Shown in pieces: positions 1 through 64,000 of a DNA stretch of 64,000 nucleotides. Each line of letters opens with the position of its first letter. The stretch's first letter is position 1. The DNA comes from Candidatus Zixiibacteriota bacterium (GTDB lineage: Bacteria; Zixibacteria; MSB-5A5; GN15; JAAZOE01). A model generated the notes under the pieces. It worked only from the letters and a program-made list of their open reading frames with translations, made no database searches and was not told where the DNA came from. The position numbers and the translations under genes were made by a program. The stretch is taken from contig JAGLON010000033.1 in NCBI GenBank assembly GCA_023138975.1, positions 81,396-145,395 on the forward strand, read 5' to 3'.

Positions 1-2
1 TC

Positions 3-2252
3 TTTAAGTTTGTAACCCACGCTCTTATTCGAGGATGTGATATTAGCAGTGCCCGGGGAACGCATGCAGCTTATTATGAACATGCTGGAACCGGAATCGA
101 GATGTATTGCACGAAATTATCTACTATTGATTCCTGTTACATCCATGATTTGGCAGGGGATGGAGTATATTTCAAAAACGAACTTGACCCGGCCCCAGAT
201 TCGCTTGTTGAAGGTAATGTGGTACGGTTTAGCCGATTTGAAAATATTAGATATTATGCCATTGGAGCCGGTAAAAATGCTATTCATGACTCGGTATATG
301 GCTGTACTTTTCAAAATATTGGTGAAACCGCCATTATGCTCGACTATCAAAATAATGTGGCGTACGGCGGACATTTTGTCTGCAATAACACGTTTTATAA
401 TGTCTCACAATTCTGGTGGACTAGATTCGCCCAAACCGGTACCGAAATTGGACAGGTAAAGTATAATGTCTTTTACGATAGAGGCAGTCCCAGCTATTCG
501 CCGCATTATTATGCCAACTTTATGCGGTTTGGTGAAGCTCAACATGATGGTGAAGTGAATCGCTCCTATACTGTAATTGACTCAAATATTTACTATGATC
601 CAAATGAGTCATTTAGCGCCTACGCTAATTACTCTTATCAGAGTTTTGCTGGATGGCAGTCGCTGGGACTTGATGTCCACGGCTCCTGGTCCGATCCGGG
701 GTTGAATAATCCCGCTGCCGGTGATTTCTCACGGCCTTCAGTATCTCAGGAGATGAATTTCACTTATGGCGGACGTACCTGGGTTAATTATGGAGCCTGG
801 CAGTCGGATGATCCTGTACCTGATCCTGATTCAAGTGACAATTATGCCCTAAACAAAACACCAATCGTTAGTGGTACATATGCCGGATACTTGGCGGCGG
901 CAATTACCGATGGTGTCAAAACACCGACTGGCGGCCCTGCCACTACGTGGTCTTCTGATCAAAGCAGTTCGCCTCATTGGATTGAAATCGATTTAGGGCA
1001 AACGAGAAGTATTCAGGGCATAAAAATATACTGGGCCTGGAATAGTTTCAGTAGCAACTGGACCAACTCCCAGCGACTCCAAATTCAGCGTTGGAATGGA
1101 TCATCTTTTGTTGATATTGAGACCATCAACACCAATGATACTCTGAGTTTTGTTACGACTGAGGATACAGTCACTGCCCACCCGGGTAATGCTATTACTT
1201 ATACATCATCTGATAGCTGTATAACAATGGCTGGATTCGCCCCAGTCGCAACCAGCCGGATACGAATATATCAGCCGAGCAACAGCGGTTCTGTCGGTTA
1301 TTCAACGGTATTGTGGATTGCTGAGCTTGAGATATATGGTAAAGATGTAGTTCCACCAGCGATTGAATCTCCAGATCTTGGGGCTTTGCCGGGAGACAAA
1401 AATGGCGAAATTGAATTATTCTGGAAAGCCCCCGGAGATGACGGGCTTTCCGGACGCGCGCGCCTTTACGCGATAAAATACTCCCGATTTGATTTTACGG
1501 CGGCAGACTGGAATAGTCTGCCGTTTTTTATTAATCCACCGTATCCAAAACAGGCTGGTGAGCAAGAACATATGCTAATTGGAGGATTGGAAGCTGGCGC
1601 AACCTATTATATCGCTTTAAAGGCGATTGACGAGCGGGGTAATGTTTCCGCTATGACAAATACCGTCGAGGTTACTGCTTTTATTTCGCAAATATCTCTT
1701 GGGGGGGATGATACTCTTGATGTCGTGAGCCCGGTCGCCGGAGCTGAGTTGCATACATCCCACCCGATACTAACCGTGAATAATTTCGATGCGGCCGATA
1801 CGAATATCTATTTCTTTGAAATTGCTGCCAATCATGAGTTCACTGATATTATTGAAGTTTCCAATAATGTTATTCAGGAGCCGTGGAATACAACCAGCTG
1901 GCAATCATCGGTTAAATTAAGGAACAATCGAGCCTATTATTGGCGGGCGCGAGTCAACAATACCTACTTTAGCAAAACAATGACTTTTACAGTTATACCA
2001 CAGACGCATGCTTATCCGAATCCATTCGATCGAAGCCGGTCTGATGCTGCAACGTTTACTGAATTGCCTAATTCAGGAGATATAATAGTAATGACTGTTT
2101 CCGGAAGTACAATCCGGTATCTAACCAATAACAATGGCCGGGATATTAGCTGGGATGGTACCAATCAGGACGGACAACCGGTAGCGTCGGGCACATATTT
2201 GTGGTTTGTCGAAGGCACTGATATCAATGGCAAGATCGTTGTCACTCGCTGA
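3..2252 (+). CDS. Secreted multidomain protein, 5'-truncated by the window edge: parallel beta-helix-like N-terminus, F5/8C (discoidin)-like domain, FnIII-like domain, FlgD-like C-terminal domain
   Basis: The frame is open upstream of the listed M at 102 (FKFVTHALIRGCDISSARGTHAAYYEHAGTGIEMYC...), so the gene runs off the left edge. NYALNKTPIVSG...WIEIDLGQTRSIQGIKIYW is discoidin-like; YPNPFDRSRS...WDGTNQDGQPVASGTYLWFVEG is FlgD-like. Confidence 0.8.
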   Translation, partial: FKFVTHALIRGCDISSARGTHAAYYEHAGTGIEMYCTKLSTIDSCYIHDLAGDGVYFKNELDPAPDSLVEGNVVRFSRFENIRYYAIGAGKNAIHDSVYGCTFQNIGETAIMLDYQNNVAYGGHFVCNNTFYNVSQFWWTRFAQTGTEIGQVKYNVFYDRGSPSYSPHYYANFMRFGEAQHDGEVNRSYTVIDSNIYYDPNESFSAYANYSYQSFAGWQSLGLDVHGSWSDPGLNNPAAGDFSRPSVSQEMNFTYGGRTWVNYGAWQSDDPVPDPDSSDNYALNKTPIVSGTYAGYLAAAITDGVKTPTGGPATTWSSDQSSSPHWIEIDLGQTRSIQGIKIYWAWNSFSSNWTNSQRLQIQRWNGSSFVDIETINTNDTLSFVTTEDTVTAHPGNAITYTSSDSCITMAGFAPVATSRIRIYQPSNSGSVGYSTVLWIAELEIYGKDVVPPAIESPDLGALPGDKNGEIELFWKAPGDDGLSGRARLYAIKYSRFDFTAADWNSLPFFINPPYPKQAGEQEHMLIGGLEAGATYYIALKAIDERGNVSAMTNTVEVTAFISQISLGGDDTLDVVSPVAGAELHTSHPILTVNNFDAADTNIYFFEIAANHEFTDIIEVSNNVIQEPWNTTSWQSSVKLRNNRAYYWRARVNNTYFSKTMTFTVIPQTHAYPNPFDRSRSDAATFTELPNSGDIIVMTVSGSTIRYLTNNNGRDISWDGTNQDGQPVASGTYLWFVEGTDINGKIVVTR

Positions 2253-2267
2253 TTGTGCACCATTCTG

Positions 2268-3233
2268 TTACTGCAACGTTATATTATCAATATAGAAAAA
2301 TAGCGGTTCTTTGAGGTTCACAGCAAAAATGCTGAAGGCGGAGATAAAAGTCATATTCATTGGTCGAGTTTCCGGAGCATTCTTTATATCTTGACACTTA
2401 ATAAGAATCATGTTATTTCCCGGTTCAACGGTGAATGAATAGTTGAATCGGTCTTGATAAGCTCCCTTATGATGCCTATCTTCAATTCTAATCGATAGCT
2501 GAAATGAAGTATCTTGAGGAGAATAGATTTCAAATATAAAAGCCTTATACCCACTCCAATCCGGATAAGGTTCATTAAAAAAAAACTCTGGGTATTTTGC
2601 GGCATATAGAGTAATCTTGGCGGAGTGTTGACCACTGTTTTTTGGAAAAAACTTTTCGGAAGGAACGGTTTCAATATCTCCATGATGCATTTTATAAAAC
2701 AGGTTATCAGCAATTGATTCGAAACTGCATATAACCGGTTGATTCGCCGAACGATATAAGAAGCCTCCAGCCCATGCGAGAACCGGTGAAACACCTGCTC
2801 CAAAGACAATGACTATAGAAGATAATAGCATTACCTTTTTTACTCGGCTTTTATCAAAAACAGGAAACTGTTTTCTATTTATCAAGAGTATTATTCCCAA
2901 TGAAACAAAGGCGCCAACCATATCTCGAACAATATCCCAGAAATCAGCGTCACGGGGAGTGAACCACTGGAGAAATTCTGTGAAAAAGCCCAGTCCGGTA
3001 GTAAGAATAAATGAGATTGCATAATGGCTAATCGCTGAAGATATTCTCTTTCCCAAAACCGTTCGAGATAGTATTAATATCGCTACAGATATAATACCAA
3101 AGAGAGGTATATGGCCGGCATTGCCGATTTCTCTCCAGAGCATATTATATCCCGGGATATCAACCCAGTAAAGGATAGCAATTGATCCCAGAGTTAATGT
3201 GAGCGAGAAGATGATGACCGATTTCTTTTTCAT
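2268..3233 (-). CDS. VanZ-like family membrane protein with C-terminal carbohydrate-binding-like domain
   Basis: TM-rich N-terminus with GLGFFTEFLQWFTPRDADFWDIVRDMVGAFVS (VanZ-like), followed by a soluble beta-rich domain. Confidence 0.7.
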   Translation of the reverse strand: MKKKSVIIFSLTLTLGSIAILYWVDIPGYNMLWREIGNAGHIPLFGIISVAILILSRTVLGKRISSAISHYAISFILTTGLGFFTEFLQWFTPRDADFWDIVRDMVGAFVSLGIILLINRKQFPVFDKSRVKKVMLLSSIVIVFGAGVSPVLAWAGGFLYRSANQPVICSFESIADNLFYKMHHGDIETVPSEKFFPKNSGQHSAKITLYAAKYPEFFFNEPYPDWSGYKAFIFEIYSPQDTSFQLSIRIEDRHHKGAYQDRFNYSFTVEPGNNMILIKCQDIKNAPETRPMNMTFISAFSIFAVNLKEPLFFYIDNITLQ

Positions 3234-3282
3234 GGTGTCAATATATGCGATAATAGAATCTATAAGGAAATAATCTTTCCGA

Positions 3283-4410
3283 CTATTGTTTTTTACCCTC
3301 GCCTGAGTTAATGGCTCTGGAATATAATAAAGAGTCGTTTTCGATAATCTTTACAATTTGTTCGAACATAAACTTAGCAACAATTTTCGCGCCCTTATCT
3401 GTGAAATGATGATGGTCGCCAAAGTATTCGTGGGTTTTAGGAATATTAGGCGCAATATCTGCAATGGGCACATTGTATTCTTTGCCTATTTCGAGAATGA
3501 TTTTGCGAGCCACAATATCGGTTTGCAGCAAGCTGATATCGGTGCAGCGTACGTGCAAATGACGCCAGTTCGTAAGATTGTATTTGTCGAAATCATTCAT
3601 TTCCGAAGATATACTATTTGTTTTGGTGCCGATGATAATCTTACTTCCTTGTGCTCGGACAGTGTCAATAACTCCGATAATGTGTTTGCGATAGAGTTCC
3701 ATCCGATCCAATGGGGGAGTCTCCCACAGCCAGTCATCTTCCTGACTATCAACGATGTTCGCTATTTGCCACCGTTTATAAGTCATTTGCCATGAGCGAG
3801 GCAGGAATCCTTTAAATGCTATTTTTGCCTTACTGGTCAAGCGAAAAGTTAGCGGTGGTTGGCTGGGCTGAGTTCGCGTGATGTTCGTGTCCGAGGGGGG
3901 GTAAGGGTTTGTATAAAAATCGGAAGCCGGATTATAAGCAATAATGTCGGGTGAGAATTTCGAAAGCCATCCGGAGTAATAATGACCAATTCGCGGCGGT
4001 GACATACCCGGACAGGCAGCGTTCAAGACTTCAAACCGCCCGGGGTACTTCTTATTCAGCATTTTCCGCAACTGAGAAGGATAATCCTTATCCTTGCTTT
4101 CATAAAGTCCGAAAGTCGCAGAAGCTCCGGTGCAGAATACACGAATAATGCTGTCTGGTTTTTCAAATGTAATTTCCGGGCCGCGAAACCCATGGCTGTT
4201 AATAACCCATTTTTGAAATGTAGCATTGGGGCGATTGTGCCAGCCATATTCATCTGAGACCGAAAGATTATCATTTGAATAATTGCTCCAGAACGGAGCA
4301 TCCCACTTGACATAATCATCAGTGCGCGAGGCTATTTCTAGGATAAATAAAAACAGCAATCCCATGCCGATATATTTGATAATCGTTTTTATTATCTTTG
4401 CAAAATCCAT
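3283..4410 (-). CDS. SGNH/GDSL hydrolase-like protein, membrane-anchored
   Basis: N-terminal TM; FCTGASATFGLYESKDKDYPSQLRKMLN near the N-terminus; DHHHFTDKGAKIVAKFM near the C-terminus; adjacent to an MBOAT gene. Confidence 0.7.
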   Translation of the reverse strand: MDFAKIIKTIIKYIGMGLLFLFILEIASRTDDYVKWDAPFWSNYSNDNLSVSDEYGWHNRPNATFQKWVINSHGFRGPEITFEKPDSIIRVFCTGASATFGLYESKDKDYPSQLRKMLNKKYPGRFEVLNAACPGMSPPRIGHYYSGWLSKFSPDIIAYNPASDFYTNPYPPSDTNITRTQPSQPPLTFRLTSKAKIAFKGFLPRSWQMTYKRWQIANIVDSQEDDWLWETPPLDRMELYRKHIIGVIDTVRAQGSKIIIGTKTNSISSEMNDFDKYNLTNWRHLHVRCTDISLLQTDIVARKIILEIGKEYNVPIADIAPNIPKTHEYFGDHHHFTDKGAKIVAKFMFEQIVKIIENDSLLYSRAINSGEGKKQ

Positions 4411-4419
4411 AGTCAGCCT

Positions 4420-5856
4420 CTAAAACTGGAAGTATATAAAGCTTTGTGCCGAGGCGCCGTGAAACGCAATTAAATAAACAAAGACGGCGTAAACGACAGT
4501 TCGGAACCAGCCTGATACTTTTTCAATCTCCGACCAATTGTCCCGGGAAATCTGATACTGAATAAACTCATAGACCGCCAAAGGCAGTGCATACCAAACC
4601 AGAGGCATGAGGATTAACGGGTCGGCTGTGCCTTTAAAGGTAAAGACGTTACCCCATAACTGCCACAAATGCGGAATAGAGCGTGTTCTGAAAATGATGA
4701 GCCCAACAGTAATTAAGTTAAACATTAAGAATATCTTAAACAGTCTTCGGACAAGGGGAGGGAATATCTTTTGCATGAAGGTATGCGCGTCCCAAAAAGG
4801 TTTGCACATCCTATGGGTAATTAGCATGACTCCTTCCCAGGCACCCCAAAGAACGAAATTCCAGGCGGCGCCATGCCAGAGACCACCCAATAGCATCGTT
4901 ATCCAGAGATTCCGCAAGGTCTTTCGCTCACCTCCGCGACTACCGCCGAGCGGAATATAGAGGTAATCTCTGAGCCAGGAAGAGAGACTGATATGCCAGC
5001 GCTGCCAGCGTTCGACAGGGTTAGTAGCTATGTATGGGTGGTTGAAATTAATCATAAGTTCGATACCCATGCATTTGGCGCAGCCTCGGGCAATATCGGA
5101 ATACCCTGAAAAATCACAATAAACTTGAATCGCAAAACCCCATCCTGCTACCCATATTTCAAATCCGGATGGGTCGGATGCCCTGAATACTTTATCGATA
5201 AATGGTGCCAGGTTATCAGCTACGAAGACTTTCTTGAACAATCCAAGCAGTATCAGGTGAAGGCCTTCGTAAAACTGTGACTTGCTGAATTTGCGTTTAT
5301 TCAATAGCCGCGGGAGCAGGTCTTTGGCTCGTTCAATTGGTCCGGCCACAAGCTGCGGGAAAAACGCGACATATAAGGCAAAATCAAAGAAGCGGTTGGT
5401 AGGCTTCATTTTACCGCGATAAATATCAATGGTATAGCTCATGGTTTGGAAGGTATAGAATGAGATACCGACCGGCAAAATAATATTGAGATACATGGGA
5501 TCAATGGCAACGCCAATGGAAGAGGCGACATCGGCAAAGGAATCAGCAAAGAAGTTATAGTATTTAAAAAATCCCAAAATACCAAGATTCGTCACCATAC
5601 TGACCGTTAACCAGATTTTTTTGCGCTTTTCAAAACCGTCCGAAAGGATGTCATTTTCATTTTGGATTTTGAGACCGGTAATATAGTCAACAATTGTTGA
5701 AAGAGCGATTAAGGCCAGGAACCGCCAATCCCAATAGCCATAAAAGACATAGCTGGCCACAAGGAGCATAAGATTTTGCGCGCGAAAGGGAAGAATCCAA
5801 TACAGTAGAAGCACTATAGGAAAAAAAATCGCAAATGCGAATGAATTAAATAGCAT
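4420..5856 (-). CDS. MBOAT family O-acyltransferase (AlgI-like)
   Basis: Multi-TM, 478 aa; RWHISLSSWLRDYLYIPLGGSRGG and GLWHGAAWNFVLWGAWEG motifs. Confidence 0.92.
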   Translation of the reverse strand: MLFNSFAFAIFFPIVLLLYWILPFRAQNLMLLVASYVFYGYWDWRFLALIALSTIVDYITGLKIQNENDILSDGFEKRKKIWLTVSMVTNLGILGFFKYYNFFADSFADVASSIGVAIDPMYLNIILPVGISFYTFQTMSYTIDIYRGKMKPTNRFFDFALYVAFFPQLVAGPIERAKDLLPRLLNKRKFSKSQFYEGLHLILLGLFKKVFVADNLAPFIDKVFRASDPSGFEIWVAGWGFAIQVYCDFSGYSDIARGCAKCMGIELMINFNHPYIATNPVERWQRWHISLSSWLRDYLYIPLGGSRGGERKTLRNLWITMLLGGLWHGAAWNFVLWGAWEGVMLITHRMCKPFWDAHTFMQKIFPPLVRRLFKIFLMFNLITVGLIIFRTRSIPHLWQLWGNVFTFKGTADPLILMPLVWYALPLAVYEFIQYQISRDNWSEIEKVSGWFRTVVYAVFVYLIAFHGASAQSFIYFQF

Positions 5857-6035
5857 CCAAATCCTTGCCGGTCTATTCTATGGCCAATATATTGAGTTAT
5901 AGAGGTCTTTCTATAAATACTATCTATTTATCGGCAAATTATCCACTAAACTCATAAATTCATCTCTGACAATCAAGTTTTTTTTTACTGTTGACCTTAT
6001 AAATGAACGAGTCTAAAACTAATATATGCAATACG

Positions 6036-6052
6036 CTATACTGTCAGTATAG
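6036..6052. promoter_or_regulatory. Perfect palindrome CTATACTG-T-CAGTATAG, candidate operator
   Basis: 8-bp perfect inverted repeat around one central base, upstream of the minus-strand MBOAT gene and past the stop of the dockerin gene. Confidence 0.3.
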
Positions 6053-6098
6053 TTGGTATTATATCATTGGGGAGAATGCTTTATTTGCCTGATTATTG

Positions 6099-6704
6099 TT
6101 AATTTCCGCACATGGGGAGCGGACCATTGGTATAGACATAATTAATCAGGTGTTTGACGTCGCCAATTTCAACGTATCCATTCCCGTTTGCATCGGCAGA
6201 ACCCAAAGGTTGTGGCCAAGGGCCATTTTTGAAAATGAAATTGAGGAGGTAAACTCCATCGCCGAGTGTAACCTCACCATCACCGTTTGCATCTCCACAT
6301 ATGTATTCTACTACTTTCCCGGTGACTGAATGAGAAAGTGTCGACCAGTTATCGACTTCATCGACGGCTTTCATGGCAAAATAGTATGATTCGATATTTT
6401 CAAGACCATAGACAAACATGGCTTGAAAAGTACCTCCGGCGACCGGTTTTGGTTCGCCTTCAAGCTGATACGCCTTGTCCCAGTTTTCCGGTGTTAGGGG
6501 AGAGTTCCAGTAGCGGATATCATATTCTTTGGCTGTTCCAAACGTGCGGCCATCATCACCCGGGGCAAACCAGCGCAGCATAATGCCTGGTCCGGTGTTG
6601 TAGTTTTCCACCGGGATTGCGTTGGGAAAATCATCGTCAGACATCACCTTGTGATTGACGGAGACGGCCAAGATTATCAGAAAGAGAATAGTTGTTTTTT
6701 TCAT
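6099..6704 (-). CDS. Secreted FnIII-like and dockerin type I protein
   Basis: Signal peptide MKKTTILFLIILAVSVNHKVMS; two Ca-binding dockerin repeats GDANGDGEVTLGDGVYLLNFIF and ADANGNGYVEIGDVKHLINYVY. Confidence 0.85.
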   Translation of the reverse strand: MKKTTILFLIILAVSVNHKVMSDDDFPNAIPVENYNTGPGIMLRWFAPGDDGRTFGTAKEYDIRYWNSPLTPENWDKAYQLEGEPKPVAGGTFQAMFVYGLENIESYYFAMKAVDEVDNWSTLSHSVTGKVVEYICGDANGDGEVTLGDGVYLLNFIFKNGPWPQPLGSADANGNGYVEIGDVKHLINYVYTNGPLPMCGN

Positions 6705-7050
6705 AGTCCCTTGAAAGGCGGTAAAAAAAACTACAAATCAGGCTGCTGTGGGACAGTCAGATATGATTCGTGTTTTCGTACCTGAACTCCAAAATGTGGT
6801 ATTAGTTAGCGGTAAAAAGTAATCCTTATATGCGTCCTGTATATCTTCAGCCTGTTATACAATCAAATAGCCAAAGGGACATATTTTTATTGTACCAAAT
6901 ACGCATTACCTCTAATTATTTGTAGGTTATTGACTCCATGTTGGTAGCCGGTATTCTCAAGTTCTATATCTACAGGAAATTAAGCGGTCGACATTTAGTT
7001 TCAGCGTGACAGTTGAGTTAATGGAGAGAGATTTTGTTTAATAAAGTTAC

Positions 7051-7078
7051 TTGACAGACCGATAGAAATTATTAAATT
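7051..7078 (+). promoter_or_regulatory. Sigma70-type promoter for tRNA-Met
   Basis: TTGACA at 7051-7056, then TAAATT-like -10 after 16-17 nt, about 20 nt before the tRNA. Confidence 0.5.
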
Positions 7079-7095
7079 AGAGCCTGTTTTACAAT

Positions 7096-7169
7096 GGCGG
7101 AGTAGCTCAGTTGGTTAGAGCAGCGGAATCATAATCCGCGTGTCCGGGGTTCAAATCCCTGCTCCGCTA
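7096..7169 (+). tRNA. tRNA-Met (anticodon CAT), probably elongator; CCA not encoded
   Basis: GGCGGAG/CTCCGCT acceptor stem, GCTC..GAGC D arm, GCGGA-ATCATAA-TCCGC anticodon arm, CGGGG-TTCAAAT-CCCTG T arm. Folded by eye. Confidence 0.93.
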
Positions 7170-7291
7170 TTTTTTTATGTCCAATTCTTCTCGCTGTAAA
7201 ACTGAACTGAATAACCATTGCATTTAGTATTGAAAATTATTCTATATGTTTAGTATATTATGTGATAATTAGTAGAATTATTCGAAAAGTG

Positions 7292-7320
7292 TTGACTTTA
7301 TATGTCCACTTCAATATATA
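7292..7320 (+). promoter_or_regulatory. Near-consensus sigma70-type promoter
   Basis: TTGACT (7292-7297), exactly 17 nt, TATATA (7315-7320). Predicted TSS near 7327. Confidence 0.6.
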
Positions 7321-7326
7321 CTTGTT

Positions 7327-7533
7327 ACCCTAGGGGGTAGGCTAAAAGGCTGACGGGTCCTGAGCACGCACTCGTCCACATTTGGTAACTCCTAAGACAT
7401 AAAAATTGGCGCCAATTTATTTCTGTTTTCGATTACTCGATAGCGCGCTGATTAATAGATAATGCTTGATCAACGTATTCGTTGATTGGGTTATCACCCG
7501 GTGGGGTTCGTGCTCTCCTTGCCGGGTTTTTTA
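7327..7533 (+). ncRNA. Candidate structured RNA (independent sRNA or attenuator leader), about 205 nt
   Basis: Lies between a strong promoter and an intrinsic terminator (ACCCGG...CCGGGT + T6). Internal hairpins: TACCC-TAGG-GGGTA, GACGGG...CTCGTC, AATTGGCGCCAATT, ATCAACG-TATT-CGTTGAT. No family recognised. Confidence 0.4.
7496..7533 (+). terminator. Intrinsic terminator
   Basis: ACCCGG (7496-7501) pairs with CCGGGT (7522-7527), followed by a T run. Confidence 0.55.
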
Positions 7534-7673
7534 TTGAAAATTTCAAGCCTAAACATACTATGTTTAATAGAAAAATATGGAGCATTTACTTGACATTGAA
7601 AACAAAAGATTATAATTATATTAATTGTCTGATGCGTACTAGTGTGAGGGTAATTATCAGGAGGGGAGTGGAG

Positions 7674-9599
7674 ATGTTATCAAAACTAACTATTATCATT
7701 ACGATCTTTTGCGTTTTGTTTTCAGTTAGCGGAATTCTTGGTCAGGAGTATGGCGTTATTACTGATGAGGAATGGGCGCTGGAACCGCCGGTCGATTACC
7801 CGGGCGCAAATGCCGTAATAATTTTTGATATTGGAGTTTATAAATTAACTAAAAATACTTTTTCAGTAACTCGCCATTGCCGTGTTAAAGTCTTTAACAA
7901 GGATGCTGCCAGAAATGTCACTGAAGTAGATATACCTTATTCTAAAGGAGATAAATTTAAATCTCTTAAAGCCCATACATATACCAAGGATGGACAGAAG
8001 ATTGAAGTCAAAGAGTATGTAAAAAAGAAAATTGATGATACTGACTTCAATTCATTTGCATTCCCGTCTGTGGACAATGGCGCAATTATAGAGTATTCAT
8101 ATACCTTAAATATAAAAAGGTACTGGAATAATGAATGGCGGTTTCAGAAGACAGATTACACCTTACGCTCTAATTTTACACTGGATGCTTCGGACAGGTT
8201 TAAATTTCAAGTTACGTATCGAGGAATACCTTTCTCGCTTCAATTGCCTGGACTCAAACAAGTCATCAAAGAATCAAAGGATTTGCCAACATTTCATCTG
8301 GAAATGACAAATATTGCCCCTGCATCTGACGAGCCGTTTATGGGAGCAAAAAATGACTTTATTGCCGCAGTCTCGTTTGATGTAATAGAATATGAAGGGC
8401 AAAGAGGCAAATACTCATATTTAACTCCATGGGATGAATTGGGTAACAATGTATATGAGTATTTTATTTCTGATTTTGTAAAGAGTAAAAAAAAGATAAG
8501 CACTTTATCAGATTCCGTTTGCATGGGTATCTTTGAACCAAGAGCCAAATGTGAAGCGCTCTATAATTATGTTCATCAGGAGATTGCCACTGATATTGAT
8601 GAGAGAAATATCAGTTCGATCTTTGATGTTGTCAAACGTAAAAAAGGAACACAATTCCAACAAAGTGAGCTTCTTGCCGGTCTTTTGTTTGCCCAGGGAA
8701 TTTCAGCCAATTTAGTTTTCATTGGAACACGGAGTCAAACCGGTCAATTAGATCATACTAAGCGTGACTTGAACCAATTCAATCGCTTGATTTGTTATGT
8801 GCAATATGATTCGACTGAATTCGGCCTTGATGCGGCGGACCAATACGCTGAATTTCCTTATCTCCCCGTTGACGATCTTGTCGATCAGGGTTTATTTCTT
8901 GATAGTATAAATTCTAAGCTGTTAAGTTTTGTTCATCCGGAACGAAAAAATGGTACTGATGTTGGGAGTATTATTCATATAGATGAAGACGGGGGAGCCG
9001 TTTGTTCCACAACTGTCTATTTTAAGGGGTACGCCAAGTCCTTTTTATTTAAGAGAATGGAAGATTCGGTTTCAACTGAAAAACTTATCAAGGACTATCT
9101 CGACAATGATATTGAGATCGAGTATGATTATAAGATGATAAGCTCATCTATTGTGCGGGAAGATGAGTTGGATCGCATTCGTTTGGATGTCGTCATGAAG
9201 ATTACTGATTTTGCTGAAGATATTGATGGAACGGTATTTTTCTCACCATTTATTATTCCTATCGAAAAAAACGTCTTTATAAAACAACAGCGATTATTCC
9301 CGATTGATTTCGGATACGTGTATTCTAACCGGCATAGGATTCAAGTGACGCTTCCGACTAATATGGTTATTACTAATAAATTGTCTACAATATTTAAGAC
9401 GTTTAAGGTTGGTAGTTTTAAAAGACAAGTCTCGGCCGCGGATAATATGTTGATGATTAAGGCGGACTATTCGATCTCTAGGGCAAAATTCAGCCCCGGC
9501 ACCTATCGCCAGATTCAAGAGTTTTTTGAAATACTCAGCGAGGCCAGCCAGGATCAAGCGGCGGCATCACCCATTGCGGTTGAGGGTGATGGGCAATGA
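7674..9599 (+). CDS. Secreted DUF3857/transglutaminase-like protein
   Basis: Start revised from TTG 7482 to ATG 7674, preceded by AGGAGGGGAG RBS and starting with signal peptide MLSKLTIIITIFCVLFSVSGILG. Body resembles DUF3857-type proteins (VDIPYSKGDKFKSLKAHTYTKDGQ). Confidence 0.75.
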   Translation: MLSKLTIIITIFCVLFSVSGILGQEYGVITDEEWALEPPVDYPGANAVIIFDIGVYKLTKNTFSVTRHCRVKVFNKDAARNVTEVDIPYSKGDKFKSLKAHTYTKDGQKIEVKEYVKKKIDDTDFNSFAFPSVDNGAIIEYSYTLNIKRYWNNEWRFQKTDYTLRSNFTLDASDRFKFQVTYRGIPFSLQLPGLKQVIKESKDLPTFHLEMTNIAPASDEPFMGAKNDFIAAVSFDVIEYEGQRGKYSYLTPWDELGNNVYEYFISDFVKSKKKISTLSDSVCMGIFEPRAKCEALYNYVHQEIATDIDERNISSIFDVVKRKKGTQFQQSELLAGLLFAQGISANLVFIGTRSQTGQLDHTKRDLNQFNRLICYVQYDSTEFGLDAADQYAEFPYLPVDDLVDQGLFLDSINSKLLSFVHPERKNGTDVGSIIHIDEDGGAVCSTTVYFKGYAKSFLFKRMEDSVSTEKLIKDYLDNDIEIEYDYKMISSSIVREDELDRIRLDVVMKITDFAEDIDGTVFFSPFIIPIEKNVFIKQQRLFPIDFGYVYSNRHRIQVTLPTNMVITNKLSTIFKTFKVGSFKRQVSAADNMLMIKADYSISRAKFSPGTYRQIQEFFEILSEASQDQAAASPIAVEGDGQ

Positions 9600-11485
9600 A
9601 ATCACTATTGATAAGTATTGTTAAGACAGTATTGCTTTTCGCTGTGTGTTCGAATCTATTCGCTGGCGATGATAGCGGACGCGAGCATGATGCTGTATTG
9701 GAGTATTCTGAGAATATTCTCGAAATCCGGAATGATTTCAGCGCAACCTATAAGGTGAAGGAAAGAATTTGTATATTCAACTCACATGGTAATGCGTACG
9801 GAGTTATTAAGATAAGTGACGATCCTGAATTTAAACTGAAGAAATTCAGCGGCAGAATCATTGATGCTGAAGGAAAAGAGATTGAGAAAAAATCGTACTC
9901 CGATTGCGATATTGTCTGCGGGTTTTCGGGATATGTCTTTTATTCTGACAATTGTGAAAGAACTTATTACCTGTTAGATGATAATTTCCCATATACTATT
10001 GAGTATGAATATGAGTACCAGATTAAATCGCTTAGCTCTTGGCCGGCTTGGTACCCACAAAAGTATATCCCAGTCGAAAAATCATCTTATACAATTATAG
10101 CTCCCACCGGTTTTTCATTCAAAGAGCAGATTACCGGAGATTTAGAAAAGCCAATTGTTACGGAGAATAAAAAACACACGATGTATGTTTATACCGCGTT
10201 GGATATGCCACCGTTAAAATCTGAATCATTTGTCTATTCACGCTATGAACAGAGAGCCAGGATTCGTTTTATACCGTCTGAGTATTCTTTCTTCGGCCTA
10301 CATTTTTCTACCGATAGTTGGGTATCGCTGAGCCGTGATGGATATCATTTAGTCAAAGATAGATACCTTCTGAATGATTCACAGAAAACGATTATAGGCT
10401 CTCTAACGGTTCCAGACCAGAATACACCAGAAGAAATTATAAATGGTTTGCACGACATCTTACGGCAGAACATACGTTATGTAGCGATAGAGGTTGGGAT
10501 TGGCGGCTGGCAACCGACGGTATCCTGCAGTACGCTTGAACGAGGCTACGGTGATTGTAAGGATTTAGCCACGCTATATATATCGATGCTGAGGTACGCC
10601 AATATCAAATCTTATCCCGCGTTGATTATGGCCAAAGGGAAGTCTTTAACTGACTCCGGTTATCCGTCAATGTTCTTTAATCACATGGTTTTCTTTTCTA
10701 TAATTGACGGAGACACTGTTTGGGCAGATCCTACCTGTTCGCATTGTGCGATGGGAGATCTCCCTGAAACGGATGAGGATATTTATGTCTTGGTACTTGA
10801 TTCCGCTGGAGGAGGACTCGTAAAAACACCCGCATCTACGCCGGGCGATAATGTGTATTACCGAACGGTTAATATCTCCGCTGGCAGAAAAAAAGAACTG
10901 TATGTGAAGTATGATGTTTATGCCAGCGGTAATGCCATGTATGATATTCGGGGATATCTAAATTATCGAGGTAAGGCAGCAATTGAGAATTTTCTGAAGG
11001 AAGGTGACTGCGGTGTGAACGGAAAGCTAAAATACACAGATGTTAAAGTTATTGAGACGGAAGATACACGGGTGCCGGATACCATAATTGCGACTGGAAT
11101 TATTAAACGAGCGGTCAAATACATAAAAGGAAAACAGTATTTGAGCCTGAACTGTCTGAATGTTCTGAGGCCAAGAGAACAAATCCGTTTAGCCGATAGG
11201 ACCATGCCGCTTGATTTGAGTTATCCTTTCTCTTATTGCGATTCAGTAGTTGTCGCAATCCCATCGGGATGGAAACCGGACAAATTGCCCGAACCGGTTT
11301 TATATGAAGATGATTTTGGCGGTATTTCGATTAATTTTAGTCTTCATAATGAGACTATCATAATCTGTTGCACCCGCAAGTGCAATAATTACTATATTGA
11401 GACCGAGCAGATGCCGGCCTTTCGCGAGCATTTGGCGAATATAAAAAAATCACTCAAATCTCATCTGTCTTTCTCTAAAAATTAA
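9596..11485 (+). CDS. Secreted DUF3857/transglutaminase-core protein
   Basis: ATGA overlap with the upstream gene; signal peptide; transglutaminase core YGDCKDLATLYISMLRYANIKSYPALI ... NHMVFF ... WADPTC. Confidence 0.85.
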   Translation: MKSLLISIVKTVLLFAVCSNLFAGDDSGREHDAVLEYSENILEIRNDFSATYKVKERICIFNSHGNAYGVIKISDDPEFKLKKFSGRIIDAEGKEIEKKSYSDCDIVCGFSGYVFYSDNCERTYYLLDDNFPYTIEYEYEYQIKSLSSWPAWYPQKYIPVEKSSYTIIAPTGFSFKEQITGDLEKPIVTENKKHTMYVYTALDMPPLKSESFVYSRYEQRARIRFIPSEYSFFGLHFSTDSWVSLSRDGYHLVKDRYLLNDSQKTIIGSLTVPDQNTPEEIINGLHDILRQNIRYVAIEVGIGGWQPTVSCSTLERGYGDCKDLATLYISMLRYANIKSYPALIMAKGKSLTDSGYPSMFFNHMVFFSIIDGDTVWADPTCSHCAMGDLPETDEDIYVLVLDSAGGGLVKTPASTPGDNVYYRTVNISAGRKKELYVKYDVYASGNAMYDIRGYLNYRGKAAIENFLKEGDCGVNGKLKYTDVKVIETEDTRVPDTIIATGIIKRAVKYIKGKQYLSLNCLNVLRPREQIRLADRTMPLDLSYPFSYCDSVVVAIPSGWKPDKLPEPVLYEDDFGGISINFSLHNETIIICCTRKCNNYYIETEQMPAFREHLANIKKSLKSHLSFSKN

Positions 11486-11536
11486 TGGGAAACACGGATG
11501 TGAAGCATCCATCTTTTGTAGCAAAGACGGATAAAA

Positions 11537-11552
11537 TATTCTTGTAAGAATA
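11537..11552. promoter_or_regulatory. Perfect 16-bp palindrome TATTCTTGTAAGAATA
   Basis: Exact inverted repeat about 60 bp upstream of the 11615 start codon. Confidence 0.3.
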
Positions 11553-11614
11553 CCCGCTATACCCTATTTTTATCAATCGCATGGATTTTTCTCCAATTCA
11601 AACCGGGATGTGTT

Positions 11615-14600
11615 ATGCACGGAGTATTTAAATTCAGAAAAATTGGACAGGCAGTAATAGGACTTCTTTGTACTGCCCTTTTATATAGTGTTTGCTTGGG
11701 GGGGACTACGCCCGTATTAGGAATTCGTGATAAAACGCCTGATGCCAGAGCTTTTATTAACGGGCATATGGTTATTTCTCCCACTGAACAGTTTGATAAT
11801 GGTATCTTGATTATCAAGGACGGTAAAGTTCTTGAAATCGGAACGGGTATTAAAATACCCGATGGAATTACTATCATCGACTTGGCTGGTAAGTCGATTT
11901 ACCCTGCTTTTATCGAGCCGTTTGGTGATTATGGGATTATAGATCATCGTGATAAAAAACAGAATAAGTACGGCAAGCCGGTTTATACGGCTGATCGCAT
12001 AGGGGGTAATGCATGGAATGAAGCGATTCATGCCGAAATAAACTGGTCACGATTTTTCAAGCCAGATAATGAAACATCCAATGAGTTACTGTCTCAGGGT
12101 TTTGCGATATCACAATCGGCCAAACAAGATGGGATATTTCGCGGAAGAAGCTGTGTCGTATTGCTGGGAGACGGATTACCGAACGACCTAATTCTTAACT
12201 CGCAAAGTGCCCATTTTATATCCTTCTCGAAAGGAAAATCAGTACAGGATTATCCTTCTTCACTTATGGGTAGTATAGCATTAATACGACAAACTCTATT
12301 TGACATCGAATGGTATAATCAAGCCCATACTGCATACAAGTATAATCCTGCTCAAAAAATGCCTGAATTCAACTCAGCCATAGAAGCTCTATCGAACATT
12401 TCAACTGATAGAATAATTATAGATGCCGGTGTCAAATCTCCGGGGTTACTGAGAGCGAAATCACTCCTTGATGAATTTGGTTTAACGGCATCTGTAATCG
12501 CCAGCGGGCGTGAGTATTGTCATATCAATGATGTGAAGGAATTTGCATCAAAGCTAATACTGCCTTTGGATTTTCCGGAAATGCCGGAGATTAATACTTT
12601 TGCAGATGAGCTGGATGTGACTTTGGCACAGCTGCGCCATTGGGAAAGTGCTCCATCTAACGCAATGGTTCTGGAGCAGAATGATGTAAAATTTTCATTT
12701 ACAACATACCGCCTGAAGAAAAAAGAGACATTTCTCACTAATCTGAGGAAGGCGGTCAAACGGGGTCTGTCTGAAGAAACGGCGTTGGCGTCACTGACCA
12801 TAACTCCTGCCGAAATATGCGGTATTGGAGATCTCGCCGGAACGTTAGAAACAGGGAAGCTTGCGAATTTCTTTATATGCGACGGCAATATATTTAATGA
12901 AAAATGTGAAATATACTCGGTCTGGACAGCGGGGAAAAAGCATGAGCTGAAAGCATTACCCAAAACTCTCTTTGCGGGCAAGTATGAATTGAAGGTCGGC
13001 GACGATAAGCTGATGCTTGAGCTTTCCGGTAAACCCTCGAAACTTACAGGAAAAGTCAAGCGGGACGAATGGAGTTCTGATCTCAAGAAGTTCGATATTG
13101 ATCGAAACAAAATCAGATTTTCCACGCCCATAGACAGCGGTAAGAACGCTGTCACAATCCGGTTTTCCGGGCGTAAAGATAAAAAGTTTATTACCGGCCG
13201 ATGCGTATATGCCAATGGTCTTGAAGCGAATTGGCAGGCAATCCGGGTCTCAGAATTGAAACCGGATACATCAGTCAAAGATGCCCGAAAGCCGGAAGCT
13301 TTCTTTGCGGCCACCACTTATCCGAATAAAGCTTTTGGCCCACAAGACCTTCCTGATCAAAAAGACATCTTAATAAAGAACGCCACTGTCTGGACAGCCG
13401 AGCAGGACGGAATCCTCAAGAACACAGACATCTTAATTGAAGATGGTAAATTCGTCCGGATTGGAACGGAAATTAAGGCGCCTTCAGGGATCATGGTTAT
13501 TGACGCTGGGGGAAAACATGTCACTCCCGGTATTATTGACGCACACTCTCATTTGGCCATTGCGGGTGATGTTAATGAGGGTACGCATGCGGTAACACCG
13601 GAAGTTCGAATAGGCGATGTTGTAAATCCTGAACAGGTGAATATTTATAGACAACTAGCCGGGGGCGTAACTGCTTGTCTGTCGCTTCATGGTTCGGCTA
13701 ATCCTATCGGCGGCCAATGTCAAGTTATCAAATTGCGTTGGGGAGCCAATGCCGAGGAGATGAAAGATAAGCAGGCGGCTGAGATTATCAAGTTCGCGTT
13801 AGGAGAAAACGTTAAGCAGAGCAACTGGGGTGAGAAATACAGAACACGCTATCCGCAATCAAGGCTGGGTGTCGAAGCAATAATGCGGGACGTTTTCCAG
13901 GCAGCTCTTGAATATGAGCAGGATTGGAAAAAATTCAATGCCCTGAGTAAGAAAGATAAGAAAAGAACGATTCCTCCGCACAAAAATATTGGTCTTGACG
14001 CAATGGTCAAGGTGCTCAATTCCGACATGATGGTGCATTGCCATTCGTATATGCAGGCCGAAGCGCTAATGCTTATGCGGTTAGCTGAAGAGTATGGCTT
14101 CGTCATTGATGTCTTGATACATAACCTTGAGGGATACAAAGTTGCCGATGAGATGGTGAAACATGGCGCCGGAACGACGACCTTTTCGGATTGGTGGGCC
14201 TACAAGTTTGAGGTCTATGACGCTATCCCGTACAATGCCAGTCTGATGGCGGAAAGAGGCGTATTGACTACCGTGAAATCGGACAATATCGATCTTGCCC
14301 GCCGTCTCAATCAGGAAGCGGCCAAAGTGATTCACTATGGTGGTATCTCTCCCGAAGAGGCAATCAAGATGATAACGATCAATGCCGCTATCCAATTGGG
14401 TATGGAGAAATACACCGGCAGTATTGCACCGGGCAAGGATGCTGATTTTGTCATCTGGAACGATTATCCGCTATCATCATATGCTAAGGCAGAACAAACC
14501 TGGATTGAAGGCCGAAAATATTTTGATATTGAAAGCGATAAAACCATCCGCAAGGAAATCAAAAAAGAAAGAAATAAACTCATTCAGAAGATAGTTGAAC

Positions 14601-14626
14601 ATAGCGCCAAGAACGGTACTAAATAG
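11615..14626 (+). CDS. Secreted double amidohydrolase-fold protein
   Basis: Signal peptide; two tandem amidohydrolase-like halves. The C-terminal half carries the metal-binding motif GIIDAHSHLAIAGD; the N-terminal half does not. Confidence 0.85.
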   Translation: MHGVFKFRKIGQAVIGLLCTALLYSVCLGGTTPVLGIRDKTPDARAFINGHMVISPTEQFDNGILIIKDGKVLEIGTGIKIPDGITIIDLAGKSIYPAFIEPFGDYGIIDHRDKKQNKYGKPVYTADRIGGNAWNEAIHAEINWSRFFKPDNETSNELLSQGFAISQSAKQDGIFRGRSCVVLLGDGLPNDLILNSQSAHFISFSKGKSVQDYPSSLMGSIALIRQTLFDIEWYNQAHTAYKYNPAQKMPEFNSAIEALSNISTDRIIIDAGVKSPGLLRAKSLLDEFGLTASVIASGREYCHINDVKEFASKLILPLDFPEMPEINTFADELDVTLAQLRHWESAPSNAMVLEQNDVKFSFTTYRLKKKETFLTNLRKAVKRGLSEETALASLTITPAEICGIGDLAGTLETGKLANFFICDGNIFNEKCEIYSVWTAGKKHELKALPKTLFAGKYELKVGDDKLMLELSGKPSKLTGKVKRDEWSSDLKKFDIDRNKIRFSTPIDSGKNAVTIRFSGRKDKKFITGRCVYANGLEANWQAIRVSELKPDTSVKDARKPEAFFAATTYPNKAFGPQDLPDQKDILIKNATVWTAEQDGILKNTDILIEDGKFVRIGTEIKAPSGIMVIDAGGKHVTPGIIDAHSHLAIAGDVNEGTHAVTPEVRIGDVVNPEQVNIYRQLAGGVTACLSLHGSANPIGGQCQVIKLRWGANAEEMKDKQAAEIIKFALGENVKQSNWGEKYRTRYPQSRLGVEAIMRDVFQAALEYEQDWKKFNALSKKDKKRTIPPHKNIGLDAMVKVLNSDMMVHCHSYMQAEALMLMRLAEEYGFVIDVLIHNLEGYKVADEMVKHGAGTTTFSDWWAYKFEVYDAIPYNASLMAERGVLTTVKSDNIDLARRLNQEAAKVIHYGGISPEEAIKMITINAAIQLGMEKYTGSIAPGKDADFVIWNDYPLSSYAKAEQTWIEGRKYFDIESDKTIRKEIKKERNKLIQKIVEHSAKNGTK

Positions 14627-14652
14627 AAATGAAACGTTTTGGAGTAATAGAT

Positions 14653-15939
14653 ATGCGGATAATAATTTACACTCTGTTGATTTTCATGATCGTCTCATTG
14701 GTACAGGCGCATGACTACGTTCCCGGAAAAATACAGGATCACCCGATTCTGTTGCGTGGTGGAACGGTTTATACTGTTTCAGATGGTATCAAAGAAAACA
14801 GTGATGTATTGTTTAACGACGGCCGCATTGTGGACATCGGGGAAAATATTATCGTGCCTGAAAATACCGAAATTATCAATGTTACCGGAAAACATATCTA
14901 CCCGGGACTAATTGCAGCTTATTCTTATATAGGTCTGGTCGAAATCGGTTCGGTACGGGCAACCAATGATAGACGAGAGATTGGTACGATTAATCCTAAT
15001 ATCTTGGCGCATATCGCCTACAACCCCGATTCGGAGATTATTCCCTCGGTCCGGTCTAACGGCATTACCACAGCCCTAATTGTCCCCGGTGGACGGCTGA
15101 TTACAGGAACCTCAAGTTTACTTAATCTGGATGGGTGGACATGGGAAGATGCGACAGAGAAATTAAATGTTGGCATGCATTTAATATGGCCGGCGGTTAA
15201 AGCGGTCAAAGGCTATGATGATAAGCGTTCATTAGAAGAAATAAAAAAAGAATTAAGAGAAAATCGAGAGGTTCTCTACGAGGCTTTTGATGACGCAAAA
15301 GTATATTATCTGGCTCAACAGGCTGATGCTTCGATAAAAAAAGATTTACGATGGGATGCTATGGTACCGGTTTTTGATAAGGAAATTCCGGTTTTTATCC
15401 AAGCCAATGATTACCGGCAGATTGATCAGGCCGTTCAATTTTCTAAAGACTATGACTTTAATATGATCCTGGTCGGGGGGCGTGATGCCTGGATGTGCCC
15501 TGAGCTTCTTAAGGACAACAAGATACCCGTTATCGTGGCTTGGACGCAGGCTTTACCAGGTCGTGAAGATGATGGCTATGATCTCAGATACAGTTTACCA
15601 GCACGATTATATGAAGCTGGTGTTAAATTCTGCATGGCCCAGGCAGGAGGAGGGTGGTCGCGTAATTTGCCGTTCCAGGCTGGTCAGGCAATCGCTTTTG
15701 GCTTACCTAAAGAAGAAGCGCTTCGGGCGCTAACCTTATCTGTGGCAGAGATTCTGGACGTCGATCAAAACTTAGGTTCTTTGGAGGTTGGGAAAAAAGC
15801 AACTATTATTGTATCGGATGGCGATATCTTTGATATCCTGACTCACAAGATTATTTATGAGTTTATTGAAGGCAAAAAAGTAGATCTCAATAATAAGCAC
15901 AAAGAACTGTACGAGAAATACCGTCAGAAATCTCTTTAA
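14653..15939 (+). CDS. Secreted amidohydrolase-family protein lacking the canonical HxH motif
   Basis: Likely start at M (14653), MRIIIYTLLIFMIVSLVQA signal peptide; IYPGLIAAYSYIGLVE where HxH is expected; conserved C-terminus GSLEVGKKATIIVSDGD. Confidence 0.75.
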   Translation: MRIIIYTLLIFMIVSLVQAHDYVPGKIQDHPILLRGGTVYTVSDGIKENSDVLFNDGRIVDIGENIIVPENTEIINVTGKHIYPGLIAAYSYIGLVEIGSVRATNDRREIGTINPNILAHIAYNPDSEIIPSVRSNGITTALIVPGGRLITGTSSLLNLDGWTWEDATEKLNVGMHLIWPAVKAVKGYDDKRSLEEIKKELRENREVLYEAFDDAKVYYLAQQADASIKKDLRWDAMVPVFDKEIPVFIQANDYRQIDQAVQFSKDYDFNMILVGGRDAWMCPELLKDNKIPVIVAWTQALPGREDDGYDLRYSLPARLYEAGVKFCMAQAGGGWSRNLPFQAGQAIAFGLPKEEALRALTLSVAEILDVDQNLGSLEVGKKATIIVSDGDIFDILTHKIIYEFIEGKKVDLNNKHKELYEKYRQKSL

Positions 15940-16018
15940 AATGACTTGATAATTTGTCAGGGTATATTAAGTTAGCTAACAGACACTTATATAGGACGGG
16001 AATCATGGCCGGAACACA

Positions 16019-16981
16019 GTGAACCGATATCACAAAAACCCAATTATCACACGCGGTGATATACCTTCAATCAAGCCGCATTTGGTCGATGTCTCGTCCG
16101 TTTTCAATCCCGGTGCTGTAAAATTTCAAAACTCTTACTTATTACTTCTTCGTATTCAGAATCGTGGCCGAGAAACGTTTCTCATCTCAGCAACGAGTCG
16201 TGACGGCAAATCATTTGACATCAATGATAAAGTTATAACCTTCAGTGGCATAGAGAAGATTCCGGAGACCATCTATCACATTTATGATCCCCGCATTACG
16301 CACATTGGCGATACTTATTATATTGTTTTCGCGATTGATATCGATGGCGGCTGCCGGTTGGGCATCGCTAAAACTCGTAATTTTGAATCGTATAGCTTCT
16401 TAGGAATTGTTTCGGATAATGATTCACGCAACGGAGTGCTTTTTCCTGAAAAAATAAATAATCAGTTCTGTATGCTGGAACGCCCCAATAGCGTTAAAAA
16501 CAAAGGCAATGCTGGCGGAGGTGATGAAATCTGGCTTTCCGCATCAGAGGACTTGATTAAATGGAACAGGGTCGGTCCAATATTGACTGGCCGGGCGCAT
16601 TATTGGGATGAATTTATAGGTTCGGGGCCTCCGCCCGTAAAAACTACACAGGGATGGTTGCACATTTATCATGGGATAGCCTCTCATTTTTCCGCCGCCA
16701 GTATTTATCAGGCTGGTGTTGTCCTGCTTGATTTAGCCGATCCGTCGATAGTTATCGCGCGAGGGAAGTATAATATCCTTGAGCCACGAGAGCCGTATGA
16801 GCTTATCGGGCAGGTACCGAATGTCGTTTTCCCTACCGGATTGATTGTGGATGATTTTGACAATGACGGATTTGCCAAAAATAACAGCGAAGTAAAGGTT
16901 TACTACGGCGCGTCTGATTCATCGACTTGTCTGGCCACGACTACTATTAAAGATTTGTTGGATGCTTGCTATGATAAATAG
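16019..16981 (+). CDS. GH130 family glycoside phosphorylase/hydrolase
   Basis: GTG start; VFNPGAV, YDPRITHIGDTYYIVF, GSGPPPVKTTQGWLHIYHG and VPNVVFPTG motifs typical of GH130. Confidence 0.85.
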   Translation: MNRYHKNPIITRGDIPSIKPHLVDVSSVFNPGAVKFQNSYLLLLRIQNRGRETFLISATSRDGKSFDINDKVITFSGIEKIPETIYHIYDPRITHIGDTYYIVFAIDIDGGCRLGIAKTRNFESYSFLGIVSDNDSRNGVLFPEKINNQFCMLERPNSVKNKGNAGGGDEIWLSASEDLIKWNRVGPILTGRAHYWDEFIGSGPPPVKTTQGWLHIYHGIASHFSAASIYQAGVVLLDLADPSIVIARGKYNILEPREPYELIGQVPNVVFPTGLIVDDFDNDGFAKNNSEVKVYYGASDSSTCLATTTIKDLLDACYDK

Positions 16982-16994
16982 GGAGGATATTACG

Positions 16995-18164
16995 GTGAGA
17001 AAAGCAGTTTTTCTGTACGGCTTTATTGTTATAGTACTTAGCCTAAGTGCATGTAATCAAAACGGCTCGGATTCATCGTCTGCCAGAGATTTAATTAAAA
17101 AATCCGATAACACACTCCCTGTACCGCAGATTGATTTTAATCCTGAACAGTATGTCTGCTATCAAACCGGTCAGCCACTGAACATTGACGGCAAACTAGA
17201 TGAAAACGTGTGGGCAAAAGCACTCTGGACAAATGAATTTGTGGATATAGAAGGCGGCTTGAAACCTGTGCCGTATCTGAAAACCAGAGTCAAGATGCTG
17301 TGGGATGATAACTACTTTTATTGCGCCGCCGAAATGGAAGAACCGCATGTCTGGGCCAAGTTAAAGAAACGTGATGCGGTGATATATCATGATAATGATT
17401 TTGAGGTTTTCATAGATCCTGACGGAGATACTCACGAGTATTACGAACTCGAAGTAAATGCCTTGAACACGCAATGGGATTTATTCCTCGGTAAACCGTA
17501 CCGCGACGGCGGCCCGGCCATAAACGCGTGGGATATTCAAGGCCTCAAAACAGCCATTAGTATAAACGGAACACTGAATAATCCAAAAGACGTCGACAGG
17601 GGATGGTTGATTGAAATAGCTATCCCGTGGGAAGTTCTTAAGCAATGCGCTCACAAAGATGCTCCGCCAAGCGATGGTGATCAATGGAGAGTGAATTTCT
17701 CCCGGGTTCAATGGCAGACCGAAATAAAAAACGGGAAGTACATCAAGACCAAAGATTCCCTATCCGGAGACAACCTGCCGGAGAATAACTGGGTCTGGTC
17801 GCCACAGGGGTTGATTGCTATGCATTATCCTGAAATGTGGGGGATAGTCCAATTCTCCGCTTCGATTGCAGGCAGCGGTGTCGCAGTTTTTAGTTTCGAT
17901 GTTGATGAAGAAGCCAAATGGGAACTGCGGAAACTGTATTATGCCCAGCGGACGTTCAATATGCAATATGGTTTCTTTGCTGAAAACATAGAAGAATTGA
18001 ATTTGAAGAATCCCGATTTACCTGACTATCAATGGCCGCCTGTAATCAAGACAACCGCTAGCTTTTTCGAAGCGCGAATCAGCCGAACGGATGAGACGGG
18101 ATTCCTTTGTATTTCGCATGACGGCGATATTTGGTTTGAAAATATAACTCAAACCCGGAAGTAG
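16995..18164 (+). CDS. Carbohydrate-binding family 9-like lipoprotein
   Basis: Lipobox LSLSAC after KAVFLYGFIVIV; INIDGKLDENVWAKALW...VKMLWDDNYFYCAAEMEEPHVWA...DFEVFIDPDGDTHEYYELEVNALNTQWD. The ORF opens at 16962; GTG 16995 is a plausible start. Confidence 0.85.
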   Translation: MRKAVFLYGFIVIVLSLSACNQNGSDSSSARDLIKKSDNTLPVPQIDFNPEQYVCYQTGQPLNIDGKLDENVWAKALWTNEFVDIEGGLKPVPYLKTRVKMLWDDNYFYCAAEMEEPHVWAKLKKRDAVIYHDNDFEVFIDPDGDTHEYYELEVNALNTQWDLFLGKPYRDGGPAINAWDIQGLKTAISINGTLNNPKDVDRGWLIEIAIPWEVLKQCAHKDAPPSDGDQWRVNFSRVQWQTEIKNGKYIKTKDSLSGDNLPENNWVWSPQGLIAMHYPEMWGIVQFSASIAGSGVAVFSFDVDEEAKWELRKLYYAQRTFNMQYGFFAENIEELNLKNPDLPDYQWPPVIKTTASFFEARISRTDETGFLCISHDGDIWFENITQTRK

Positions 18165-18168
18165 AAGC

Positions 18169-20121
18169 ATGAATTTAGGCTTAGTAGACTGGCTCATAGT
18201 TGCCATCGCGTTAGTGTTTATGATTGTAACTGTTTCGGCCAGTAAGCGACTGATGAAAAGCGTTGCCGATTTTCTGGCTGCCGGGCGTTCTGCCGGGCGT
18301 TATGTTATCAGTGTCGCCAGCGGCGTAGCCGGGTTGGGAGCTATCACAGTTATCGGTAATCTTGAGATGAATCTGCTGGCGGGCTTTTCGATGGCCTGGT
18401 GGGGAATGACAATGGCGTTGGTTCTACTTGTCATCACCGTCTCAGGTTGGGTCATTTATCGTTTCCGGCAGACTCGCTCGCTTACGTTGGCGCAGTTTTT
18501 TGAGGTTCGTTATAGTCGAAATTTCCGCATTTTCACCGGCATTGTCGCCTTCTTATCCGGCCTGATAAACTTCGGCATCTTTCCTGCGGTGGGAGCCCGG
18601 TTCTTCATTTATTTTTGCGGTCTTCCACAATCATTTGAACTCATGGGATTATCTATCGTCACCTTTCCGCTGGTCATGATTCTACTTCTTGGAGTCTCAT
18701 TGTATTTCGTTTTCACTGGCGGGCAAATTGCGGTAATAATCGCGGATTTCTTTCAGGGTTTGTTCGTCAACATCATTTTTGTCATCATCATCGTCTATCT
18801 ATTTTTCACCTTTGACTGGGTACATATTTTCGAGGCATTGTCTTCGGCGCCTCAGGAAGCATCGCTAATAAATCCGTTTCATACCAGTCAGGTCGAGGAT
18901 TTTAATTTCTGGTATTTTCTTGTCGGTGTCTTTGGAGTGATGTATGGAACAATGTCGTGGCAGGGGACTCAAGGGTATAATGCCTCGGCCAAAAACGCCC
19001 ACGAAGCGAAAATGGGCGGTGTCCTGGCCGGATGGCGGGGGCTGCCTCAGACACTTTTGTTTTTATTCGTCCCGATTATTGCCTATACGGTATTGCATCA
19101 CCCTGATTTTGCTCATATTGCACAAGCGGTACATGATTCAATTGCCGGAGCCGGAACCGATGCCGTTCAGAGTCAGCTAAAAGTTCCGCTAGTACTTTCG
19201 CATATTTTACCGCGAGGATTAATTGGCGGCCTTGCAGCGGTTATGCTGGCGGCCTTTATCAGCACTCATGATTCATATCTGCATTCGTGGGGTTCTATTC
19301 TGGTGCAGGATGTGATTATGCCGTTCAGAAAGAAACCGTTCACGCCCAAACAGCATCTGAGAGCTCTGCGTCTGGCAATAACGTGCGTCGCCGTCTTTAT
19401 TTTCTTCTTCAGTCTTCTATTCAAGCAATCTGAATATATCTTCTTATTTTTCGCCATTACCGGCGCGATTTTTGCCGGAGGTTCCGGAGCGATTATCATC
19501 GGCGGCCTGTACTGGAAACGCGGAACAACCTCTGCCGCTTGGGCGGCGATGATAACCGGTTCTTCAATAGCAGTTGGGGGAATAATCATTCATCAATTAG
19601 TCGATAATTTCTTTATCAACGGTCAATGGTTCTGGATGATAAGCATGTTCGGCAGTTCGCTGGTATATATTGCTGTTTCTCTGTTAGGTAAAAAAGACGC
19701 GCGTGATATGGACAAGGTTCTCAAGCGCGGCAAATACGCGATTAAAGATGAAACTACAATTATCGACGCTGTTCCGTCAAAGGGCTGGAAAATTCTCGGT
19801 ATGGGAAAGGAATTCACGAAGGGCGACAAATTTATTTACATCATTAACTACATCTGGACCGGCGGGATGACAATTGTATTTTTGGCAGGAACGATTTATA
19901 ATCTCAATCATGAAGTGTCGGATCAAACCTGGCTGGAATTCTGGAAAATCTACATCGAAATTCAAGTTGTTCTGGCGGTCATCTCAATAATTTGGTTTAC
20001 CATTGGCGGATTTAAGGACATCAGAATCATGATCGCCAGACTTACAACCATGAAAAGAGATGAAGGCGATGACGGGTTTATTCATATTGATAATATAACG
20101 GGCGGGTCGGATCGTGAATAA
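18169..20121 (+). CDS. Sodium:solute symporter (SSS) family transporter
   Basis: Multi-TM, 650 aa; SVADFLAAGRSAGRYVISVASGVAGLGAITVIG and C-terminal GAIFAGGSGAIIIGGLYWKRGTTSAAWAAM. Confidence 0.92.
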   Translation: MNLGLVDWLIVAIALVFMIVTVSASKRLMKSVADFLAAGRSAGRYVISVASGVAGLGAITVIGNLEMNLLAGFSMAWWGMTMALVLLVITVSGWVIYRFRQTRSLTLAQFFEVRYSRNFRIFTGIVAFLSGLINFGIFPAVGARFFIYFCGLPQSFELMGLSIVTFPLVMILLLGVSLYFVFTGGQIAVIIADFFQGLFVNIIFVIIIVYLFFTFDWVHIFEALSSAPQEASLINPFHTSQVEDFNFWYFLVGVFGVMYGTMSWQGTQGYNASAKNAHEAKMGGVLAGWRGLPQTLLFLFVPIIAYTVLHHPDFAHIAQAVHDSIAGAGTDAVQSQLKVPLVLSHILPRGLIGGLAAVMLAAFISTHDSYLHSWGSILVQDVIMPFRKKPFTPKQHLRALRLAITCVAVFIFFFSLLFKQSEYIFLFFAITGAIFAGGSGAIIIGGLYWKRGTTSAAWAAMITGSSIAVGGIIIHQLVDNFFINGQWFWMISMFGSSLVYIAVSLLGKKDARDMDKVLKRGKYAIKDETTIIDAVPSKGWKILGMGKEFTKGDKFIYIINYIWTGGMTIVFLAGTIYNLNHEVSDQTWLEFWKIYIEIQVVLAVISIIWFTIGGFKDIRIMIARLTTMKRDEGDDGFIHIDNITGGSDRE

Positions 20122-23100
20122 GAAAAAGGAAGAGATTCTAATCGGCCGCATTGAGCGGTTTCGCGATAATATATCCCGCCGAATTCTCGGCGATAGCACT
20201 CAGCTTAAAGCTAAGTTCTATCATTGTCCTCAGCCGGTCGCATTTGAAGATAGATTGGCCGGCAAATATAAATCCATTGTTGATGGGCAGAGTTGGGGCA
20301 AAGCCTGGGACAGCGCATGGTTTCATCTGACCGGCCAAGTACCGCAATCATGGTGTGGAAATAAAGTCGTCGCTCAATTGGATTTTTCAGGCGAAGGACT
20401 TGTTTATAACGGCAAAGGGGAAATGCTTCAGGGAATTACTGACGGCTCGGTTTTCGATAAAGAGTTCAGCCGGGATGTCGTTCGGTTAATTGACAAATGT
20501 AAAGGCAATGAATCAATTGATTTATGGGTCGAAACGGCCGCGAATGGATTGTTCGGAGTTTTTACCGAACAGGATCCGGCCAAAGATTCCCCGAATCGAT
20601 ATGGCAGTTTTGACGCGCGCGTAAACTCGATTAGACTTTGTACCTTCGATGAGGAATTATGGCATTTCTGGCTTGATATAAAAATCCTGCACGGCTTGAT
20701 AAAAACTCTTCCGGCTAAAACTGTGCGTCGAGCCAGAATTATTCGTTGTGTGTCTGATACTATTGATGAATACGCCGATAACCGTGAAAATCTTCACGCA
20801 AGTCAGTTATTCTTAAATCAGGAATTGAAGAAAACTGCCTCAGCCTCTGATTTGTCGGTCACCGCCGTTGGACACGCACATATTGATACCGCATGGTTAT
20901 GGCCGGTTAAAGAAACAATTAGAAAATGCGCCCGGACCTTCTCCAGCCAAATTGATTTAATAGAAAAATATCCCGATTATATTTTTGGAGCCTCTCAACC
21001 TCAACATTATGCCTTTGTCAAAGAGCACTATCCCGCTCTATATGAAAAAATCAAAACGGCCGTTAAAGCGGGAAGATGGGAAGTGCAGGGGGGCATGTGG
21101 GTCGAGGCTGATTGCAATCTTATATCCGGTGAATCTATGATTCGCCAAATTCTGCACGGAAAGAACTTCTTCAAAGATGAATTCAAAATTGATGTAAAAA
21201 ACCTCTGGCTGCCAGATGTCTTTGGATACTCGGCGGCCTTGCCGCAAATCCTAAAAAAATCCGGCATTGACTATTTCCTGACTCAAAAAATGTCCTGGAA
21301 CCAGTTTAATGAAATGCCCCACCATAGCTTTATGTGGCAGGGGCTGGACGGCAGTGAAGTGCTGACCCATTTCCCCCCGGAGAATAATTACAACAGCCAG
21401 CTCGGGACTGATTACCTCGTTCCGGCGCAGGAGCATTTTAAGGAAAAAGAATTTCTTGATGAATTTATCAGCCTGTTCGGAGTCGGCGATGGTGGAGGTG
21501 GACCAAAAGAAGAAAATATCGAGCTTGGTCTCCGGATGAAAAGCCTGGAGTCGGCTCCGAGGGTATCGTTCGGTACTGCCGAAGGTTTTTTTGAGCGCCT
21601 CAATAAACACAAAGATAAACTGCCTCGCTGGGTTGGAGAATTATATCTGGAATTGCACCGAGGCACATTGACATCGCAGGCAAAAGTAAAAAAAGCGAAT
21701 CGAAGACTCGAACATGAACTTAAAACGATTGAATGGCTCTATTCCTGTCTGCCTCTGGATGATTATCCGAGAGAACAACTTGATTCAATCTGGAAAAAAG
21801 TTCTGCTAAACCAGTTCCATGACATCATTCCGGGATCGAGCATTACCGAAGTATACCGAGTTACCCATGACGAGCATGAGAGCGCATTGAGTGAATGCAA
21901 TGCGCTAATAGATAAATTTGCTTTAAACTTTTTTGATTCGGATGAAGACTCGCTCACGGTGGCAAATATCCTGCATTATCCGTATAAAGGCGCGGTGGAG
22001 TTGCCATCTGACTGGAGCCGGTATCGGGTGACGGATGCTGAAGGAAACGATTGTACGATTCAAAACGAAGCTTGCAAAGCGATAGCCTTGGTGGAAATTC
22101 CGCCTTATTCGATGATAGTTTTAAAGCGGGCGGAGAAAACAGACGAGAAGGGCGCCTCCGATTGCGGCCTTATTCTCGAAAACGATTTGATCCGATATGA
22201 GTTTAACGGAAACGGACAGCTTATCCGAGCCCTCGATAAAGAATTTGGAAAAGAAATATTAGAGCCTGAAAAAAACGGCAACGTCTTGACCCTGTACGAC
22301 GATCATCCTAATAACTGGGATGCCTGGGATATCGATTTCTACTATGAGAACTGTGCCATAGAGAGCTTTGAAGCCAATAACTTTTCGAGTATCGCCGATG
22401 GAAAAGTAAGAAAAGGTCTGAAATTCACCGGTAAAATAGGGAAATCCGAGATTTCTCAATCGGTGTTTCTTGAATCAACTTCCAAACGGCTCGGTTTTTA
22501 CACAAAAGTAGATTGGCGCGAGAAACACCGAATGCTGAGAGTCGCATTTCCGGTAGCGGTTCGAGCCGAACAGGCCTCTTATGACATTCAATACGGATAC
22601 GTCAGGAGAAACACGCATCGCAATACATCCTGGGATATGGCGCAATTTGAAGTTGCCGGACATAAGTATGCCGATTTATCTGACAATGACTATGGCGTAG
22701 CCCTGCTTAACGATTGTAAATACGGATATAAAATAAATAACAATACAATTGATCTGAATCTTCTACGCTCGCCAAATTATCCCGACCCGGATGCGGACAT
22801 GGGCGAGCATGAATTCACTTATTGTTTGTATCCACATGCCGGAGATTTAATCCGCTCGGATGTTATTGCGGAAGCATCCATACTAAATCAGCCACCACTG
22901 GTTTTTAACAATTGCAAGATCGAAATGACTCGTTTTCCGTGGAGGCTTGAAGGAAATGGGCTGTCGCTGGAGGTTGTCAAGGCGGCGGAAAAAGAAGAAT
23001 GCCTTATAATACGTATTATAGAAACGCTGGGGAAACATTCTAAAGGCACACTCTATATTGATGATAAAGATCTACAAGTATTGGAAACTGATTTGATGGA

Positions 23101-23194
23101 ATGGTTTGATAAAGATTCACTGGACGGTATAAACAAATTTAAGCTTTTATTAGAACCGTTTGAAATCAGATCATATAAGCTGACAAGGAATTAG
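20114..23194 (+). CDS. GH38 alpha-mannosidase
   Basis: GTG start overlapping the symporter stop by 8 nt; GHAHIDTAWLWPVKETIRKCARTF, GRWEVQGGMWVEADCNLISGESMIRQ, LWLPDVFGYSAALPQI. No signal peptide seen. Confidence 0.95.
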   Translation: MNKKKEEILIGRIERFRDNISRRILGDSTQLKAKFYHCPQPVAFEDRLAGKYKSIVDGQSWGKAWDSAWFHLTGQVPQSWCGNKVVAQLDFSGEGLVYNGKGEMLQGITDGSVFDKEFSRDVVRLIDKCKGNESIDLWVETAANGLFGVFTEQDPAKDSPNRYGSFDARVNSIRLCTFDEELWHFWLDIKILHGLIKTLPAKTVRRARIIRCVSDTIDEYADNRENLHASQLFLNQELKKTASASDLSVTAVGHAHIDTAWLWPVKETIRKCARTFSSQIDLIEKYPDYIFGASQPQHYAFVKEHYPALYEKIKTAVKAGRWEVQGGMWVEADCNLISGESMIRQILHGKNFFKDEFKIDVKNLWLPDVFGYSAALPQILKKSGIDYFLTQKMSWNQFNEMPHHSFMWQGLDGSEVLTHFPPENNYNSQLGTDYLVPAQEHFKEKEFLDEFISLFGVGDGGGGPKEENIELGLRMKSLESAPRVSFGTAEGFFERLNKHKDKLPRWVGELYLELHRGTLTSQAKVKKANRRLEHELKTIEWLYSCLPLDDYPREQLDSIWKKVLLNQFHDIIPGSSITEVYRVTHDEHESALSECNALIDKFALNFFDSDEDSLTVANILHYPYKGAVELPSDWSRYRVTDAEGNDCTIQNEACKAIALVEIPPYSMIVLKRAEKTDEKGASDCGLILENDLIRYEFNGNGQLIRALDKEFGKEILEPEKNGNVLTLYDDHPNNWDAWDIDFYYENCAIESFEANNFSSIADGKVRKGLKFTGKIGKSEISQSVFLESTSKRLGFYTKVDWREKHRMLRVAFPVAVRAEQASYDIQYGYVRRNTHRNTSWDMAQFEVAGHKYADLSDNDYGVALLNDCKYGYKINNNTIDLNLLRSPNYPDPDADMGEHEFTYCLYPHAGDLIRSDVIAEASILNQPPLVFNNCKIEMTRFPWRLEGNGLSLEVVKAAEKEECLIIRIIETLGKHSKGTLYIDDKDLQVLETDLMEWFDKDSLDGINKFKLLLEPFEIRSYKLTRN

Positions 23195-23196
23195 TT

Positions 23197-24267
23197 ATGC
23201 GGGCAGTTATTTATGTATTATCAATAGTAGTTGCATTTACGATTGTTTTCTGTTCAATGACGTTTGCCCTTGATATCTCTGATTTCACATTTGAGACAAA
23301 GGTGACGGTATTTTCTGGAAATGATATCCATTTTAATCAGGAAGAACCCTCTAAATTCGCGTCCGATTCGGTTTTATCGCTCGATAACGGCCGGGAGATT
23401 TACCGGGACATAGAGCTTCCTTCTTTTGATAAACAAACCCGCATCACGGCCCATCTCGAAATTCATCCCCTTCCCAAAGACGATCTTAATATGCATGATA
23501 ATTGGGATAGGGCGGGAAACATACGACTTGCCAAAGAGGGTATGGAAGATATCGAGATCGTGAAGTTTATAACGGCCTATGGCGGAGAATCTGTCTATGA
23601 TGTTGATGTTTCCCATTTGGCGAAAGTCCTTCAGGGAAAGTGTAAAATAATAGGGTTTATTGATACCTGGGCATCGCCGGGCTGGAAAGTTGATTTTTCC
23701 TTGACCTATGAAACGGTTGATGACAGCACCGGTGATGAAGTTTACATCGATTATATCTATAATCCTCAATGGGTTCAGGGTCTTATATTCGAGCCGTCAT
23801 ATAATCTTGAGAAAAACGGTGAGACTGGTATTGAAGTAGAAATAGAAATCCCGGAGGGATTAAACCGTGTCGTTTTGAACTATTTTGTTTCAGGACATTG
23901 TACTGATGGTAATGGAGCCGATGAATTTGTTCCCAAGGACAATGTTATATACGTCGATGGGGAGCCTGTTTTCCGTTTCCAGCCGTGGCGCGATGATTGT
24001 ACTCAGTTTCGTTCAAATAATCCATATACTCGCCGATGGTCAAGTGGCTATTGGTCGTCCGACTATAGTCGCAGCGGTTGGTGTCCCGGAGATAAAGTAG
24101 ATCCGGTTCAGGTCGACTTAACTGATTATTTAAAGCCCGGTAAACATGTAATTCGTTTCCATATCGAGAATGTTCGCCCAAAAGATGAAAAGGGCAATAT
24201 GGGGTACTGGAGGATATCGGGACATCTATTGGGTTGGAACAAAAAGGCTAATCTTGTTGCGTGGTAG
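23197..24267 (+). CDS. PNGase F-like peptide-N-glycosidase (two-domain), secreted
   Basis: Signal peptide; NWDRAGNIRL...VKFITAYGG..YDVDVSHLAKVLQGKCKIIGFIDTWASPGWKVDFSLTYE and SRSGWCPGDKVDPVQVDL match my memory of PNGase F (WDRYANVYV...ETW...VDFDIVYG; DRAGWCPG). Confidence 0.75.
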   Translation: MRAVIYVLSIVVAFTIVFCSMTFALDISDFTFETKVTVFSGNDIHFNQEEPSKFASDSVLSLDNGREIYRDIELPSFDKQTRITAHLEIHPLPKDDLNMHDNWDRAGNIRLAKEGMEDIEIVKFITAYGGESVYDVDVSHLAKVLQGKCKIIGFIDTWASPGWKVDFSLTYETVDDSTGDEVYIDYIYNPQWVQGLIFEPSYNLEKNGETGIEVEIEIPEGLNRVVLNYFVSGHCTDGNGADEFVPKDNVIYVDGEPVFRFQPWRDDCTQFRSNNPYTRRWSSGYWSSDYSRSGWCPGDKVDPVQVDLTDYLKPGKHVIRFHIENVRPKDEKGNMGYWRISGHLLGWNKKANLVAW

Positions 24268-24297
24268 TTATTACTGCCTCATTTGGGCTATATCGTC

Positions 24298-25785
24298 ATG
24301 AATATTGTTCCAAAACCGGTTTCAGTTGAATATTCTGATGGGGTATTCTATCTTTCATCCAATACCAGAGTTGTTACAAATAATACTCCCAATTTTTTCA
24401 AAGATTATCTGTGCAGCCAATGTGAAGCATTATCCGGGATCAAGCCGTGCGGACAGGGAAACAAGGCCAACGAAATTGTCTTGATTCTCGACGAATCTAT
24501 ACCGTCAAAAATTACTGACGAATCATATGAATTGACTGTCACTTCAGTAAGTATAACAATGCGGGCTGCTCAACCTGCTGGTCTGTTTTATGGTATCCAG
24601 TCTTTCCTGCAACTGTTGACTAATAATGTAAAGGCAGAGAGGAACAGCGTACAAATAGAGTGTCTTGTTATCAAGGACTCACCTGTTTTTGTCTGGCGAG
24701 GTATGCACCTTGATGTCAGTCGACATTTCTTTTCGGTTAACGATATTAAACGATATATAGATATTCTGGCTTTACATAAAATCAATCGATTTCACTGGCA
24801 CCTGACAGATGATCAGGGCTGGCGCATCGAGATTAAGCAATATCCATTGCTAACCAATATTGGATCCAACCGGGTGGAAAATGAAGGTTCTCTTTATGGC
24901 GGGTATTATTCTCAGGAAGAAATCGCCGAAGTTGTTGCCTATGCGAGTGACCGCTTCATTACTATTGTACCGGAAATCGAAATGCCGGGCCATGCGCAAG
25001 CGGCCTTAGCTGCATATCCGGAGTTAGTCTGTACCAAGAAGGACGTTAATGTATGGAATGAATGGGGGATATCCGAGCATGTTTATTGTGCGGGGAATGA
25101 CGATGTTTTTAGTTTTTTGCAAAATGTTTTAGATGAAATTGTCTCGTTATTCCCCGGGGAGTATATTCATATCGGCGGTGATGAGTGCCCTAAAGAGGCT
25201 TGGAAATCTTGTGAGCTTTGTCAAAAGAGGATTGAAGAATTACACCTTGAAAACGAAAACCAGCTGCAAAGCTACTTTATAAAGAGAATTGCGGCATTTC
25301 TTAATAGTAGAAAAAAATTGGTAATCGGCTGGGATGAGATAGCCGAAGGCGGTCTGGAAAAAAACGCCATAGTAATGGTTTGGCAAGGAATGGATAAGGC
25401 CCGGGAGGCATTACGGCAGGGAAACAAAGTAATAATGTGCCCGACTTCGCATTGTTATTTTGATTATTCTCAGGCCGAGGAAAATGAGCCGAAAGCGTTC
25501 AATGCCCAATTGGCACTTGAGTCAGTCTATGACTTTGATCCGTTATCTCCGGTTGATGGTCTAATTAATTCAGAATTGGTACTAGGGGGGCAGGGGAATA
25601 TCTGGACAGAGTATATCTCTGATTTTAAGCATCTTCAGTACATGGCCTTACCTCGTATGAGCGCCATGGCTGAAGTGCTCTGGACGGGTGAAAAAAATAA
25701 AGACTTCAGTAGTTTTGCAATGCGTCTGAAACAATTGACAAAGCTATTTGATAAACTTGGAATAAACTACCGACCGCTTGATTAG
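24298..25785 (+). CDS. GH20 beta-N-acetylhexosaminidase
   Basis: Start revised to ATG 24298; RGMHLDVSRHFF, HWHLTDDQGWRIEIKQYP, HIGGDECPKEAW (catalytic DE pair). No signal peptide seen. Confidence 0.95.
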   Translation: MNIVPKPVSVEYSDGVFYLSSNTRVVTNNTPNFFKDYLCSQCEALSGIKPCGQGNKANEIVLILDESIPSKITDESYELTVTSVSITMRAAQPAGLFYGIQSFLQLLTNNVKAERNSVQIECLVIKDSPVFVWRGMHLDVSRHFFSVNDIKRYIDILALHKINRFHWHLTDDQGWRIEIKQYPLLTNIGSNRVENEGSLYGGYYSQEEIAEVVAYASDRFITIVPEIEMPGHAQAALAAYPELVCTKKDVNVWNEWGISEHVYCAGNDDVFSFLQNVLDEIVSLFPGEYIHIGGDECPKEAWKSCELCQKRIEELHLENENQLQSYFIKRIAAFLNSRKKLVIGWDEIAEGGLEKNAIVMVWQGMDKAREALRQGNKVIMCPTSHCYFDYSQAEENEPKAFNAQLALESVYDFDPLSPVDGLINSELVLGGQGNIWTEYISDFKHLQYMALPRMSAMAEVLWTGEKNKDFSSFAMRLKQLTKLFDKLGINYRPLD

Positions 25786-25892
25786 GGTCCGGGTTTTTAT
25801 TCCAATCCCATTTATTATTGTGAGTTAGGAATGTGATAATGCTTACCTCATAATATCGTATATATCATAAAACCATACGGAGATAGAGTATT

Positions 25893-26462
25893 ATGAAAAG
25901 ATGCGAATGGGCCGGTAATACTGAAATGATGATTGATTACCATGATAAAGAATGGGGCCGACCGCTCTATGACGATCAGAAACTGTTTGAGTTTCTTATT
26001 CTTGAGAGTATGCAGGCTGGCTTGAGCTGGGATACAATCTTGAAAAAACGCGAGAACTTTAGAGCCGCATTCGATAATTTTGATCCGGAAATAATTGCAT
26101 GTTATAATGAGGCCAAATTTGATGAGCTCATGAATAATGCCGGGATAATTCGAAACCGGCTAAAAATTAAGGCGGCCATTACGGCAGCTAAATTATATTT
26201 GGAGATTCAAACAGAGGGTAGTTTCAGTGATTACATTTGGCAGTTTGTCGGAAGCTGTCCTAAGATTAATAAATGGAAATCATTAAAATATATCCCGGCT
26301 CAAACCGATGAATCAGTTCTTATGAGTAAAACCCTCAAAAAGAGAGGTTTCAATTTTGTCGGACCGACTATCTGCTATGCGTTTATGCAGGCGACTGGCA
26401 TGGTTAATGATCACATCATTGATTGCTTTTGCTATAATGAAATTAATTTACAGGCCAAATAG
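25893..26462 (+). CDS. tag: DNA-3-methyladenine glycosylase I
   Basis: RCEWAGNTEMMIDYHDKEWGRPLYDDQKLFEFLILESMQAGLSWDTILKKRENFRAAF is the Tag signature. Confidence 0.95.
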   Translation: MKRCEWAGNTEMMIDYHDKEWGRPLYDDQKLFEFLILESMQAGLSWDTILKKRENFRAAFDNFDPEIIACYNEAKFDELMNNAGIIRNRLKIKAAITAAKLYLEIQTEGSFSDYIWQFVGSCPKINKWKSLKYIPAQTDESVLMSKTLKKRGFNFVGPTICYAFMQATGMVNDHIIDCFCYNEINLQAK

Positions 26463-26595
26463 TTTCGGTGTGACCGATAGAGCCTCTGTTAATATAGTAT
26501 AAGCAGAGACTTTTTTTGCTGTCGATATATACCGAATAAAAATATTTTCCTTTCGCCTTCTTTACATCATCTGTCGGTTTGCATATACTCAACAT

Positions 26596-27363
26596 GTGAA
26601 AACTTGGCGTTTGATATTCAATACCGACGAGACAGCTTCCTTCAATATGGCAGCCGATGCATGGCTTTTTGAGTGTGCGAATAAGGGCGGTAGGGAACCG
26701 GTACTTCGTTTATATGCCTGGGATAGGCCCTCTATTACAATTGGCTATCATCAAGAGTTTGCTCGTTCCGTTATTGAAGATAAACTGGGCTCAACACCGG
26801 TCGTCCGTCGTATAACGGGAGGACGAGCCCTATTGCATGATGCCGGAGAATTAACTTACTCCGTTTCTGGTAATTTTATTTTAAATCATGAGTTGGGGAC
26901 ATCTTTGCGAGACAGTTACCATCATATTGCTAGTGCGATTGTTGCGTTTTATCGCCTGATTGGATGGTCTGCCGAAATTAATCATCGTGATAACCCGGTC
27001 TCACTTGGAAAAGGAAGTTCGGTTCAGAAAGGTTGTTTTGCGGCAGTTTCGCATTCCGAAGTACTAATTGACGGCCAAAAAATGGCCGCCAGCTCTCAGC
27101 GACGAGCAAAATCTTCTTTAATTCAGCACGGAGCAATCAAGCTTGGAAAACCGGCTAATCACCCGGCTATTGTCGGGTTGGAAGTTCGGGATACTTCACA
27201 ACTACTTGCAACCAATATAGATAGTGACGAATTAAAACAAAAAGTAATCTCCGCGTTTGAAAGCGTATTTGGAATAACTTTAAAGGAATTACCGTTTTCG
27301 GACGCCGAAATAAATAAAATACAGTCTCTGCAATCAGATTTCGTAAATTTTAATAAAGGGTGA
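26596..27363 (+). CDS. Lipoate-protein ligase A family protein (BPL/LplA/LipB fold)
   Basis: GTG start; MAADAWL...LRLYAWDRPSITIGYHQ...VVRRITGGRALLHDAGELTYSV...KMAASSQRR. Confidence 0.85.
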   Translation: MKTWRLIFNTDETASFNMAADAWLFECANKGGREPVLRLYAWDRPSITIGYHQEFARSVIEDKLGSTPVVRRITGGRALLHDAGELTYSVSGNFILNHELGTSLRDSYHHIASAIVAFYRLIGWSAEINHRDNPVSLGKGSSVQKGCFAAVSHSEVLIDGQKMAASSQRRAKSSLIQHGAIKLGKPANHPAIVGLEVRDTSQLLATNIDSDELKQKVISAFESVFGITLKELPFSDAEINKIQSLQSDFVNFNKG

Positions 27364-27502
27364 AAATCGATTAAACACAGATACCGGTAAAACAGTCATA
27401 ACTGTGAACGGTAAAGGGAAAAGGGGAAAAAACCTCTTGACTCCGAGGCACTATTTATTGTATTTTTGATTCTCTGTATGTCTGCGTTTTTTGACATACT
27501 AT

Positions 27503-27541
27503 GTGACTTAGGAATGGTCATCTAAAGTCACGGTTTTTTTG
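27503..27541 (+). terminator. Intrinsic terminator/attenuator in the leader of the TonB-dependent receptor
   Basis: GTGACTTAG...CTAAAGTCAC hairpin followed by CGG and T7; upstream promoter-like TTGACT at 27437 and TATTTT at 27461. Confidence 0.45.
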
Positions 27542-27664
27542 GGTAGAGAGATAGGAAAGGTTTGGGTGCAAGGTTTGTCCATAGATAACAAATCTTTATA
27601 CAAAGCATTCCCTCACACCAACGCAATGCGCATAGATAATCATCCCAGTGAGGAGGGTTTCGAT

Positions 27665-30600
27665 ATGTCGAGCCGTCGTAACAAGCCGATTTTTTCGGTT
27701 ATTGTGTTATTAGTGCTGATTTCTCTTTTGGCGGGGTCAGTCTTTTCCGCCTCGGTCGGTCGAATAAAGGGGACAATCACAGACAAAAAAACCGGAGAAA
27801 GCCTGTTCGGTGTTTCGGTCCAAATTGAAGGCACTAAAATGGGGGGAAAGAGTGATTTTGATGGAAACTACATCATTCTTTCGGTTTCTCCCGGTACCTA
27901 TAATTTGCTTTTTACATCGATGGGTTATGAGAAAATTCGCATGACCGGTGTTGAAGTCAATACTGATGTCACCTCTGAGCGCAATATTCAGATGAAATCG
28001 ACTATTCTCGAAACCGATAAAGTCGTAGAGGTTGTTGGAACCAGAAAAGGTATTGATTTTAATCAGACCATGGATATTTCCATTAAGAGCCAGGCAGAAA
28101 TTTTGGCGGCACCAGTCGCCAATGTTGATGAGCTGTTATCAATGGAAACGGGTATTACCCGTGACGCCGACGGTCAGCTTCACATTCGAGGCGGTCGTGC
28201 TGGCGAAACAACATATCTTGTTGACGGTGTGAACTTCTCCGATCCGTTAGGTGGTAGAGCTCCTGTCGATGCTGGTGTCAACATCTCATCGTCAGCGGTG
28301 CTTGAGCTTAAGGTTATTAAAGACGGTTTCGATCCTGAGTATGGTGAAGCACTTTCCGGTGTTGTAACGATTACCTCGCCAAAGGGATCACCTGATAAAA
28401 CCAGCTCCCGAATAAACTATTATACTGATGATTTCGGAAGCGCTGATTTAAACAAATTCTCAGAAAATTATGACTTGCTTGAATTCTCACTCAGCGGTCC
28501 AGATCCCTTTTTTACCAGCCGTATTTTGCCGGCTTTGGGTATCAACTACTTTGAAGATAAAGATTTTACTTTTTATATAAGTAGCCGCGCTCAAAAAACT
28601 GACAGCCGTACTCCATACTGGAGATATAATACTCCGGCTACTCAGAAGGAGTTCACTGGATTTAATCTTCTTGGGATCAATGTTCCCGACCGTCAGGAAA
28701 ACAGTTACAACCTTGGTATGACTCTTGCCTTCAATCCGACAGCGAATATGGAAGTGAAGGCTTTGTATAAAGGTAGTTGGTCTAACTGGACTAACTTCAC
28801 TTGGGAGCACCGGTTCTCGCCGGCAACCGCTCCAATTTCAGATTACACTACGAGTACATTTTCTTTGCAGTTAAAGCAGATTCTCAGTAAATCTTCAGAC
28901 TATGAGATTAACTTGTCCTACTGGGGTTCGCGTTTTTCCATGAAGCCGGGTGACCCGAATCATCCCGGACAAGGACTCAATCCGGATGATTTTCTTTTTG
29001 CCGATGAGTATGAAACCTATGATGATGTTAACGACAATTATCAGTACGACAGTTATGAGCCGTTTTTAAATATTTTCCCTGATTCAGTCCAGTGGGGCTC
29101 AATCTGGATTCCTGAACGCAATGCAACCGATGTTGTTGTTTCTACAGACAATCAGGTCGGCGGGCCTTGGAACCCGATGTTTGATATTAATAATAATGGT
29201 ATTATAGATGCCTATGAAGGTGAGCCGTTTGCTGATATGAACCGCAACGGTATCTGGGATAAAGGAGATAAGCTTACCAGAGATATCAATGGTAACCGGA
29301 CATACGATGATTTTTATCGTGATGTCACGACTCCAACCTGGACATCTCGTGAAGAACCTTATATTGATGGTGATTCGAGTCTGGGTGAAAACTTTGTTGA
29401 TATTAACCGCAACGGTGTTTACGATCCGGGTATTGATCGCTTTATAACAGCTTTAGATCCGGCTGTTAATATGGATATCAATCGCGATAATGAGTATACC
29501 GGTCCGAATCCGCTCCTATGGGAACCTGGTATTCCTTTTATTGATTATAACGGTAATGGTGTGTTTGATGCGCCTAATAATCATTATGATCCAGGTGAAC
29601 CATATATTGATATAAATAAAAACGGTAAGCATGATTTGGGCGGCGACAATAATACCGCGTTCTTAAACTACGGCTTTTTACAGTCCGGCGAATCTAACCG
29701 ATGGCTTCATGAGTCGGTCGATAAACTTACCGCAAAAGGTAATTTCAAAAAAGCTATTGGTAATGCTCATGAGATCAAGGCGGGATTTGAATTCCGCAAT
29801 GAGAAAGTTGCTGTTGAAGATATTCAAGGGCTACAAAGACGGAATGATGAGTCCATTGGCGATGGCTATCCTTTTGAAGGCCGCGGCCGAATTCGGGATT
29901 TTTATTCCCGCACACCGAATATCCTAATCTTTTATTTCCGCGACAAAATCGAATATGGCTCCCTTGTCGCATCACTCGGTATGCGTGCTGACCTCTTTTT
30001 CCAAGCGGACTTAAAAGGCTCTCAGACAATTCAGGATAGAACCGGTCATAATATTCAAGATATTAGAAATAAATTCTCGCCGCGAGTATCTATCAACTAC
30101 CCGATTTCAGAACGCGCGATGATTCGATTTAACTATGGCCATTTCTATGAATTACCTAGTTACACACGAATGTTCCGTACCTCGAATCCGTACGAAACCG
30201 GAAGTTTATCACTGGTCGGTAACCCCAATCTTGATTACACCAAGACGATTAACTATACTTTCGGTGTGAACTATGCGTTCACCGATGAGTATTCAGTCAA
30301 AATGTCCGGTTTCTATAAAGATTACTTTGATATGATCGCGACTACTGCTTTTAAAGTTAACGGTATTACTCAGTTCTCATATTATGATAATACTGACTAT
30401 GCTCGCGTTCGCGGATTTGAAATGGAGCTTACTCGGGAAGCCGCCAGGTTTATTAACGGTACTCTGAGTTACGAGTATTCGTTTGCATATGGTAAATCAT
30501 CTTCCGACGCCGCCAACTATGATGATGAGGTTGCTGGTGGTGATATTTCGATTGATGAAAACCCGCTTGGCTGGGATATCCGCCATCGTGTTTCATTGTG

Positions 30601-31036
30601 GCTGCAGCTTTACTTTACCGATAGAGATCATCCGAAACTGTTTGGCATTTCAATTCCTAATAACTGGGATATGTCGGTTTTCTGGCGTTTCCAAACCGGA
30701 TTCCCGTTCACCCCGGCTAATAACTTCCCGTATATGGAGCTTGACGTTGGTGAGAAACCGCAAACAAACTCAATGCGTTTGCCTTCCACTGCACAGACCG
30801 ATATTAAAATGCATAAGAGATTCAGAATCTCTGGCATGCAGTACTCCGTTCAGCTGTGGATAAATAATTTATTTAATAATGAAAATGTCGTATCGGTACA
30901 TTCCAGTACCGGCCGCCCGGACACTAATAATAACCCGGGCAACGATATAATTAATGGAGGAACTGAATTCCAGGCCAACCCGAGATCCTGGGGCAGAGCG
31001 CGCCAGATTATTCTTGGATTCGGAGTACAGTTCTAA
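27665..31036 (+). CDS. TonB-dependent receptor with N-terminal CarboxypepD_reg-like domain and DxNxNGxxD repeats
   Basis: Start revised to ATG 27665 (signal peptide). IKGTITDKKTGESLFGVSVQIEGTKMGGKSDFDGNYIILSVSPGTYNL; plug LRGGRAGETTYLVDGVNFSDP; barrel ending GRARQIILGFGVQF. Confidence 0.92.
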   Translation: MSSRRNKPIFSVIVLLVLISLLAGSVFSASVGRIKGTITDKKTGESLFGVSVQIEGTKMGGKSDFDGNYIILSVSPGTYNLLFTSMGYEKIRMTGVEVNTDVTSERNIQMKSTILETDKVVEVVGTRKGIDFNQTMDISIKSQAEILAAPVANVDELLSMETGITRDADGQLHIRGGRAGETTYLVDGVNFSDPLGGRAPVDAGVNISSSAVLELKVIKDGFDPEYGEALSGVVTITSPKGSPDKTSSRINYYTDDFGSADLNKFSENYDLLEFSLSGPDPFFTSRILPALGINYFEDKDFTFYISSRAQKTDSRTPYWRYNTPATQKEFTGFNLLGINVPDRQENSYNLGMTLAFNPTANMEVKALYKGSWSNWTNFTWEHRFSPATAPISDYTTSTFSLQLKQILSKSSDYEINLSYWGSRFSMKPGDPNHPGQGLNPDDFLFADEYETYDDVNDNYQYDSYEPFLNIFPDSVQWGSIWIPERNATDVVVSTDNQVGGPWNPMFDINNNGIIDAYEGEPFADMNRNGIWDKGDKLTRDINGNRTYDDFYRDVTTPTWTSREEPYIDGDSSLGENFVDINRNGVYDPGIDRFITALDPAVNMDINRDNEYTGPNPLLWEPGIPFIDYNGNGVFDAPNNHYDPGEPYIDINKNGKHDLGGDNNTAFLNYGFLQSGESNRWLHESVDKLTAKGNFKKAIGNAHEIKAGFEFRNEKVAVEDIQGLQRRNDESIGDGYPFEGRGRIRDFYSRTPNILIFYFRDKIEYGSLVASLGMRADLFFQADLKGSQTIQDRTGHNIQDIRNKFSPRVSINYPISERAMIRFNYGHFYELPSYTRMFRTSNPYETGSLSLVGNPNLDYTKTINYTFGVNYAFTDEYSVKMSGFYKDYFDMIATTAFKVNGITQFSYYDNTDYARVRGFEMELTREAARFINGTLSYEYSFAYGKSSSDAANYDDEVAGGDISIDENPLGWDIRHRVSLWLQLYFTDRDHPKLFGISIPNNWDMSVFWRFQTGFPFTPANNFPYMELDVGEKPQTNSMRLPSTAQTDIKMHKRFRISGMQYSVQLWINNLFNNENVVSVHSSTGRPDTNNNPGNDIINGGTEFQANPRSWGRARQIILGFGVQF

Positions 31037-31057
31037 GTTAAAGATGATTCAAGGCTT

Positions 31058-32059
31058 ATGCCGACTAGATATAGAATCGATGGGAGAATGCAGATGTCAT
31101 GCAAAGTAAAATCTTCGGCTGGTAAATGGACCGTTTTACTGTCCTTCGCCATCTTGGCCGTATTAGTTAGCCTTTCCGGTCAGGCCTTTGGTCAGGCCAA
31201 GGTAGGTACAGCCGGTGCCAAGTTTCTTGATATTGGAATATCAGCTCGGGCAATGGGAATGAGTGAAGCGTATTCGGCGATTGCCAATGATATTTCGGCT
31301 GTTTATTACAACCCGGCCGGGCTGACTCAGATTTATTCCCGGGAAGCCATGTTTACACATATTGACTATCCGGCTGATATTAATTATGAATTCGCCGCCG
31401 TTGCTTTCCCGTGGGAAGCCGCGTCGGGAGTTATTGCTTTTTCGTTCTATAATCTGAGACCGGGTGAAATTCCGCTCACTACATATGCCAATCCGGAAGG
31501 TACCGGTGAAATGTTCTTTGCCAATGATTATGCCATTACAATCACATATGCGCGTAGTTTGACTGAGCATTTCTCTCTGGGTACTACATTTAAGGCTATT
31601 GGCCAATACTATGATAATGAATCAGCAACCGGTTGGGCGGCTGACGTTGGTACCATTTATGATACCGGCTATCGAGGCTTTAAGATAGCCATGAGTATTA
31701 TGAATTTCGGACCGGATATGAAAATGATAACTCAGGAGTATCCGTTGCCGATCAACTTCAAATTCGGTAGTTCTTTCAATTTTATAGAAAGCCCGGATCA
31801 TTTAGCCACATTTGCTCTCGAAGGTGCTCACCCATCGGATAACCTTGAGCAGTATAATGCCGGTATCGAATATTGGTTTCATGATAAATTCTCCCTCAGA
31901 GTTGGAAATAGATTTAATTATGACACCGACGGATTTACCGCCGGCGCTGGAATGAAAATGCCTTTCGGAGAAACCGTTGAAATGCGGATAGATTATAGTT
32001 ATCAGGATTTTGGTTTCTTACGCGAAGTTCATCGATTCTCACTAGCGATGGCGTTTTAA
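31058..32059 (+). CDS. PorV/PorQ family outer membrane protein
   Basis: VGTAGAKFLDIGISARAMGMSEAYSAIANDISAVYYNPAGLTQI. Start may be the internal M at 31091. Confidence 0.9.
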   Translation: MPTRYRIDGRMQMSCKVKSSAGKWTVLLSFAILAVLVSLSGQAFGQAKVGTAGAKFLDIGISARAMGMSEAYSAIANDISAVYYNPAGLTQIYSREAMFTHIDYPADINYEFAAVAFPWEAASGVIAFSFYNLRPGEIPLTTYANPEGTGEMFFANDYAITITYARSLTEHFSLGTTFKAIGQYYDNESATGWAADVGTIYDTGYRGFKIAMSIMNFGPDMKMITQEYPLPINFKFGSSFNFIESPDHLATFALEGAHPSDNLEQYNAGIEYWFHDKFSLRVGNRFNYDTDGFTAGAGMKMPFGETVEMRIDYSYQDFGFLREVHRFSLAMAF

Positions 32060-32069
32060 GGAGTGAGGC

Positions 32070-34220
32070 ATGTCAAGTAATACTGGAGGAAAAACAATGT
32101 CGGTGGTACGCTTTACGATAGTATTAGCAGCTCTTCTGGCTCTGGCGATGACACTGGGACTCGTGGGATGTGAACCGGATAGAACCGGCACGGCAAAAAC
32201 AAATGCCGCACCCAAGGTAACAATAGTCAACACTCCGCCGGATGGCGCTCAATTTTCACGCAACCCAGAATTAAACTGGTTTGCGACAGATATAGACGGA
32301 TTTATTTCCTTTTTCAGATATTCCATTGTCGTGGATTCGATGCTTCTGATAAACGGCAATCTGGTAACTCCGGAGCAGTTTATCACACAGGCCACCGATG
32401 CTCAGTTTAGATGGGATACACTGCTGGTCGATTTGGATCATCCTCAATCTTCGGCGACGTTGCAGTTATTTGCCGATACTCTTGATCCGGTGAATACCTT
32501 TGTCAGCCAGTACTTTTTCGTGCAGGCGGAAGATGATCGAGGAGCTATGTCCGAAGTAGTTTTCCGGAACTACTCTCGAAATAACCATTACCCCAACACT
32601 CATCATCGATATGCTCGTTCTACGCCGTTTATTAACGCTGTTGATGCCAATTCAGCCGCCAATGGGATCCAACTTTCCTGGTATGGTGCCGATTCGCTCG
32701 ACTGGGGGCGCACCGACCCGCCGCTGGATTATGAATGGCGCTTATTCGGTCCGTTTGATTTGGATGAGGATATTTATCTGAATTCAACTCTGGAAGACTG
32801 TGATCGGGACCCGGTTTCGGGTCAATTGATTAATTGCAGAGAGGTTTACACCTTAGACTTAGATGCTTTACCGGATACGATACACATAGATATCGGTAAT
32901 GGAAATATAGTATCTAAAGCACAGCCGATAGCGCGATCGCAGGGTCCTAATTTTGCCAATGATCCGACCGATGTCTGGGTTACCGATAGGGAAGCAACAA
33001 TTTTTAATGTTTTCGAAGGTATGAATCTGGTTGAGACCAGTGAGTATAAATTTGTCTTTTGGGTTCGTGCCCGTGATGACGGGTTTGTACCCGATCCTAC
33101 TCCGCCATTTAGCCAATTCACGGTTATTGAGGCATTGTATGAAAATGATATTGCAGTTTTTGATGAGACTGAATATGCGTTTCGCTCTTCATATTGGGGA
33201 CCCTTCTATATGGATACAGTGAAATCTGTTTTCGAAAAATTAATTCATGATGCCGGATATGACCAATTCGATATTTCAGATGATTACTTTTGGAAATCAG
33301 CAATTAGAGATCATACCTTAATTGGTACTCCCGAGTCTGGACCAATTAAGGTACCTTCATTGCTCAATGTTTTATCCTATAAGGCTCTTGTGTTTTTTAC
33401 GGATGCTCAGGTGTCTGGCTATGATACTTCTCCAACAGGTTTGATGAGAGAAAAGGTCTATTTTGGAATGGATATGGGTGTGACTGTCTTAATGATGTGT
33501 AGAAATATTACCGGTATTCAGCAAAACATGGGTGAGGGTGATGAGCCAGACGGAATACCTATTGAGATGTCAGGTAATTTTCAGAAATACTTCGGCATTA
33601 GAAGTGTGACCGTGGAAAAGTGGAATTACTGGGTTTTGAAGATACCAGAATATATTCATACTCCGATATATAAAGAAGAGTTTATCGCAGCCTATCCCGT
33701 TAATACGAGTGAGTTTCCGTTAATCGAACTTGATTATGGTGATTCTACCTCTTTATTGGATCGTAGATACGGGCAGTGGGATGAAAATTTATTATTTACT
33801 CCTACTCCACATTCTATGCAGGGACTGCCTGAAGTCGGTGTCTGTAACAAAATGCCGGGAGCCGCTCCGCTCTTCCTATACTTCTCCAAGCATGGCCAAG
33901 TATCGCCATTCCATGGCAAGGTTTGTGCCGTCAGAAATATTACCCAAGATACCCGGACCTCAGTGTTTCTGTTTACTCCAATTGCGATGGATCCGGTTCC
34001 TATGACACAGACTATGGAAATAACTCTGGATTGGCTGATGGAGAAATTCTCGACCGTAGCTCCGGCGGCAAAGCCGGGAATAAACTACACCGGTTCAATT
34101 GATATGACTGAACGGCAGCAAAAGGTTCATGATTATCTGGAGTATATTGAGCACAATATGACCGAAGAAGAAAAGGCGGCCATGGGTATCAAGCCGCTCA
34201 AGCCGTTTGTTATTCATTAA
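32070..34220 (+). CDS. Hypothetical lipoprotein with Ig/FnIII-like N-terminus
   Basis: Lipobox LGLVGCE; PKVTIVNTPPDGAQFSRNPELNWFATDIDGFISFFRYS; follows TBDR and PorV in the same direction. Confidence 0.75.
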   Translation: MSSNTGGKTMSVVRFTIVLAALLALAMTLGLVGCEPDRTGTAKTNAAPKVTIVNTPPDGAQFSRNPELNWFATDIDGFISFFRYSIVVDSMLLINGNLVTPEQFITQATDAQFRWDTLLVDLDHPQSSATLQLFADTLDPVNTFVSQYFFVQAEDDRGAMSEVVFRNYSRNNHYPNTHHRYARSTPFINAVDANSAANGIQLSWYGADSLDWGRTDPPLDYEWRLFGPFDLDEDIYLNSTLEDCDRDPVSGQLINCREVYTLDLDALPDTIHIDIGNGNIVSKAQPIARSQGPNFANDPTDVWVTDREATIFNVFEGMNLVETSEYKFVFWVRARDDGFVPDPTPPFSQFTVIEALYENDIAVFDETEYAFRSSYWGPFYMDTVKSVFEKLIHDAGYDQFDISDDYFWKSAIRDHTLIGTPESGPIKVPSLLNVLSYKALVFFTDAQVSGYDTSPTGLMREKVYFGMDMGVTVLMMCRNITGIQQNMGEGDEPDGIPIEMSGNFQKYFGIRSVTVEKWNYWVLKIPEYIHTPIYKEEFIAAYPVNTSEFPLIELDYGDSTSLLDRRYGQWDENLLFTPTPHSMQGLPEVGVCNKMPGAAPLFLYFSKHGQVSPFHGKVCAVRNITQDTRTSVFLFTPIAMDPVPMTQTMEITLDWLMEKFSTVAPAAKPGINYTGSIDMTERQQKVHDYLEYIEHNMTEEEKAAMGIKPLKPFVIH

Positions 34221-34238
34221 GAAGAATTAGTTCTAAAT

Positions 34239-34271
34239 AAAAAAAGCCCCGTTTTTTACGGGGCTTTTTTT
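34239..34271. terminator. Bidirectional intrinsic terminator between convergent genes
   Basis: AAAAAAAGCCCCGTTTTTTACGGGGCTTTTTTT. Confidence 0.9.
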
Positions 34272-34278
34272 GTTGGGA

Positions 34279-36426
34279 TCAATTGGACCAAATACTTATA
34301 TACTTTGCTGCAATGGAATCTGCTTGGTAGTTTTCTCCAATTGAACGATACCCCGAAATTAAATTTATATAGGCCTCTTTACAAAGACTATCTGAGTGAA
34401 TAGAAGCCTTTGAAAAACGAATTGATTGTTCATACATGCCGCTCAAACCATATAAATAACCCAATTGATAATTGGCCAGACTATTCAGTCTTTTTCTTTG
34501 TTTTACATCCTGACCGAGTAAAGTATTAAACGATATTCTTGGCGGAGTCTCCAGCATCTCAAGGACAATTAAGTGGTTATCGATTGCCTCAGCCATTCGG
34601 TTGAGAGCAGTTAGATAGAGAGCTTCTTCAAATAAATATTCGGGATATTTCTCCACGTACATTCGGAATTGAAGCCGCAACAGTTCTGTGTTTTCTCTCA
34701 CGGCGGCATCCTCGGTAGCAATTCTCAAAAGATTCATTGCCGCTTCTTTGTAATATGGTTTAAGTCTAATTGCTTGCGTTGCATAATACATTGCCGAATC
34801 ATAGCTATGGTTCACCAAAAATAACGCCGCGATATTATTATAGGCTTCAGCGGATTTACTATTTTGAGAAATTTCAGTCTGAAAAGCCCGGATTGCTCTG
34901 CTTGTATTACCGGTTTTCATATAAGCAATGCCCAGGTTAATATGACTGTTTTCAAAATACCCGGAGATTGAATTAATTGAATCATAATATATTATCGCCT
35001 GATTATAATCTCCGGCTCGCAGCATCTGATTGCCTCTATTATAAAGCGTATGGCGGTAGTCGGATTGATATTCAGGATATACTGAAGAGATAGAATAGAA
35101 ACTTATGCCAACTGCGAAAATAAGGGAGAAAAACAGGCGAATGCTGAAATCTCTATTCTGTACCGCCTGAATTAGAGTAAAAACTCCAATCGAAGCCAAT
35201 AACATAATAAAAGGCATTATCGGCAGCCGAAAGCGGGAGGAAACAAAAAACATTGATATTACTATTCCATATAGTCCAACTATCCCAAGAATCTTAAGGT
35301 AGCTGCTTCGATAAGAACTCTTCAATATTAGTGGGAACGCTATAAATCCAAAAATTATAAAGTACCGAACCGGGAATAGACGCAATATAGGATTTTGATA
35401 GATTGAAAGCTCAAGGTCTCGATTATTATCAATTTCATGACTCGAAAAAAAGAAATAAAGCTTTTTAATAAACAATTTCAAACCGTCTGTTTGATTTTCA
35501 ACCAGGTAATCAATCCCTCGCCCATACCAGTATAGCGATTGTTGCCCGTATAACAAATCCCGACCGGATTCGGTACGAGTCAGGTATTCTACATCCTCAA
35601 GATTCCAATCTTCTCCGATACCGGGAAGATTTGAGTAAAGCCCATTCGCTTCAGAGTTATTCCCAATGAAAAAATTAATACCGCCTTGATACGCGACTAA
35701 CGTCACCTGACTGGAATAGTAGTAGTTAATCACCGTGACAGGGAGAATACAGAGAGCAATCGTAATGACTAAGGGGAGAACAGATTTATAAATACTTGTT
35801 TGCTGCTGGCGGGCATTTTTCCAGAAGATATATAGCAGGACCGGAGCAAATATAAGTATCGTTGGTCGAGTGATAGCCGCCAGGCCAAAGAACAATCCGG
35901 ATAATCCCGGGTGAGGAGACTTTCCTTCGGTCTTGACACTAAAATATACTGTTGCCAAGGCAAATAGGTTAAACAGGCCATCAAGAAGCAGCTCGGCTTC
36001 AAAGAAAGTAGCTGGTGGATAAAACAAATATAGCAATCCAGCCAGAAGTGCAATTTTCTTATCTGTTAACGACAGAGTAATTTTGTAAAGCAATAAAACT
36101 GAAAGGCATCCGGCCAAAAGTTGTACTATCCTAACAAATAACAAGGAGTTTCCTGATATCTTTAGCAGTATTGAGAGTATGTAGGGATAAAGGGGAGCGC
36201 GGAAATATGGAGCATTTGCAAAGATATCTCCGGAAGCTATGGCTGTTGCCCAGTTATAATGATAAAGCTCGTCAACTGATAAACGAGCAATGGATGAAAT
36301 ACTCTCATGGCCGGCAAACAAATAGATTAGTTTTACAATCACTGATGTAATTGCTAACCAAAACAGGGAAGATCTTAAAAGTTTATTCATCTCCAAAATA
36401 TATAATTCCTCATAACCAATTATCAA
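34279..36426 (-). CDS. GT39-like membrane glycosyltransferase with C-terminal TPR repeats
   Basis: ASGDIFANAPYFRAPLYPYILSILLKISG, multi-TM; later YYDSINSISGYFENSHINLGIAYMKTGNTSRAIRAFQTEISQNSKSAEAYNNIAALF TPR-like. Start possibly at internal MNKLLRSS. Confidence 0.8.
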   Translation of the reverse strand: MIIGYEELYILEMNKLLRSSLFWLAITSVIVKLIYLFAGHESISSIARLSVDELYHYNWATAIASGDIFANAPYFRAPLYPYILSILLKISGNSLLFVRIVQLLAGCLSVLLLYKITLSLTDKKIALLAGLLYLFYPPATFFEAELLLDGLFNLFALATVYFSVKTEGKSPHPGLSGLFFGLAAITRPTILIFAPVLLYIFWKNARQQQTSIYKSVLPLVITIALCILPVTVINYYYSSQVTLVAYQGGINFFIGNNSEANGLYSNLPGIGEDWNLEDVEYLTRTESGRDLLYGQQSLYWYGRGIDYLVENQTDGLKLFIKKLYFFFSSHEIDNNRDLELSIYQNPILRLFPVRYFIIFGFIAFPLILKSSYRSSYLKILGIVGLYGIVISMFFVSSRFRLPIMPFIMLLASIGVFTLIQAVQNRDFSIRLFFSLIFAVGISFYSISSVYPEYQSDYRHTLYNRGNQMLRAGDYNQAIIYYDSINSISGYFENSHINLGIAYMKTGNTSRAIRAFQTEISQNSKSAEAYNNIAALFLVNHSYDSAMYYATQAIRLKPYYKEAAMNLLRIATEDAAVRENTELLRLQFRMYVEKYPEYLFEEALYLTALNRMAEAIDNHLIVLEMLETPPRISFNTLLGQDVKQRKRLNSLANYQLGYLYGLSGMYEQSIRFSKASIHSDSLCKEAYINLISGYRSIGENYQADSIAAKYISIWSN

Positions 36427-36674
36427 TATAAATTGTTGTTACTATGCAAGAAATATCACTATGCATTTTCATTCACTTCATTTCAAGCAGGCCAGTGCAT
36501 AACTAATAAGATGAAATGTTTCTACAACTGGCAATCTAATAGTTACTTATGGATATATATGTGCATCCATATGCATATCTGCCGTTCAAAAAGTGCACAA
36601 TTATCTACCGATTTTCATATGGCACCACAGTTGCTCTAATACTCAGTGGAACTACTTTTTGAGGAGGCAAGACA

Positions 36675-39590
36675 ATGAAATTTACGACTTCCCAAAAGAT
36701 GATTACTCTGCTGACTTCGGTCATTCTCTTTTCCGGTGTATTGGCACAGGCAACTGTTCCTCAGTCGGTCAAGAATATAGTTGAAAGCCGGGTTGATTCC
36801 TCAATTATAGAAGTACTCCTTAGTTTCGATAATGACCTTGATCTTGCTGCCGTCAAAATGACTTCAATGAAAAAGAAGCAGTCCCGAGTCGAAACTTATT
36901 ATGAAGTAATGAACCGCCTTGAAAATAACCGCAAGAATCTCGAAAACCAGATTGCTCCGCTTCTTACTAATATGCAGGCTGAAGGCTCTATAGAATCTTT
37001 CCGCTTTTTTACCGTTTCCAAGACAGTCCTCGTTCGTACCCGCGTCGATAACATTGATAATTTGACAGCTCTTCCGGGAGTGGAATTAATCAATCTTAAC
37101 TCCAAGGTTTCGCTGATTGAACCGGTGGAAAACACTGACGCTGAAAAGTCTCCGTCTCTGGTAATCTCCAATAGCTCTTTACAGGCTCTCAATGTTTCTG
37201 CTCTTTGGGCACAGGGTTATACTGGTGAAGGCTCTGTAATTTGTTCTTTTGATACCGGTGTTGATGGTGATCATCCGATGCTTTCTTCCAAGTGGCGCGG
37301 AAATAACGGCGGGTCGGCCTCAAGTCATTGGTTTGCCCCTCGCGGTGATTCTCTACCGTACGACAATCTTGGTCATGGCTCTCATACAATGGGTGTTATG
37401 GTCGGTTCAACTGACACTGATACTATCGGTGTTGCTCCCGGAGCACAGTGGATATCCGCGGCTGTTATTGATCAGGGTGCTAACTTTTCAACGACTATAG
37501 CCGATATTCTGGATGCTTTTGAATGGGCTTTGAACCCCGATGGCGATATCAATACGACGAATGATGTCCCGGATGTTATTAATAGCAGCTGGGGTGTTCC
37601 GAATACAATTTATGACGAATGCAATAATACTTTCTGGACTGCCATAGATAATGTTGAAGCGGCCGGTATCGTAACAATCTTCGCCGCTGGTAATGAAGGT
37701 CCTAACCCGTCCACGATTCGCAATCCGGCTGACCGTGCCAGCTCTCCGCTGAATGCTATGTCGGTAGGTGCGGTTGACGCGCTTACTGAAACCGTTGCTG
37801 ATTTTTCAAGCCGCGGCCCCTCGATTTGTAACGGAGCCATCAAGCCGGAAATAGTAGCTCCCGGCGTCAGTATCTATTCTTCTTATAAAGATGGCGGCTA
37901 CAAGTCTATGTCCGGAACTTCGATGGCGGCTCCGTTTATTTCCGGGATTGTCGCCTTAATGCGTCAGTATAATCCGGAAGCTACCGTTGAGCAGATTAAA
38001 AATGCTCTGATTTCCGCTGCCCGCGATCTTGGTCCTCTCGGTGAAGACAATGCCTATGGTCACGGTATCGTAGATGCGGCCAGAGTTCTTGAATTCCTGC
38101 CAGCTCCGACAACTCCTCAAATCTATGTTGTAAGCCATCAGGTAAATGCTGACGGAGATTCTTTCGCTGACCCCGGTGAAGATGCCGATATTACATTGAC
38201 TCTCCGTGAATCAACCAAGCAGGTTAGTGCCGTTGACGTTTGGTTAACCTCAGGTTCTTCCTCGATTACAATAAGTAATGATACCATTCGGTTTACCTTT
38301 GACGGCGGCTCCGATTTTGCTCTTAGTCCTTATCCGTTTGCATTGAGTGTATCAGATTCTGCCATCTCCGGCAAGTCGGTTATAATAGATGTCAATATTC
38401 AAATCCCGGGAAGCGCTGAATTTGATACCCGTACGATTTCACTGATGATAGGTCATGTCGCGCCGGGGCGTATCTTTACCAGTACCGGAAACTCACTGAC
38501 GATTTCCGCGTCTGAGTTCGGCCAGTACGGATTTGGAACCGGTTCAATATATCAGGCGGGTGGCGAAGGTTTTCGTTTTAACAGCAGCAGCAATCTCTTG
38601 TATGAAGGCGGTCTGATACTAGCGCGTAGTCCGCAAATGGTTTCCGATGGTATTCGCGATTCTCTCGGCCTATTCAAAGAATCCAATTTTATGCCCAGCG
38701 CCGGCAATGATATTCAGGAAATAGCCGCTAGTAATGAAGTGGTCGTGGCCAAGTTTACCGACGGTGATGCCACTTTACCGATTCCGGTTACAGTGGAGCA
38801 GACTATCTGGACATCAGATGAGAATTTTACAATTATAGAATTTGAATTCACTAATCCTATGCCTGAGCGTCTTGATCGTCTGGCTGCCGGTCTGTTCTTT
38901 GATTTTGATATGGACTCTCAAGGCGATATGATTGGTTTCGATACTCTGATGGGTCTACTATACCAGTATGACGCTTCCGAAAACATGTATGTCGGGATAA
39001 TAGGACTTTCGACCGGAGATTTCAACTTTACAGCCGGTACAAACGGTGATTCAAAGGTCGGATTTACGACAGCGAGTAAATTCGGTTTGGCAAATACTCA
39101 AGGTATCCAGTTATCCGGTTCCGGTACCGCCGATTGGTATTTTACAGCTTCTCAGATTTACGGAGGATTGGATGCTTTTGGTAATACTAAGTTCACTGTC
39201 GCCTTAGTTGCCGCCAATAATCTGAATGAGCTTCGTCAGGCCGCCGAAGCGGCTCTGAGTGACTATGGGGCATACCTTGATGTTGATGATGTGATTACAT
39301 CATTGCCGACCGAAATGGAGCTTTCCCAGAATTACCCGAATCCGTTTAATCCGAGAACGACAATTCAGTTTGCTCTTAAGGCAGCTCAGCACGTCACTCT
39401 GGAAGTTTATAATATTACCGGACAACGGGTAAAGACTTTATTCGATGATTTCGCTCTGGCCGGTCAAAACAGCGTTGAATGGGACGGTAACGATAATTAC
39501 GGTCAGCAAACCGCCTCAGGAGTTTATTTCTATCGCCTTACCTCAGAAAACGGAATGAGCTCTACGAAAAAAATGATTCTTCTCAAATAA
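36675..39590 (+). CDS. Secreted S8 (subtilisin-like) serine peptidase with T9SS type A-like sorting domain
   Basis: CSFDTGVDGDHPML (Asp), GHGSHTMGVMVG (His), SGTSMAAPFISGIVALM (Ser); C-terminus LSQNYPNPFNPRTTIQFAL...VYNITGQRVKTL...SGVYFYRLTSENGMSSTKKMILLK. Confidence 0.95.
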   Translation: MKFTTSQKMITLLTSVILFSGVLAQATVPQSVKNIVESRVDSSIIEVLLSFDNDLDLAAVKMTSMKKKQSRVETYYEVMNRLENNRKNLENQIAPLLTNMQAEGSIESFRFFTVSKTVLVRTRVDNIDNLTALPGVELINLNSKVSLIEPVENTDAEKSPSLVISNSSLQALNVSALWAQGYTGEGSVICSFDTGVDGDHPMLSSKWRGNNGGSASSHWFAPRGDSLPYDNLGHGSHTMGVMVGSTDTDTIGVAPGAQWISAAVIDQGANFSTTIADILDAFEWALNPDGDINTTNDVPDVINSSWGVPNTIYDECNNTFWTAIDNVEAAGIVTIFAAGNEGPNPSTIRNPADRASSPLNAMSVGAVDALTETVADFSSRGPSICNGAIKPEIVAPGVSIYSSYKDGGYKSMSGTSMAAPFISGIVALMRQYNPEATVEQIKNALISAARDLGPLGEDNAYGHGIVDAARVLEFLPAPTTPQIYVVSHQVNADGDSFADPGEDADITLTLRESTKQVSAVDVWLTSGSSSITISNDTIRFTFDGGSDFALSPYPFALSVSDSAISGKSVIIDVNIQIPGSAEFDTRTISLMIGHVAPGRIFTSTGNSLTISASEFGQYGFGTGSIYQAGGEGFRFNSSSNLLYEGGLILARSPQMVSDGIRDSLGLFKESNFMPSAGNDIQEIAASNEVVVAKFTDGDATLPIPVTVEQTIWTSDENFTIIEFEFTNPMPERLDRLAAGLFFDFDMDSQGDMIGFDTLMGLLYQYDASENMYVGIIGLSTGDFNFTAGTNGDSKVGFTTASKFGLANTQGIQLSGSGTADWYFTASQIYGGLDAFGNTKFTVALVAANNLNELRQAAEAALSDYGAYLDVDDVITSLPTEMELSQNYPNPFNPRTTIQFALKAAQHVTLEVYNITGQRVKTLFDDFALAGQNSVEWDGNDNYGQQTASGVYFYRLTSENGMSSTKKMILLK

Positions 39591-39610
39591 GGTAGTTCCC
39601 AACCTTTGAG

Positions 39611-39646
39611 AATAAACCCGCCACCCCCTCCGGCGGGTTTTTTATT
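39611..39646 (+). terminator. Intrinsic terminator after the S8 peptidase gene
   Basis: AAACCCGCC...GGCGGGTTTTTT. Confidence 0.88.
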
Positions 39647-39726
39647 TCCCAGAGCTTCTTCAATTTCCAGTTCCAAATTGACACGGGACAAAAAGTAGCG
39701 TATTATTCTCCATAATTGGAGGTTTT

Positions 39727-40545
39727 ATGCTATTAGGCGGCCGTTTGCTATTGGGCCAATACAAACCCGGCGATGGATTACTTTACCGGCTCGACCCGAG
39801 GAGTAAAATTCTTATCGTCATAATGATAATGCTGGCCGTTCTAATGCAAACTTCAATAGTCTTTTACGCTATTTTGATTGCCAGCCTGTTTTCATGGCTT
39901 TTTTTTAGTGGTCCGGGCTGGAGCCAGATATCGGGCAACCTAAAACCAATTTTCTGGCTGATTCTATTTACGGCATTGATTCATTTGGTTTTTTCCGGTA
40001 AGAGTGATCCCCAAAAGCTGATATCTATTTACTCCTTTTCTATCAGCAAGACAGCGGTTCTGATGGCCATCACGTTTTCCATGAGAATTTTGATATTCGT
40101 CCTGTCAACCTTTCTCATTTCACTAACAACCAGCCCCATGGCAGTTTCCGAAGGCATTATTTCATTGATAAAACCGCTTAGGCTTGTTAAAATACCCGTA
40201 TATGATTTAGGGATGATTCTCTTTATTGCTCTAAGGTTTATTCCTGTATTATCGAGCGAAATGGAGATGATTCGTAAGGCACAATATATCCGGGGGGTGA
40301 GTTTTTCCGGTAAATGGATGGAGCGGGTAAAAAACTCGGTATCCTTAGTCGTACCGGTCTTCTTCAGCGCCCTACGGCGGGCTGATGATTTATCGATTGC
40401 GATTGAGACCAGAGGGTATAAAAGCGGTCAGCCAAGGAGCTCTTTGAGGCCGTTAAAGTTTTCAGTTTCCGATATACTGGTTTTATCCCTAATTGTAATT
40501 GTCCTGAGTGTGTATATTATTTGGAGTCGCTGGTGGCAGAGCTAG
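39727..40545 (+). CDS. ecfT: Energy-coupling factor (ECF) transporter transmembrane protein, EcfT/CbiQ-like
   Basis: RLDPRSKILIVIMIMLAVL; ALRFIPVLSSEMEMIRKAQYIRGV; SALRRADDLSIAIETRGY. Confidence 0.9.
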   Translation: MLLGGRLLLGQYKPGDGLLYRLDPRSKILIVIMIMLAVLMQTSIVFYAILIASLFSWLFFSGPGWSQISGNLKPIFWLILFTALIHLVFSGKSDPQKLISIYSFSISKTAVLMAITFSMRILIFVLSTFLISLTTSPMAVSEGIISLIKPLRLVKIPVYDLGMILFIALRFIPVLSSEMEMIRKAQYIRGVSFSGKWMERVKNSVSLVVPVFFSALRRADDLSIAIETRGYKSGQPRSSLRPLKFSVSDILVLSLIVIVLSVYIIWSRWWQS

Positions 40546-41273
40546 AACGCAATATTAAGCTGATTGTTGAATACAACGGCTCCGAGTATGCCGGTTGGCA
40601 GCGTCAGCCCAATGATAACACTGTCCAGGGTGAAATTGAGATGGCCTTACAGAATTTGACGAAGCAAAAAACGGCTATGTATGCAGCCGGGCGAACCGAT
40701 GCCGGAGTACACGCGCTCGGTCAGGTCGTTAATTTTAGTTTTAATAACGTTTTACCGGTACAAAAAATCCGTGATGCCTTGAATTTTTACCTGCCAAATG
40801 ATATATTGATACGTTCTGTAGAAGAGGTTCCGCCCGATTTTCATGCTCGGTACAATGCAGTTTCACGGCGGTACCAATATTTAGTAGGTCTGGAAAAATC
40901 AGCCCTCTACCGTAATATGCGGTGGGAGTTGAGTTTTCCTGTTGATTATGATTTGTTAGTTGAGGCGGCTGAGTATATTAAAGGTGAACATGACTTCGCG
41001 ACATTCTGCGTAGTTAGTTCACAAAAAGAAAATAACAATTGCATTGTCTATCAATCTGAATGGACAAAGCTGGATAAAGCGCTGAAATATGAAATAACCG
41101 CCAATCGGTTTCTTCATTCGATGATACGCTCATTAGTTGGATTAATGATAAGTCTGGCTAATGGAAAAATCAATTTTCAGCGATTTAAAGAAGTTTTTAA
41201 TAGCGGTGATCATACCGCTCTGCCAAAAATAGCCCCGGCCCGAGGCCTTTGCCTGGTTGGAGTAGAGTACTGA
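40533..41273 (+). CDS. truA: tRNA pseudouridine synthase A
   Basis: LIVEYNGSEYAGWQRQPNDNTVQGEIE; AAGRTDAGVHALGQVVNF; overlaps the end of ecfT. Confidence 0.95.
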   Translation: MAELERNIKLIVEYNGSEYAGWQRQPNDNTVQGEIEMALQNLTKQKTAMYAAGRTDAGVHALGQVVNFSFNNVLPVQKIRDALNFYLPNDILIRSVEEVPPDFHARYNAVSRRYQYLVGLEKSALYRNMRWELSFPVDYDLLVEAAEYIKGEHDFATFCVVSSQKENNNCIVYQSEWTKLDKALKYEITANRFLHSMIRSLVGLMISLANGKINFQRFKEVFNSGDHTALPKIAPARGLCLVGVEY

Positions 41274-41287
41274 TATAAGGAGTAAGC

Positions 41288-41935
41288 ATGAAGTTTTTCA
41301 TTGATACAGCTAACCTGGACGAGATCCAACAAGCTGCTGAAATGGGTATTTTAGACGGCGTTACTACCAATCCGTCACTTATGGCAAAAGAAAAAGGATC
41401 ATTCAAAGAAATTCTGGCCGAGATATGTAAGATCGTCCCCGGTTCAGTTTCGGCTGAAGTCGTTTCAATGGACGCTGAAGGAATGATCAAAGAGGGCAAA
41501 GAGCTCGCCAAGATCGCCGATAATATCACAATTAAAATTCCGACAATTCTTGAAGGCCTCAAGGCGATTAAATCTCTAACGGCCGAAGGCATTGAGACCA
41601 ACGCTACGCTAGTCTTCAGCCCAATGCAGGGGCTTATGGTTGCCAAAGCCGGTGCTACCTATGCCTCGCCGTTTGTCGGACGTCTCGATGATATCTCGCA
41701 TAACGGCATGCATTTAATTGAGCAGCTTGTTGTTATTTATGAAAACTACAATTTACCAACTCAAGTCCTGGTTGCATCCGTCAGGAGTACTCAGCATGTG
41801 GTTCAATCTGCCCTGATGGGCGCGCATGTCTGTACCATTCCATTCAAGGTTTTATCACAGTTGATAAAACATCCGCTAACCGACAGCGGGTTGGAAAAAT
41901 TCTTAGCCGATTGGAAAAAAGTAAACAAGGGATAA
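41288..41935 (+). CDS. tal: Transaldolase / fructose-6-phosphate aldolase-like
   Basis: [44 protein letters not shown]. Confidence 0.93.
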
Positions 41936-41936
41936 T

Positions 41937-43226
41937 ATGATTGATCGATACACTCTCCCCGAGATGGGAGCGATTTGGACCGAAGAGAATAAATTCCGCA
42001 GCTGGCTGAAGGTAGAAGTAGCGGCCAGCCGGGCTTTATCTAATTTAGGGATAATCCCCAAAAAAGCCTTTCGTAATATTGAGAAAAAGGCCGATTTTAG
42101 GGTTAAACGAATAGATAAAATTGAAGCGAAAGTTGATCATGATGTTATCGCTTTTCTAACATCAGTCGCTGAATTTGTTGGAGAGGACGCCAAGTATATT
42201 CATTATGGGATGACCTCTTCCGATGTGCTCGACACCGCTATGGGGCTGCGGATGAAAGAAGCGTCAGAGTTGATTGACAAGAAAATAGTCAAAACTCTTT
42301 CCGAAATTAGAAAATTAGCTCGCCGCCATAAAATGACACCCTGTATCGGACGAACTCATGGCGTCTTTGCCGAACCAACCAGTCTTGGGTTGAAATTTGC
42401 CATATGGTACACCGAGCTCAAACGAGCCCGTACAAGATTTAAAGCCGCCACTGAAGAAATTTCAGTCGGCAAAATATCCGGAGCCGTTGGAAACTTCGCC
42501 AACCTCGATCCTATCGTCGAGACAAAAGTTTGCCGGGAGTTAAAACTGAAACCGGCCGAGGTTTCGACCCAGATTATTCAAAGAGACCGATACGCTGCAT
42601 ATCTGTCCTCGATAGCCCTGATGGCGTCTTCGCTCGAAAAATTCGCCACTGAGATTAGAAACTTGCAGCGTAGTGAAATTGGCGAGCTGCAGGAAGGGTT
42701 TGCCAAAGGACAAAAGGGCTCGTCGGCCATGCCCCATAAGAAAAACCCGATTACTGCCGAAAGAGTCGCGGGCTTGTCCCGGATACTGCGAGGAAACGCC
42801 TTGGCCGGAATGGAAAACGTCGCCTTATGGCACGAGCGCGATATTACGCACAGTTCGGTTGAGCGGATAATCATTCCCGATAGCTGTATTTTGATTGACT
42901 ATGTTCTCCATAAGTTTATCGGGGTGCTGTCCAATCTTATTGTCAACAAGAAGAAGATGTATGATAATATCTACATGACCGGAGGTCTGGTTTTTTCACA
43001 AAGACTGCTTCTTAAGCTGGCCGGTCCGGTTGGCAGCAGGGAAATAGCCTATCGTATTGTTCAGGATAATGCGATGAAATCACTGAATAGCGATATGACG
43101 TTTATCGAAATTATCAAGACTGATGAACGTGTTACCAAGCATTTATCAGAAAAAGAAATCGATGAATGTTTTGCGTTGGATTATTATCTGCGCAATGTTT
43201 CTAAAGTGTTTAAACGGGTATTTTAA
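41937..43226 (+). CDS. purB: Adenylosuccinate lyase
   Basis: MIDRYTLPEMGAIWTEENKFRSWLKVEVAA; GSSAMPHKKNPITAERVAGLSR. Confidence 0.97.
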   Translation: MIDRYTLPEMGAIWTEENKFRSWLKVEVAASRALSNLGIIPKKAFRNIEKKADFRVKRIDKIEAKVDHDVIAFLTSVAEFVGEDAKYIHYGMTSSDVLDTAMGLRMKEASELIDKKIVKTLSEIRKLARRHKMTPCIGRTHGVFAEPTSLGLKFAIWYTELKRARTRFKAATEEISVGKISGAVGNFANLDPIVETKVCRELKLKPAEVSTQIIQRDRYAAYLSSIALMASSLEKFATEIRNLQRSEIGELQEGFAKGQKGSSAMPHKKNPITAERVAGLSRILRGNALAGMENVALWHERDITHSSVERIIIPDSCILIDYVLHKFIGVLSNLIVNKKKMYDNIYMTGGLVFSQRLLLKLAGPVGSREIAYRIVQDNAMKSLNSDMTFIEIIKTDERVTKHLSEKEIDECFALDYYLRNVSKVFKRVF

Positions 43227-43227
43227 A

Positions 43228-43872
43228 ATGACAATCGCCAAAGAAGGCATACCTTTTATCACCGGGACACTGGTTCCCGGGCTGATTCTGATGGGATTAT
43301 ATCCGGTTCACGGCATGAATATACTCTTGATACCAGGGATTATTCTAATGCTGTTAGGTGTCTTTTGTACAGCCTTCTTTAGAAATCCGAACCGAAAGAT
43401 TCCAATCGATGATTCTGTCTTAGTTTCACCAGCCGACGGAAAAGTCATCAACGTCCTTGAGGTTAACGATGAGTATGTCGGTGAAGCCATTCGGGTTGAT
43501 ATTTTTCTTTCTGTTTTCGACGTTCACTTAAACCGAATTCCCACAGCCGGAAACGTCGATTTTGTAAAGTATCGTCCGGGGAAGTTTGCCGCCGCCTTCA
43601 GGGATAAAGCACATGAGGATAATGAGAAAACTGATATCGGGATTTCCGGTGATAATGGCAAATTCCGGGTTGCGCAAATTGCTGGCCTTATTGCCCGAAG
43701 AATCGTATGTTATGTAAAGGAAACTGAAACGGTGCGCAAGGGCCAGTTATACGGCATGATACGCTTCGGTTCAAGAACTGAGCTGACCTTTCCCAGGAAT
43801 TACGAAGCCTGTGTCAAGGTTGGAGATAGAGTTAAAGGCGGCGAGTCTATTATTGGGAAACTGAAATCATAA
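43228..43872 (+). CDS. psd: Phosphatidylserine decarboxylase
   Basis: Start revised to ATG 43228; FFRNPNRKIP, VSPADGKVINV, SVFDVHLNRIPTAG, MIRFGSRTELTFP (self-cleavage region). Confidence 0.93.
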   Translation: MTIAKEGIPFITGTLVPGLILMGLYPVHGMNILLIPGIILMLLGVFCTAFFRNPNRKIPIDDSVLVSPADGKVINVLEVNDEYVGEAIRVDIFLSVFDVHLNRIPTAGNVDFVKYRPGKFAAAFRDKAHEDNEKTDIGISGDNGKFRVAQIAGLIARRIVCYVKETETVRKGQLYGMIRFGSRTELTFPRNYEACVKVGDRVKGGESIIGKLKS

Positions 43873-44591
43873 TGGCCAACTATCGTCCCATATTTCCAGG
43901 TGTCTTTACTGTCGGTAGTATTTTTTGCGGTTTTTTATCGATTATATCCGCAGCCGAGGGAGATCCTAATACAGCGGCATGGCTGATACTCCTGGCGGCG
44001 TTTCTGGACGGTCTTGACGGAAAAGTAGCGCGCTTATCGGGCGGAGTTTCCGATTTGGGCAAAGAGCTTGACTCGCTGGCTGATTTCCTGTCATTTGGGA
44101 TTGCTCCGGCTTTTTTAGTTTATACCTTCAAGCTCAATGCTTTCGGTAAGTGGGGCTGGATTATCGGCCTGGTTTACATTACTGCTTCGGGCTATCGTCT
44201 GGCTCGGTACAATCTCCTGGCGACCTCGGAAGAAAAAGGAAATTTCCTCGGACTACCGGTTCCAGTGGCGGCGGTTACATTAGCGGGGTATGTTTTATTT
44301 TGCTATGAAGTGTGGGGCAGTCTTGAATATCATGAGTACCTGATATCGTTTATGCTAATCTTTGCGGGATTAATGGTTTCTCAAGTGGAATATGACGCGA
44401 TTCCGGATAGTTTTAATACTCGCGAAAACAGAATAAAACTGTTATATATTGTCGCATTAGCGCTGGCGGTGATTTTCAAGCCGCGCTTGTTGATTTTTCC
44501 GTTGTTTGTATTATACATCGGCAGCGGGCTGTTTAGAGAAGCGAAACGAATAATTAAAACAGCCGCCGGAAATTCCGGCAACGGAGTATAA
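43872..44591 (+). CDS. pssA: CDP-diacylglycerol--serine O-phosphatidyltransferase
   Basis: DGLDGKVARLSGGVSDLGKELDSLADFLSFGIAPAFL is the CDP-alcohol phosphotransferase motif. Confidence 0.95.
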   Translation: MANYRPIFPGVFTVGSIFCGFLSIISAAEGDPNTAAWLILLAAFLDGLDGKVARLSGGVSDLGKELDSLADFLSFGIAPAFLVYTFKLNAFGKWGWIIGLVYITASGYRLARYNLLATSEEKGNFLGLPVPVAAVTLAGYVLFCYEVWGSLEYHEYLISFMLIFAGLMVSQVEYDAIPDSFNTRENRIKLLYIVALALAVIFKPRLLIFPLFVLYIGSGLFREAKRIIKTAAGNSGNGV

Positions 44592-44621
44592 AGACAGGTT
44601 GGTTTTAGAAAGGGTGAGAAG

Positions 44622-44864
44622 TTGAGTAAGTCAAAAGCTATAGTGTATATTCGCCTTAAGGAAGGCGTTCTTGATCCGCAGGGAAAAACTATCGCTCATG
44701 CTATGAGTAATATGGGGTATACCGAATTTGAATCGGTTCGCAGCGGCCGTTTTTTTGAGCTTGAATGCGAAACTCGACCCGATCTTGAAAAGCGTATCGA
44801 TGAAATATCAAGAAAATTACTTTCGAATCCTATTATCGAAACTTATCGAGTGGAAATGGTATAA
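44622..44864 (+). CDS. purS: Phosphoribosylformylglycinamidine synthase subunit PurS
   Basis: 80 aa, TTG start; AIVYIRLKEGVLDPQGKTIAHAMSNMGY; directly upstream of purQ. Confidence 0.93.
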   Translation: MSKSKAIVYIRLKEGVLDPQGKTIAHAMSNMGYTEFESVRSGRFFELECETRPDLEKRIDEISRKLLSNPIIETYRVEMV

Positions 44865-45574
44865 TGAAATTCGGTGTAGTGACATTCCCGGGTTCAAATG
44901 GCGATTATGATTCATATACCGCCGCCAAATTTGTTTTAGGCAAAGAAACGGTATTTCTCTGGCACAAGTCTGCTTCCCTTGAGGGGGCTGACGTTATTAT
45001 TCTTCCGGGAGGCTTCTCCTATGGTGATTATCTCAGGTCCGGAGCTATCGCAAGGTTCTCTCCGATTATGAAATCTGTTATTGCTTTTGCCCAATCGGGC
45101 GGTATCGTAATCGGTTTTTGCAATGGTTTTCAGGTTCTTATGGAATCAGGGCTTTTGCCAGGGGCGCTAATGCGCAACTCGCATTTGCGTTTTCGCCATA
45201 GATTTGTATACCTGAAAACCGAGAATCATAATACGCCTTTTACCAATATGATTCCCGAAGGAAAAACGATTAAAGTACCGATTGCACATGGCGACGGTAA
45301 CTTTTATAATTTTCAGGCAGATGTGGATGAGCTTGAAAAAAATAGTAAAGTGATATTCAGATACTCAGATATGAATGGAAAGATTACTAACGAGGCGAAC
45401 CCAAATGGATCGCTAAATAATATTGCTGGAATCTCAAACCGTGAAGGGAACGTTTTGGGTATGATGCCTCATCCCGAAAGAGCGGTTGAGAGTATCTTAG
45501 GTTCTGACGACGGACTGTTAGTTTTTGACTCTATGGTCAACTATTTGGTGAACAAACCGGCGAAATCAGCGTAA
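44864..45574 (+). CDS. purQ: Phosphoribosylformylglycinamidine synthase subunit PurQ
   Basis: MKFGVVTFPGSNGDYD; LPGGFSYGDYLRSGAIARFSP; GFCNGFQVL; GMMPHPERA. Confidence 0.96.
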   Translation: MKFGVVTFPGSNGDYDSYTAAKFVLGKETVFLWHKSASLEGADVIILPGGFSYGDYLRSGAIARFSPIMKSVIAFAQSGGIVIGFCNGFQVLMESGLLPGALMRNSHLRFRHRFVYLKTENHNTPFTNMIPEGKTIKVPIAHGDGNFYNFQADVDELEKNSKVIFRYSDMNGKITNEANPNGSLNNIAGISNREGNVLGMMPHPERAVESILGSDDGLLVFDSMVNYLVNKPAKSA

Positions 45575-45600
45575 AGAATTATTGACAAGTGGAGTAACAT

Positions 45601-45867
45601 GTGAAACGACGCGAAGTGATATTTATTGTAACCGCCTTGATTTTAGGTGCGGTGATTGGTGGGCTGGTCGGAGATATAATCGGCACTTTCCTTCCTCCGG
45701 GAGCCGCTAAAACGCTGTTCTCAAAATCGATACAAATTGGAATAGATACGACCCGTTTTGACTTTTATGCGATTAGTTTTACTTTTGGCCTGATGGTCAA
45801 AATAAATTTTCTATCGGTCTTGACGGTTATCTTAGTTATCGTATATTTCCGTTGGTGGTACCTATAG
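45601..45867 (+). CDS. Small membrane protein, DUF4321-like
   Basis: 88 aa, ILGAVIGGLVGDIIGTFLPPGAAKTLFSKSIQIGIDTTRFDFYAISFTFGLMVKIN. Confidence 0.75.
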   Translation: MKRREVIFIVTALILGAVIGGLVGDIIGTFLPPGAAKTLFSKSIQIGIDTTRFDFYAISFTFGLMVKINFLSVLTVILVIVYFRWWYL

Positions 45868-45891
45868 ACCCCGACACGTGGAGGTGTTATT

Positions 45892-46095
45892 ATGATGAGC
45901 ATGCCTGGGTGGGGTGAGCTGTTACTTATCTTTCTGGCAATCCTGCTTTTATTCGGCGCCAAGAGAATTCCCGATATCGCGACCGGTCTGGGACGCGGCA
46001 TACGCGATTTCAAAAAGGCGATAAAAGAAACGAAGGATGAAATAACAAGCGACGACTCTGCAACAGAAAAACTGGAAGATAAAAAAGATGATTAA
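45892..46095 (+). CDS. tatA: Sec-independent translocase TatA/TatE family protein
   Basis: GWGELLLIFLAILLLFGAKRIPDIATGLGRGIRDFKKAIKE. Confidence 0.95.
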   Translation: MMSMPGWGELLLIFLAILLLFGAKRIPDIATGLGRGIRDFKKAIKETKDEITSDDSATEKLEDKKDD

Positions 46096-46531
46096 ATTCA
46101 CCGACGGTGACATATCCCGAGTAGTTGAAGTTCTTGGTGCGGATAAGTTTACGCGTTTTGATGATCACTATCGCATTCGTCTCGAAAATACCGAGGAACG
46201 ACGGATATTAACTCTAGAGATTTATCCGAAAATTCTCTTAGGAGACAAAGAAGGGATGCTTGTTGTCATCTATACTGCCAGCGCTCATCTTCAACTGCAT
46301 AATTGCAGCGGATATGTGTTGAGTGAAGAATTGGGTGAAGTAACATTTGTTACCGAAACCGGCGGCACACTATCCGGTATCGTTGTCGAACAGGGAGCAG
46401 GGTGCTCGCTTTATGCGGGAATGGATCGCAAGCTTATCTCTTCTGACTTTACGCAATTAGGTGTTGAAGTTATGCTGTCGGGAATTGCCCTGTCGCTGGC
46501 TGAGGATATTATTGATAAAAACGACGAATAG
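46088..46531 (+). CDS. Conserved hypothetical protein
   Basis: 147-aa ORF overlapping the tatA end by 8 nt, ending before a clear terminator. Confidence 0.65.
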   Translation: MIKFTDGDISRVVEVLGADKFTRFDDHYRIRLENTEERRILTLEIYPKILLGDKEGMLVVIYTASAHLQLHNCSGYVLSEELGEVTFVTETGGTLSGIVVEQGAGCSLYAGMDRKLISSDFTQLGVEVMLSGIALSLAEDIIDKNDE

Positions 46532-46544
46532 AAACAGTTCCATT

Positions 46545-46578
46545 AAAAAAAGCCCCGATGATTCGGGGCTTTTTTTTT
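46545..46578. terminator. Bidirectional intrinsic terminator
   Basis: AAAAAAAGCCCCGATGATTCGGGGCTTTTTTTT between convergent genes. Confidence 0.9.
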
Positions 46579-49165
46579 ATCTCGTACCACTGAACGAGCC
46601 GACAAAATCTACTAACGATTTTCGTATGTCGATCGCTTTTTGATACCGTTCTTTCGGATTTTTCTTCAATGCATTTGTCACCACATGATCAAACAACGCC
46701 GGGACTTTCGGATTTACTGTTGATGGCGGCAACGGCTCATCGTGAATGATGCTGTAGATAAGCGCCGTCATATTCTCACCCTTGAATGGGCGCCGTCCGG
46801 TGAGTAATTCATAGATTACGACGCCTAAGGAGAATATGTCGCATCTCTTATCTACACCCATACCTTGCAAGAGTTCTGGTGCGATATAGTTTGGGGTACC
46901 CATCGCAATACCGGTTTTAGTCATTGATGAGGAATCGACACGAGCGATGCCAAAGTCCATAACTTTTACCGAATAGTCCTTTAAGACCATAATATTGGCC
47001 GGTTTGATATCCCGATGGACGATTCCCTGACTATGGGCATAATCGAGAGCGTCGCAGATTTGAGAAATGATATTCGCGATTATCTTATATGAGAACTGTA
47101 CTTTTCTCTTAATTAGATCTTCCAGGTCTTGACCTTCCAGATATTCCATCGCAATATACTGCAAGCTCCCTTCGGAACCAACATCATAGATTGTTACAAT
47201 ATTTGGATGAGATAGTTTTCCCGCGGCATGAGCCTCGCGGAACAAACGGTCGCGAAGTTCATTCATTTCGTTTTCATCGGCGACAAAATCCAAGCGAATA
47301 GTCTTTAGCGCAACCGGCCGGTTAATTGCCGGATCAATACCTTTATAGACGGTTCCCATGGCGCCTTTACCCAGAGCGCCAACTATTTTATAACGACCTA
47401 ACTTTTCGATACCGTCAGAGCCTCCAAGAGCCTGTGGCGTTGGCGTCGGAGTTATTTCTAATTCAGGTTCCGGATGTTTTGCCTGATTCGTTGGGATAGA
47501 AGCGGAATCCGGTGTTACAATTGCGCCCGAACTACTCTGCCCAAAGGCTGACATATCATTTGGCAATGGAGTGTTTTGGTCAGTCAGGGAAATATTTCCG
47601 TGTTGTTCATAACTGGATGGAGAGTCAGTCTTATCCAATGGAGACACATCAAGGGGACAGTTTGGATCAAACTCAGCCGGTTGAGTTGAAGGAATGTCCG
47701 AGTTCAATGCTGTCGTTGGTGACATTGATAACGATTGAGATGCATTCGGAGCATTTTCTATACTTCCGGAATTGGCGGCTTGCGGTATAATCTCTGTTTT
47801 TTGATGCTCCTGTTCATTTCCTGTATCCGTTATCTTTCGAATAGGTACGCTCTTACCGCTATCGGTTTCACCATCTTTCTTTCGGCCAAAGGAAAGAAGC
47901 GATGATAATCTGAATTTTGATTTTTCCTTAGCCTCAGCCTTAGTTTCCTCAATAAGTGGAGAGGCGATCATGAGTAGTATAATTTCTAGCCCAAGATATA
48001 GTGTGCGAGGCAGAACATTATAGGAATTAAAGAGCATATAATTCAGATTGGCCAGGATAATTAGAAAGACCGAAAGAATAATCATTCGGTAGGATAGTGT
48101 AACTCGAGGTAGAATAAACGCGCATATTAAACCGAAACCTAAAAGGATTACAATATTTATTGGGGCGGCCAAGTCAAGATTGGTGATATAGTTTGAGTGG
48201 ATAATATTCTCGGCCACATTGGCCAGCAATTCAGGCTGACTCATTATTGGTGAAACAGGAGTATTATAAAAATACCCCAAACCGGAAGCAGTCAGGCTGA
48301 TTATGACCATTCTTCCTTTAAGATTGGCAACATTTCCTTTTTCATTAATAAAGTCGGACGCGCTATAGGACGTAAAAGTAGAATTCGCGGTACTGTAATT
48401 TATCTGAACCCGTCCATGTTCATCGGTTGGAATAGTATAAATTCCACCGATATTGATTTCCTTACCGCCGGAAATTAAAATATCATTTGCGGTCATGCCA
48501 AGATGCGCGGTAGCGGTTAATAAGCTAATTGATGGGTAGTAAAAACCCTCATAATTAGCAATAACGGGCATTCTGCGAATTTTGCCGTCATGAGCATACT
48601 CAAAATAATTAAAACCCATGGCGTTAGCATGTTCACAAATCAAATCAGAGGGTAAAAACGGTTTTCGTATATTCAAGGCCTGATCCTCATCCAATAGACC
48701 GTAGTCGGATGAAATGGAGATTGAGCTATTGAATAGATATTTCGGTTTGGAAAATCTTTGATGAGAATATTCAGCCAAAGCGATATCGTATGGCAGGATC
48801 AGGTTTTTGCCCCAGGAAATCTGATTAGCCAATATTTGTGTATTACCGAGAGTGTCTTCACTGGTCCGCGCGGCCAAATCTAAATTTAACAATATTGATT
48901 GCGGTTCAGCGGAATTACAAACAGCGATCAAATCTGCCAGAACATCATAGGACCAGGGCCACTCACCTTGATCATTTAGTGATTTGTCATCGATATTAAC
49001 TAAAACTATATCCGATACGTTCGTAGAGCCGCTACGAAAGGAATACATTAAATCGTCAATTTTCCATTGTAATTTCTGCATACCTGTAAAATCACCGAGA
49101 TACAGGCAAATTACCAGAATCGCAATAAGCGAGTAGAGTAAATATGAAGATAATCCTTTTGACAT
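46577..49165 (-). CDS. CHASE2-domain transmembrane Ser/Thr protein kinase
   Basis: N-terminal CHASE2-like (DIVLVNIDDKSLNDQGEWPWSYDVLADLI...KGRMVIISLTASGLG), three TMs, P/S/T-rich linker, kinase LGRYKIVGALGKGAMGTVYKG, HRDIKPANIMV, DFGIAR. Confidence 0.93.
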   Translation of the reverse strand: MSKGLSSYLLYSLIAILVICLYLGDFTGMQKLQWKIDDLMYSFRSGSTNVSDIVLVNIDDKSLNDQGEWPWSYDVLADLIAVCNSAEPQSILLNLDLAARTSEDTLGNTQILANQISWGKNLILPYDIALAEYSHQRFSKPKYLFNSSISISSDYGLLDEDQALNIRKPFLPSDLICEHANAMGFNYFEYAHDGKIRRMPVIANYEGFYYPSISLLTATAHLGMTANDILISGGKEINIGGIYTIPTDEHGRVQINYSTANSTFTSYSASDFINEKGNVANLKGRMVIISLTASGLGYFYNTPVSPIMSQPELLANVAENIIHSNYITNLDLAAPINIVILLGFGLICAFILPRVTLSYRMIILSVFLIILANLNYMLFNSYNVLPRTLYLGLEIILLMIASPLIEETKAEAKEKSKFRLSSLLSFGRKKDGETDSGKSVPIRKITDTGNEQEHQKTEIIPQAANSGSIENAPNASQSLSMSPTTALNSDIPSTQPAEFDPNCPLDVSPLDKTDSPSSYEQHGNISLTDQNTPLPNDMSAFGQSSSGAIVTPDSASIPTNQAKHPEPELEITPTPTPQALGGSDGIEKLGRYKIVGALGKGAMGTVYKGIDPAINRPVALKTIRLDFVADENEMNELRDRLFREAHAAGKLSHPNIVTIYDVGSEGSLQYIAMEYLEGQDLEDLIKRKVQFSYKIIANIISQICDALDYAHSQGIVHRDIKPANIMVLKDYSVKVMDFGIARVDSSSMTKTGIAMGTPNYIAPELLQGMGVDKRCDIFSLGVVIYELLTGRRPFKGENMTALIYSIIHDEPLPPSTVNPKVPALFDHVVTNALKKNPKERYQKAIDIRKSLVDFVGSFSGTR

Positions 49166-49180
49166 TACTAATTCATCCGA

Positions 49181-49915
49181 TTATTTGCCGTTTGCCAAAC
49201 GGGTGATAAGGTATTCCGGTAATTGAGCTTTTTGCATTTTTTTCTGCGCGGTTTCGAGATCATAGGCGACCCGTATAAACTCAAAGGTTTCTGAATCGGT
49301 TTCAATTATTAGGTAACAGGCGTCTTTGTTCCCGTCCCGGGGTTGTCCCACCGATCCGGTATTGATTATATAGCGATTTTCTTTATCGGCCGTAAACGAA
49401 TCATTGCCTTCTGCCATCTTAACCGTTTTATCCGGAGTTAGCGAAAAAACACTGGGCAGGTGGGAGTGGCCGATGATACAGTAATTTTGTGAAAAGTAAT
49501 CAAAATTATGCAGTGCTTCTTCAGGGGTCAGGATATAATTCCACTCAGTTGGATTATCAGGTGTCGAGTGAACCAGATGATAATCTAAAAAAGTGCTTTC
49601 CATCTCAAAATCAGACAACATCTCTATCGTCTTTGAACTTAACTCATCTTGCGTCCATTGGATTGATTTTTGTGCCATTGGGTTAAAATGCCTTGAGCTT
49701 TCGAGGCCCATGGCGACGTAGTCATGATTACCCAGGAGTTTTATTTCACACATCGAGTTGATGATTTTCACGCATTTGTTGGGATCTGCGCCGTATCCTA
49801 CGGCATCGCCCAAGAAGAATATCCGTTCTACCTTTTGCTTTTCGATATCCCGCATGACGGCGGTTAATGCTTCAAGATTCGCGTGAACGTCCGAGATGAC
49901 AGCCAATTTCATCTG
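49181..49915 (-). CDS. Calcineurin-like metallophosphoesterase
   Basis: MKLAVISDVHANLEALTAVMRDI; FFLGDAVGYGADP; LLGNHDYVAMG; IIGHSHLPSVF. Confidence 0.93.
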   Translation of the reverse strand, partial: QMKLAVISDVHANLEALTAVMRDIEKQKVERIFFLGDAVGYGADPNKCVKIINSMCEIKLLGNHDYVAMGLESSRHFNPMAQKSIQWTQDELSSKTIEMLSDFEMESTFLDYHLVHSTPDNPTEWNYILTPEEALHNFDYFSQNYCIIGHSHLPSVFSLTPDKTVKMAEGNDSFTADKENRYIINTGSVGQPRDGNKDACYLIIETDSETFEFIRVAYDLETAQKKMQKAQLPEYLITRLANGK

Positions 49916-49916
49916 T

Positions 49917-50606
49917 TTATTTATCCTCCACAAAACGGAAAATTGTTTTACCGACCTGAATTATATCACTGTTTTTCAATACTATCCGAGTGACTGTTTC
50001 GCCGTTTACTTTGGTTTTGCCTTTTCGGCCCAGGTTAATAATATAATATTCTTTACCTTCTTTAACAATCTTTGCTTGAATGCCGGACAATAAAAATCCC
50101 TTTGCCCGCAAATGCACAAATTTGGCTTTGCCGATAGTTGTCACTTCTCGATCAATTCGGAATTCGGCGACGCCTGAATTTTCGAGACCGATTAAAGCAG
50201 TGCCTCCGATACGGGAAACCAGATTACGATCTTTTTTGTCTTCCGACATCATCTTTTTCTGCTGTTTGGTATTCAGGATCATGGTGCCGTCCATCTGGCC
50301 GGCAATATCCTGTTGGTCAGAATCTTCGACAAATTCGAGTTTATACTTTCCAATTGTGATAACGTCTTTGTCACGAAGGACTTCTTCAGCAATTCGGCGA
50401 TTGTTAACAAACACTCCGTTCAATGATTCATTATCAATTATCAGTGCCTTTTCACCGCTAAATTCAATCTGCGCATGCTTACGGGAAACTCCGCGATTTT
50501 CCAGGACTATATCATTATCTTTAGTGCGTCCAACACTGATGCGCTTTTTCTCGGTAACAACCCGCTCAATTACCTTTTCATTGAATTTAACAACTATTTC
50601 GGGCAT
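49917..50606 (-). CDS. Double FHA-domain protein
   Basis: Start revised to MPEIVVKF. FHA1: ISVGRTKDNDIVLENRGVSRKHAQIEF...DNESLNGVFVNNRRI; FHA2: TTIGKAKFVHLRAKGFLLSGIQAKI...INLGRKGKTKVNGETV. Confidence 0.9.
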   Translation of the reverse strand: MPEIVVKFNEKVIERVVTEKKRISVGRTKDNDIVLENRGVSRKHAQIEFSGEKALIIDNESLNGVFVNNRRIAEEVLRDKDVITIGKYKLEFVEDSDQQDIAGQMDGTMILNTKQQKKMMSEDKKDRNLVSRIGGTALIGLENSGVAEFRIDREVTTIGKAKFVHLRAKGFLLSGIQAKIVKEGKEYYIINLGRKGKTKVNGETVTRIVLKNSDIIQVGKTIFRFVEDK

Positions 50607-50715
50607 GAAAAACTCCTTTGATACTAAAATTAGGCTCATCAGGACGGTATAATTTCCGTTAGGCAAAAGAGTTATCGTTATTGCCAAACCAAGAGCCTTC
50701 TGTTATTTTGTCGGC

Positions 50716-51681
50716 ATGTATATAGGAAACTTAAACATTAAAGGGGTTGTGTTTTGCGCCCCAATGGCAGGGATTTCAAATACCCCGTACAGGATTCTGG
50801 CCCGGAGATTTGGTGCCGGAGTTGTTTACTCGGAAATGGTTTCAAGTCATGGACTTGCATATAATAATGATAAGACGAAAATCATGCTCGATTTTCTGCC
50901 CGAGGAAAGCCCGATTGGTATCCAGCTTTTTGGAGCCGAGCCTGATATTATGCTCAAAGCGGCAAGAATTGTCTCAGAACGCAAACCGGATATTCTCGAT
51001 CTCAATTTTGGTTGTCCGGCCAGGAAAGTTGTCCGAAAAAACGGGGGAGCGGCGATTCTAAAAGATTTAGGGCTGACCCGTGCCTTAGTCGAGGCGGCTG
51101 TGGAAGGCAGTTCGATGCCGGTGACGGTAAAAATTCGTTCCGGATGGGATGAACTAACAAAGATTTATATTGAGGCAGGGCAGGCCTGTCAGGAGGCCGG
51201 AGCCTCGGCCGTGACCCTGCATGCGCGCACCCGCAGTAAGGGATTTTCCGGGAGTGCTGATTGGAGCGATATCAAACGTCTGAAGGAAAACCTCGATATC
51301 CCGGTCATTGGTAACGGCGACGTCAAGACCGGACCGGATGCCCAACGGATGTTTGAGGAAACCGGTTGCGACGCTGTGATGATTGGTCGTGCCGCTATGG
51401 GGAACCCGTGGGTTTTTCGAGAGATTACTCAGTTTCTTGAAACCGGAGAAGAACATCCGAGACCGACACCCGAGGAGCGGATTGCCATAGTCGGCGAGCA
51501 TGCCCGGCTTTTGGGGGGAATAATAGGCGAGAGGCATGCGCTTTTGAATATGAGAAAACACACTGCCTGGTATCTGAAAGGTTTGCACGGTGGAGCGGTT
51601 GTGCGCAGCAAAATCAATACGCTGGAATCGTATGAGGCTCTCGATGAACTCCTCTCAGACTTCCTCAAGGATTATAAATAA
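50716..51681 (+). CDS. dusB: tRNA-dihydrouridine synthase
   Basis: APMAGISNTPYRILARRFGAGVVYSEMVSS; LNFGCPARKVVRKNGGAAIL; VIGNGDVKTGPDAQRMFEETGCDAVMIGRAAMGNPWVF. Confidence 0.95.
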   Translation: MYIGNLNIKGVVFCAPMAGISNTPYRILARRFGAGVVYSEMVSSHGLAYNNDKTKIMLDFLPEESPIGIQLFGAEPDIMLKAARIVSERKPDILDLNFGCPARKVVRKNGGAAILKDLGLTRALVEAAVEGSSMPVTVKIRSGWDELTKIYIEAGQACQEAGASAVTLHARTRSKGFSGSADWSDIKRLKENLDIPVIGNGDVKTGPDAQRMFEETGCDAVMIGRAAMGNPWVFREITQFLETGEEHPRPTPEERIAIVGEHARLLGGIIGERHALLNMRKHTAWYLKGLHGGAVVRSKINTLESYEALDELLSDFLKDYK

Positions 51682-51761
51682 TCAGCAGCAGGAATCTTCA
51701 TGTGGCTTCTAGTCCACCTTTGCTACGTGCATAGGCATGGGGCACCGATTCCGATAGATTG

Positions 51762-51978
51762 ATAAACACACCTCCCACTCTCTGGGCACAGGACTATAGC
51801 CTTTATTTCCCTTCTCTAGAGGGGACCTGTAACAACCTGTTGTATCATTGTTACTTTTATAAAATGACCAATACACAAGCCAAAGATAAAATTAGATAGT
51901 AGCTATTAGCATTGTTGTATAAAATATTCAACAACATCCCCTCTTGAGAGGGGTACGCGACAGCGGGGGGTGTGTTGA
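51762..51978. repeat. Imperfect inverted-repeat (MITE/REP-like) intergenic element
   Basis: Left end GATAAACACACCTCCC vs right end GGGGGGTGTGTTGAC; paired CTCTAGAG and CCCCTCTTGAGAGGGG palindromes inside. Confidence 0.45.
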
Positions 51979-52070
51979 CTTATGGCACAAGTTAATTAGT
52001 TTTGTCTATTTAGAAAATCTTATGAGCGTAAGCGAGTTAGATTATCTTAATCCCGCGTTTTAATGCGGGA

Positions 52071-52244
52071 CGACGAGTACCATGGCGTTTTCCATTCGGA
52101 AATGGGTTCACTCATCTGCGACGAGTACTTCGCGTTTTTCATATTAACGTATATTTTTTCGGACCCATTTCTTTAAAAAGCCTCATTACTTCTTATCACA
52201 CAAAACGTTATAGCGAATTGGGTTCACTTGTCTGCGACGAGTAC
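52071..52244. repeat. Short dispersed direct repeats (3x CGACGAGTAC; 2x 25-bp GGGTTCACT[CT][AG]TCTGCGACGAGTAC)
   Basis: CGACGAGTAC at 52071, 52119 and 52235; the 25-bp copies at 52104-52128 and 52220-52244 differ at two positions. Confidence 0.7.
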
Positions 52245-52484
52245 CTTGTGGATCGTCATTTTTAGGGGTATAAACCTTTTTGTACTAAGATTTAATGATT
52301 TATTGGATAGATATCGTCTGTTTAAAATTATTGTATTCAATGGTATCCTTATCTGATTCTGTTTATTATATTGATTAAGTCGGGATTAGTAGTATATTGG
52401 TAGTGAAATTGTTATCCGTGTAGTTTTATTGTCTATACCACATGGGTGAACTACTGAATTTCTTTTCAAGTAGGTAGGTTGGAA

Positions 52485-53222
52485 ATGAATTGGAATATAC
52501 CGACAATTCTTAATCAAACGGTCTTGTGCATCTGTTTGTTATCAGGCGTTGTATTCTCTCAAGATTTGGAAGTGTACGAAACCAACCAGTTTGGAATCAA
52601 GAACATAACTCCTAGCATTATCATTGACGAGAATAGTCTTACTGGAGATTACGATGTCTATTCGGTAAACAAGTATGGGCTGAGGAAGATCAGTCCTGAT
52701 GCCATAATTGAAAATAATGAGTATCTTGGTTCGTGGAAAGTATATCGAGTTAGTGACTATGGAATAAAGGACTTCATTCCCACAGCGGAGGCTGAGGAGA
52801 ATGCAGTCGATGGGAGTGTCCGTATATATGATGTGAATGAGTTGGGGCTAAAGGATATCACTCCTTCCACTATTATCGAACGACAGTCTTACTCTGATGA
52901 AATAAAACTCTATGATGTTAATGATTACGGAATCAAGGATCTTTCACCATTCGAGGTCATCAGAAAACAAGGTGATAACTACAATGTTTATAAAGTGAAT
53001 GAATATGGGGTGCCGGAGATTACTCCAACGAGAGTAATTGAAGTAAAAAAACAACCTCAGGTCTTTGGTATAGTGCTTCTACCATCTATTAAACAGATCA
53101 AATTTGATCCCGGGCATATGAAGCTCAAGGCAATTTATCGTGCTAATGAAATGCCAGACAGTCTGCGTGAGAAAGAGGGATGGAAATCAAGCAAGCCAAA
53201 AAGGAAGGTTGGGGAGGAATGA
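52485..53222 (+). CDS. Secreted repeat protein with six ~28-aa repeats, function unknown
   Basis: Signal peptide (ILNQTVLCICLLSGVVFS), then six units with consensus xxxVYxVNxYGIKDITPSxIIExNxxxG. Confidence 0.85.
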   Translation: MNWNIPTILNQTVLCICLLSGVVFSQDLEVYETNQFGIKNITPSIIIDENSLTGDYDVYSVNKYGLRKISPDAIIENNEYLGSWKVYRVSDYGIKDFIPTAEAEENAVDGSVRIYDVNELGLKDITPSTIIERQSYSDEIKLYDVNDYGIKDLSPFEVIRKQGDNYNVYKVNEYGVPEITPTRVIEVKKQPQVFGIVLLPSIKQIKFDPGHMKLKAIYRANEMPDSLREKEGWKSSKPKRKVGEE

Positions 53223-55667
53223 TTGGTGGCTGGTAATAATCTTGAAGAACACATTCGTTGTCGGTATTGTGGTGCACCATTGAGATTCCCAAGAACTAAT
53301 GAGCAATTAACAATTACTTGTCCGCGATGCGATTCCGTTTTTTTTCACAATGTGCCAAAGGAGTCTCGATTGGACCGGAAAAAGATGATCTGGGGAAGTT
53401 TAATTATCGCAGTTGTAATTGCATCGGTTTGGTCGGGCCAAAGCAATCAACAGTGGAAACCAAATTCAACCTATGAAAGTTGGGTAACAATTTCCTATAG
53501 TGGATTAATTGATAGAGAAACACTTACACATAACGGAGAAACTGTTGGGGCTATTATATCACAGATTCCACATTATGAAGATGAATACAAAGGCTTAGTT
53601 CAACCATATCTGGAGCCCTTTTCTATTTTATGTCATGATGTCATACTCTCAATAAATGGTCCTGATACCCTACCCTTAATAAACATTTTGAACCATTATC
53701 CAATTGGTTCAGCCCAACCGGCATGGGTGGCGCTATTCAGAGAAGGGCATTATCAGTTATACTATAATAAAAAAATAATCAGGGTTTTTATTAAGGGCGC
53801 ATATGTGTCACATAGCCTTGAAAGACATCAATCCGTGATTAGGCATGCGATAAGAGATGTTATTAATAGTGAACATACGGCAATTGAAAAAATTGAAATT
53901 TATTCATTCTTAAATGACTATGCGCCAACATCGATTCGTTTAAATACTGAGCCGCTTTCTTTTACACTCGATGAGTTTGATTTGGCACCTCGAAAAAAGT
54001 CCATAGACCTGGAAAGTATTGAAGAGTTCTTGAATGAAGGAGTAATCTTGAAAGCGGTTGAGGTTGATGCTAACAATGACCTTTACTTTTATGGCAGAAA
54101 GGCTGAGAATCAGACCTTGGCAGGTTCTCCTATATCTCTGGCAGACCTTGCCGTGATATACAGATCAATATTTCACTACGGTTACAATTCACCATACATT
54201 AGTTTGGATAAACATGAGGACAATAGATTCGCAAAAGTTAATTTTGGAGGCAATTTAGAGAACACACATGCTGGTCATGTTGTGTTGGAAGCAGATAAGT
54301 TATTTAAGGCTTTAAGCACAGGGCTTGATCCAAATACGCATAAGGTGATAACAAAACAGATAAGACAAAACGTACCGAGCTTTCTTACTGAAGATGAAAG
54401 ATCGCTACAGGAGAGATCTGACTCTAGCCATATGCAGATTCGCTACTGGTTTTATCCCGATTCAATTGGGACGGTTACGGACGGTTCCATTGGGGCTATC
54501 CTGACTCACCAATTTCTTGCAGACGTGGAGCGAATGGACATATCTGCCAGCGTGGGGAATGCTGTTCGAAGCACCATTGAACACCTCAATCGCAATTACG
54601 GCCAGTATGAAAAGGCATTTATGGCTTTCCGGGAGCTAAGTACTGTCGGCAGAATAATGTCCCTTATCAACTGGTTAAAGGGAATGGAAATGGATACCAG
54701 AATTGAGTTGGATGAATTACTTTCGGTGGAAATACCTGCGTTTACGACACAGAAGAAAACTAAGAAAATGCTGGCGGTAACAGCAATAGCATATCCCGAA
54801 TACTCCAGTCTTACAACTCGAAATGTGCGAGAATATTCAAAAAGTTATTACATATCTAATCTGTTGGATAAGTATGACCCTAAGAGTACGGACAGTATAT
54901 TCCTTAAGGCTGCAAGTGCTTATTACGAAGGACTAGACGCAAATGACCTAACGCCATCACGATACCGAGAGTTACAGTCTCAGGTCGAGTATTACACTAA
55001 GCTGATTACTGCCCACGAGCTTAAGATGATATCCCTTGATGGACAAATTAAGACCAGTGAACGGACCCTCAATAATAATAACTATAGTGCAATAAATCGA
55101 CATAATGAGTTGGTAGATGAATACAATAGCCAACTGCAAATACAGGACGATAATATTAATAAGTGTAATTCGACGATTGACGAATTAAATAATATGAATA
55201 TAATGTTAAACTGTATAACATCAATAGGCGGCGGGATAAGTCTTCGCCCCAATAAGTTCAAGCAAATTGCTCACTCCAAAAACGCACCCAAGATCAGAGA
55301 AATTACTTCTCTGAAGAGTAAAATACGTTCTGTGGGTAAAATCGCAAAATCTGGCAACTGGATTAGAAGTAACGCAGGTAAAGGTGGAGCTAAACTGAAT
55401 TCTTTATCTGTCAGAGAATGGAGCCTATCTAAATCCGCCAATGGTTCAATAGAGCACGATTATGTATCGGGTAAGAGTAATTGGCTAACTGTATCAGTTT
55501 CCCAAGAAGGAGGAGGATGGCGATCTGAGATAAATGTCAATGGTTTCAATGATATTGTTGAATATTCTGAAGGAAGAAACTCGCTTCAAGTGACACACAG
55601 TAGTTTAAAAGTTTCAGGGCTGGGAAGTATTTCCGCGGATGGAAAAAGGATCGTGTTTAGCCAGTAA
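53223..55667 (+). CDS. Zinc-ribbon / single-TM / large unknown domain protein
   Basis: TTG 53223 or GTG 53226 start, adjacent to the previous stop. CRYCGAPLRFPRTNEQLTITCPRC (two CxxC), KKMIWGSLIIAVVIASVWSG TM, about 500-aa domain, N/Q-rich coiled-coil-like segment, beta-rich C-terminus. Confidence 0.85.
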   Translation: MVAGNNLEEHIRCRYCGAPLRFPRTNEQLTITCPRCDSVFFHNVPKESRLDRKKMIWGSLIIAVVIASVWSGQSNQQWKPNSTYESWVTISYSGLIDRETLTHNGETVGAIISQIPHYEDEYKGLVQPYLEPFSILCHDVILSINGPDTLPLINILNHYPIGSAQPAWVALFREGHYQLYYNKKIIRVFIKGAYVSHSLERHQSVIRHAIRDVINSEHTAIEKIEIYSFLNDYAPTSIRLNTEPLSFTLDEFDLAPRKKSIDLESIEEFLNEGVILKAVEVDANNDLYFYGRKAENQTLAGSPISLADLAVIYRSIFHYGYNSPYISLDKHEDNRFAKVNFGGNLENTHAGHVVLEADKLFKALSTGLDPNTHKVITKQIRQNVPSFLTEDERSLQERSDSSHMQIRYWFYPDSIGTVTDGSIGAILTHQFLADVERMDISASVGNAVRSTIEHLNRNYGQYEKAFMAFRELSTVGRIMSLINWLKGMEMDTRIELDELLSVEIPAFTTQKKTKKMLAVTAIAYPEYSSLTTRNVREYSKSYYISNLLDKYDPKSTDSIFLKAASAYYEGLDANDLTPSRYRELQSQVEYYTKLITAHELKMISLDGQIKTSERTLNNNNYSAINRHNELVDEYNSQLQIQDDNINKCNSTIDELNNMNIMLNCITSIGGGISLRPNKFKQIAHSKNAPKIREITSLKSKIRSVGKIAKSGNWIRSNAGKGGAKLNSLSVREWSLSKSANGSIEHDYVSGKSNWLTVSVSQEGGGWRSEINVNGFNDIVEYSEGRNSLQVTHSSLKVSGLGSISADGKRIVFSQ

Positions 55668-55688
55668 GGATATGATGAATTAATAGGC

Positions 55689-55735
55689 GTCAAGACCGCA
55701 GGCAATAGTGCCCACGCAGTGGGTAGGTTTTTGAC
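55689..55735. repeat. Palindromic intergenic repeat, copy 1
   Basis: GTCAAGACC...GGTTTTTGAC outer stem, TGCCCAC-GCA-GTGGGTA inner stem. Confidence 0.7.
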
Positions 55736-55744
55736 ATGTACTTA

Positions 55745-55759
55745 TCGTGCTTCGCACGA
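55745..55759. repeat. Perfect hairpin TCGTGC-TTC-GCACGA between the two palindromic copies
   Basis: 6-bp perfect stem with 3-nt loop. Confidence 0.5.
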
Positions 55760-55761
55760 AT

Positions 55762-55807
55762 GTCAGGAGCACGGGCTATAGTGCCCACATAGTGGGTAGC
55801 TCCTGAC
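55762..55807. repeat. Palindromic intergenic repeat, copy 2
   Basis: GTCAGGAGC...GCTCCTGAC perfect 9-bp outer stem with the same inner core GGCTATAGTGCCCACATAGTGGGTA as copy 1. Confidence 0.75.
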
Positions 55808-56038
55808 CTACTCAAAGAGATTACTTTGCTTTCGGGATTGGCTTTTAATTCCTTCCTCATGTGTGATACTCCCGCAGTACAAATTCCCACAAAAATCTAT
55901 TGCTATGGATATAACCGGCTCGTATATTCCTTAAATTGTATAAGTGTATATGTTTATGCATATCTGCATAGTATGACAAAAATAAGCCGCCCCGAGCGGT
56001 GTTGAAAATATATTGCAAGAAAGGAAACCTGAAGCACT

Positions 56039-56998
56039 ATGAAGATTCTGACTATTGCCGACCAAAAAGTAAATGTCCTATCCAACGTCAGCTTTGAAGC
56101 TATCGGAGCCGCCAAATCTCTCGGCGGTGAAGTCTGCACCGCTCTGCTGTGCGGAGAAGCCGGAGAAATGGCTAATCAGCTTTCGGCCAAAGGCAGCAAA
56201 GTTTTTGTTTTTGCTCATGCCGAACTGACCAATTTCAATGACGAAGCCTATGCCAGTATTATTAAAACTCTTATAGACCGGGAAAAACCGGATGTTGTCA
56301 TCGGGAGCGCGACCTTTTACGGCAAGGCTCTCATGGCTCGCCTCGCGGCGTTGTGCGGCGGCGGATTGGCCTCAGACTGTACCGGATTGTCTCTTGAAGG
56401 TGATGCCGTGACGGCTCTGCGACCAGCCTATGGCGGAAATGTTTTTTATACGATTCAGAATAATGCCTCGACCTCATTCTTCGTAACAGTTCGCCCCAAA
56501 GCTCTCCCGGAAGCAGGAGACGATGGTGGCGGAGAAGTTATCACCGAGACGGTTGACGAGGCGATGCTAAATACAAAAGCTAAAGTTAAGGAACGGGTTG
56601 CCGGCTCGGGCGGTAAGGTTAGTCTGACCGAGGCCGATATCGTGGTTGCTGCCGGTCGTGGAATTCGCGGAGCTGAAAACGTTGGCATGATTGAAGAAAT
56701 GGCTGATTCGATGGGAGCCGCTTTTGGTGCGTCCCGGGCGATTGTTGATGCCGGGTGGACCGAATATTCTAATCAGGTTGGCCAGACCGGTAAGACGGTT
56801 AATCCCAAGCTTTATATTGCCATCGGAATTTCGGGAGCGGTTCAGCACATAGTCGGCATGCGCGCATCAAAGACCATTGTCGCCGTCAACCGTGATAAGG
56901 ATGCTCCGATTTTCAGCATCGCCAATTATGGCATTGTGGGTGATTTATTCGAAATCGTTCCGGCTCTGACGAAAAAATTCAAAGAGGTTATGCAGTAA
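56039..56998 (+). CDS. etfA: Electron transfer flavoprotein alpha subunit
   Basis: MKILTIADQKVNVLSNVSFEAIGAAKSLG...VAAGRGIRGAENVGMIEEMADSMGAAFGASRAIVDAGW...GKTVNPKLYIAIGISGAVQHIVGMRASKTIVAVNRDKDAPIF. Confidence 0.96.
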   Translation: MKILTIADQKVNVLSNVSFEAIGAAKSLGGEVCTALLCGEAGEMANQLSAKGSKVFVFAHAELTNFNDEAYASIIKTLIDREKPDVVIGSATFYGKALMARLAALCGGGLASDCTGLSLEGDAVTALRPAYGGNVFYTIQNNASTSFFVTVRPKALPEAGDDGGGEVITETVDEAMLNTKAKVKERVAGSGGKVSLTEADIVVAAGRGIRGAENVGMIEEMADSMGAAFGASRAIVDAGWTEYSNQVGQTGKTVNPKLYIAIGISGAVQHIVGMRASKTIVAVNRDKDAPIFSIANYGIVGDLFEIVPALTKKFKEVMQ

Positions 56999-57030
56999 GC
57001 TAAACAGAATTTAGTATGACCCCGTCTTTG

Positions 57031-57205
57031 GACTGTTGAAAAAGGGTTGTTCTGTCAGGTCTTGCGGCCGCCTTTGGCGGACGTGTGACCAGACAGTCCT
57101 ACATACAATGCGTTAGTCACCAATTAGGATCGTTGGGGTCACACTCCCGTAAAACGGGACCAAGACCCCCAACGGAACGGGAAGCGCAGTATTTTTCAGC
57201 AAGTC
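57031..57205. repeat. Nested inverted-repeat intergenic element, about 175 bp
   Basis: Outer GACTGTTGAAAAA / TTTTTCAGCAAGTC; internal hairpins CTGTCAGGTC...GACCAGACAG (57052-57096) and CGTTGGGGTC...GACCCCCAACG (57131-57174). Confidence 0.65.
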
Positions 57206-57246
57206 TTTTTCAGGCGGGGTTTTTATTTGCTTAAGTTGTTGTTGGG

Positions 57247-58170
57247 ATGAAAATGAAGAAAATTGCCTCAGTCGATATCGGAACTAACTCAGTACTCTAT
57301 TCGCTTTTTGACGTTACCGGTAAAAACAGGCTAACCGAAACCCATTTTGAACGGCATTCGCCGAGAATCGGCAGTAATATGACCGGTTCAAAGAAGCCTC
57401 GAATTACCGAGACCAACTATCAAACTCTCCTGAAAATTATCCGGCGTATTGTAAAACATGCTGATAAAAATCAAGCCGAGGCGGTTTTGATTGGCGCGAC
57501 AAATCCATTTCGAATTGCTCAAAACGGGACTCAAATCAAAAAGTCTCTGGAATGGGAAATAGGTGTCCCGGTCAATATCCTGACTCCCAAACAGGAAGCA
57601 GAGATGTCCTTTCTGGGAGCGATCGGGCCTTTGGCGGATAATAAAACTTCGATGATAATTGATTTGGGCGGAGGTTCAACTGAGTTTGTCGCTTATCGAG
57701 GAAAACAAAGAACGGTATTTAAATCTATACCTGAAGGGGCCGTGAGTTTAACCGAGAAGTTTGATACTCGTTTAGAAGCTGACAAAAAGCGGTTTTCAGA
57801 GTATGAGGCATCTTTGAAGGGATACAATCGGAGTCTTGCCGGTATAAAGAGGCATGTCGATGGCAAAATAGTTTTAGTCGGCGGGACTTCATCAGCTTTG
57901 GCGTGGCTATTGGATAATTCTTTTCATCTGAAAGCAAAAGGAACTGATATTTCCTTGAAAGAACTGACATTTCTGGTAAACATGATTTCAGGGTTGAATC
58001 TGACCTGTCGGCGGCAGTTATTGTCAATTGATAAAAAACGGGCAGAAATCATTTTTGCTGGAGCTTTTTGGCTCCTTTATTTGTTTAATAGATTAGATAT
58101 CAAAAAGGTTCAGGCAAGTCCGCGCGGGTTGCGTCATGGAATGGCGTTGGAATTTTTGGAAGGAATGTAA
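57247..58170 (+). CDS. Ppx/GppA-family phosphatase (exopolyphosphatase-like)
   Basis: IASVDIGTNSVLYSLFDV; TPKQEAEMSFLGAIG; MIIDLGGGSTEFVAYRG; VGGTSSALAWLL. Confidence 0.92.
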   Translation: MKMKKIASVDIGTNSVLYSLFDVTGKNRLTETHFERHSPRIGSNMTGSKKPRITETNYQTLLKIIRRIVKHADKNQAEAVLIGATNPFRIAQNGTQIKKSLEWEIGVPVNILTPKQEAEMSFLGAIGPLADNKTSMIIDLGGGSTEFVAYRGKQRTVFKSIPEGAVSLTEKFDTRLEADKKRFSEYEASLKGYNRSLAGIKRHVDGKIVLVGGTSSALAWLLDNSFHLKAKGTDISLKELTFLVNMISGLNLTCRRQLLSIDKKRAEIIFAGAFWLLYLFNRLDIKKVQASPRGLRHGMALEFLEGM

Positions 58171-58349
58171 CGGTCACTGCTTGACTTTACCGGTTAATTG
58201 AGTAGATTGCCTGACCACAGGAGGAGCCTATAGCAACCTGTTAACGTGTTTGGTTTTATTGAAAAAGAAGATAAATTATTGGCTGGCCGCAGTTCCGCCT
58301 CACGGATGGAGTGTGCGGTATTTTTTATATTAAAAGGATGGATACGTAT

Positions 58350-60866
58350 ATGACCGGAAAAAGAATTTTCTGGATTCTTCCTATAATGCTCCTTTTCCTA
58401 TCAGGTTTCGGATACTCTGATATGATGTATTCCGCAGATGAGCCTGATACCGGTCTAAAGGGGAATTCATTTGTTGATATCGTTTTCCATGATGGTATCA
58501 TCTGGTTGGCCAGCGGAAGAGGGTTGAGTTATACCGACGATTTTGGGCAAACCTGGTATACTCATAATAAAACAACCGGACTGAACTCGGATGACCCCTC
58601 AGCAATATTTGGCCGCGGTCAGCAGTTTTGGGTCGCCGGAACGCATACAGAGTTGTATGGCGGGATTAATTATCCGTTTGGAGACGGTATTGATCTCACG
58701 TTTGACGGCGGTGCGAACTGGGAGTATCTTGATCCACTTGAAACGGCAAACTTCGGACAGCTTGTCTATGATATCGCAGGAAATAGCCAGAGTGTCTATG
58801 CGGCATGTTTTCACGGCGGATTAATCGTAACACATAATAATGGCCAAACCTGGTCGCATATGTTTTACTCACCGGCCGACTCAAGCGACTGGACAGCCGA
58901 TAACTGGGTCAACCTGGCTTCCGGTAGGTACTATTCCTGTGCCGTAGATAGCTTTCACGCTGATTCACTATTTGTTTACGGTGGTGCGGCGCGAGGAGTA
59001 AATAAATTTATCTATATCCCGCGCAGAGTAAAAATGGGGGGAAACAACGTCACCGCCATTGACGGAGATGAATACCTGTATATTGCTCACGAAAATGGAA
59101 TATCGCAGGCTGATTCGGCCCTGACAAAGTTCTACACCGCGAGTTATCAAAATGGCTTGCCGGTTAATGGCTGGACCAGAAAGATTATTAATTTCGGCGG
59201 GAAAATATTGGCGGGTCTGGCGGATAAAACCGACAGCTCCGGTCTGGGATTGTATACTGTCGCCGATGCCGGCGCCGAATGGACGGTGATGGCAGAGTCC
59301 ACTACCGGACCCTCGGATCTTTGGACAAAAACGATGACGACTGTCTTTGAAGGACCCGGAGCCGGATTGTATGACTTTAAGATTCTAAATGATTCAGTAC
59401 TTTATGCAGCAGTAGGAGACAGCGGAATATATCAGTCTCTTGATTCCGGCGTAACCTGGCAGAGATTCTATATTGACTCAACAGATATGAGCCAACTATC
59501 TCTTAGAAATCAGGTTCTGTCGGTTGACGCAACCGCAGACAGCCTGTATCTGGGAACTCGCGCTGGATTGATTAAGGCGGCCTATAGTCAGCCGTTTGCG
59601 ATAGATTTTGATACGTTGATCACTTTTCCCGAAGATGATTCAACCGGTTCCATGGTTACCCATGTTCGCCATTTTGAGGGCGACACGGTCTTTACCTGGG
59701 TAGCCGTCGCGCCGCATCCGGACTCGACTGGCGGTAATTATGCGGCAATTCAACTTATTAGCTCTCCTATTCTCAATAATCCGCCTCTTGTTATCTGGGC
59801 AATTTATAGTACGCCTCCAACGATTATCAATGACATTTTAGTAATCGATTCATTTACTACGGCATTTGCAACGACGAGCGGATTATTTGGAAACCGTAAC
59901 CGCAACATACCGGTGATGACAACTTTTGCCTATTCACCAAATGATAGCGTAAGCGGATTGACTCTGGCGAACTATCGTTTTAATACCGTTAATAGCATTA
60001 ACGGAAGCATATTTGCCGGCTCTGGCGGAGGATTTGGTAAAAGGCTTAATGATGAAAACTTTAAGGTTGTTCGAGCCAATACAAATCATCTGACTCATGA
60101 TTTAGCCATACCGCATACTTTTCAGAATTCGGGTCTTCCCGGTGACTGGGTTATTGCTCTGGAAATGCAGGAAACGAGCAATGATACGCTTTTATGGGCA
60201 GCTTGCCGAAATGTTATCGATACGATCCCACAATCTAACGCCGTCGGGTACAGCCGTGATTTTGGCGCATCATGGACAAAAGTGTTAAACGGTGAAATGG
60301 TCTGGAATTTTGCCTTTGATGATAACGGCGGGGCCTATGCCGCGGCCTCAAACGGTTTGTTTTACTCGGCCGGTTCTCCTGATACGTGGGAGCGGGCGCA
60401 GATAATTGACCAGAATACAATGGATACGGTTTGGGCCGAAACCGAAGTGTACTCAGTTGAGGTCGTAGATTCAATACTATGGGTCGGGACAAGCTTCGGG
60501 TTAGCATTCCGGCCGCTTGATAATCTGTCCGACTGGAGTATTATTCGTGTCTTCAAAGAAACCGATTCTATCGATGATATATATGCCGCTCCGGTTCCGT
60601 TTTCGCCGCTGGCACCAAATGGGCGTTTGACCCTTCATTATCGAGTAGAAGAGACTGCTGATATTACTATTGAGGTGTATGATTTTGCGATGAATCTGGT
60701 TAAGACCGTAGTCGTTAATAAATACCGGCCCGGCGGCGAAGATTATTTCGAGTCTTGGGATGGTTATAATGAAGATGGCGATGTTGTTGCGACCGGAATG
60801 TACTTTTTCAAAATTACATATTCAACCGGACCGGTACGCTGGGGTCGGTTGGCAATAATACCATAA
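58350..60866 (+). CDS. Secreted beta-propeller-like (BNR/Ycf48-like) protein with FlgD-like C-terminus
   Basis: Signal peptide from MTGKRIFWILPIMLLFLSGFGYS; repeated 'dDfGqTW / DGGANWEYL / NNGQTWSHM / DSGVTWQRF / DFGASWTKV' units; C-terminal DITIEVYDFAMNLVKTVV...WDGYNEDGDVVATGMYFFKI. Confidence 0.85.
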   Translation: MTGKRIFWILPIMLLFLSGFGYSDMMYSADEPDTGLKGNSFVDIVFHDGIIWLASGRGLSYTDDFGQTWYTHNKTTGLNSDDPSAIFGRGQQFWVAGTHTELYGGINYPFGDGIDLTFDGGANWEYLDPLETANFGQLVYDIAGNSQSVYAACFHGGLIVTHNNGQTWSHMFYSPADSSDWTADNWVNLASGRYYSCAVDSFHADSLFVYGGAARGVNKFIYIPRRVKMGGNNVTAIDGDEYLYIAHENGISQADSALTKFYTASYQNGLPVNGWTRKIINFGGKILAGLADKTDSSGLGLYTVADAGAEWTVMAESTTGPSDLWTKTMTTVFEGPGAGLYDFKILNDSVLYAAVGDSGIYQSLDSGVTWQRFYIDSTDMSQLSLRNQVLSVDATADSLYLGTRAGLIKAAYSQPFAIDFDTLITFPEDDSTGSMVTHVRHFEGDTVFTWVAVAPHPDSTGGNYAAIQLISSPILNNPPLVIWAIYSTPPTIINDILVIDSFTTAFATTSGLFGNRNRNIPVMTTFAYSPNDSVSGLTLANYRFNTVNSINGSIFAGSGGGFGKRLNDENFKVVRANTNHLTHDLAIPHTFQNSGLPGDWVIALEMQETSNDTLLWAACRNVIDTIPQSNAVGYSRDFGASWTKVLNGEMVWNFAFDDNGGAYAAASNGLFYSAGSPDTWERAQIIDQNTMDTVWAETEVYSVEVVDSILWVGTSFGLAFRPLDNLSDWSIIRVFKETDSIDDIYAAPVPFSPLAPNGRLTLHYRVEETADITIEVYDFAMNLVKTVVVNKYRPGGEDYFESWDGYNEDGDVVATGMYFFKITYSTGPVRWGRLAIIP

Positions 60867-60878
60867 TCGGAGGCGGAA

Positions 60879-61853
60879 ATGAAAAAAGCATTTGTTATTA
60901 TTTTGACAATAGGTCTTTTGCTCCCGCTTTCGGTTCAGGCGGGAACGGATGGGAGTGGAGGACAAGCGGGAAACTTCCGTGAACTTAAGCTGGGTGGTCG
61001 GGCTTCGGCTCTGGGCGGAGCTTTCACGGCCATGGCCGAAGGAGGCATGGGGTTTTTATATAACTCAGCCGGCTCGGCTCAATCGCGCAAACATTACGCT
61101 TCGTTTTCGTATCGGGCGTTAAAGCTTGATCGTAGGATTGGGTTTGCGTCGTTTACGATGCCAGCCAAAGAGCAAGCTTCTCTGAGTCTGTTCTGGCTGC
61201 ACGCAGGAACCTCGCCGCTTGAGTCCAGGGATAGACAGGGGTTTATTATCGACGGTGAGGATATCAGCTATTCCGAGAATATGTTTGGTATTAATTTCTC
61301 AAAAAAGTTCGCAAATACACTTCTAATCGGCGCGAAAGTTTTCTATGCTCAGAATAATATCGCGAATATAAACGCCTATACGGCCGGAGTTGATTTTGGA
61401 GCATTGAGCAGAATTGATTTGAGGAGAACATTTTTGCGGCCGGTTTTTCCTTTGCTTCGATTCGGTGCTACGGTGGAGAATTTAGGCGCCAATTATAAAT
61501 GGACAACAACTAAATACTGGAATACCGTTGGCCGGTCTCAAGGTGCAACTTTTGAGGAATCTTTTCCCATAAAATACCGATTGGGGCTTGCGCTTGAACA
61601 GCCGAATAGGTATGTTCTCGCGGCTGATTTTGAGGTCAGTTCACGATCGATAGTTAAGACTCATCTGGGAGGAGAGTACAGTCTAAATAAGGCATTAGCA
61701 TTGCGCGCCGGTCTGGATGATTCTCATCCGACTTTCGGCGCCGGATTATTTAAACTCATGGGCGATTTCGCGATGAAGATAGATATTGCTTATTTGATGG
61801 ATAAGGCCGGTGAAGGTGATGATGTCCTAATTTCATTTGACATTGTATTCTAA
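60879..61853 (+). CDS. PorV/PorQ family protein
   Basis: FRELKLGGRASALGGAFTAMAEGGMGFLYNSAGSAQ; signal peptide. Confidence 0.88.
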   Translation: MKKAFVIILTIGLLLPLSVQAGTDGSGGQAGNFRELKLGGRASALGGAFTAMAEGGMGFLYNSAGSAQSRKHYASFSYRALKLDRRIGFASFTMPAKEQASLSLFWLHAGTSPLESRDRQGFIIDGEDISYSENMFGINFSKKFANTLLIGAKVFYAQNNIANINAYTAGVDFGALSRIDLRRTFLRPVFPLLRFGATVENLGANYKWTTTKYWNTVGRSQGATFEESFPIKYRLGLALEQPNRYVLAADFEVSSRSIVKTHLGGEYSLNKALALRAGLDDSHPTFGAGLFKLMGDFAMKIDIAYLMDKAGEGDDVLISFDIVF

Positions 61854-61871
61854 ACAAAGGTGAAGCCTGTT

Positions 61872-62765
61872 ATGAATCGAAAACAATTATTTACTCTCAG
61901 TTCGTTTCTACTGCTGTCGTTTTTTGCCGGAAATGCATTCGCTGGCAAAACCGGAATGTTGAATCTGTTAAACCTTACCGGGCCGCGGCAGGTGGCAATG
62001 GGTGAAACCGGCGTTTTGAGTGAAGCAGACCCGTTTAATCTGGAGTATAATCCGGCTATGATAGCCGGGATGAAGAACAGTCAGGTCGGAATTTCTCATA
62101 ACAGCTTTTTTCAAGACAGGCATACCAATACACTGGCGCTAATTTTCCCCGCGGCAGGTATGGACTTTGGTGTTCATATCCGCCTATCATCAGTTAGTGA
62201 TCTTGAGGCGCGAGGTGAGAATCCATCAGAGGAACCTGATTACTTATTTAGCCCGAACGATTTTGCCGGGAAAGTTTTTGCGGCCAAAAACATTACGGAT
62301 AGACTGCAGGCCGGAATTTCTCTGGGACTGCTTTTAGAAAAAATAGATACTCATCGGGCGGTTGCCGGGGTCTTTGGTCTGGGAGCGGTGTATCGTTTTG
62401 AACATGGATTTTCAGCCCATGCTTCCGTGGCCAATCTGGGATCTCAGTTTACCTTTATTACTGATAAACAGAGTACTCCAAAAATCGTACGATTTGGGGC
62501 CGATTTTCACAAAAAAGACTTGAATATTTCAGCGGATTATGTAAATATCAAATCAAGTGACGGACATATACATTTGGGCGGAGAGTATCTGTTGGAAGAG
62601 GTGCTATTTTTACGGCTTGGATATCAGACCGGATATGATAACCGGGATTTCTCAGCCGGAACGGGATTTGTTTATAACAACTTAAGAATAGACTATGCGT
62701 TCGTGCCTTATGATTCTGATTTGGGCAGTACGCATAGATTTTCATTAACAATATCCATTAGGTAA
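61872..62765 (+). CDS. PorV/PorQ family protein
   Basis: GPRQVAMGETGVLSEADPFNLEYNPAMIAGMKNSQVGISHN...GFVYNNLRIDYAFVPYDSDLGSTHRFSLTIS. Confidence 0.85.
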   Translation: MNRKQLFTLSSFLLLSFFAGNAFAGKTGMLNLLNLTGPRQVAMGETGVLSEADPFNLEYNPAMIAGMKNSQVGISHNSFFQDRHTNTLALIFPAAGMDFGVHIRLSSVSDLEARGENPSEEPDYLFSPNDFAGKVFAAKNITDRLQAGISLGLLLEKIDTHRAVAGVFGLGAVYRFEHGFSAHASVANLGSQFTFITDKQSTPKIVRFGADFHKKDLNISADYVNIKSSDGHIHLGGEYLLEEVLFLRLGYQTGYDNRDFSAGTGFVYNNLRIDYAFVPYDSDLGSTHRFSLTISIR

Positions 62766-62776
62766 GGAGTTTAAAC

Positions 62777-63895
62777 ATGCCGAAGTACAAAATCGCATGG
62801 CTTCCCGGCGATGGGGTCGGAATTGAAGTAATGGAAGCGGCTAAGATTGTGCTCGACAAACTTCAATTCGACGCCGAATACATACACGGTGATATCGGTT
62901 GGGAATTTTGGAAAACTGAAGCCAATCCTCTGCCGGAACGCACTTGTGACCTGCTCAACAGTGTCGATGCGGCCCTGTTTGGCGCGATTACATCTCATCC
63001 GAAAGAGGAATGCGAAGCAGCCCTGATCCCTGAGCTTCAGGGTAAAGGTAAAGTTTACGCGTCCCCGATCGTTCGCCTGCGTCAGGAATTCAACCTGCGC
63101 ACCAACTTGCGTCCGTGTAAAGCTTATGCGGGAAGCCCGTTGAATTATAAAGACGGTATCGATATCGTTGTTTTCCGTGAAAATACCGAAGATCTTTATT
63201 CCGGTGTCGAATTCCATCCTTTCCCGGATGAAGTTCGTGAAGCGGTTAAAAAGCACAATCCGAAGATGGCTCGTTTTGACCACCATCCGGGTAATGAAAT
63301 AGCTGTGTCGCTTCGTATCAATACAAAGACCGGTTGTACGAACATCATCACCGATGCCTTTGAATTTGCCAAAAAGTTCGGCCGTAAATCGGTTACCGTA
63401 GTTGAAAAACCGAACGTCCTCCGCGAAACATCCGGCCTGATGGTTCGGACGGCTCGCGAAGTAGCTAAGAATTATCCCGGTATCGAATTATGGGAAACCA
63501 ATATCGACGCTATGTGCATGTGGCTGGTGAAAAACCCGTTGGATTATTCCGTTTTGGTTACGTCGAACATGTTCGGTGATATCGTCTCTGACCTTTGCGC
63601 CCAATTAGTCGGCGGACTCGGTTTCGCGTCCTCCGGTAACATTGGCGACAAACTGGCCGTTTTCGAACCGTCACACGGTTCGGCTCCGAAATATGCCGGT
63701 CAGTACAAGGTCAACCCGATGGCGATGATCCTCTCGGCCAAATTGATGCTCGACTGGTTAGGCGAACCCGAAATGGGTGCCCGCGTCGAAAAGGCTCTTG
63801 CCGAAGTCGTCAAAGAAGGCAAAGTCAGAACGTATGACATGGGCGGTTCCAACACGACATTAGAAGTTGGCGAAGCGATTGCAGCCAAGCTGTAA
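62777..63895 (+). CDS. Isocitrate/isopropylmalate dehydrogenase family protein
   Basis: AWLPGDGVGIEVMEAAKIVLD; VFRENTEDLYSGVEF; NMFGDIVSDLCAQLVGGLGFASSGNIG; EPSHGSAPKYAGQYKVNPMAMILSAKLML. Confidence 0.95.
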   Translation: MPKYKIAWLPGDGVGIEVMEAAKIVLDKLQFDAEYIHGDIGWEFWKTEANPLPERTCDLLNSVDAALFGAITSHPKEECEAALIPELQGKGKVYASPIVRLRQEFNLRTNLRPCKAYAGSPLNYKDGIDIVVFRENTEDLYSGVEFHPFPDEVREAVKKHNPKMARFDHHPGNEIAVSLRINTKTGCTNIITDAFEFAKKFGRKSVTVVEKPNVLRETSGLMVRTAREVAKNYPGIELWETNIDAMCMWLVKNPLDYSVLVTSNMFGDIVSDLCAQLVGGLGFASSGNIGDKLAVFEPSHGSAPKYAGQYKVNPMAMILSAKLMLDWLGEPEMGARVEKALAEVVKEGKVRTYDMGGSNTTLEVGEAIAAKL

Positions 63896-63921
63896 GAAAT
63901 AAATAGATATATTTTCTTTTC

Positions 63922-63953
63922 AAAGGCAGGCCTTTAAAAGCCTGCCTTTTTTT
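63922..63953 (+). terminator. Intrinsic terminator
   Basis: AAAGGCAGGCCTTTAAAAGCCTGCCTTTTTTT. Confidence 0.9.
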
Positions 63954-64000
63954 ATCTTTATTTGATTAAATCCTATGTCATTCCCGAGAGTGAGGCATTT

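Follow-up and report, generated by a model that had tools for sequence, protein, structure and literature searches.

Can members of the uncultured phylum Zixibacteria live on the N-glycans of glycoproteins? The question is raised by six genes of a Zixibacteria MAG (4.15 Mb, 94% complete), which lie in the window, the whole stretch of 64,000 nucleotides of contig 36 that was analysed. The six open reading frames occupy positions 16019-25785:

16019..16981, + strand: GH130 protein, 320 aa, predicted to be cytoplasmic (Pfam GH130, 2.9e-46)
16962..18164, + strand: CBM9-like lipoprotein, 400 aa (CBM9_1, 9.2e-13; lipobox LSAC)
18169..20121, + strand: SSS sodium/solute symporter, 650 aa (SSF, 1.8e-21; TIGR00813, 3.2e-29)
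20114..23194, + strand: GH38 alpha-mannosidase of the cytosolic Ams1 type, 1026 aa (GH38N, 1.5e-91; GH38C, 2.4e-62)
23197..24267, + strand: PNGase F-family amidase, 356 aa (N-glycanase_C, 3e-36; N-glycanase_N, 5.3e-12)
24283..25785, + strand: GH20 beta-N-acetylhexosaminidase (Pfam, 4.3e-121)

The spacing between consecutive genes is -20, +4, -8, +2 and +15 nt. The last value, for the interval between the PNGase and GH20 genes, becomes 30 nt if GH20 begins at ATG 24298 rather than at TTG 24283, and the ATG is the more likely start in view of its context. Gaps of 79 and 107 nt flank the operon. All six proteins scored above the Pfam cut-off for their main family, which bears out both the tight co-directional packing and the six family identities that had been proposed in an earlier note made from the sequence alone. 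The same note had the PNGase-like protein and the CBM9 lipoprotein as the only exported ones. Inspection of hydropathy and lipoboxes, used here in place of SignalP, agreed with this: N-terminal signal-like segments were seen in these two proteins and not in the GH130, GH38 and GH20 proteins, and homologues displayed the same pattern.

We hypothesized that the locus is a Zixibacteria N-glycan utilisation operon, and estimate the probability of this reading at about 0.7. What is proposed below on activities, substrate, transporter cargo and the sequence of steps is deduced from the observed gene identities and order, their conservation, the catalytic residues and the localisation signals. The enzymes are of known kinds; what is unusual is how they are combined, the kind of importer that accompanies them and the alteration seen in one of them.

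The pathway would start outside the cytoplasm with the PNGase, whose N-terminus carries an export signal-like segment. This protein contains both the N and the C domain of N-glycanases, each above the Pfam cut-off, and among solved structures it comes closest to PNGF-II, the Bacteroides PNGases and PNGase F. Fifteen homologues went into an AF2 model (pLDDT 78.7), and on comparison of this model with the PDB the top 18 matches were all PNGases or PNGase-like proteins (E 1.2e-22 to 5.9e-15). Three residues are of particular relevance:

23506..23508, + strand: codon of Asp104, equivalent of the catalytic Asp60 of PNGase F (alignment with 1pnf)
23662..23664, + strand: codon of Asp156, at the Glu118 position of PNGase F (alignment including 1pnf)
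23923..23925, + strand: codon of Glu243, in an ADEF motif (aligned to the DEF motif of PNGF-II and 7zgn)

All three are invariant across 15 PNGase homologues, and we take Glu243 to correspond to the catalytic Glu206 of PNGase F. Domains, fold and catalytic residues agree in placing the protein in the PNGase F family, as previously proposed, and amidase activity is predicted. As to its specificity, type I PNGases reject core alpha-1,3-fucose. The Glu118 position is occupied by Asp in group 1 Bacteroides PNGases, one of which cleaves N-glycans of the complex and high-mannose types and leaves those of plants uncut, and by Gly in type II enzymes, which accept core alpha-1,3-fucose (PMC9522356). 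Because Asp156 stands at this position, as in the group 1 Bacteroides enzymes, the window PNGase is predicted to be type I-like. It would thus free glycans lacking core alpha-1,3-fucose from glycoproteins or glycopeptides, its substrates being high-mannose, paucimannose or simple complex glycans.

A search of plasmids gave only distant PNGase matches (24-32%), and a contig scan, which reaches close relatives only, gave just three loci, all from Zixibacteria/FCB. No GH38, GH130 or SSS homologue was found close to the PNGase locus of Persicobacter. The phylum also has longer PF09113 proteins (about 590-730 aa; L020-L032), which make up a second subfamily. One further PNGase match (G002:C49:993-1391, L043) contains one in-frame TAA, possibly due to a broken gene or an assembly error.

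An alpha-mannosidase, an enzyme acting on the core beta-mannose and a beta-N-acetylhexosaminidase cover the linkages of a PNGase-released high-mannose glycan. The first of these roles would fall to the GH38 protein, which comprises an Ams1-like_1st domain followed by the GH38 N, mid and C domains and has Ams1 itself as its closest PDB entry (7vqo, 2e-160). It shares with Ams1-type GH38 alpha-mannosidases the full-length domain architecture and the lack of a signal, also noted in its homologues, but differs from them in being encoded in a bacterial operon. The GH20 protein, with its catalytic and GH20b domains (closest PDB entry 6q63, 4.7e-137), is an ordinary member of its family without a signal; it would split chitobiose and remove antennary GlcNAc.

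The GH130 protein, the only one in the whole MAG, would take the core beta-1,4-mannose off Man-GlcNAc2, by phosphorolysis or, if inorganic phosphate is no longer bound, by hydrolysis. Its nearest PDB entries are TM1225 (4.2e-54) and UhgbMP (4.7e-42), and its AF2 model (pLDDT 92.8) best matched the folds 1vkd and 4udg. The operon enzymes form a clade of their own near GH130_2, consisting of the window protein and nine others that are 54-62% identical to it. The phosphate site was assessed in an alignment of 26 members from the phylum with TM1225, UhgbMP and UhgbMS. For positions other than Asp104, we use what we take to be the UhgbMP residue numbers. The Asp104 anchor of this numbering is from PMC10619541. 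One codon stands out:

16613..16615, + strand: codon of Phe199 of GH130, at the phosphate-site Lys212 of UhgbMP (26-member alignment)

The ten operon-type enzymes retain the equivalents of Tyr103, Asp104, Arg150, Arg168, His231 and Tyr242, the catalytic aspartate with its adjacent tyrosine being as expected for GH130_2. The position of Lys212 is occupied by Leu in six of them, by Phe in the window enzyme, by Tyr in one and by Arg in two, those of G065 and G036, i.e. by a non-basic residue in 8/10, and the loop is one residue shorter, with the deletion directly before this position. Lysine is present there in 16/16 distant GH130s of the phylum and in the GH130_2 references; UhgbMS has Arg. Compared with UhgbMP, BT1033 and TM1225, to which it is 34-37% identical in the fold alignment, the operon enzyme has the same fold, the same Tyr103-Asp104 pair, two phosphate-site arginines, the histidine and the tyrosine, but in most of its clade a non-basic residue has taken the place of the phosphate-site lysine.

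Three basic residues bind phosphate in GH130 phosphorylases, whereas in the known GH130 hydrolases none of the three is present and carboxylates take their place (PMC4599007). In the window enzyme, two of the three are conserved arginines and the third is Phe. With Lys212 lost, yet the two arginines, His, Tyr and Asp kept, its sequence departs both from that of a textbook phosphorylase and from that of a BT3780-type hydrolase; the latter assignment is weakened by the two retained arginines. Could it nevertheless be a hydrolase, i.e. a beta-1,4-mannosidase? A non-basic F, L or Y at the Lys212 position of most operon enzymes, accompanied by the one-residue deletion, while 16 distant relatives keep the lysine, would fit with this. 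Yet the equivalents of Arg150, Arg168, His231 and Tyr242 are preserved, Arg occupies the Lys212 position in two members of the clade, and the carboxylates and complete loss of basic residues that mark the known hydrolases argue against it, so that we consider a hydrolase unlikely. We favour a phosphorylase with an altered phosphate site. Of the phosphorolysis proposed in the earlier note, the family and the catalytic Asp, two Arg, His and Tyr stood, while the phosphate-site lysine proved to be gone; the reaction is accordingly plausible, not assured. A second, distant GH130 group of the phylum (L067-L082; 30-35% identity to the operon enzyme) has Glu for the Tyr preceding the catalytic Asp, keeps Lys212 and resembles beta-1,2 types.

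How would the glycan reach these enzymes? The CBM9 protein, which has a hydrophobic stretch followed by the lipobox LSAC (a lipobox is found in most, not all, of its homologues), would hold it at the envelope. The sole transporter encoded in the operon is the SSS protein, with about 14 transmembrane segments predicted from hydropathy; its SSF domain is above the Pfam cut-off and its TIGR00813 score below the cut-off for that model (102 vs 184 bits). We infer that it carries glycans into the cell with Na+, as the released glycan or as trimmed fragments. Among the points that speak against the N-glycan model are the missing phosphate-site lysine of GH130 and the fact that the nearest solved relatives of the symporter, SGLT1 (2.7e-7) and vSGLT (3.1e-5), are monosaccharide carriers; the others, treated below, are the lack of an outer-membrane importer in the operon, the NagA and NagB results and the uncoupled divergence of the PNGase. 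The symporter might indeed import only monosaccharides (mannose or GlcNAc), the glycans reaching the cytoplasmic enzymes via an unlinked importer. This is a serious possibility, against which we lean. No gene of the operon is better conserved than that of the symporter (68-80% identity across operons), which also co-occurs with GH38, and since GH38, GH130 and GH20 are devoid of export signals, some oligosaccharide must reach the cytoplasm. Whole Man9GlcNAc2 is, to our knowledge, far above the size of any cargo of the SSS family, so that trimming ahead of import is likely, at least where a GH99 enzyme is present (see below). A precedent for small oligosaccharides may be found in ToaA, which we take to be a member of the SSS family. 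Expression of this symporter's gene, toaA, in E. coli improves the use of depolymerised alginate (PMC5266763), which also argues against an import restricted to monosaccharides. Plasmids yielded only distant SSS matches (about 26% identity or less). One related SSS frame (L038:3994-6108 in G065) is 704 aa long and has an extra stretch that splits the match.

If the genes function together, they should also be found together elsewhere. Operon markers were detected in 16/132 Zixibacteria genomes, frequently in the same order. The complete order GH130-CBM9-SSS-GH38-PNGase-GH20 recurs in G065, with a GH99 gene inserted between CBM9 and SSS, and in G040, where an overlapping reverse frame masks CBM9 and SSS in one listing and a second listing shows both. 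The conserved neighbourhood anticipated in the earlier note is thus found in relatives. The order is kept without a GH20 gene adjoining the PNGase gene in G111 and G070, and without a PNGase gene inside in G036 and G066, the PNGase of G066 being on a separate contig. Further fragments of the operon occur in the phylum, many of them stopping at contig edges. Marker genes co-occurred with p values of 2.5e-5 to 1.7e-13 (hypergeometric, 132 genomes, kinship ignored): SSS (13 carriers) and GH38 (15) share 12 genomes (p 1.7e-13), GH38 and GH130 (10 carriers) share 10 (p 9.6e-12), and SSS and PNGase (18 carriers) share 9 (p 1e-6). This co-occurrence and the repetition of the gene order in other genomes indicate that the order is not due to chance.

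The genes added in relatives bear on the substrate. GH99, an endo-enzyme acting on alpha-mannan and N-glycans, was found in only 2/132 genomes, both times inside the operon between CBM9 and SSS, and both proteins have lipobox N-termini, i.e. are lipoproteins. Extra inserts or neighbours are GH38-like in L033 and L039; GH20 is adjoined in G002 and G037 by convergent GH3, DUF4838 and GH29 genes; and a C25-peptidase-cluster gene pair, one of which was scanned, precedes GH130 in G065. The GH99, extra GH38-like, GH29/GH3 and C25 peptidase genes support an alpha-mannose-rich N-glycan as the substrate.

The partnership with the PNGase appears less strict. Pairwise identities of GH130, GH38 and GH20 track one another (r 0.74-0.77; 0.76 for GH38-GH20), but those of PNGase and GH38 do not (r 0.01, in a small sample), and several genomes carry the PNGase alone or the rest of the operon alone. 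The PNGase may therefore be a looser partner, joining and leaving a core unit. We considered the possibility that the operon serves mainly for alpha-mannan from fungi or algae, or for other glycoconjugates rich in mannose, with the PNGase as an accessory and the symporter importing mannose or small manno-oligosaccharides. This uncoupled divergence, the GH99 and additional GH38-like genes of the relatives and five core carriers in which no close PNGase was detected would be in keeping with such a function. Yet mannan offers nothing for GH20 or PNGase to act on, the MAG contains no GH92, the PNGase gene is inside the operon in several genera, and the PNGases that are absent may have been lost to contig breaks. 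Mannan as the main substrate thus seems improbable to us, and N-glycans remain our preferred reading. The 79% identity of the symporter from G111, a genome of another family, illustrates that identity does not follow taxonomy; this suggests horizontal transfer, a suggestion weakened by the 9% contamination of G111.

The system had also been described as complete, from release through import to catabolism. Targeting of N-glycans was borne out by the families, residues and neighbourhood, and neither of the two results that the earlier note had regarded as fatal to its model was obtained; completeness was overstated, as no outer-membrane importer was identified in the operon and neither NagA nor NagB in the MAG. 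NagB had no match in the whole 94% complete MAG and NagA none over the cut-off, similar proteins being far below it, so that complete catabolism is not supported. The missing genes for GlcNAc handling may reflect another route, recycling or a location in the missing 6% of the genome. No GH92, GH18 or SusC/D had been reported at the locus, and the whole MAG gave no match to GH92, GH18, GH99 or SusD-like_3 (PF14322); judged by this one SusD model, the locus would not be a Bacteroidota-type PUL.

The closest published analogue is the N-glycan core locus of Cutibacterium acnes, for which a cytoplasmic GH38/GH5_18/GH20 core pathway was proposed and where a search for PNGase F genes had a negative outcome (PMC6160142). 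Both loci encode a cytoplasmic Ams1-like GH38, a core beta-mannose enzyme, a signal-less GH20 and an adjoining importer, but GH5_18, an ABC importer and release by GH18 in C. acnes (PMC6160142) are replaced by GH130, SSS and PNGase F in the Zixibacteria operon. With the N-glycan loci of Bacteroides it shares the PNGase F family, and GH130, GH29 and GH3 genes are found near some group 2 PNGase genes; unlike this MAG, which is without a SusD-like_3 or GH92 match, the Bacteroides loci have SusC/D and GH92 (PMC9522356). GH38 would stand in for the GH92 of these loci. A full-text search of the open-access literature retrieved no paper linking Zixibacteria with N-glycan use and none on PNGase-GH38-symporter operons.

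The operon suggests that N-glycans from glycoproteins serve this phylum as a nutrient, with two testable departures from known systems, the import of oligosaccharides by a sodium symporter and a GH130 devoid of the usual phosphate-site lysine. Greatest interest attaches to what the symporter carries and to the nucleophile site of the GH130. A stronger version would make the operon a self-standing N-glycan system independent of SusC/D, in which N-glycan oligosaccharides enter through an SSS of new specificity and the core beta-mannose is cleaved by GH130 enzymes of a new clade whose nucleophile site has been rebuilt; it is put forward only tentatively and is rather unlikely to hold in full. As glycan tools, new PNGases of the type I-like kind and new enzymes acting on core beta-mannose would be useful.

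Neighbouring genes were also considered. Upstream of the operon (11615-15939), the window encodes two exported amidohydrolase-family proteins, homologues of which adjoin the operon or the PNGase gene in G070 (L035) and G066 (L034). Because this proximity to the PNGase gene or the operon is limited to three genomes from a single family, they were not adopted as pathway members. Downstream, a TonB receptor (27539-31036) and a PorV-like protein were dropped as operon members: two unrelated genes intervene, and neither accompanies the operon in relatives. Signs of a type IX secretion system are seen in the region 27539-39590, where this receptor, which has a carboxypeptidase-like domain, and the PorV-like protein are encoded along with a subtilase carrying a Por secretion tail.
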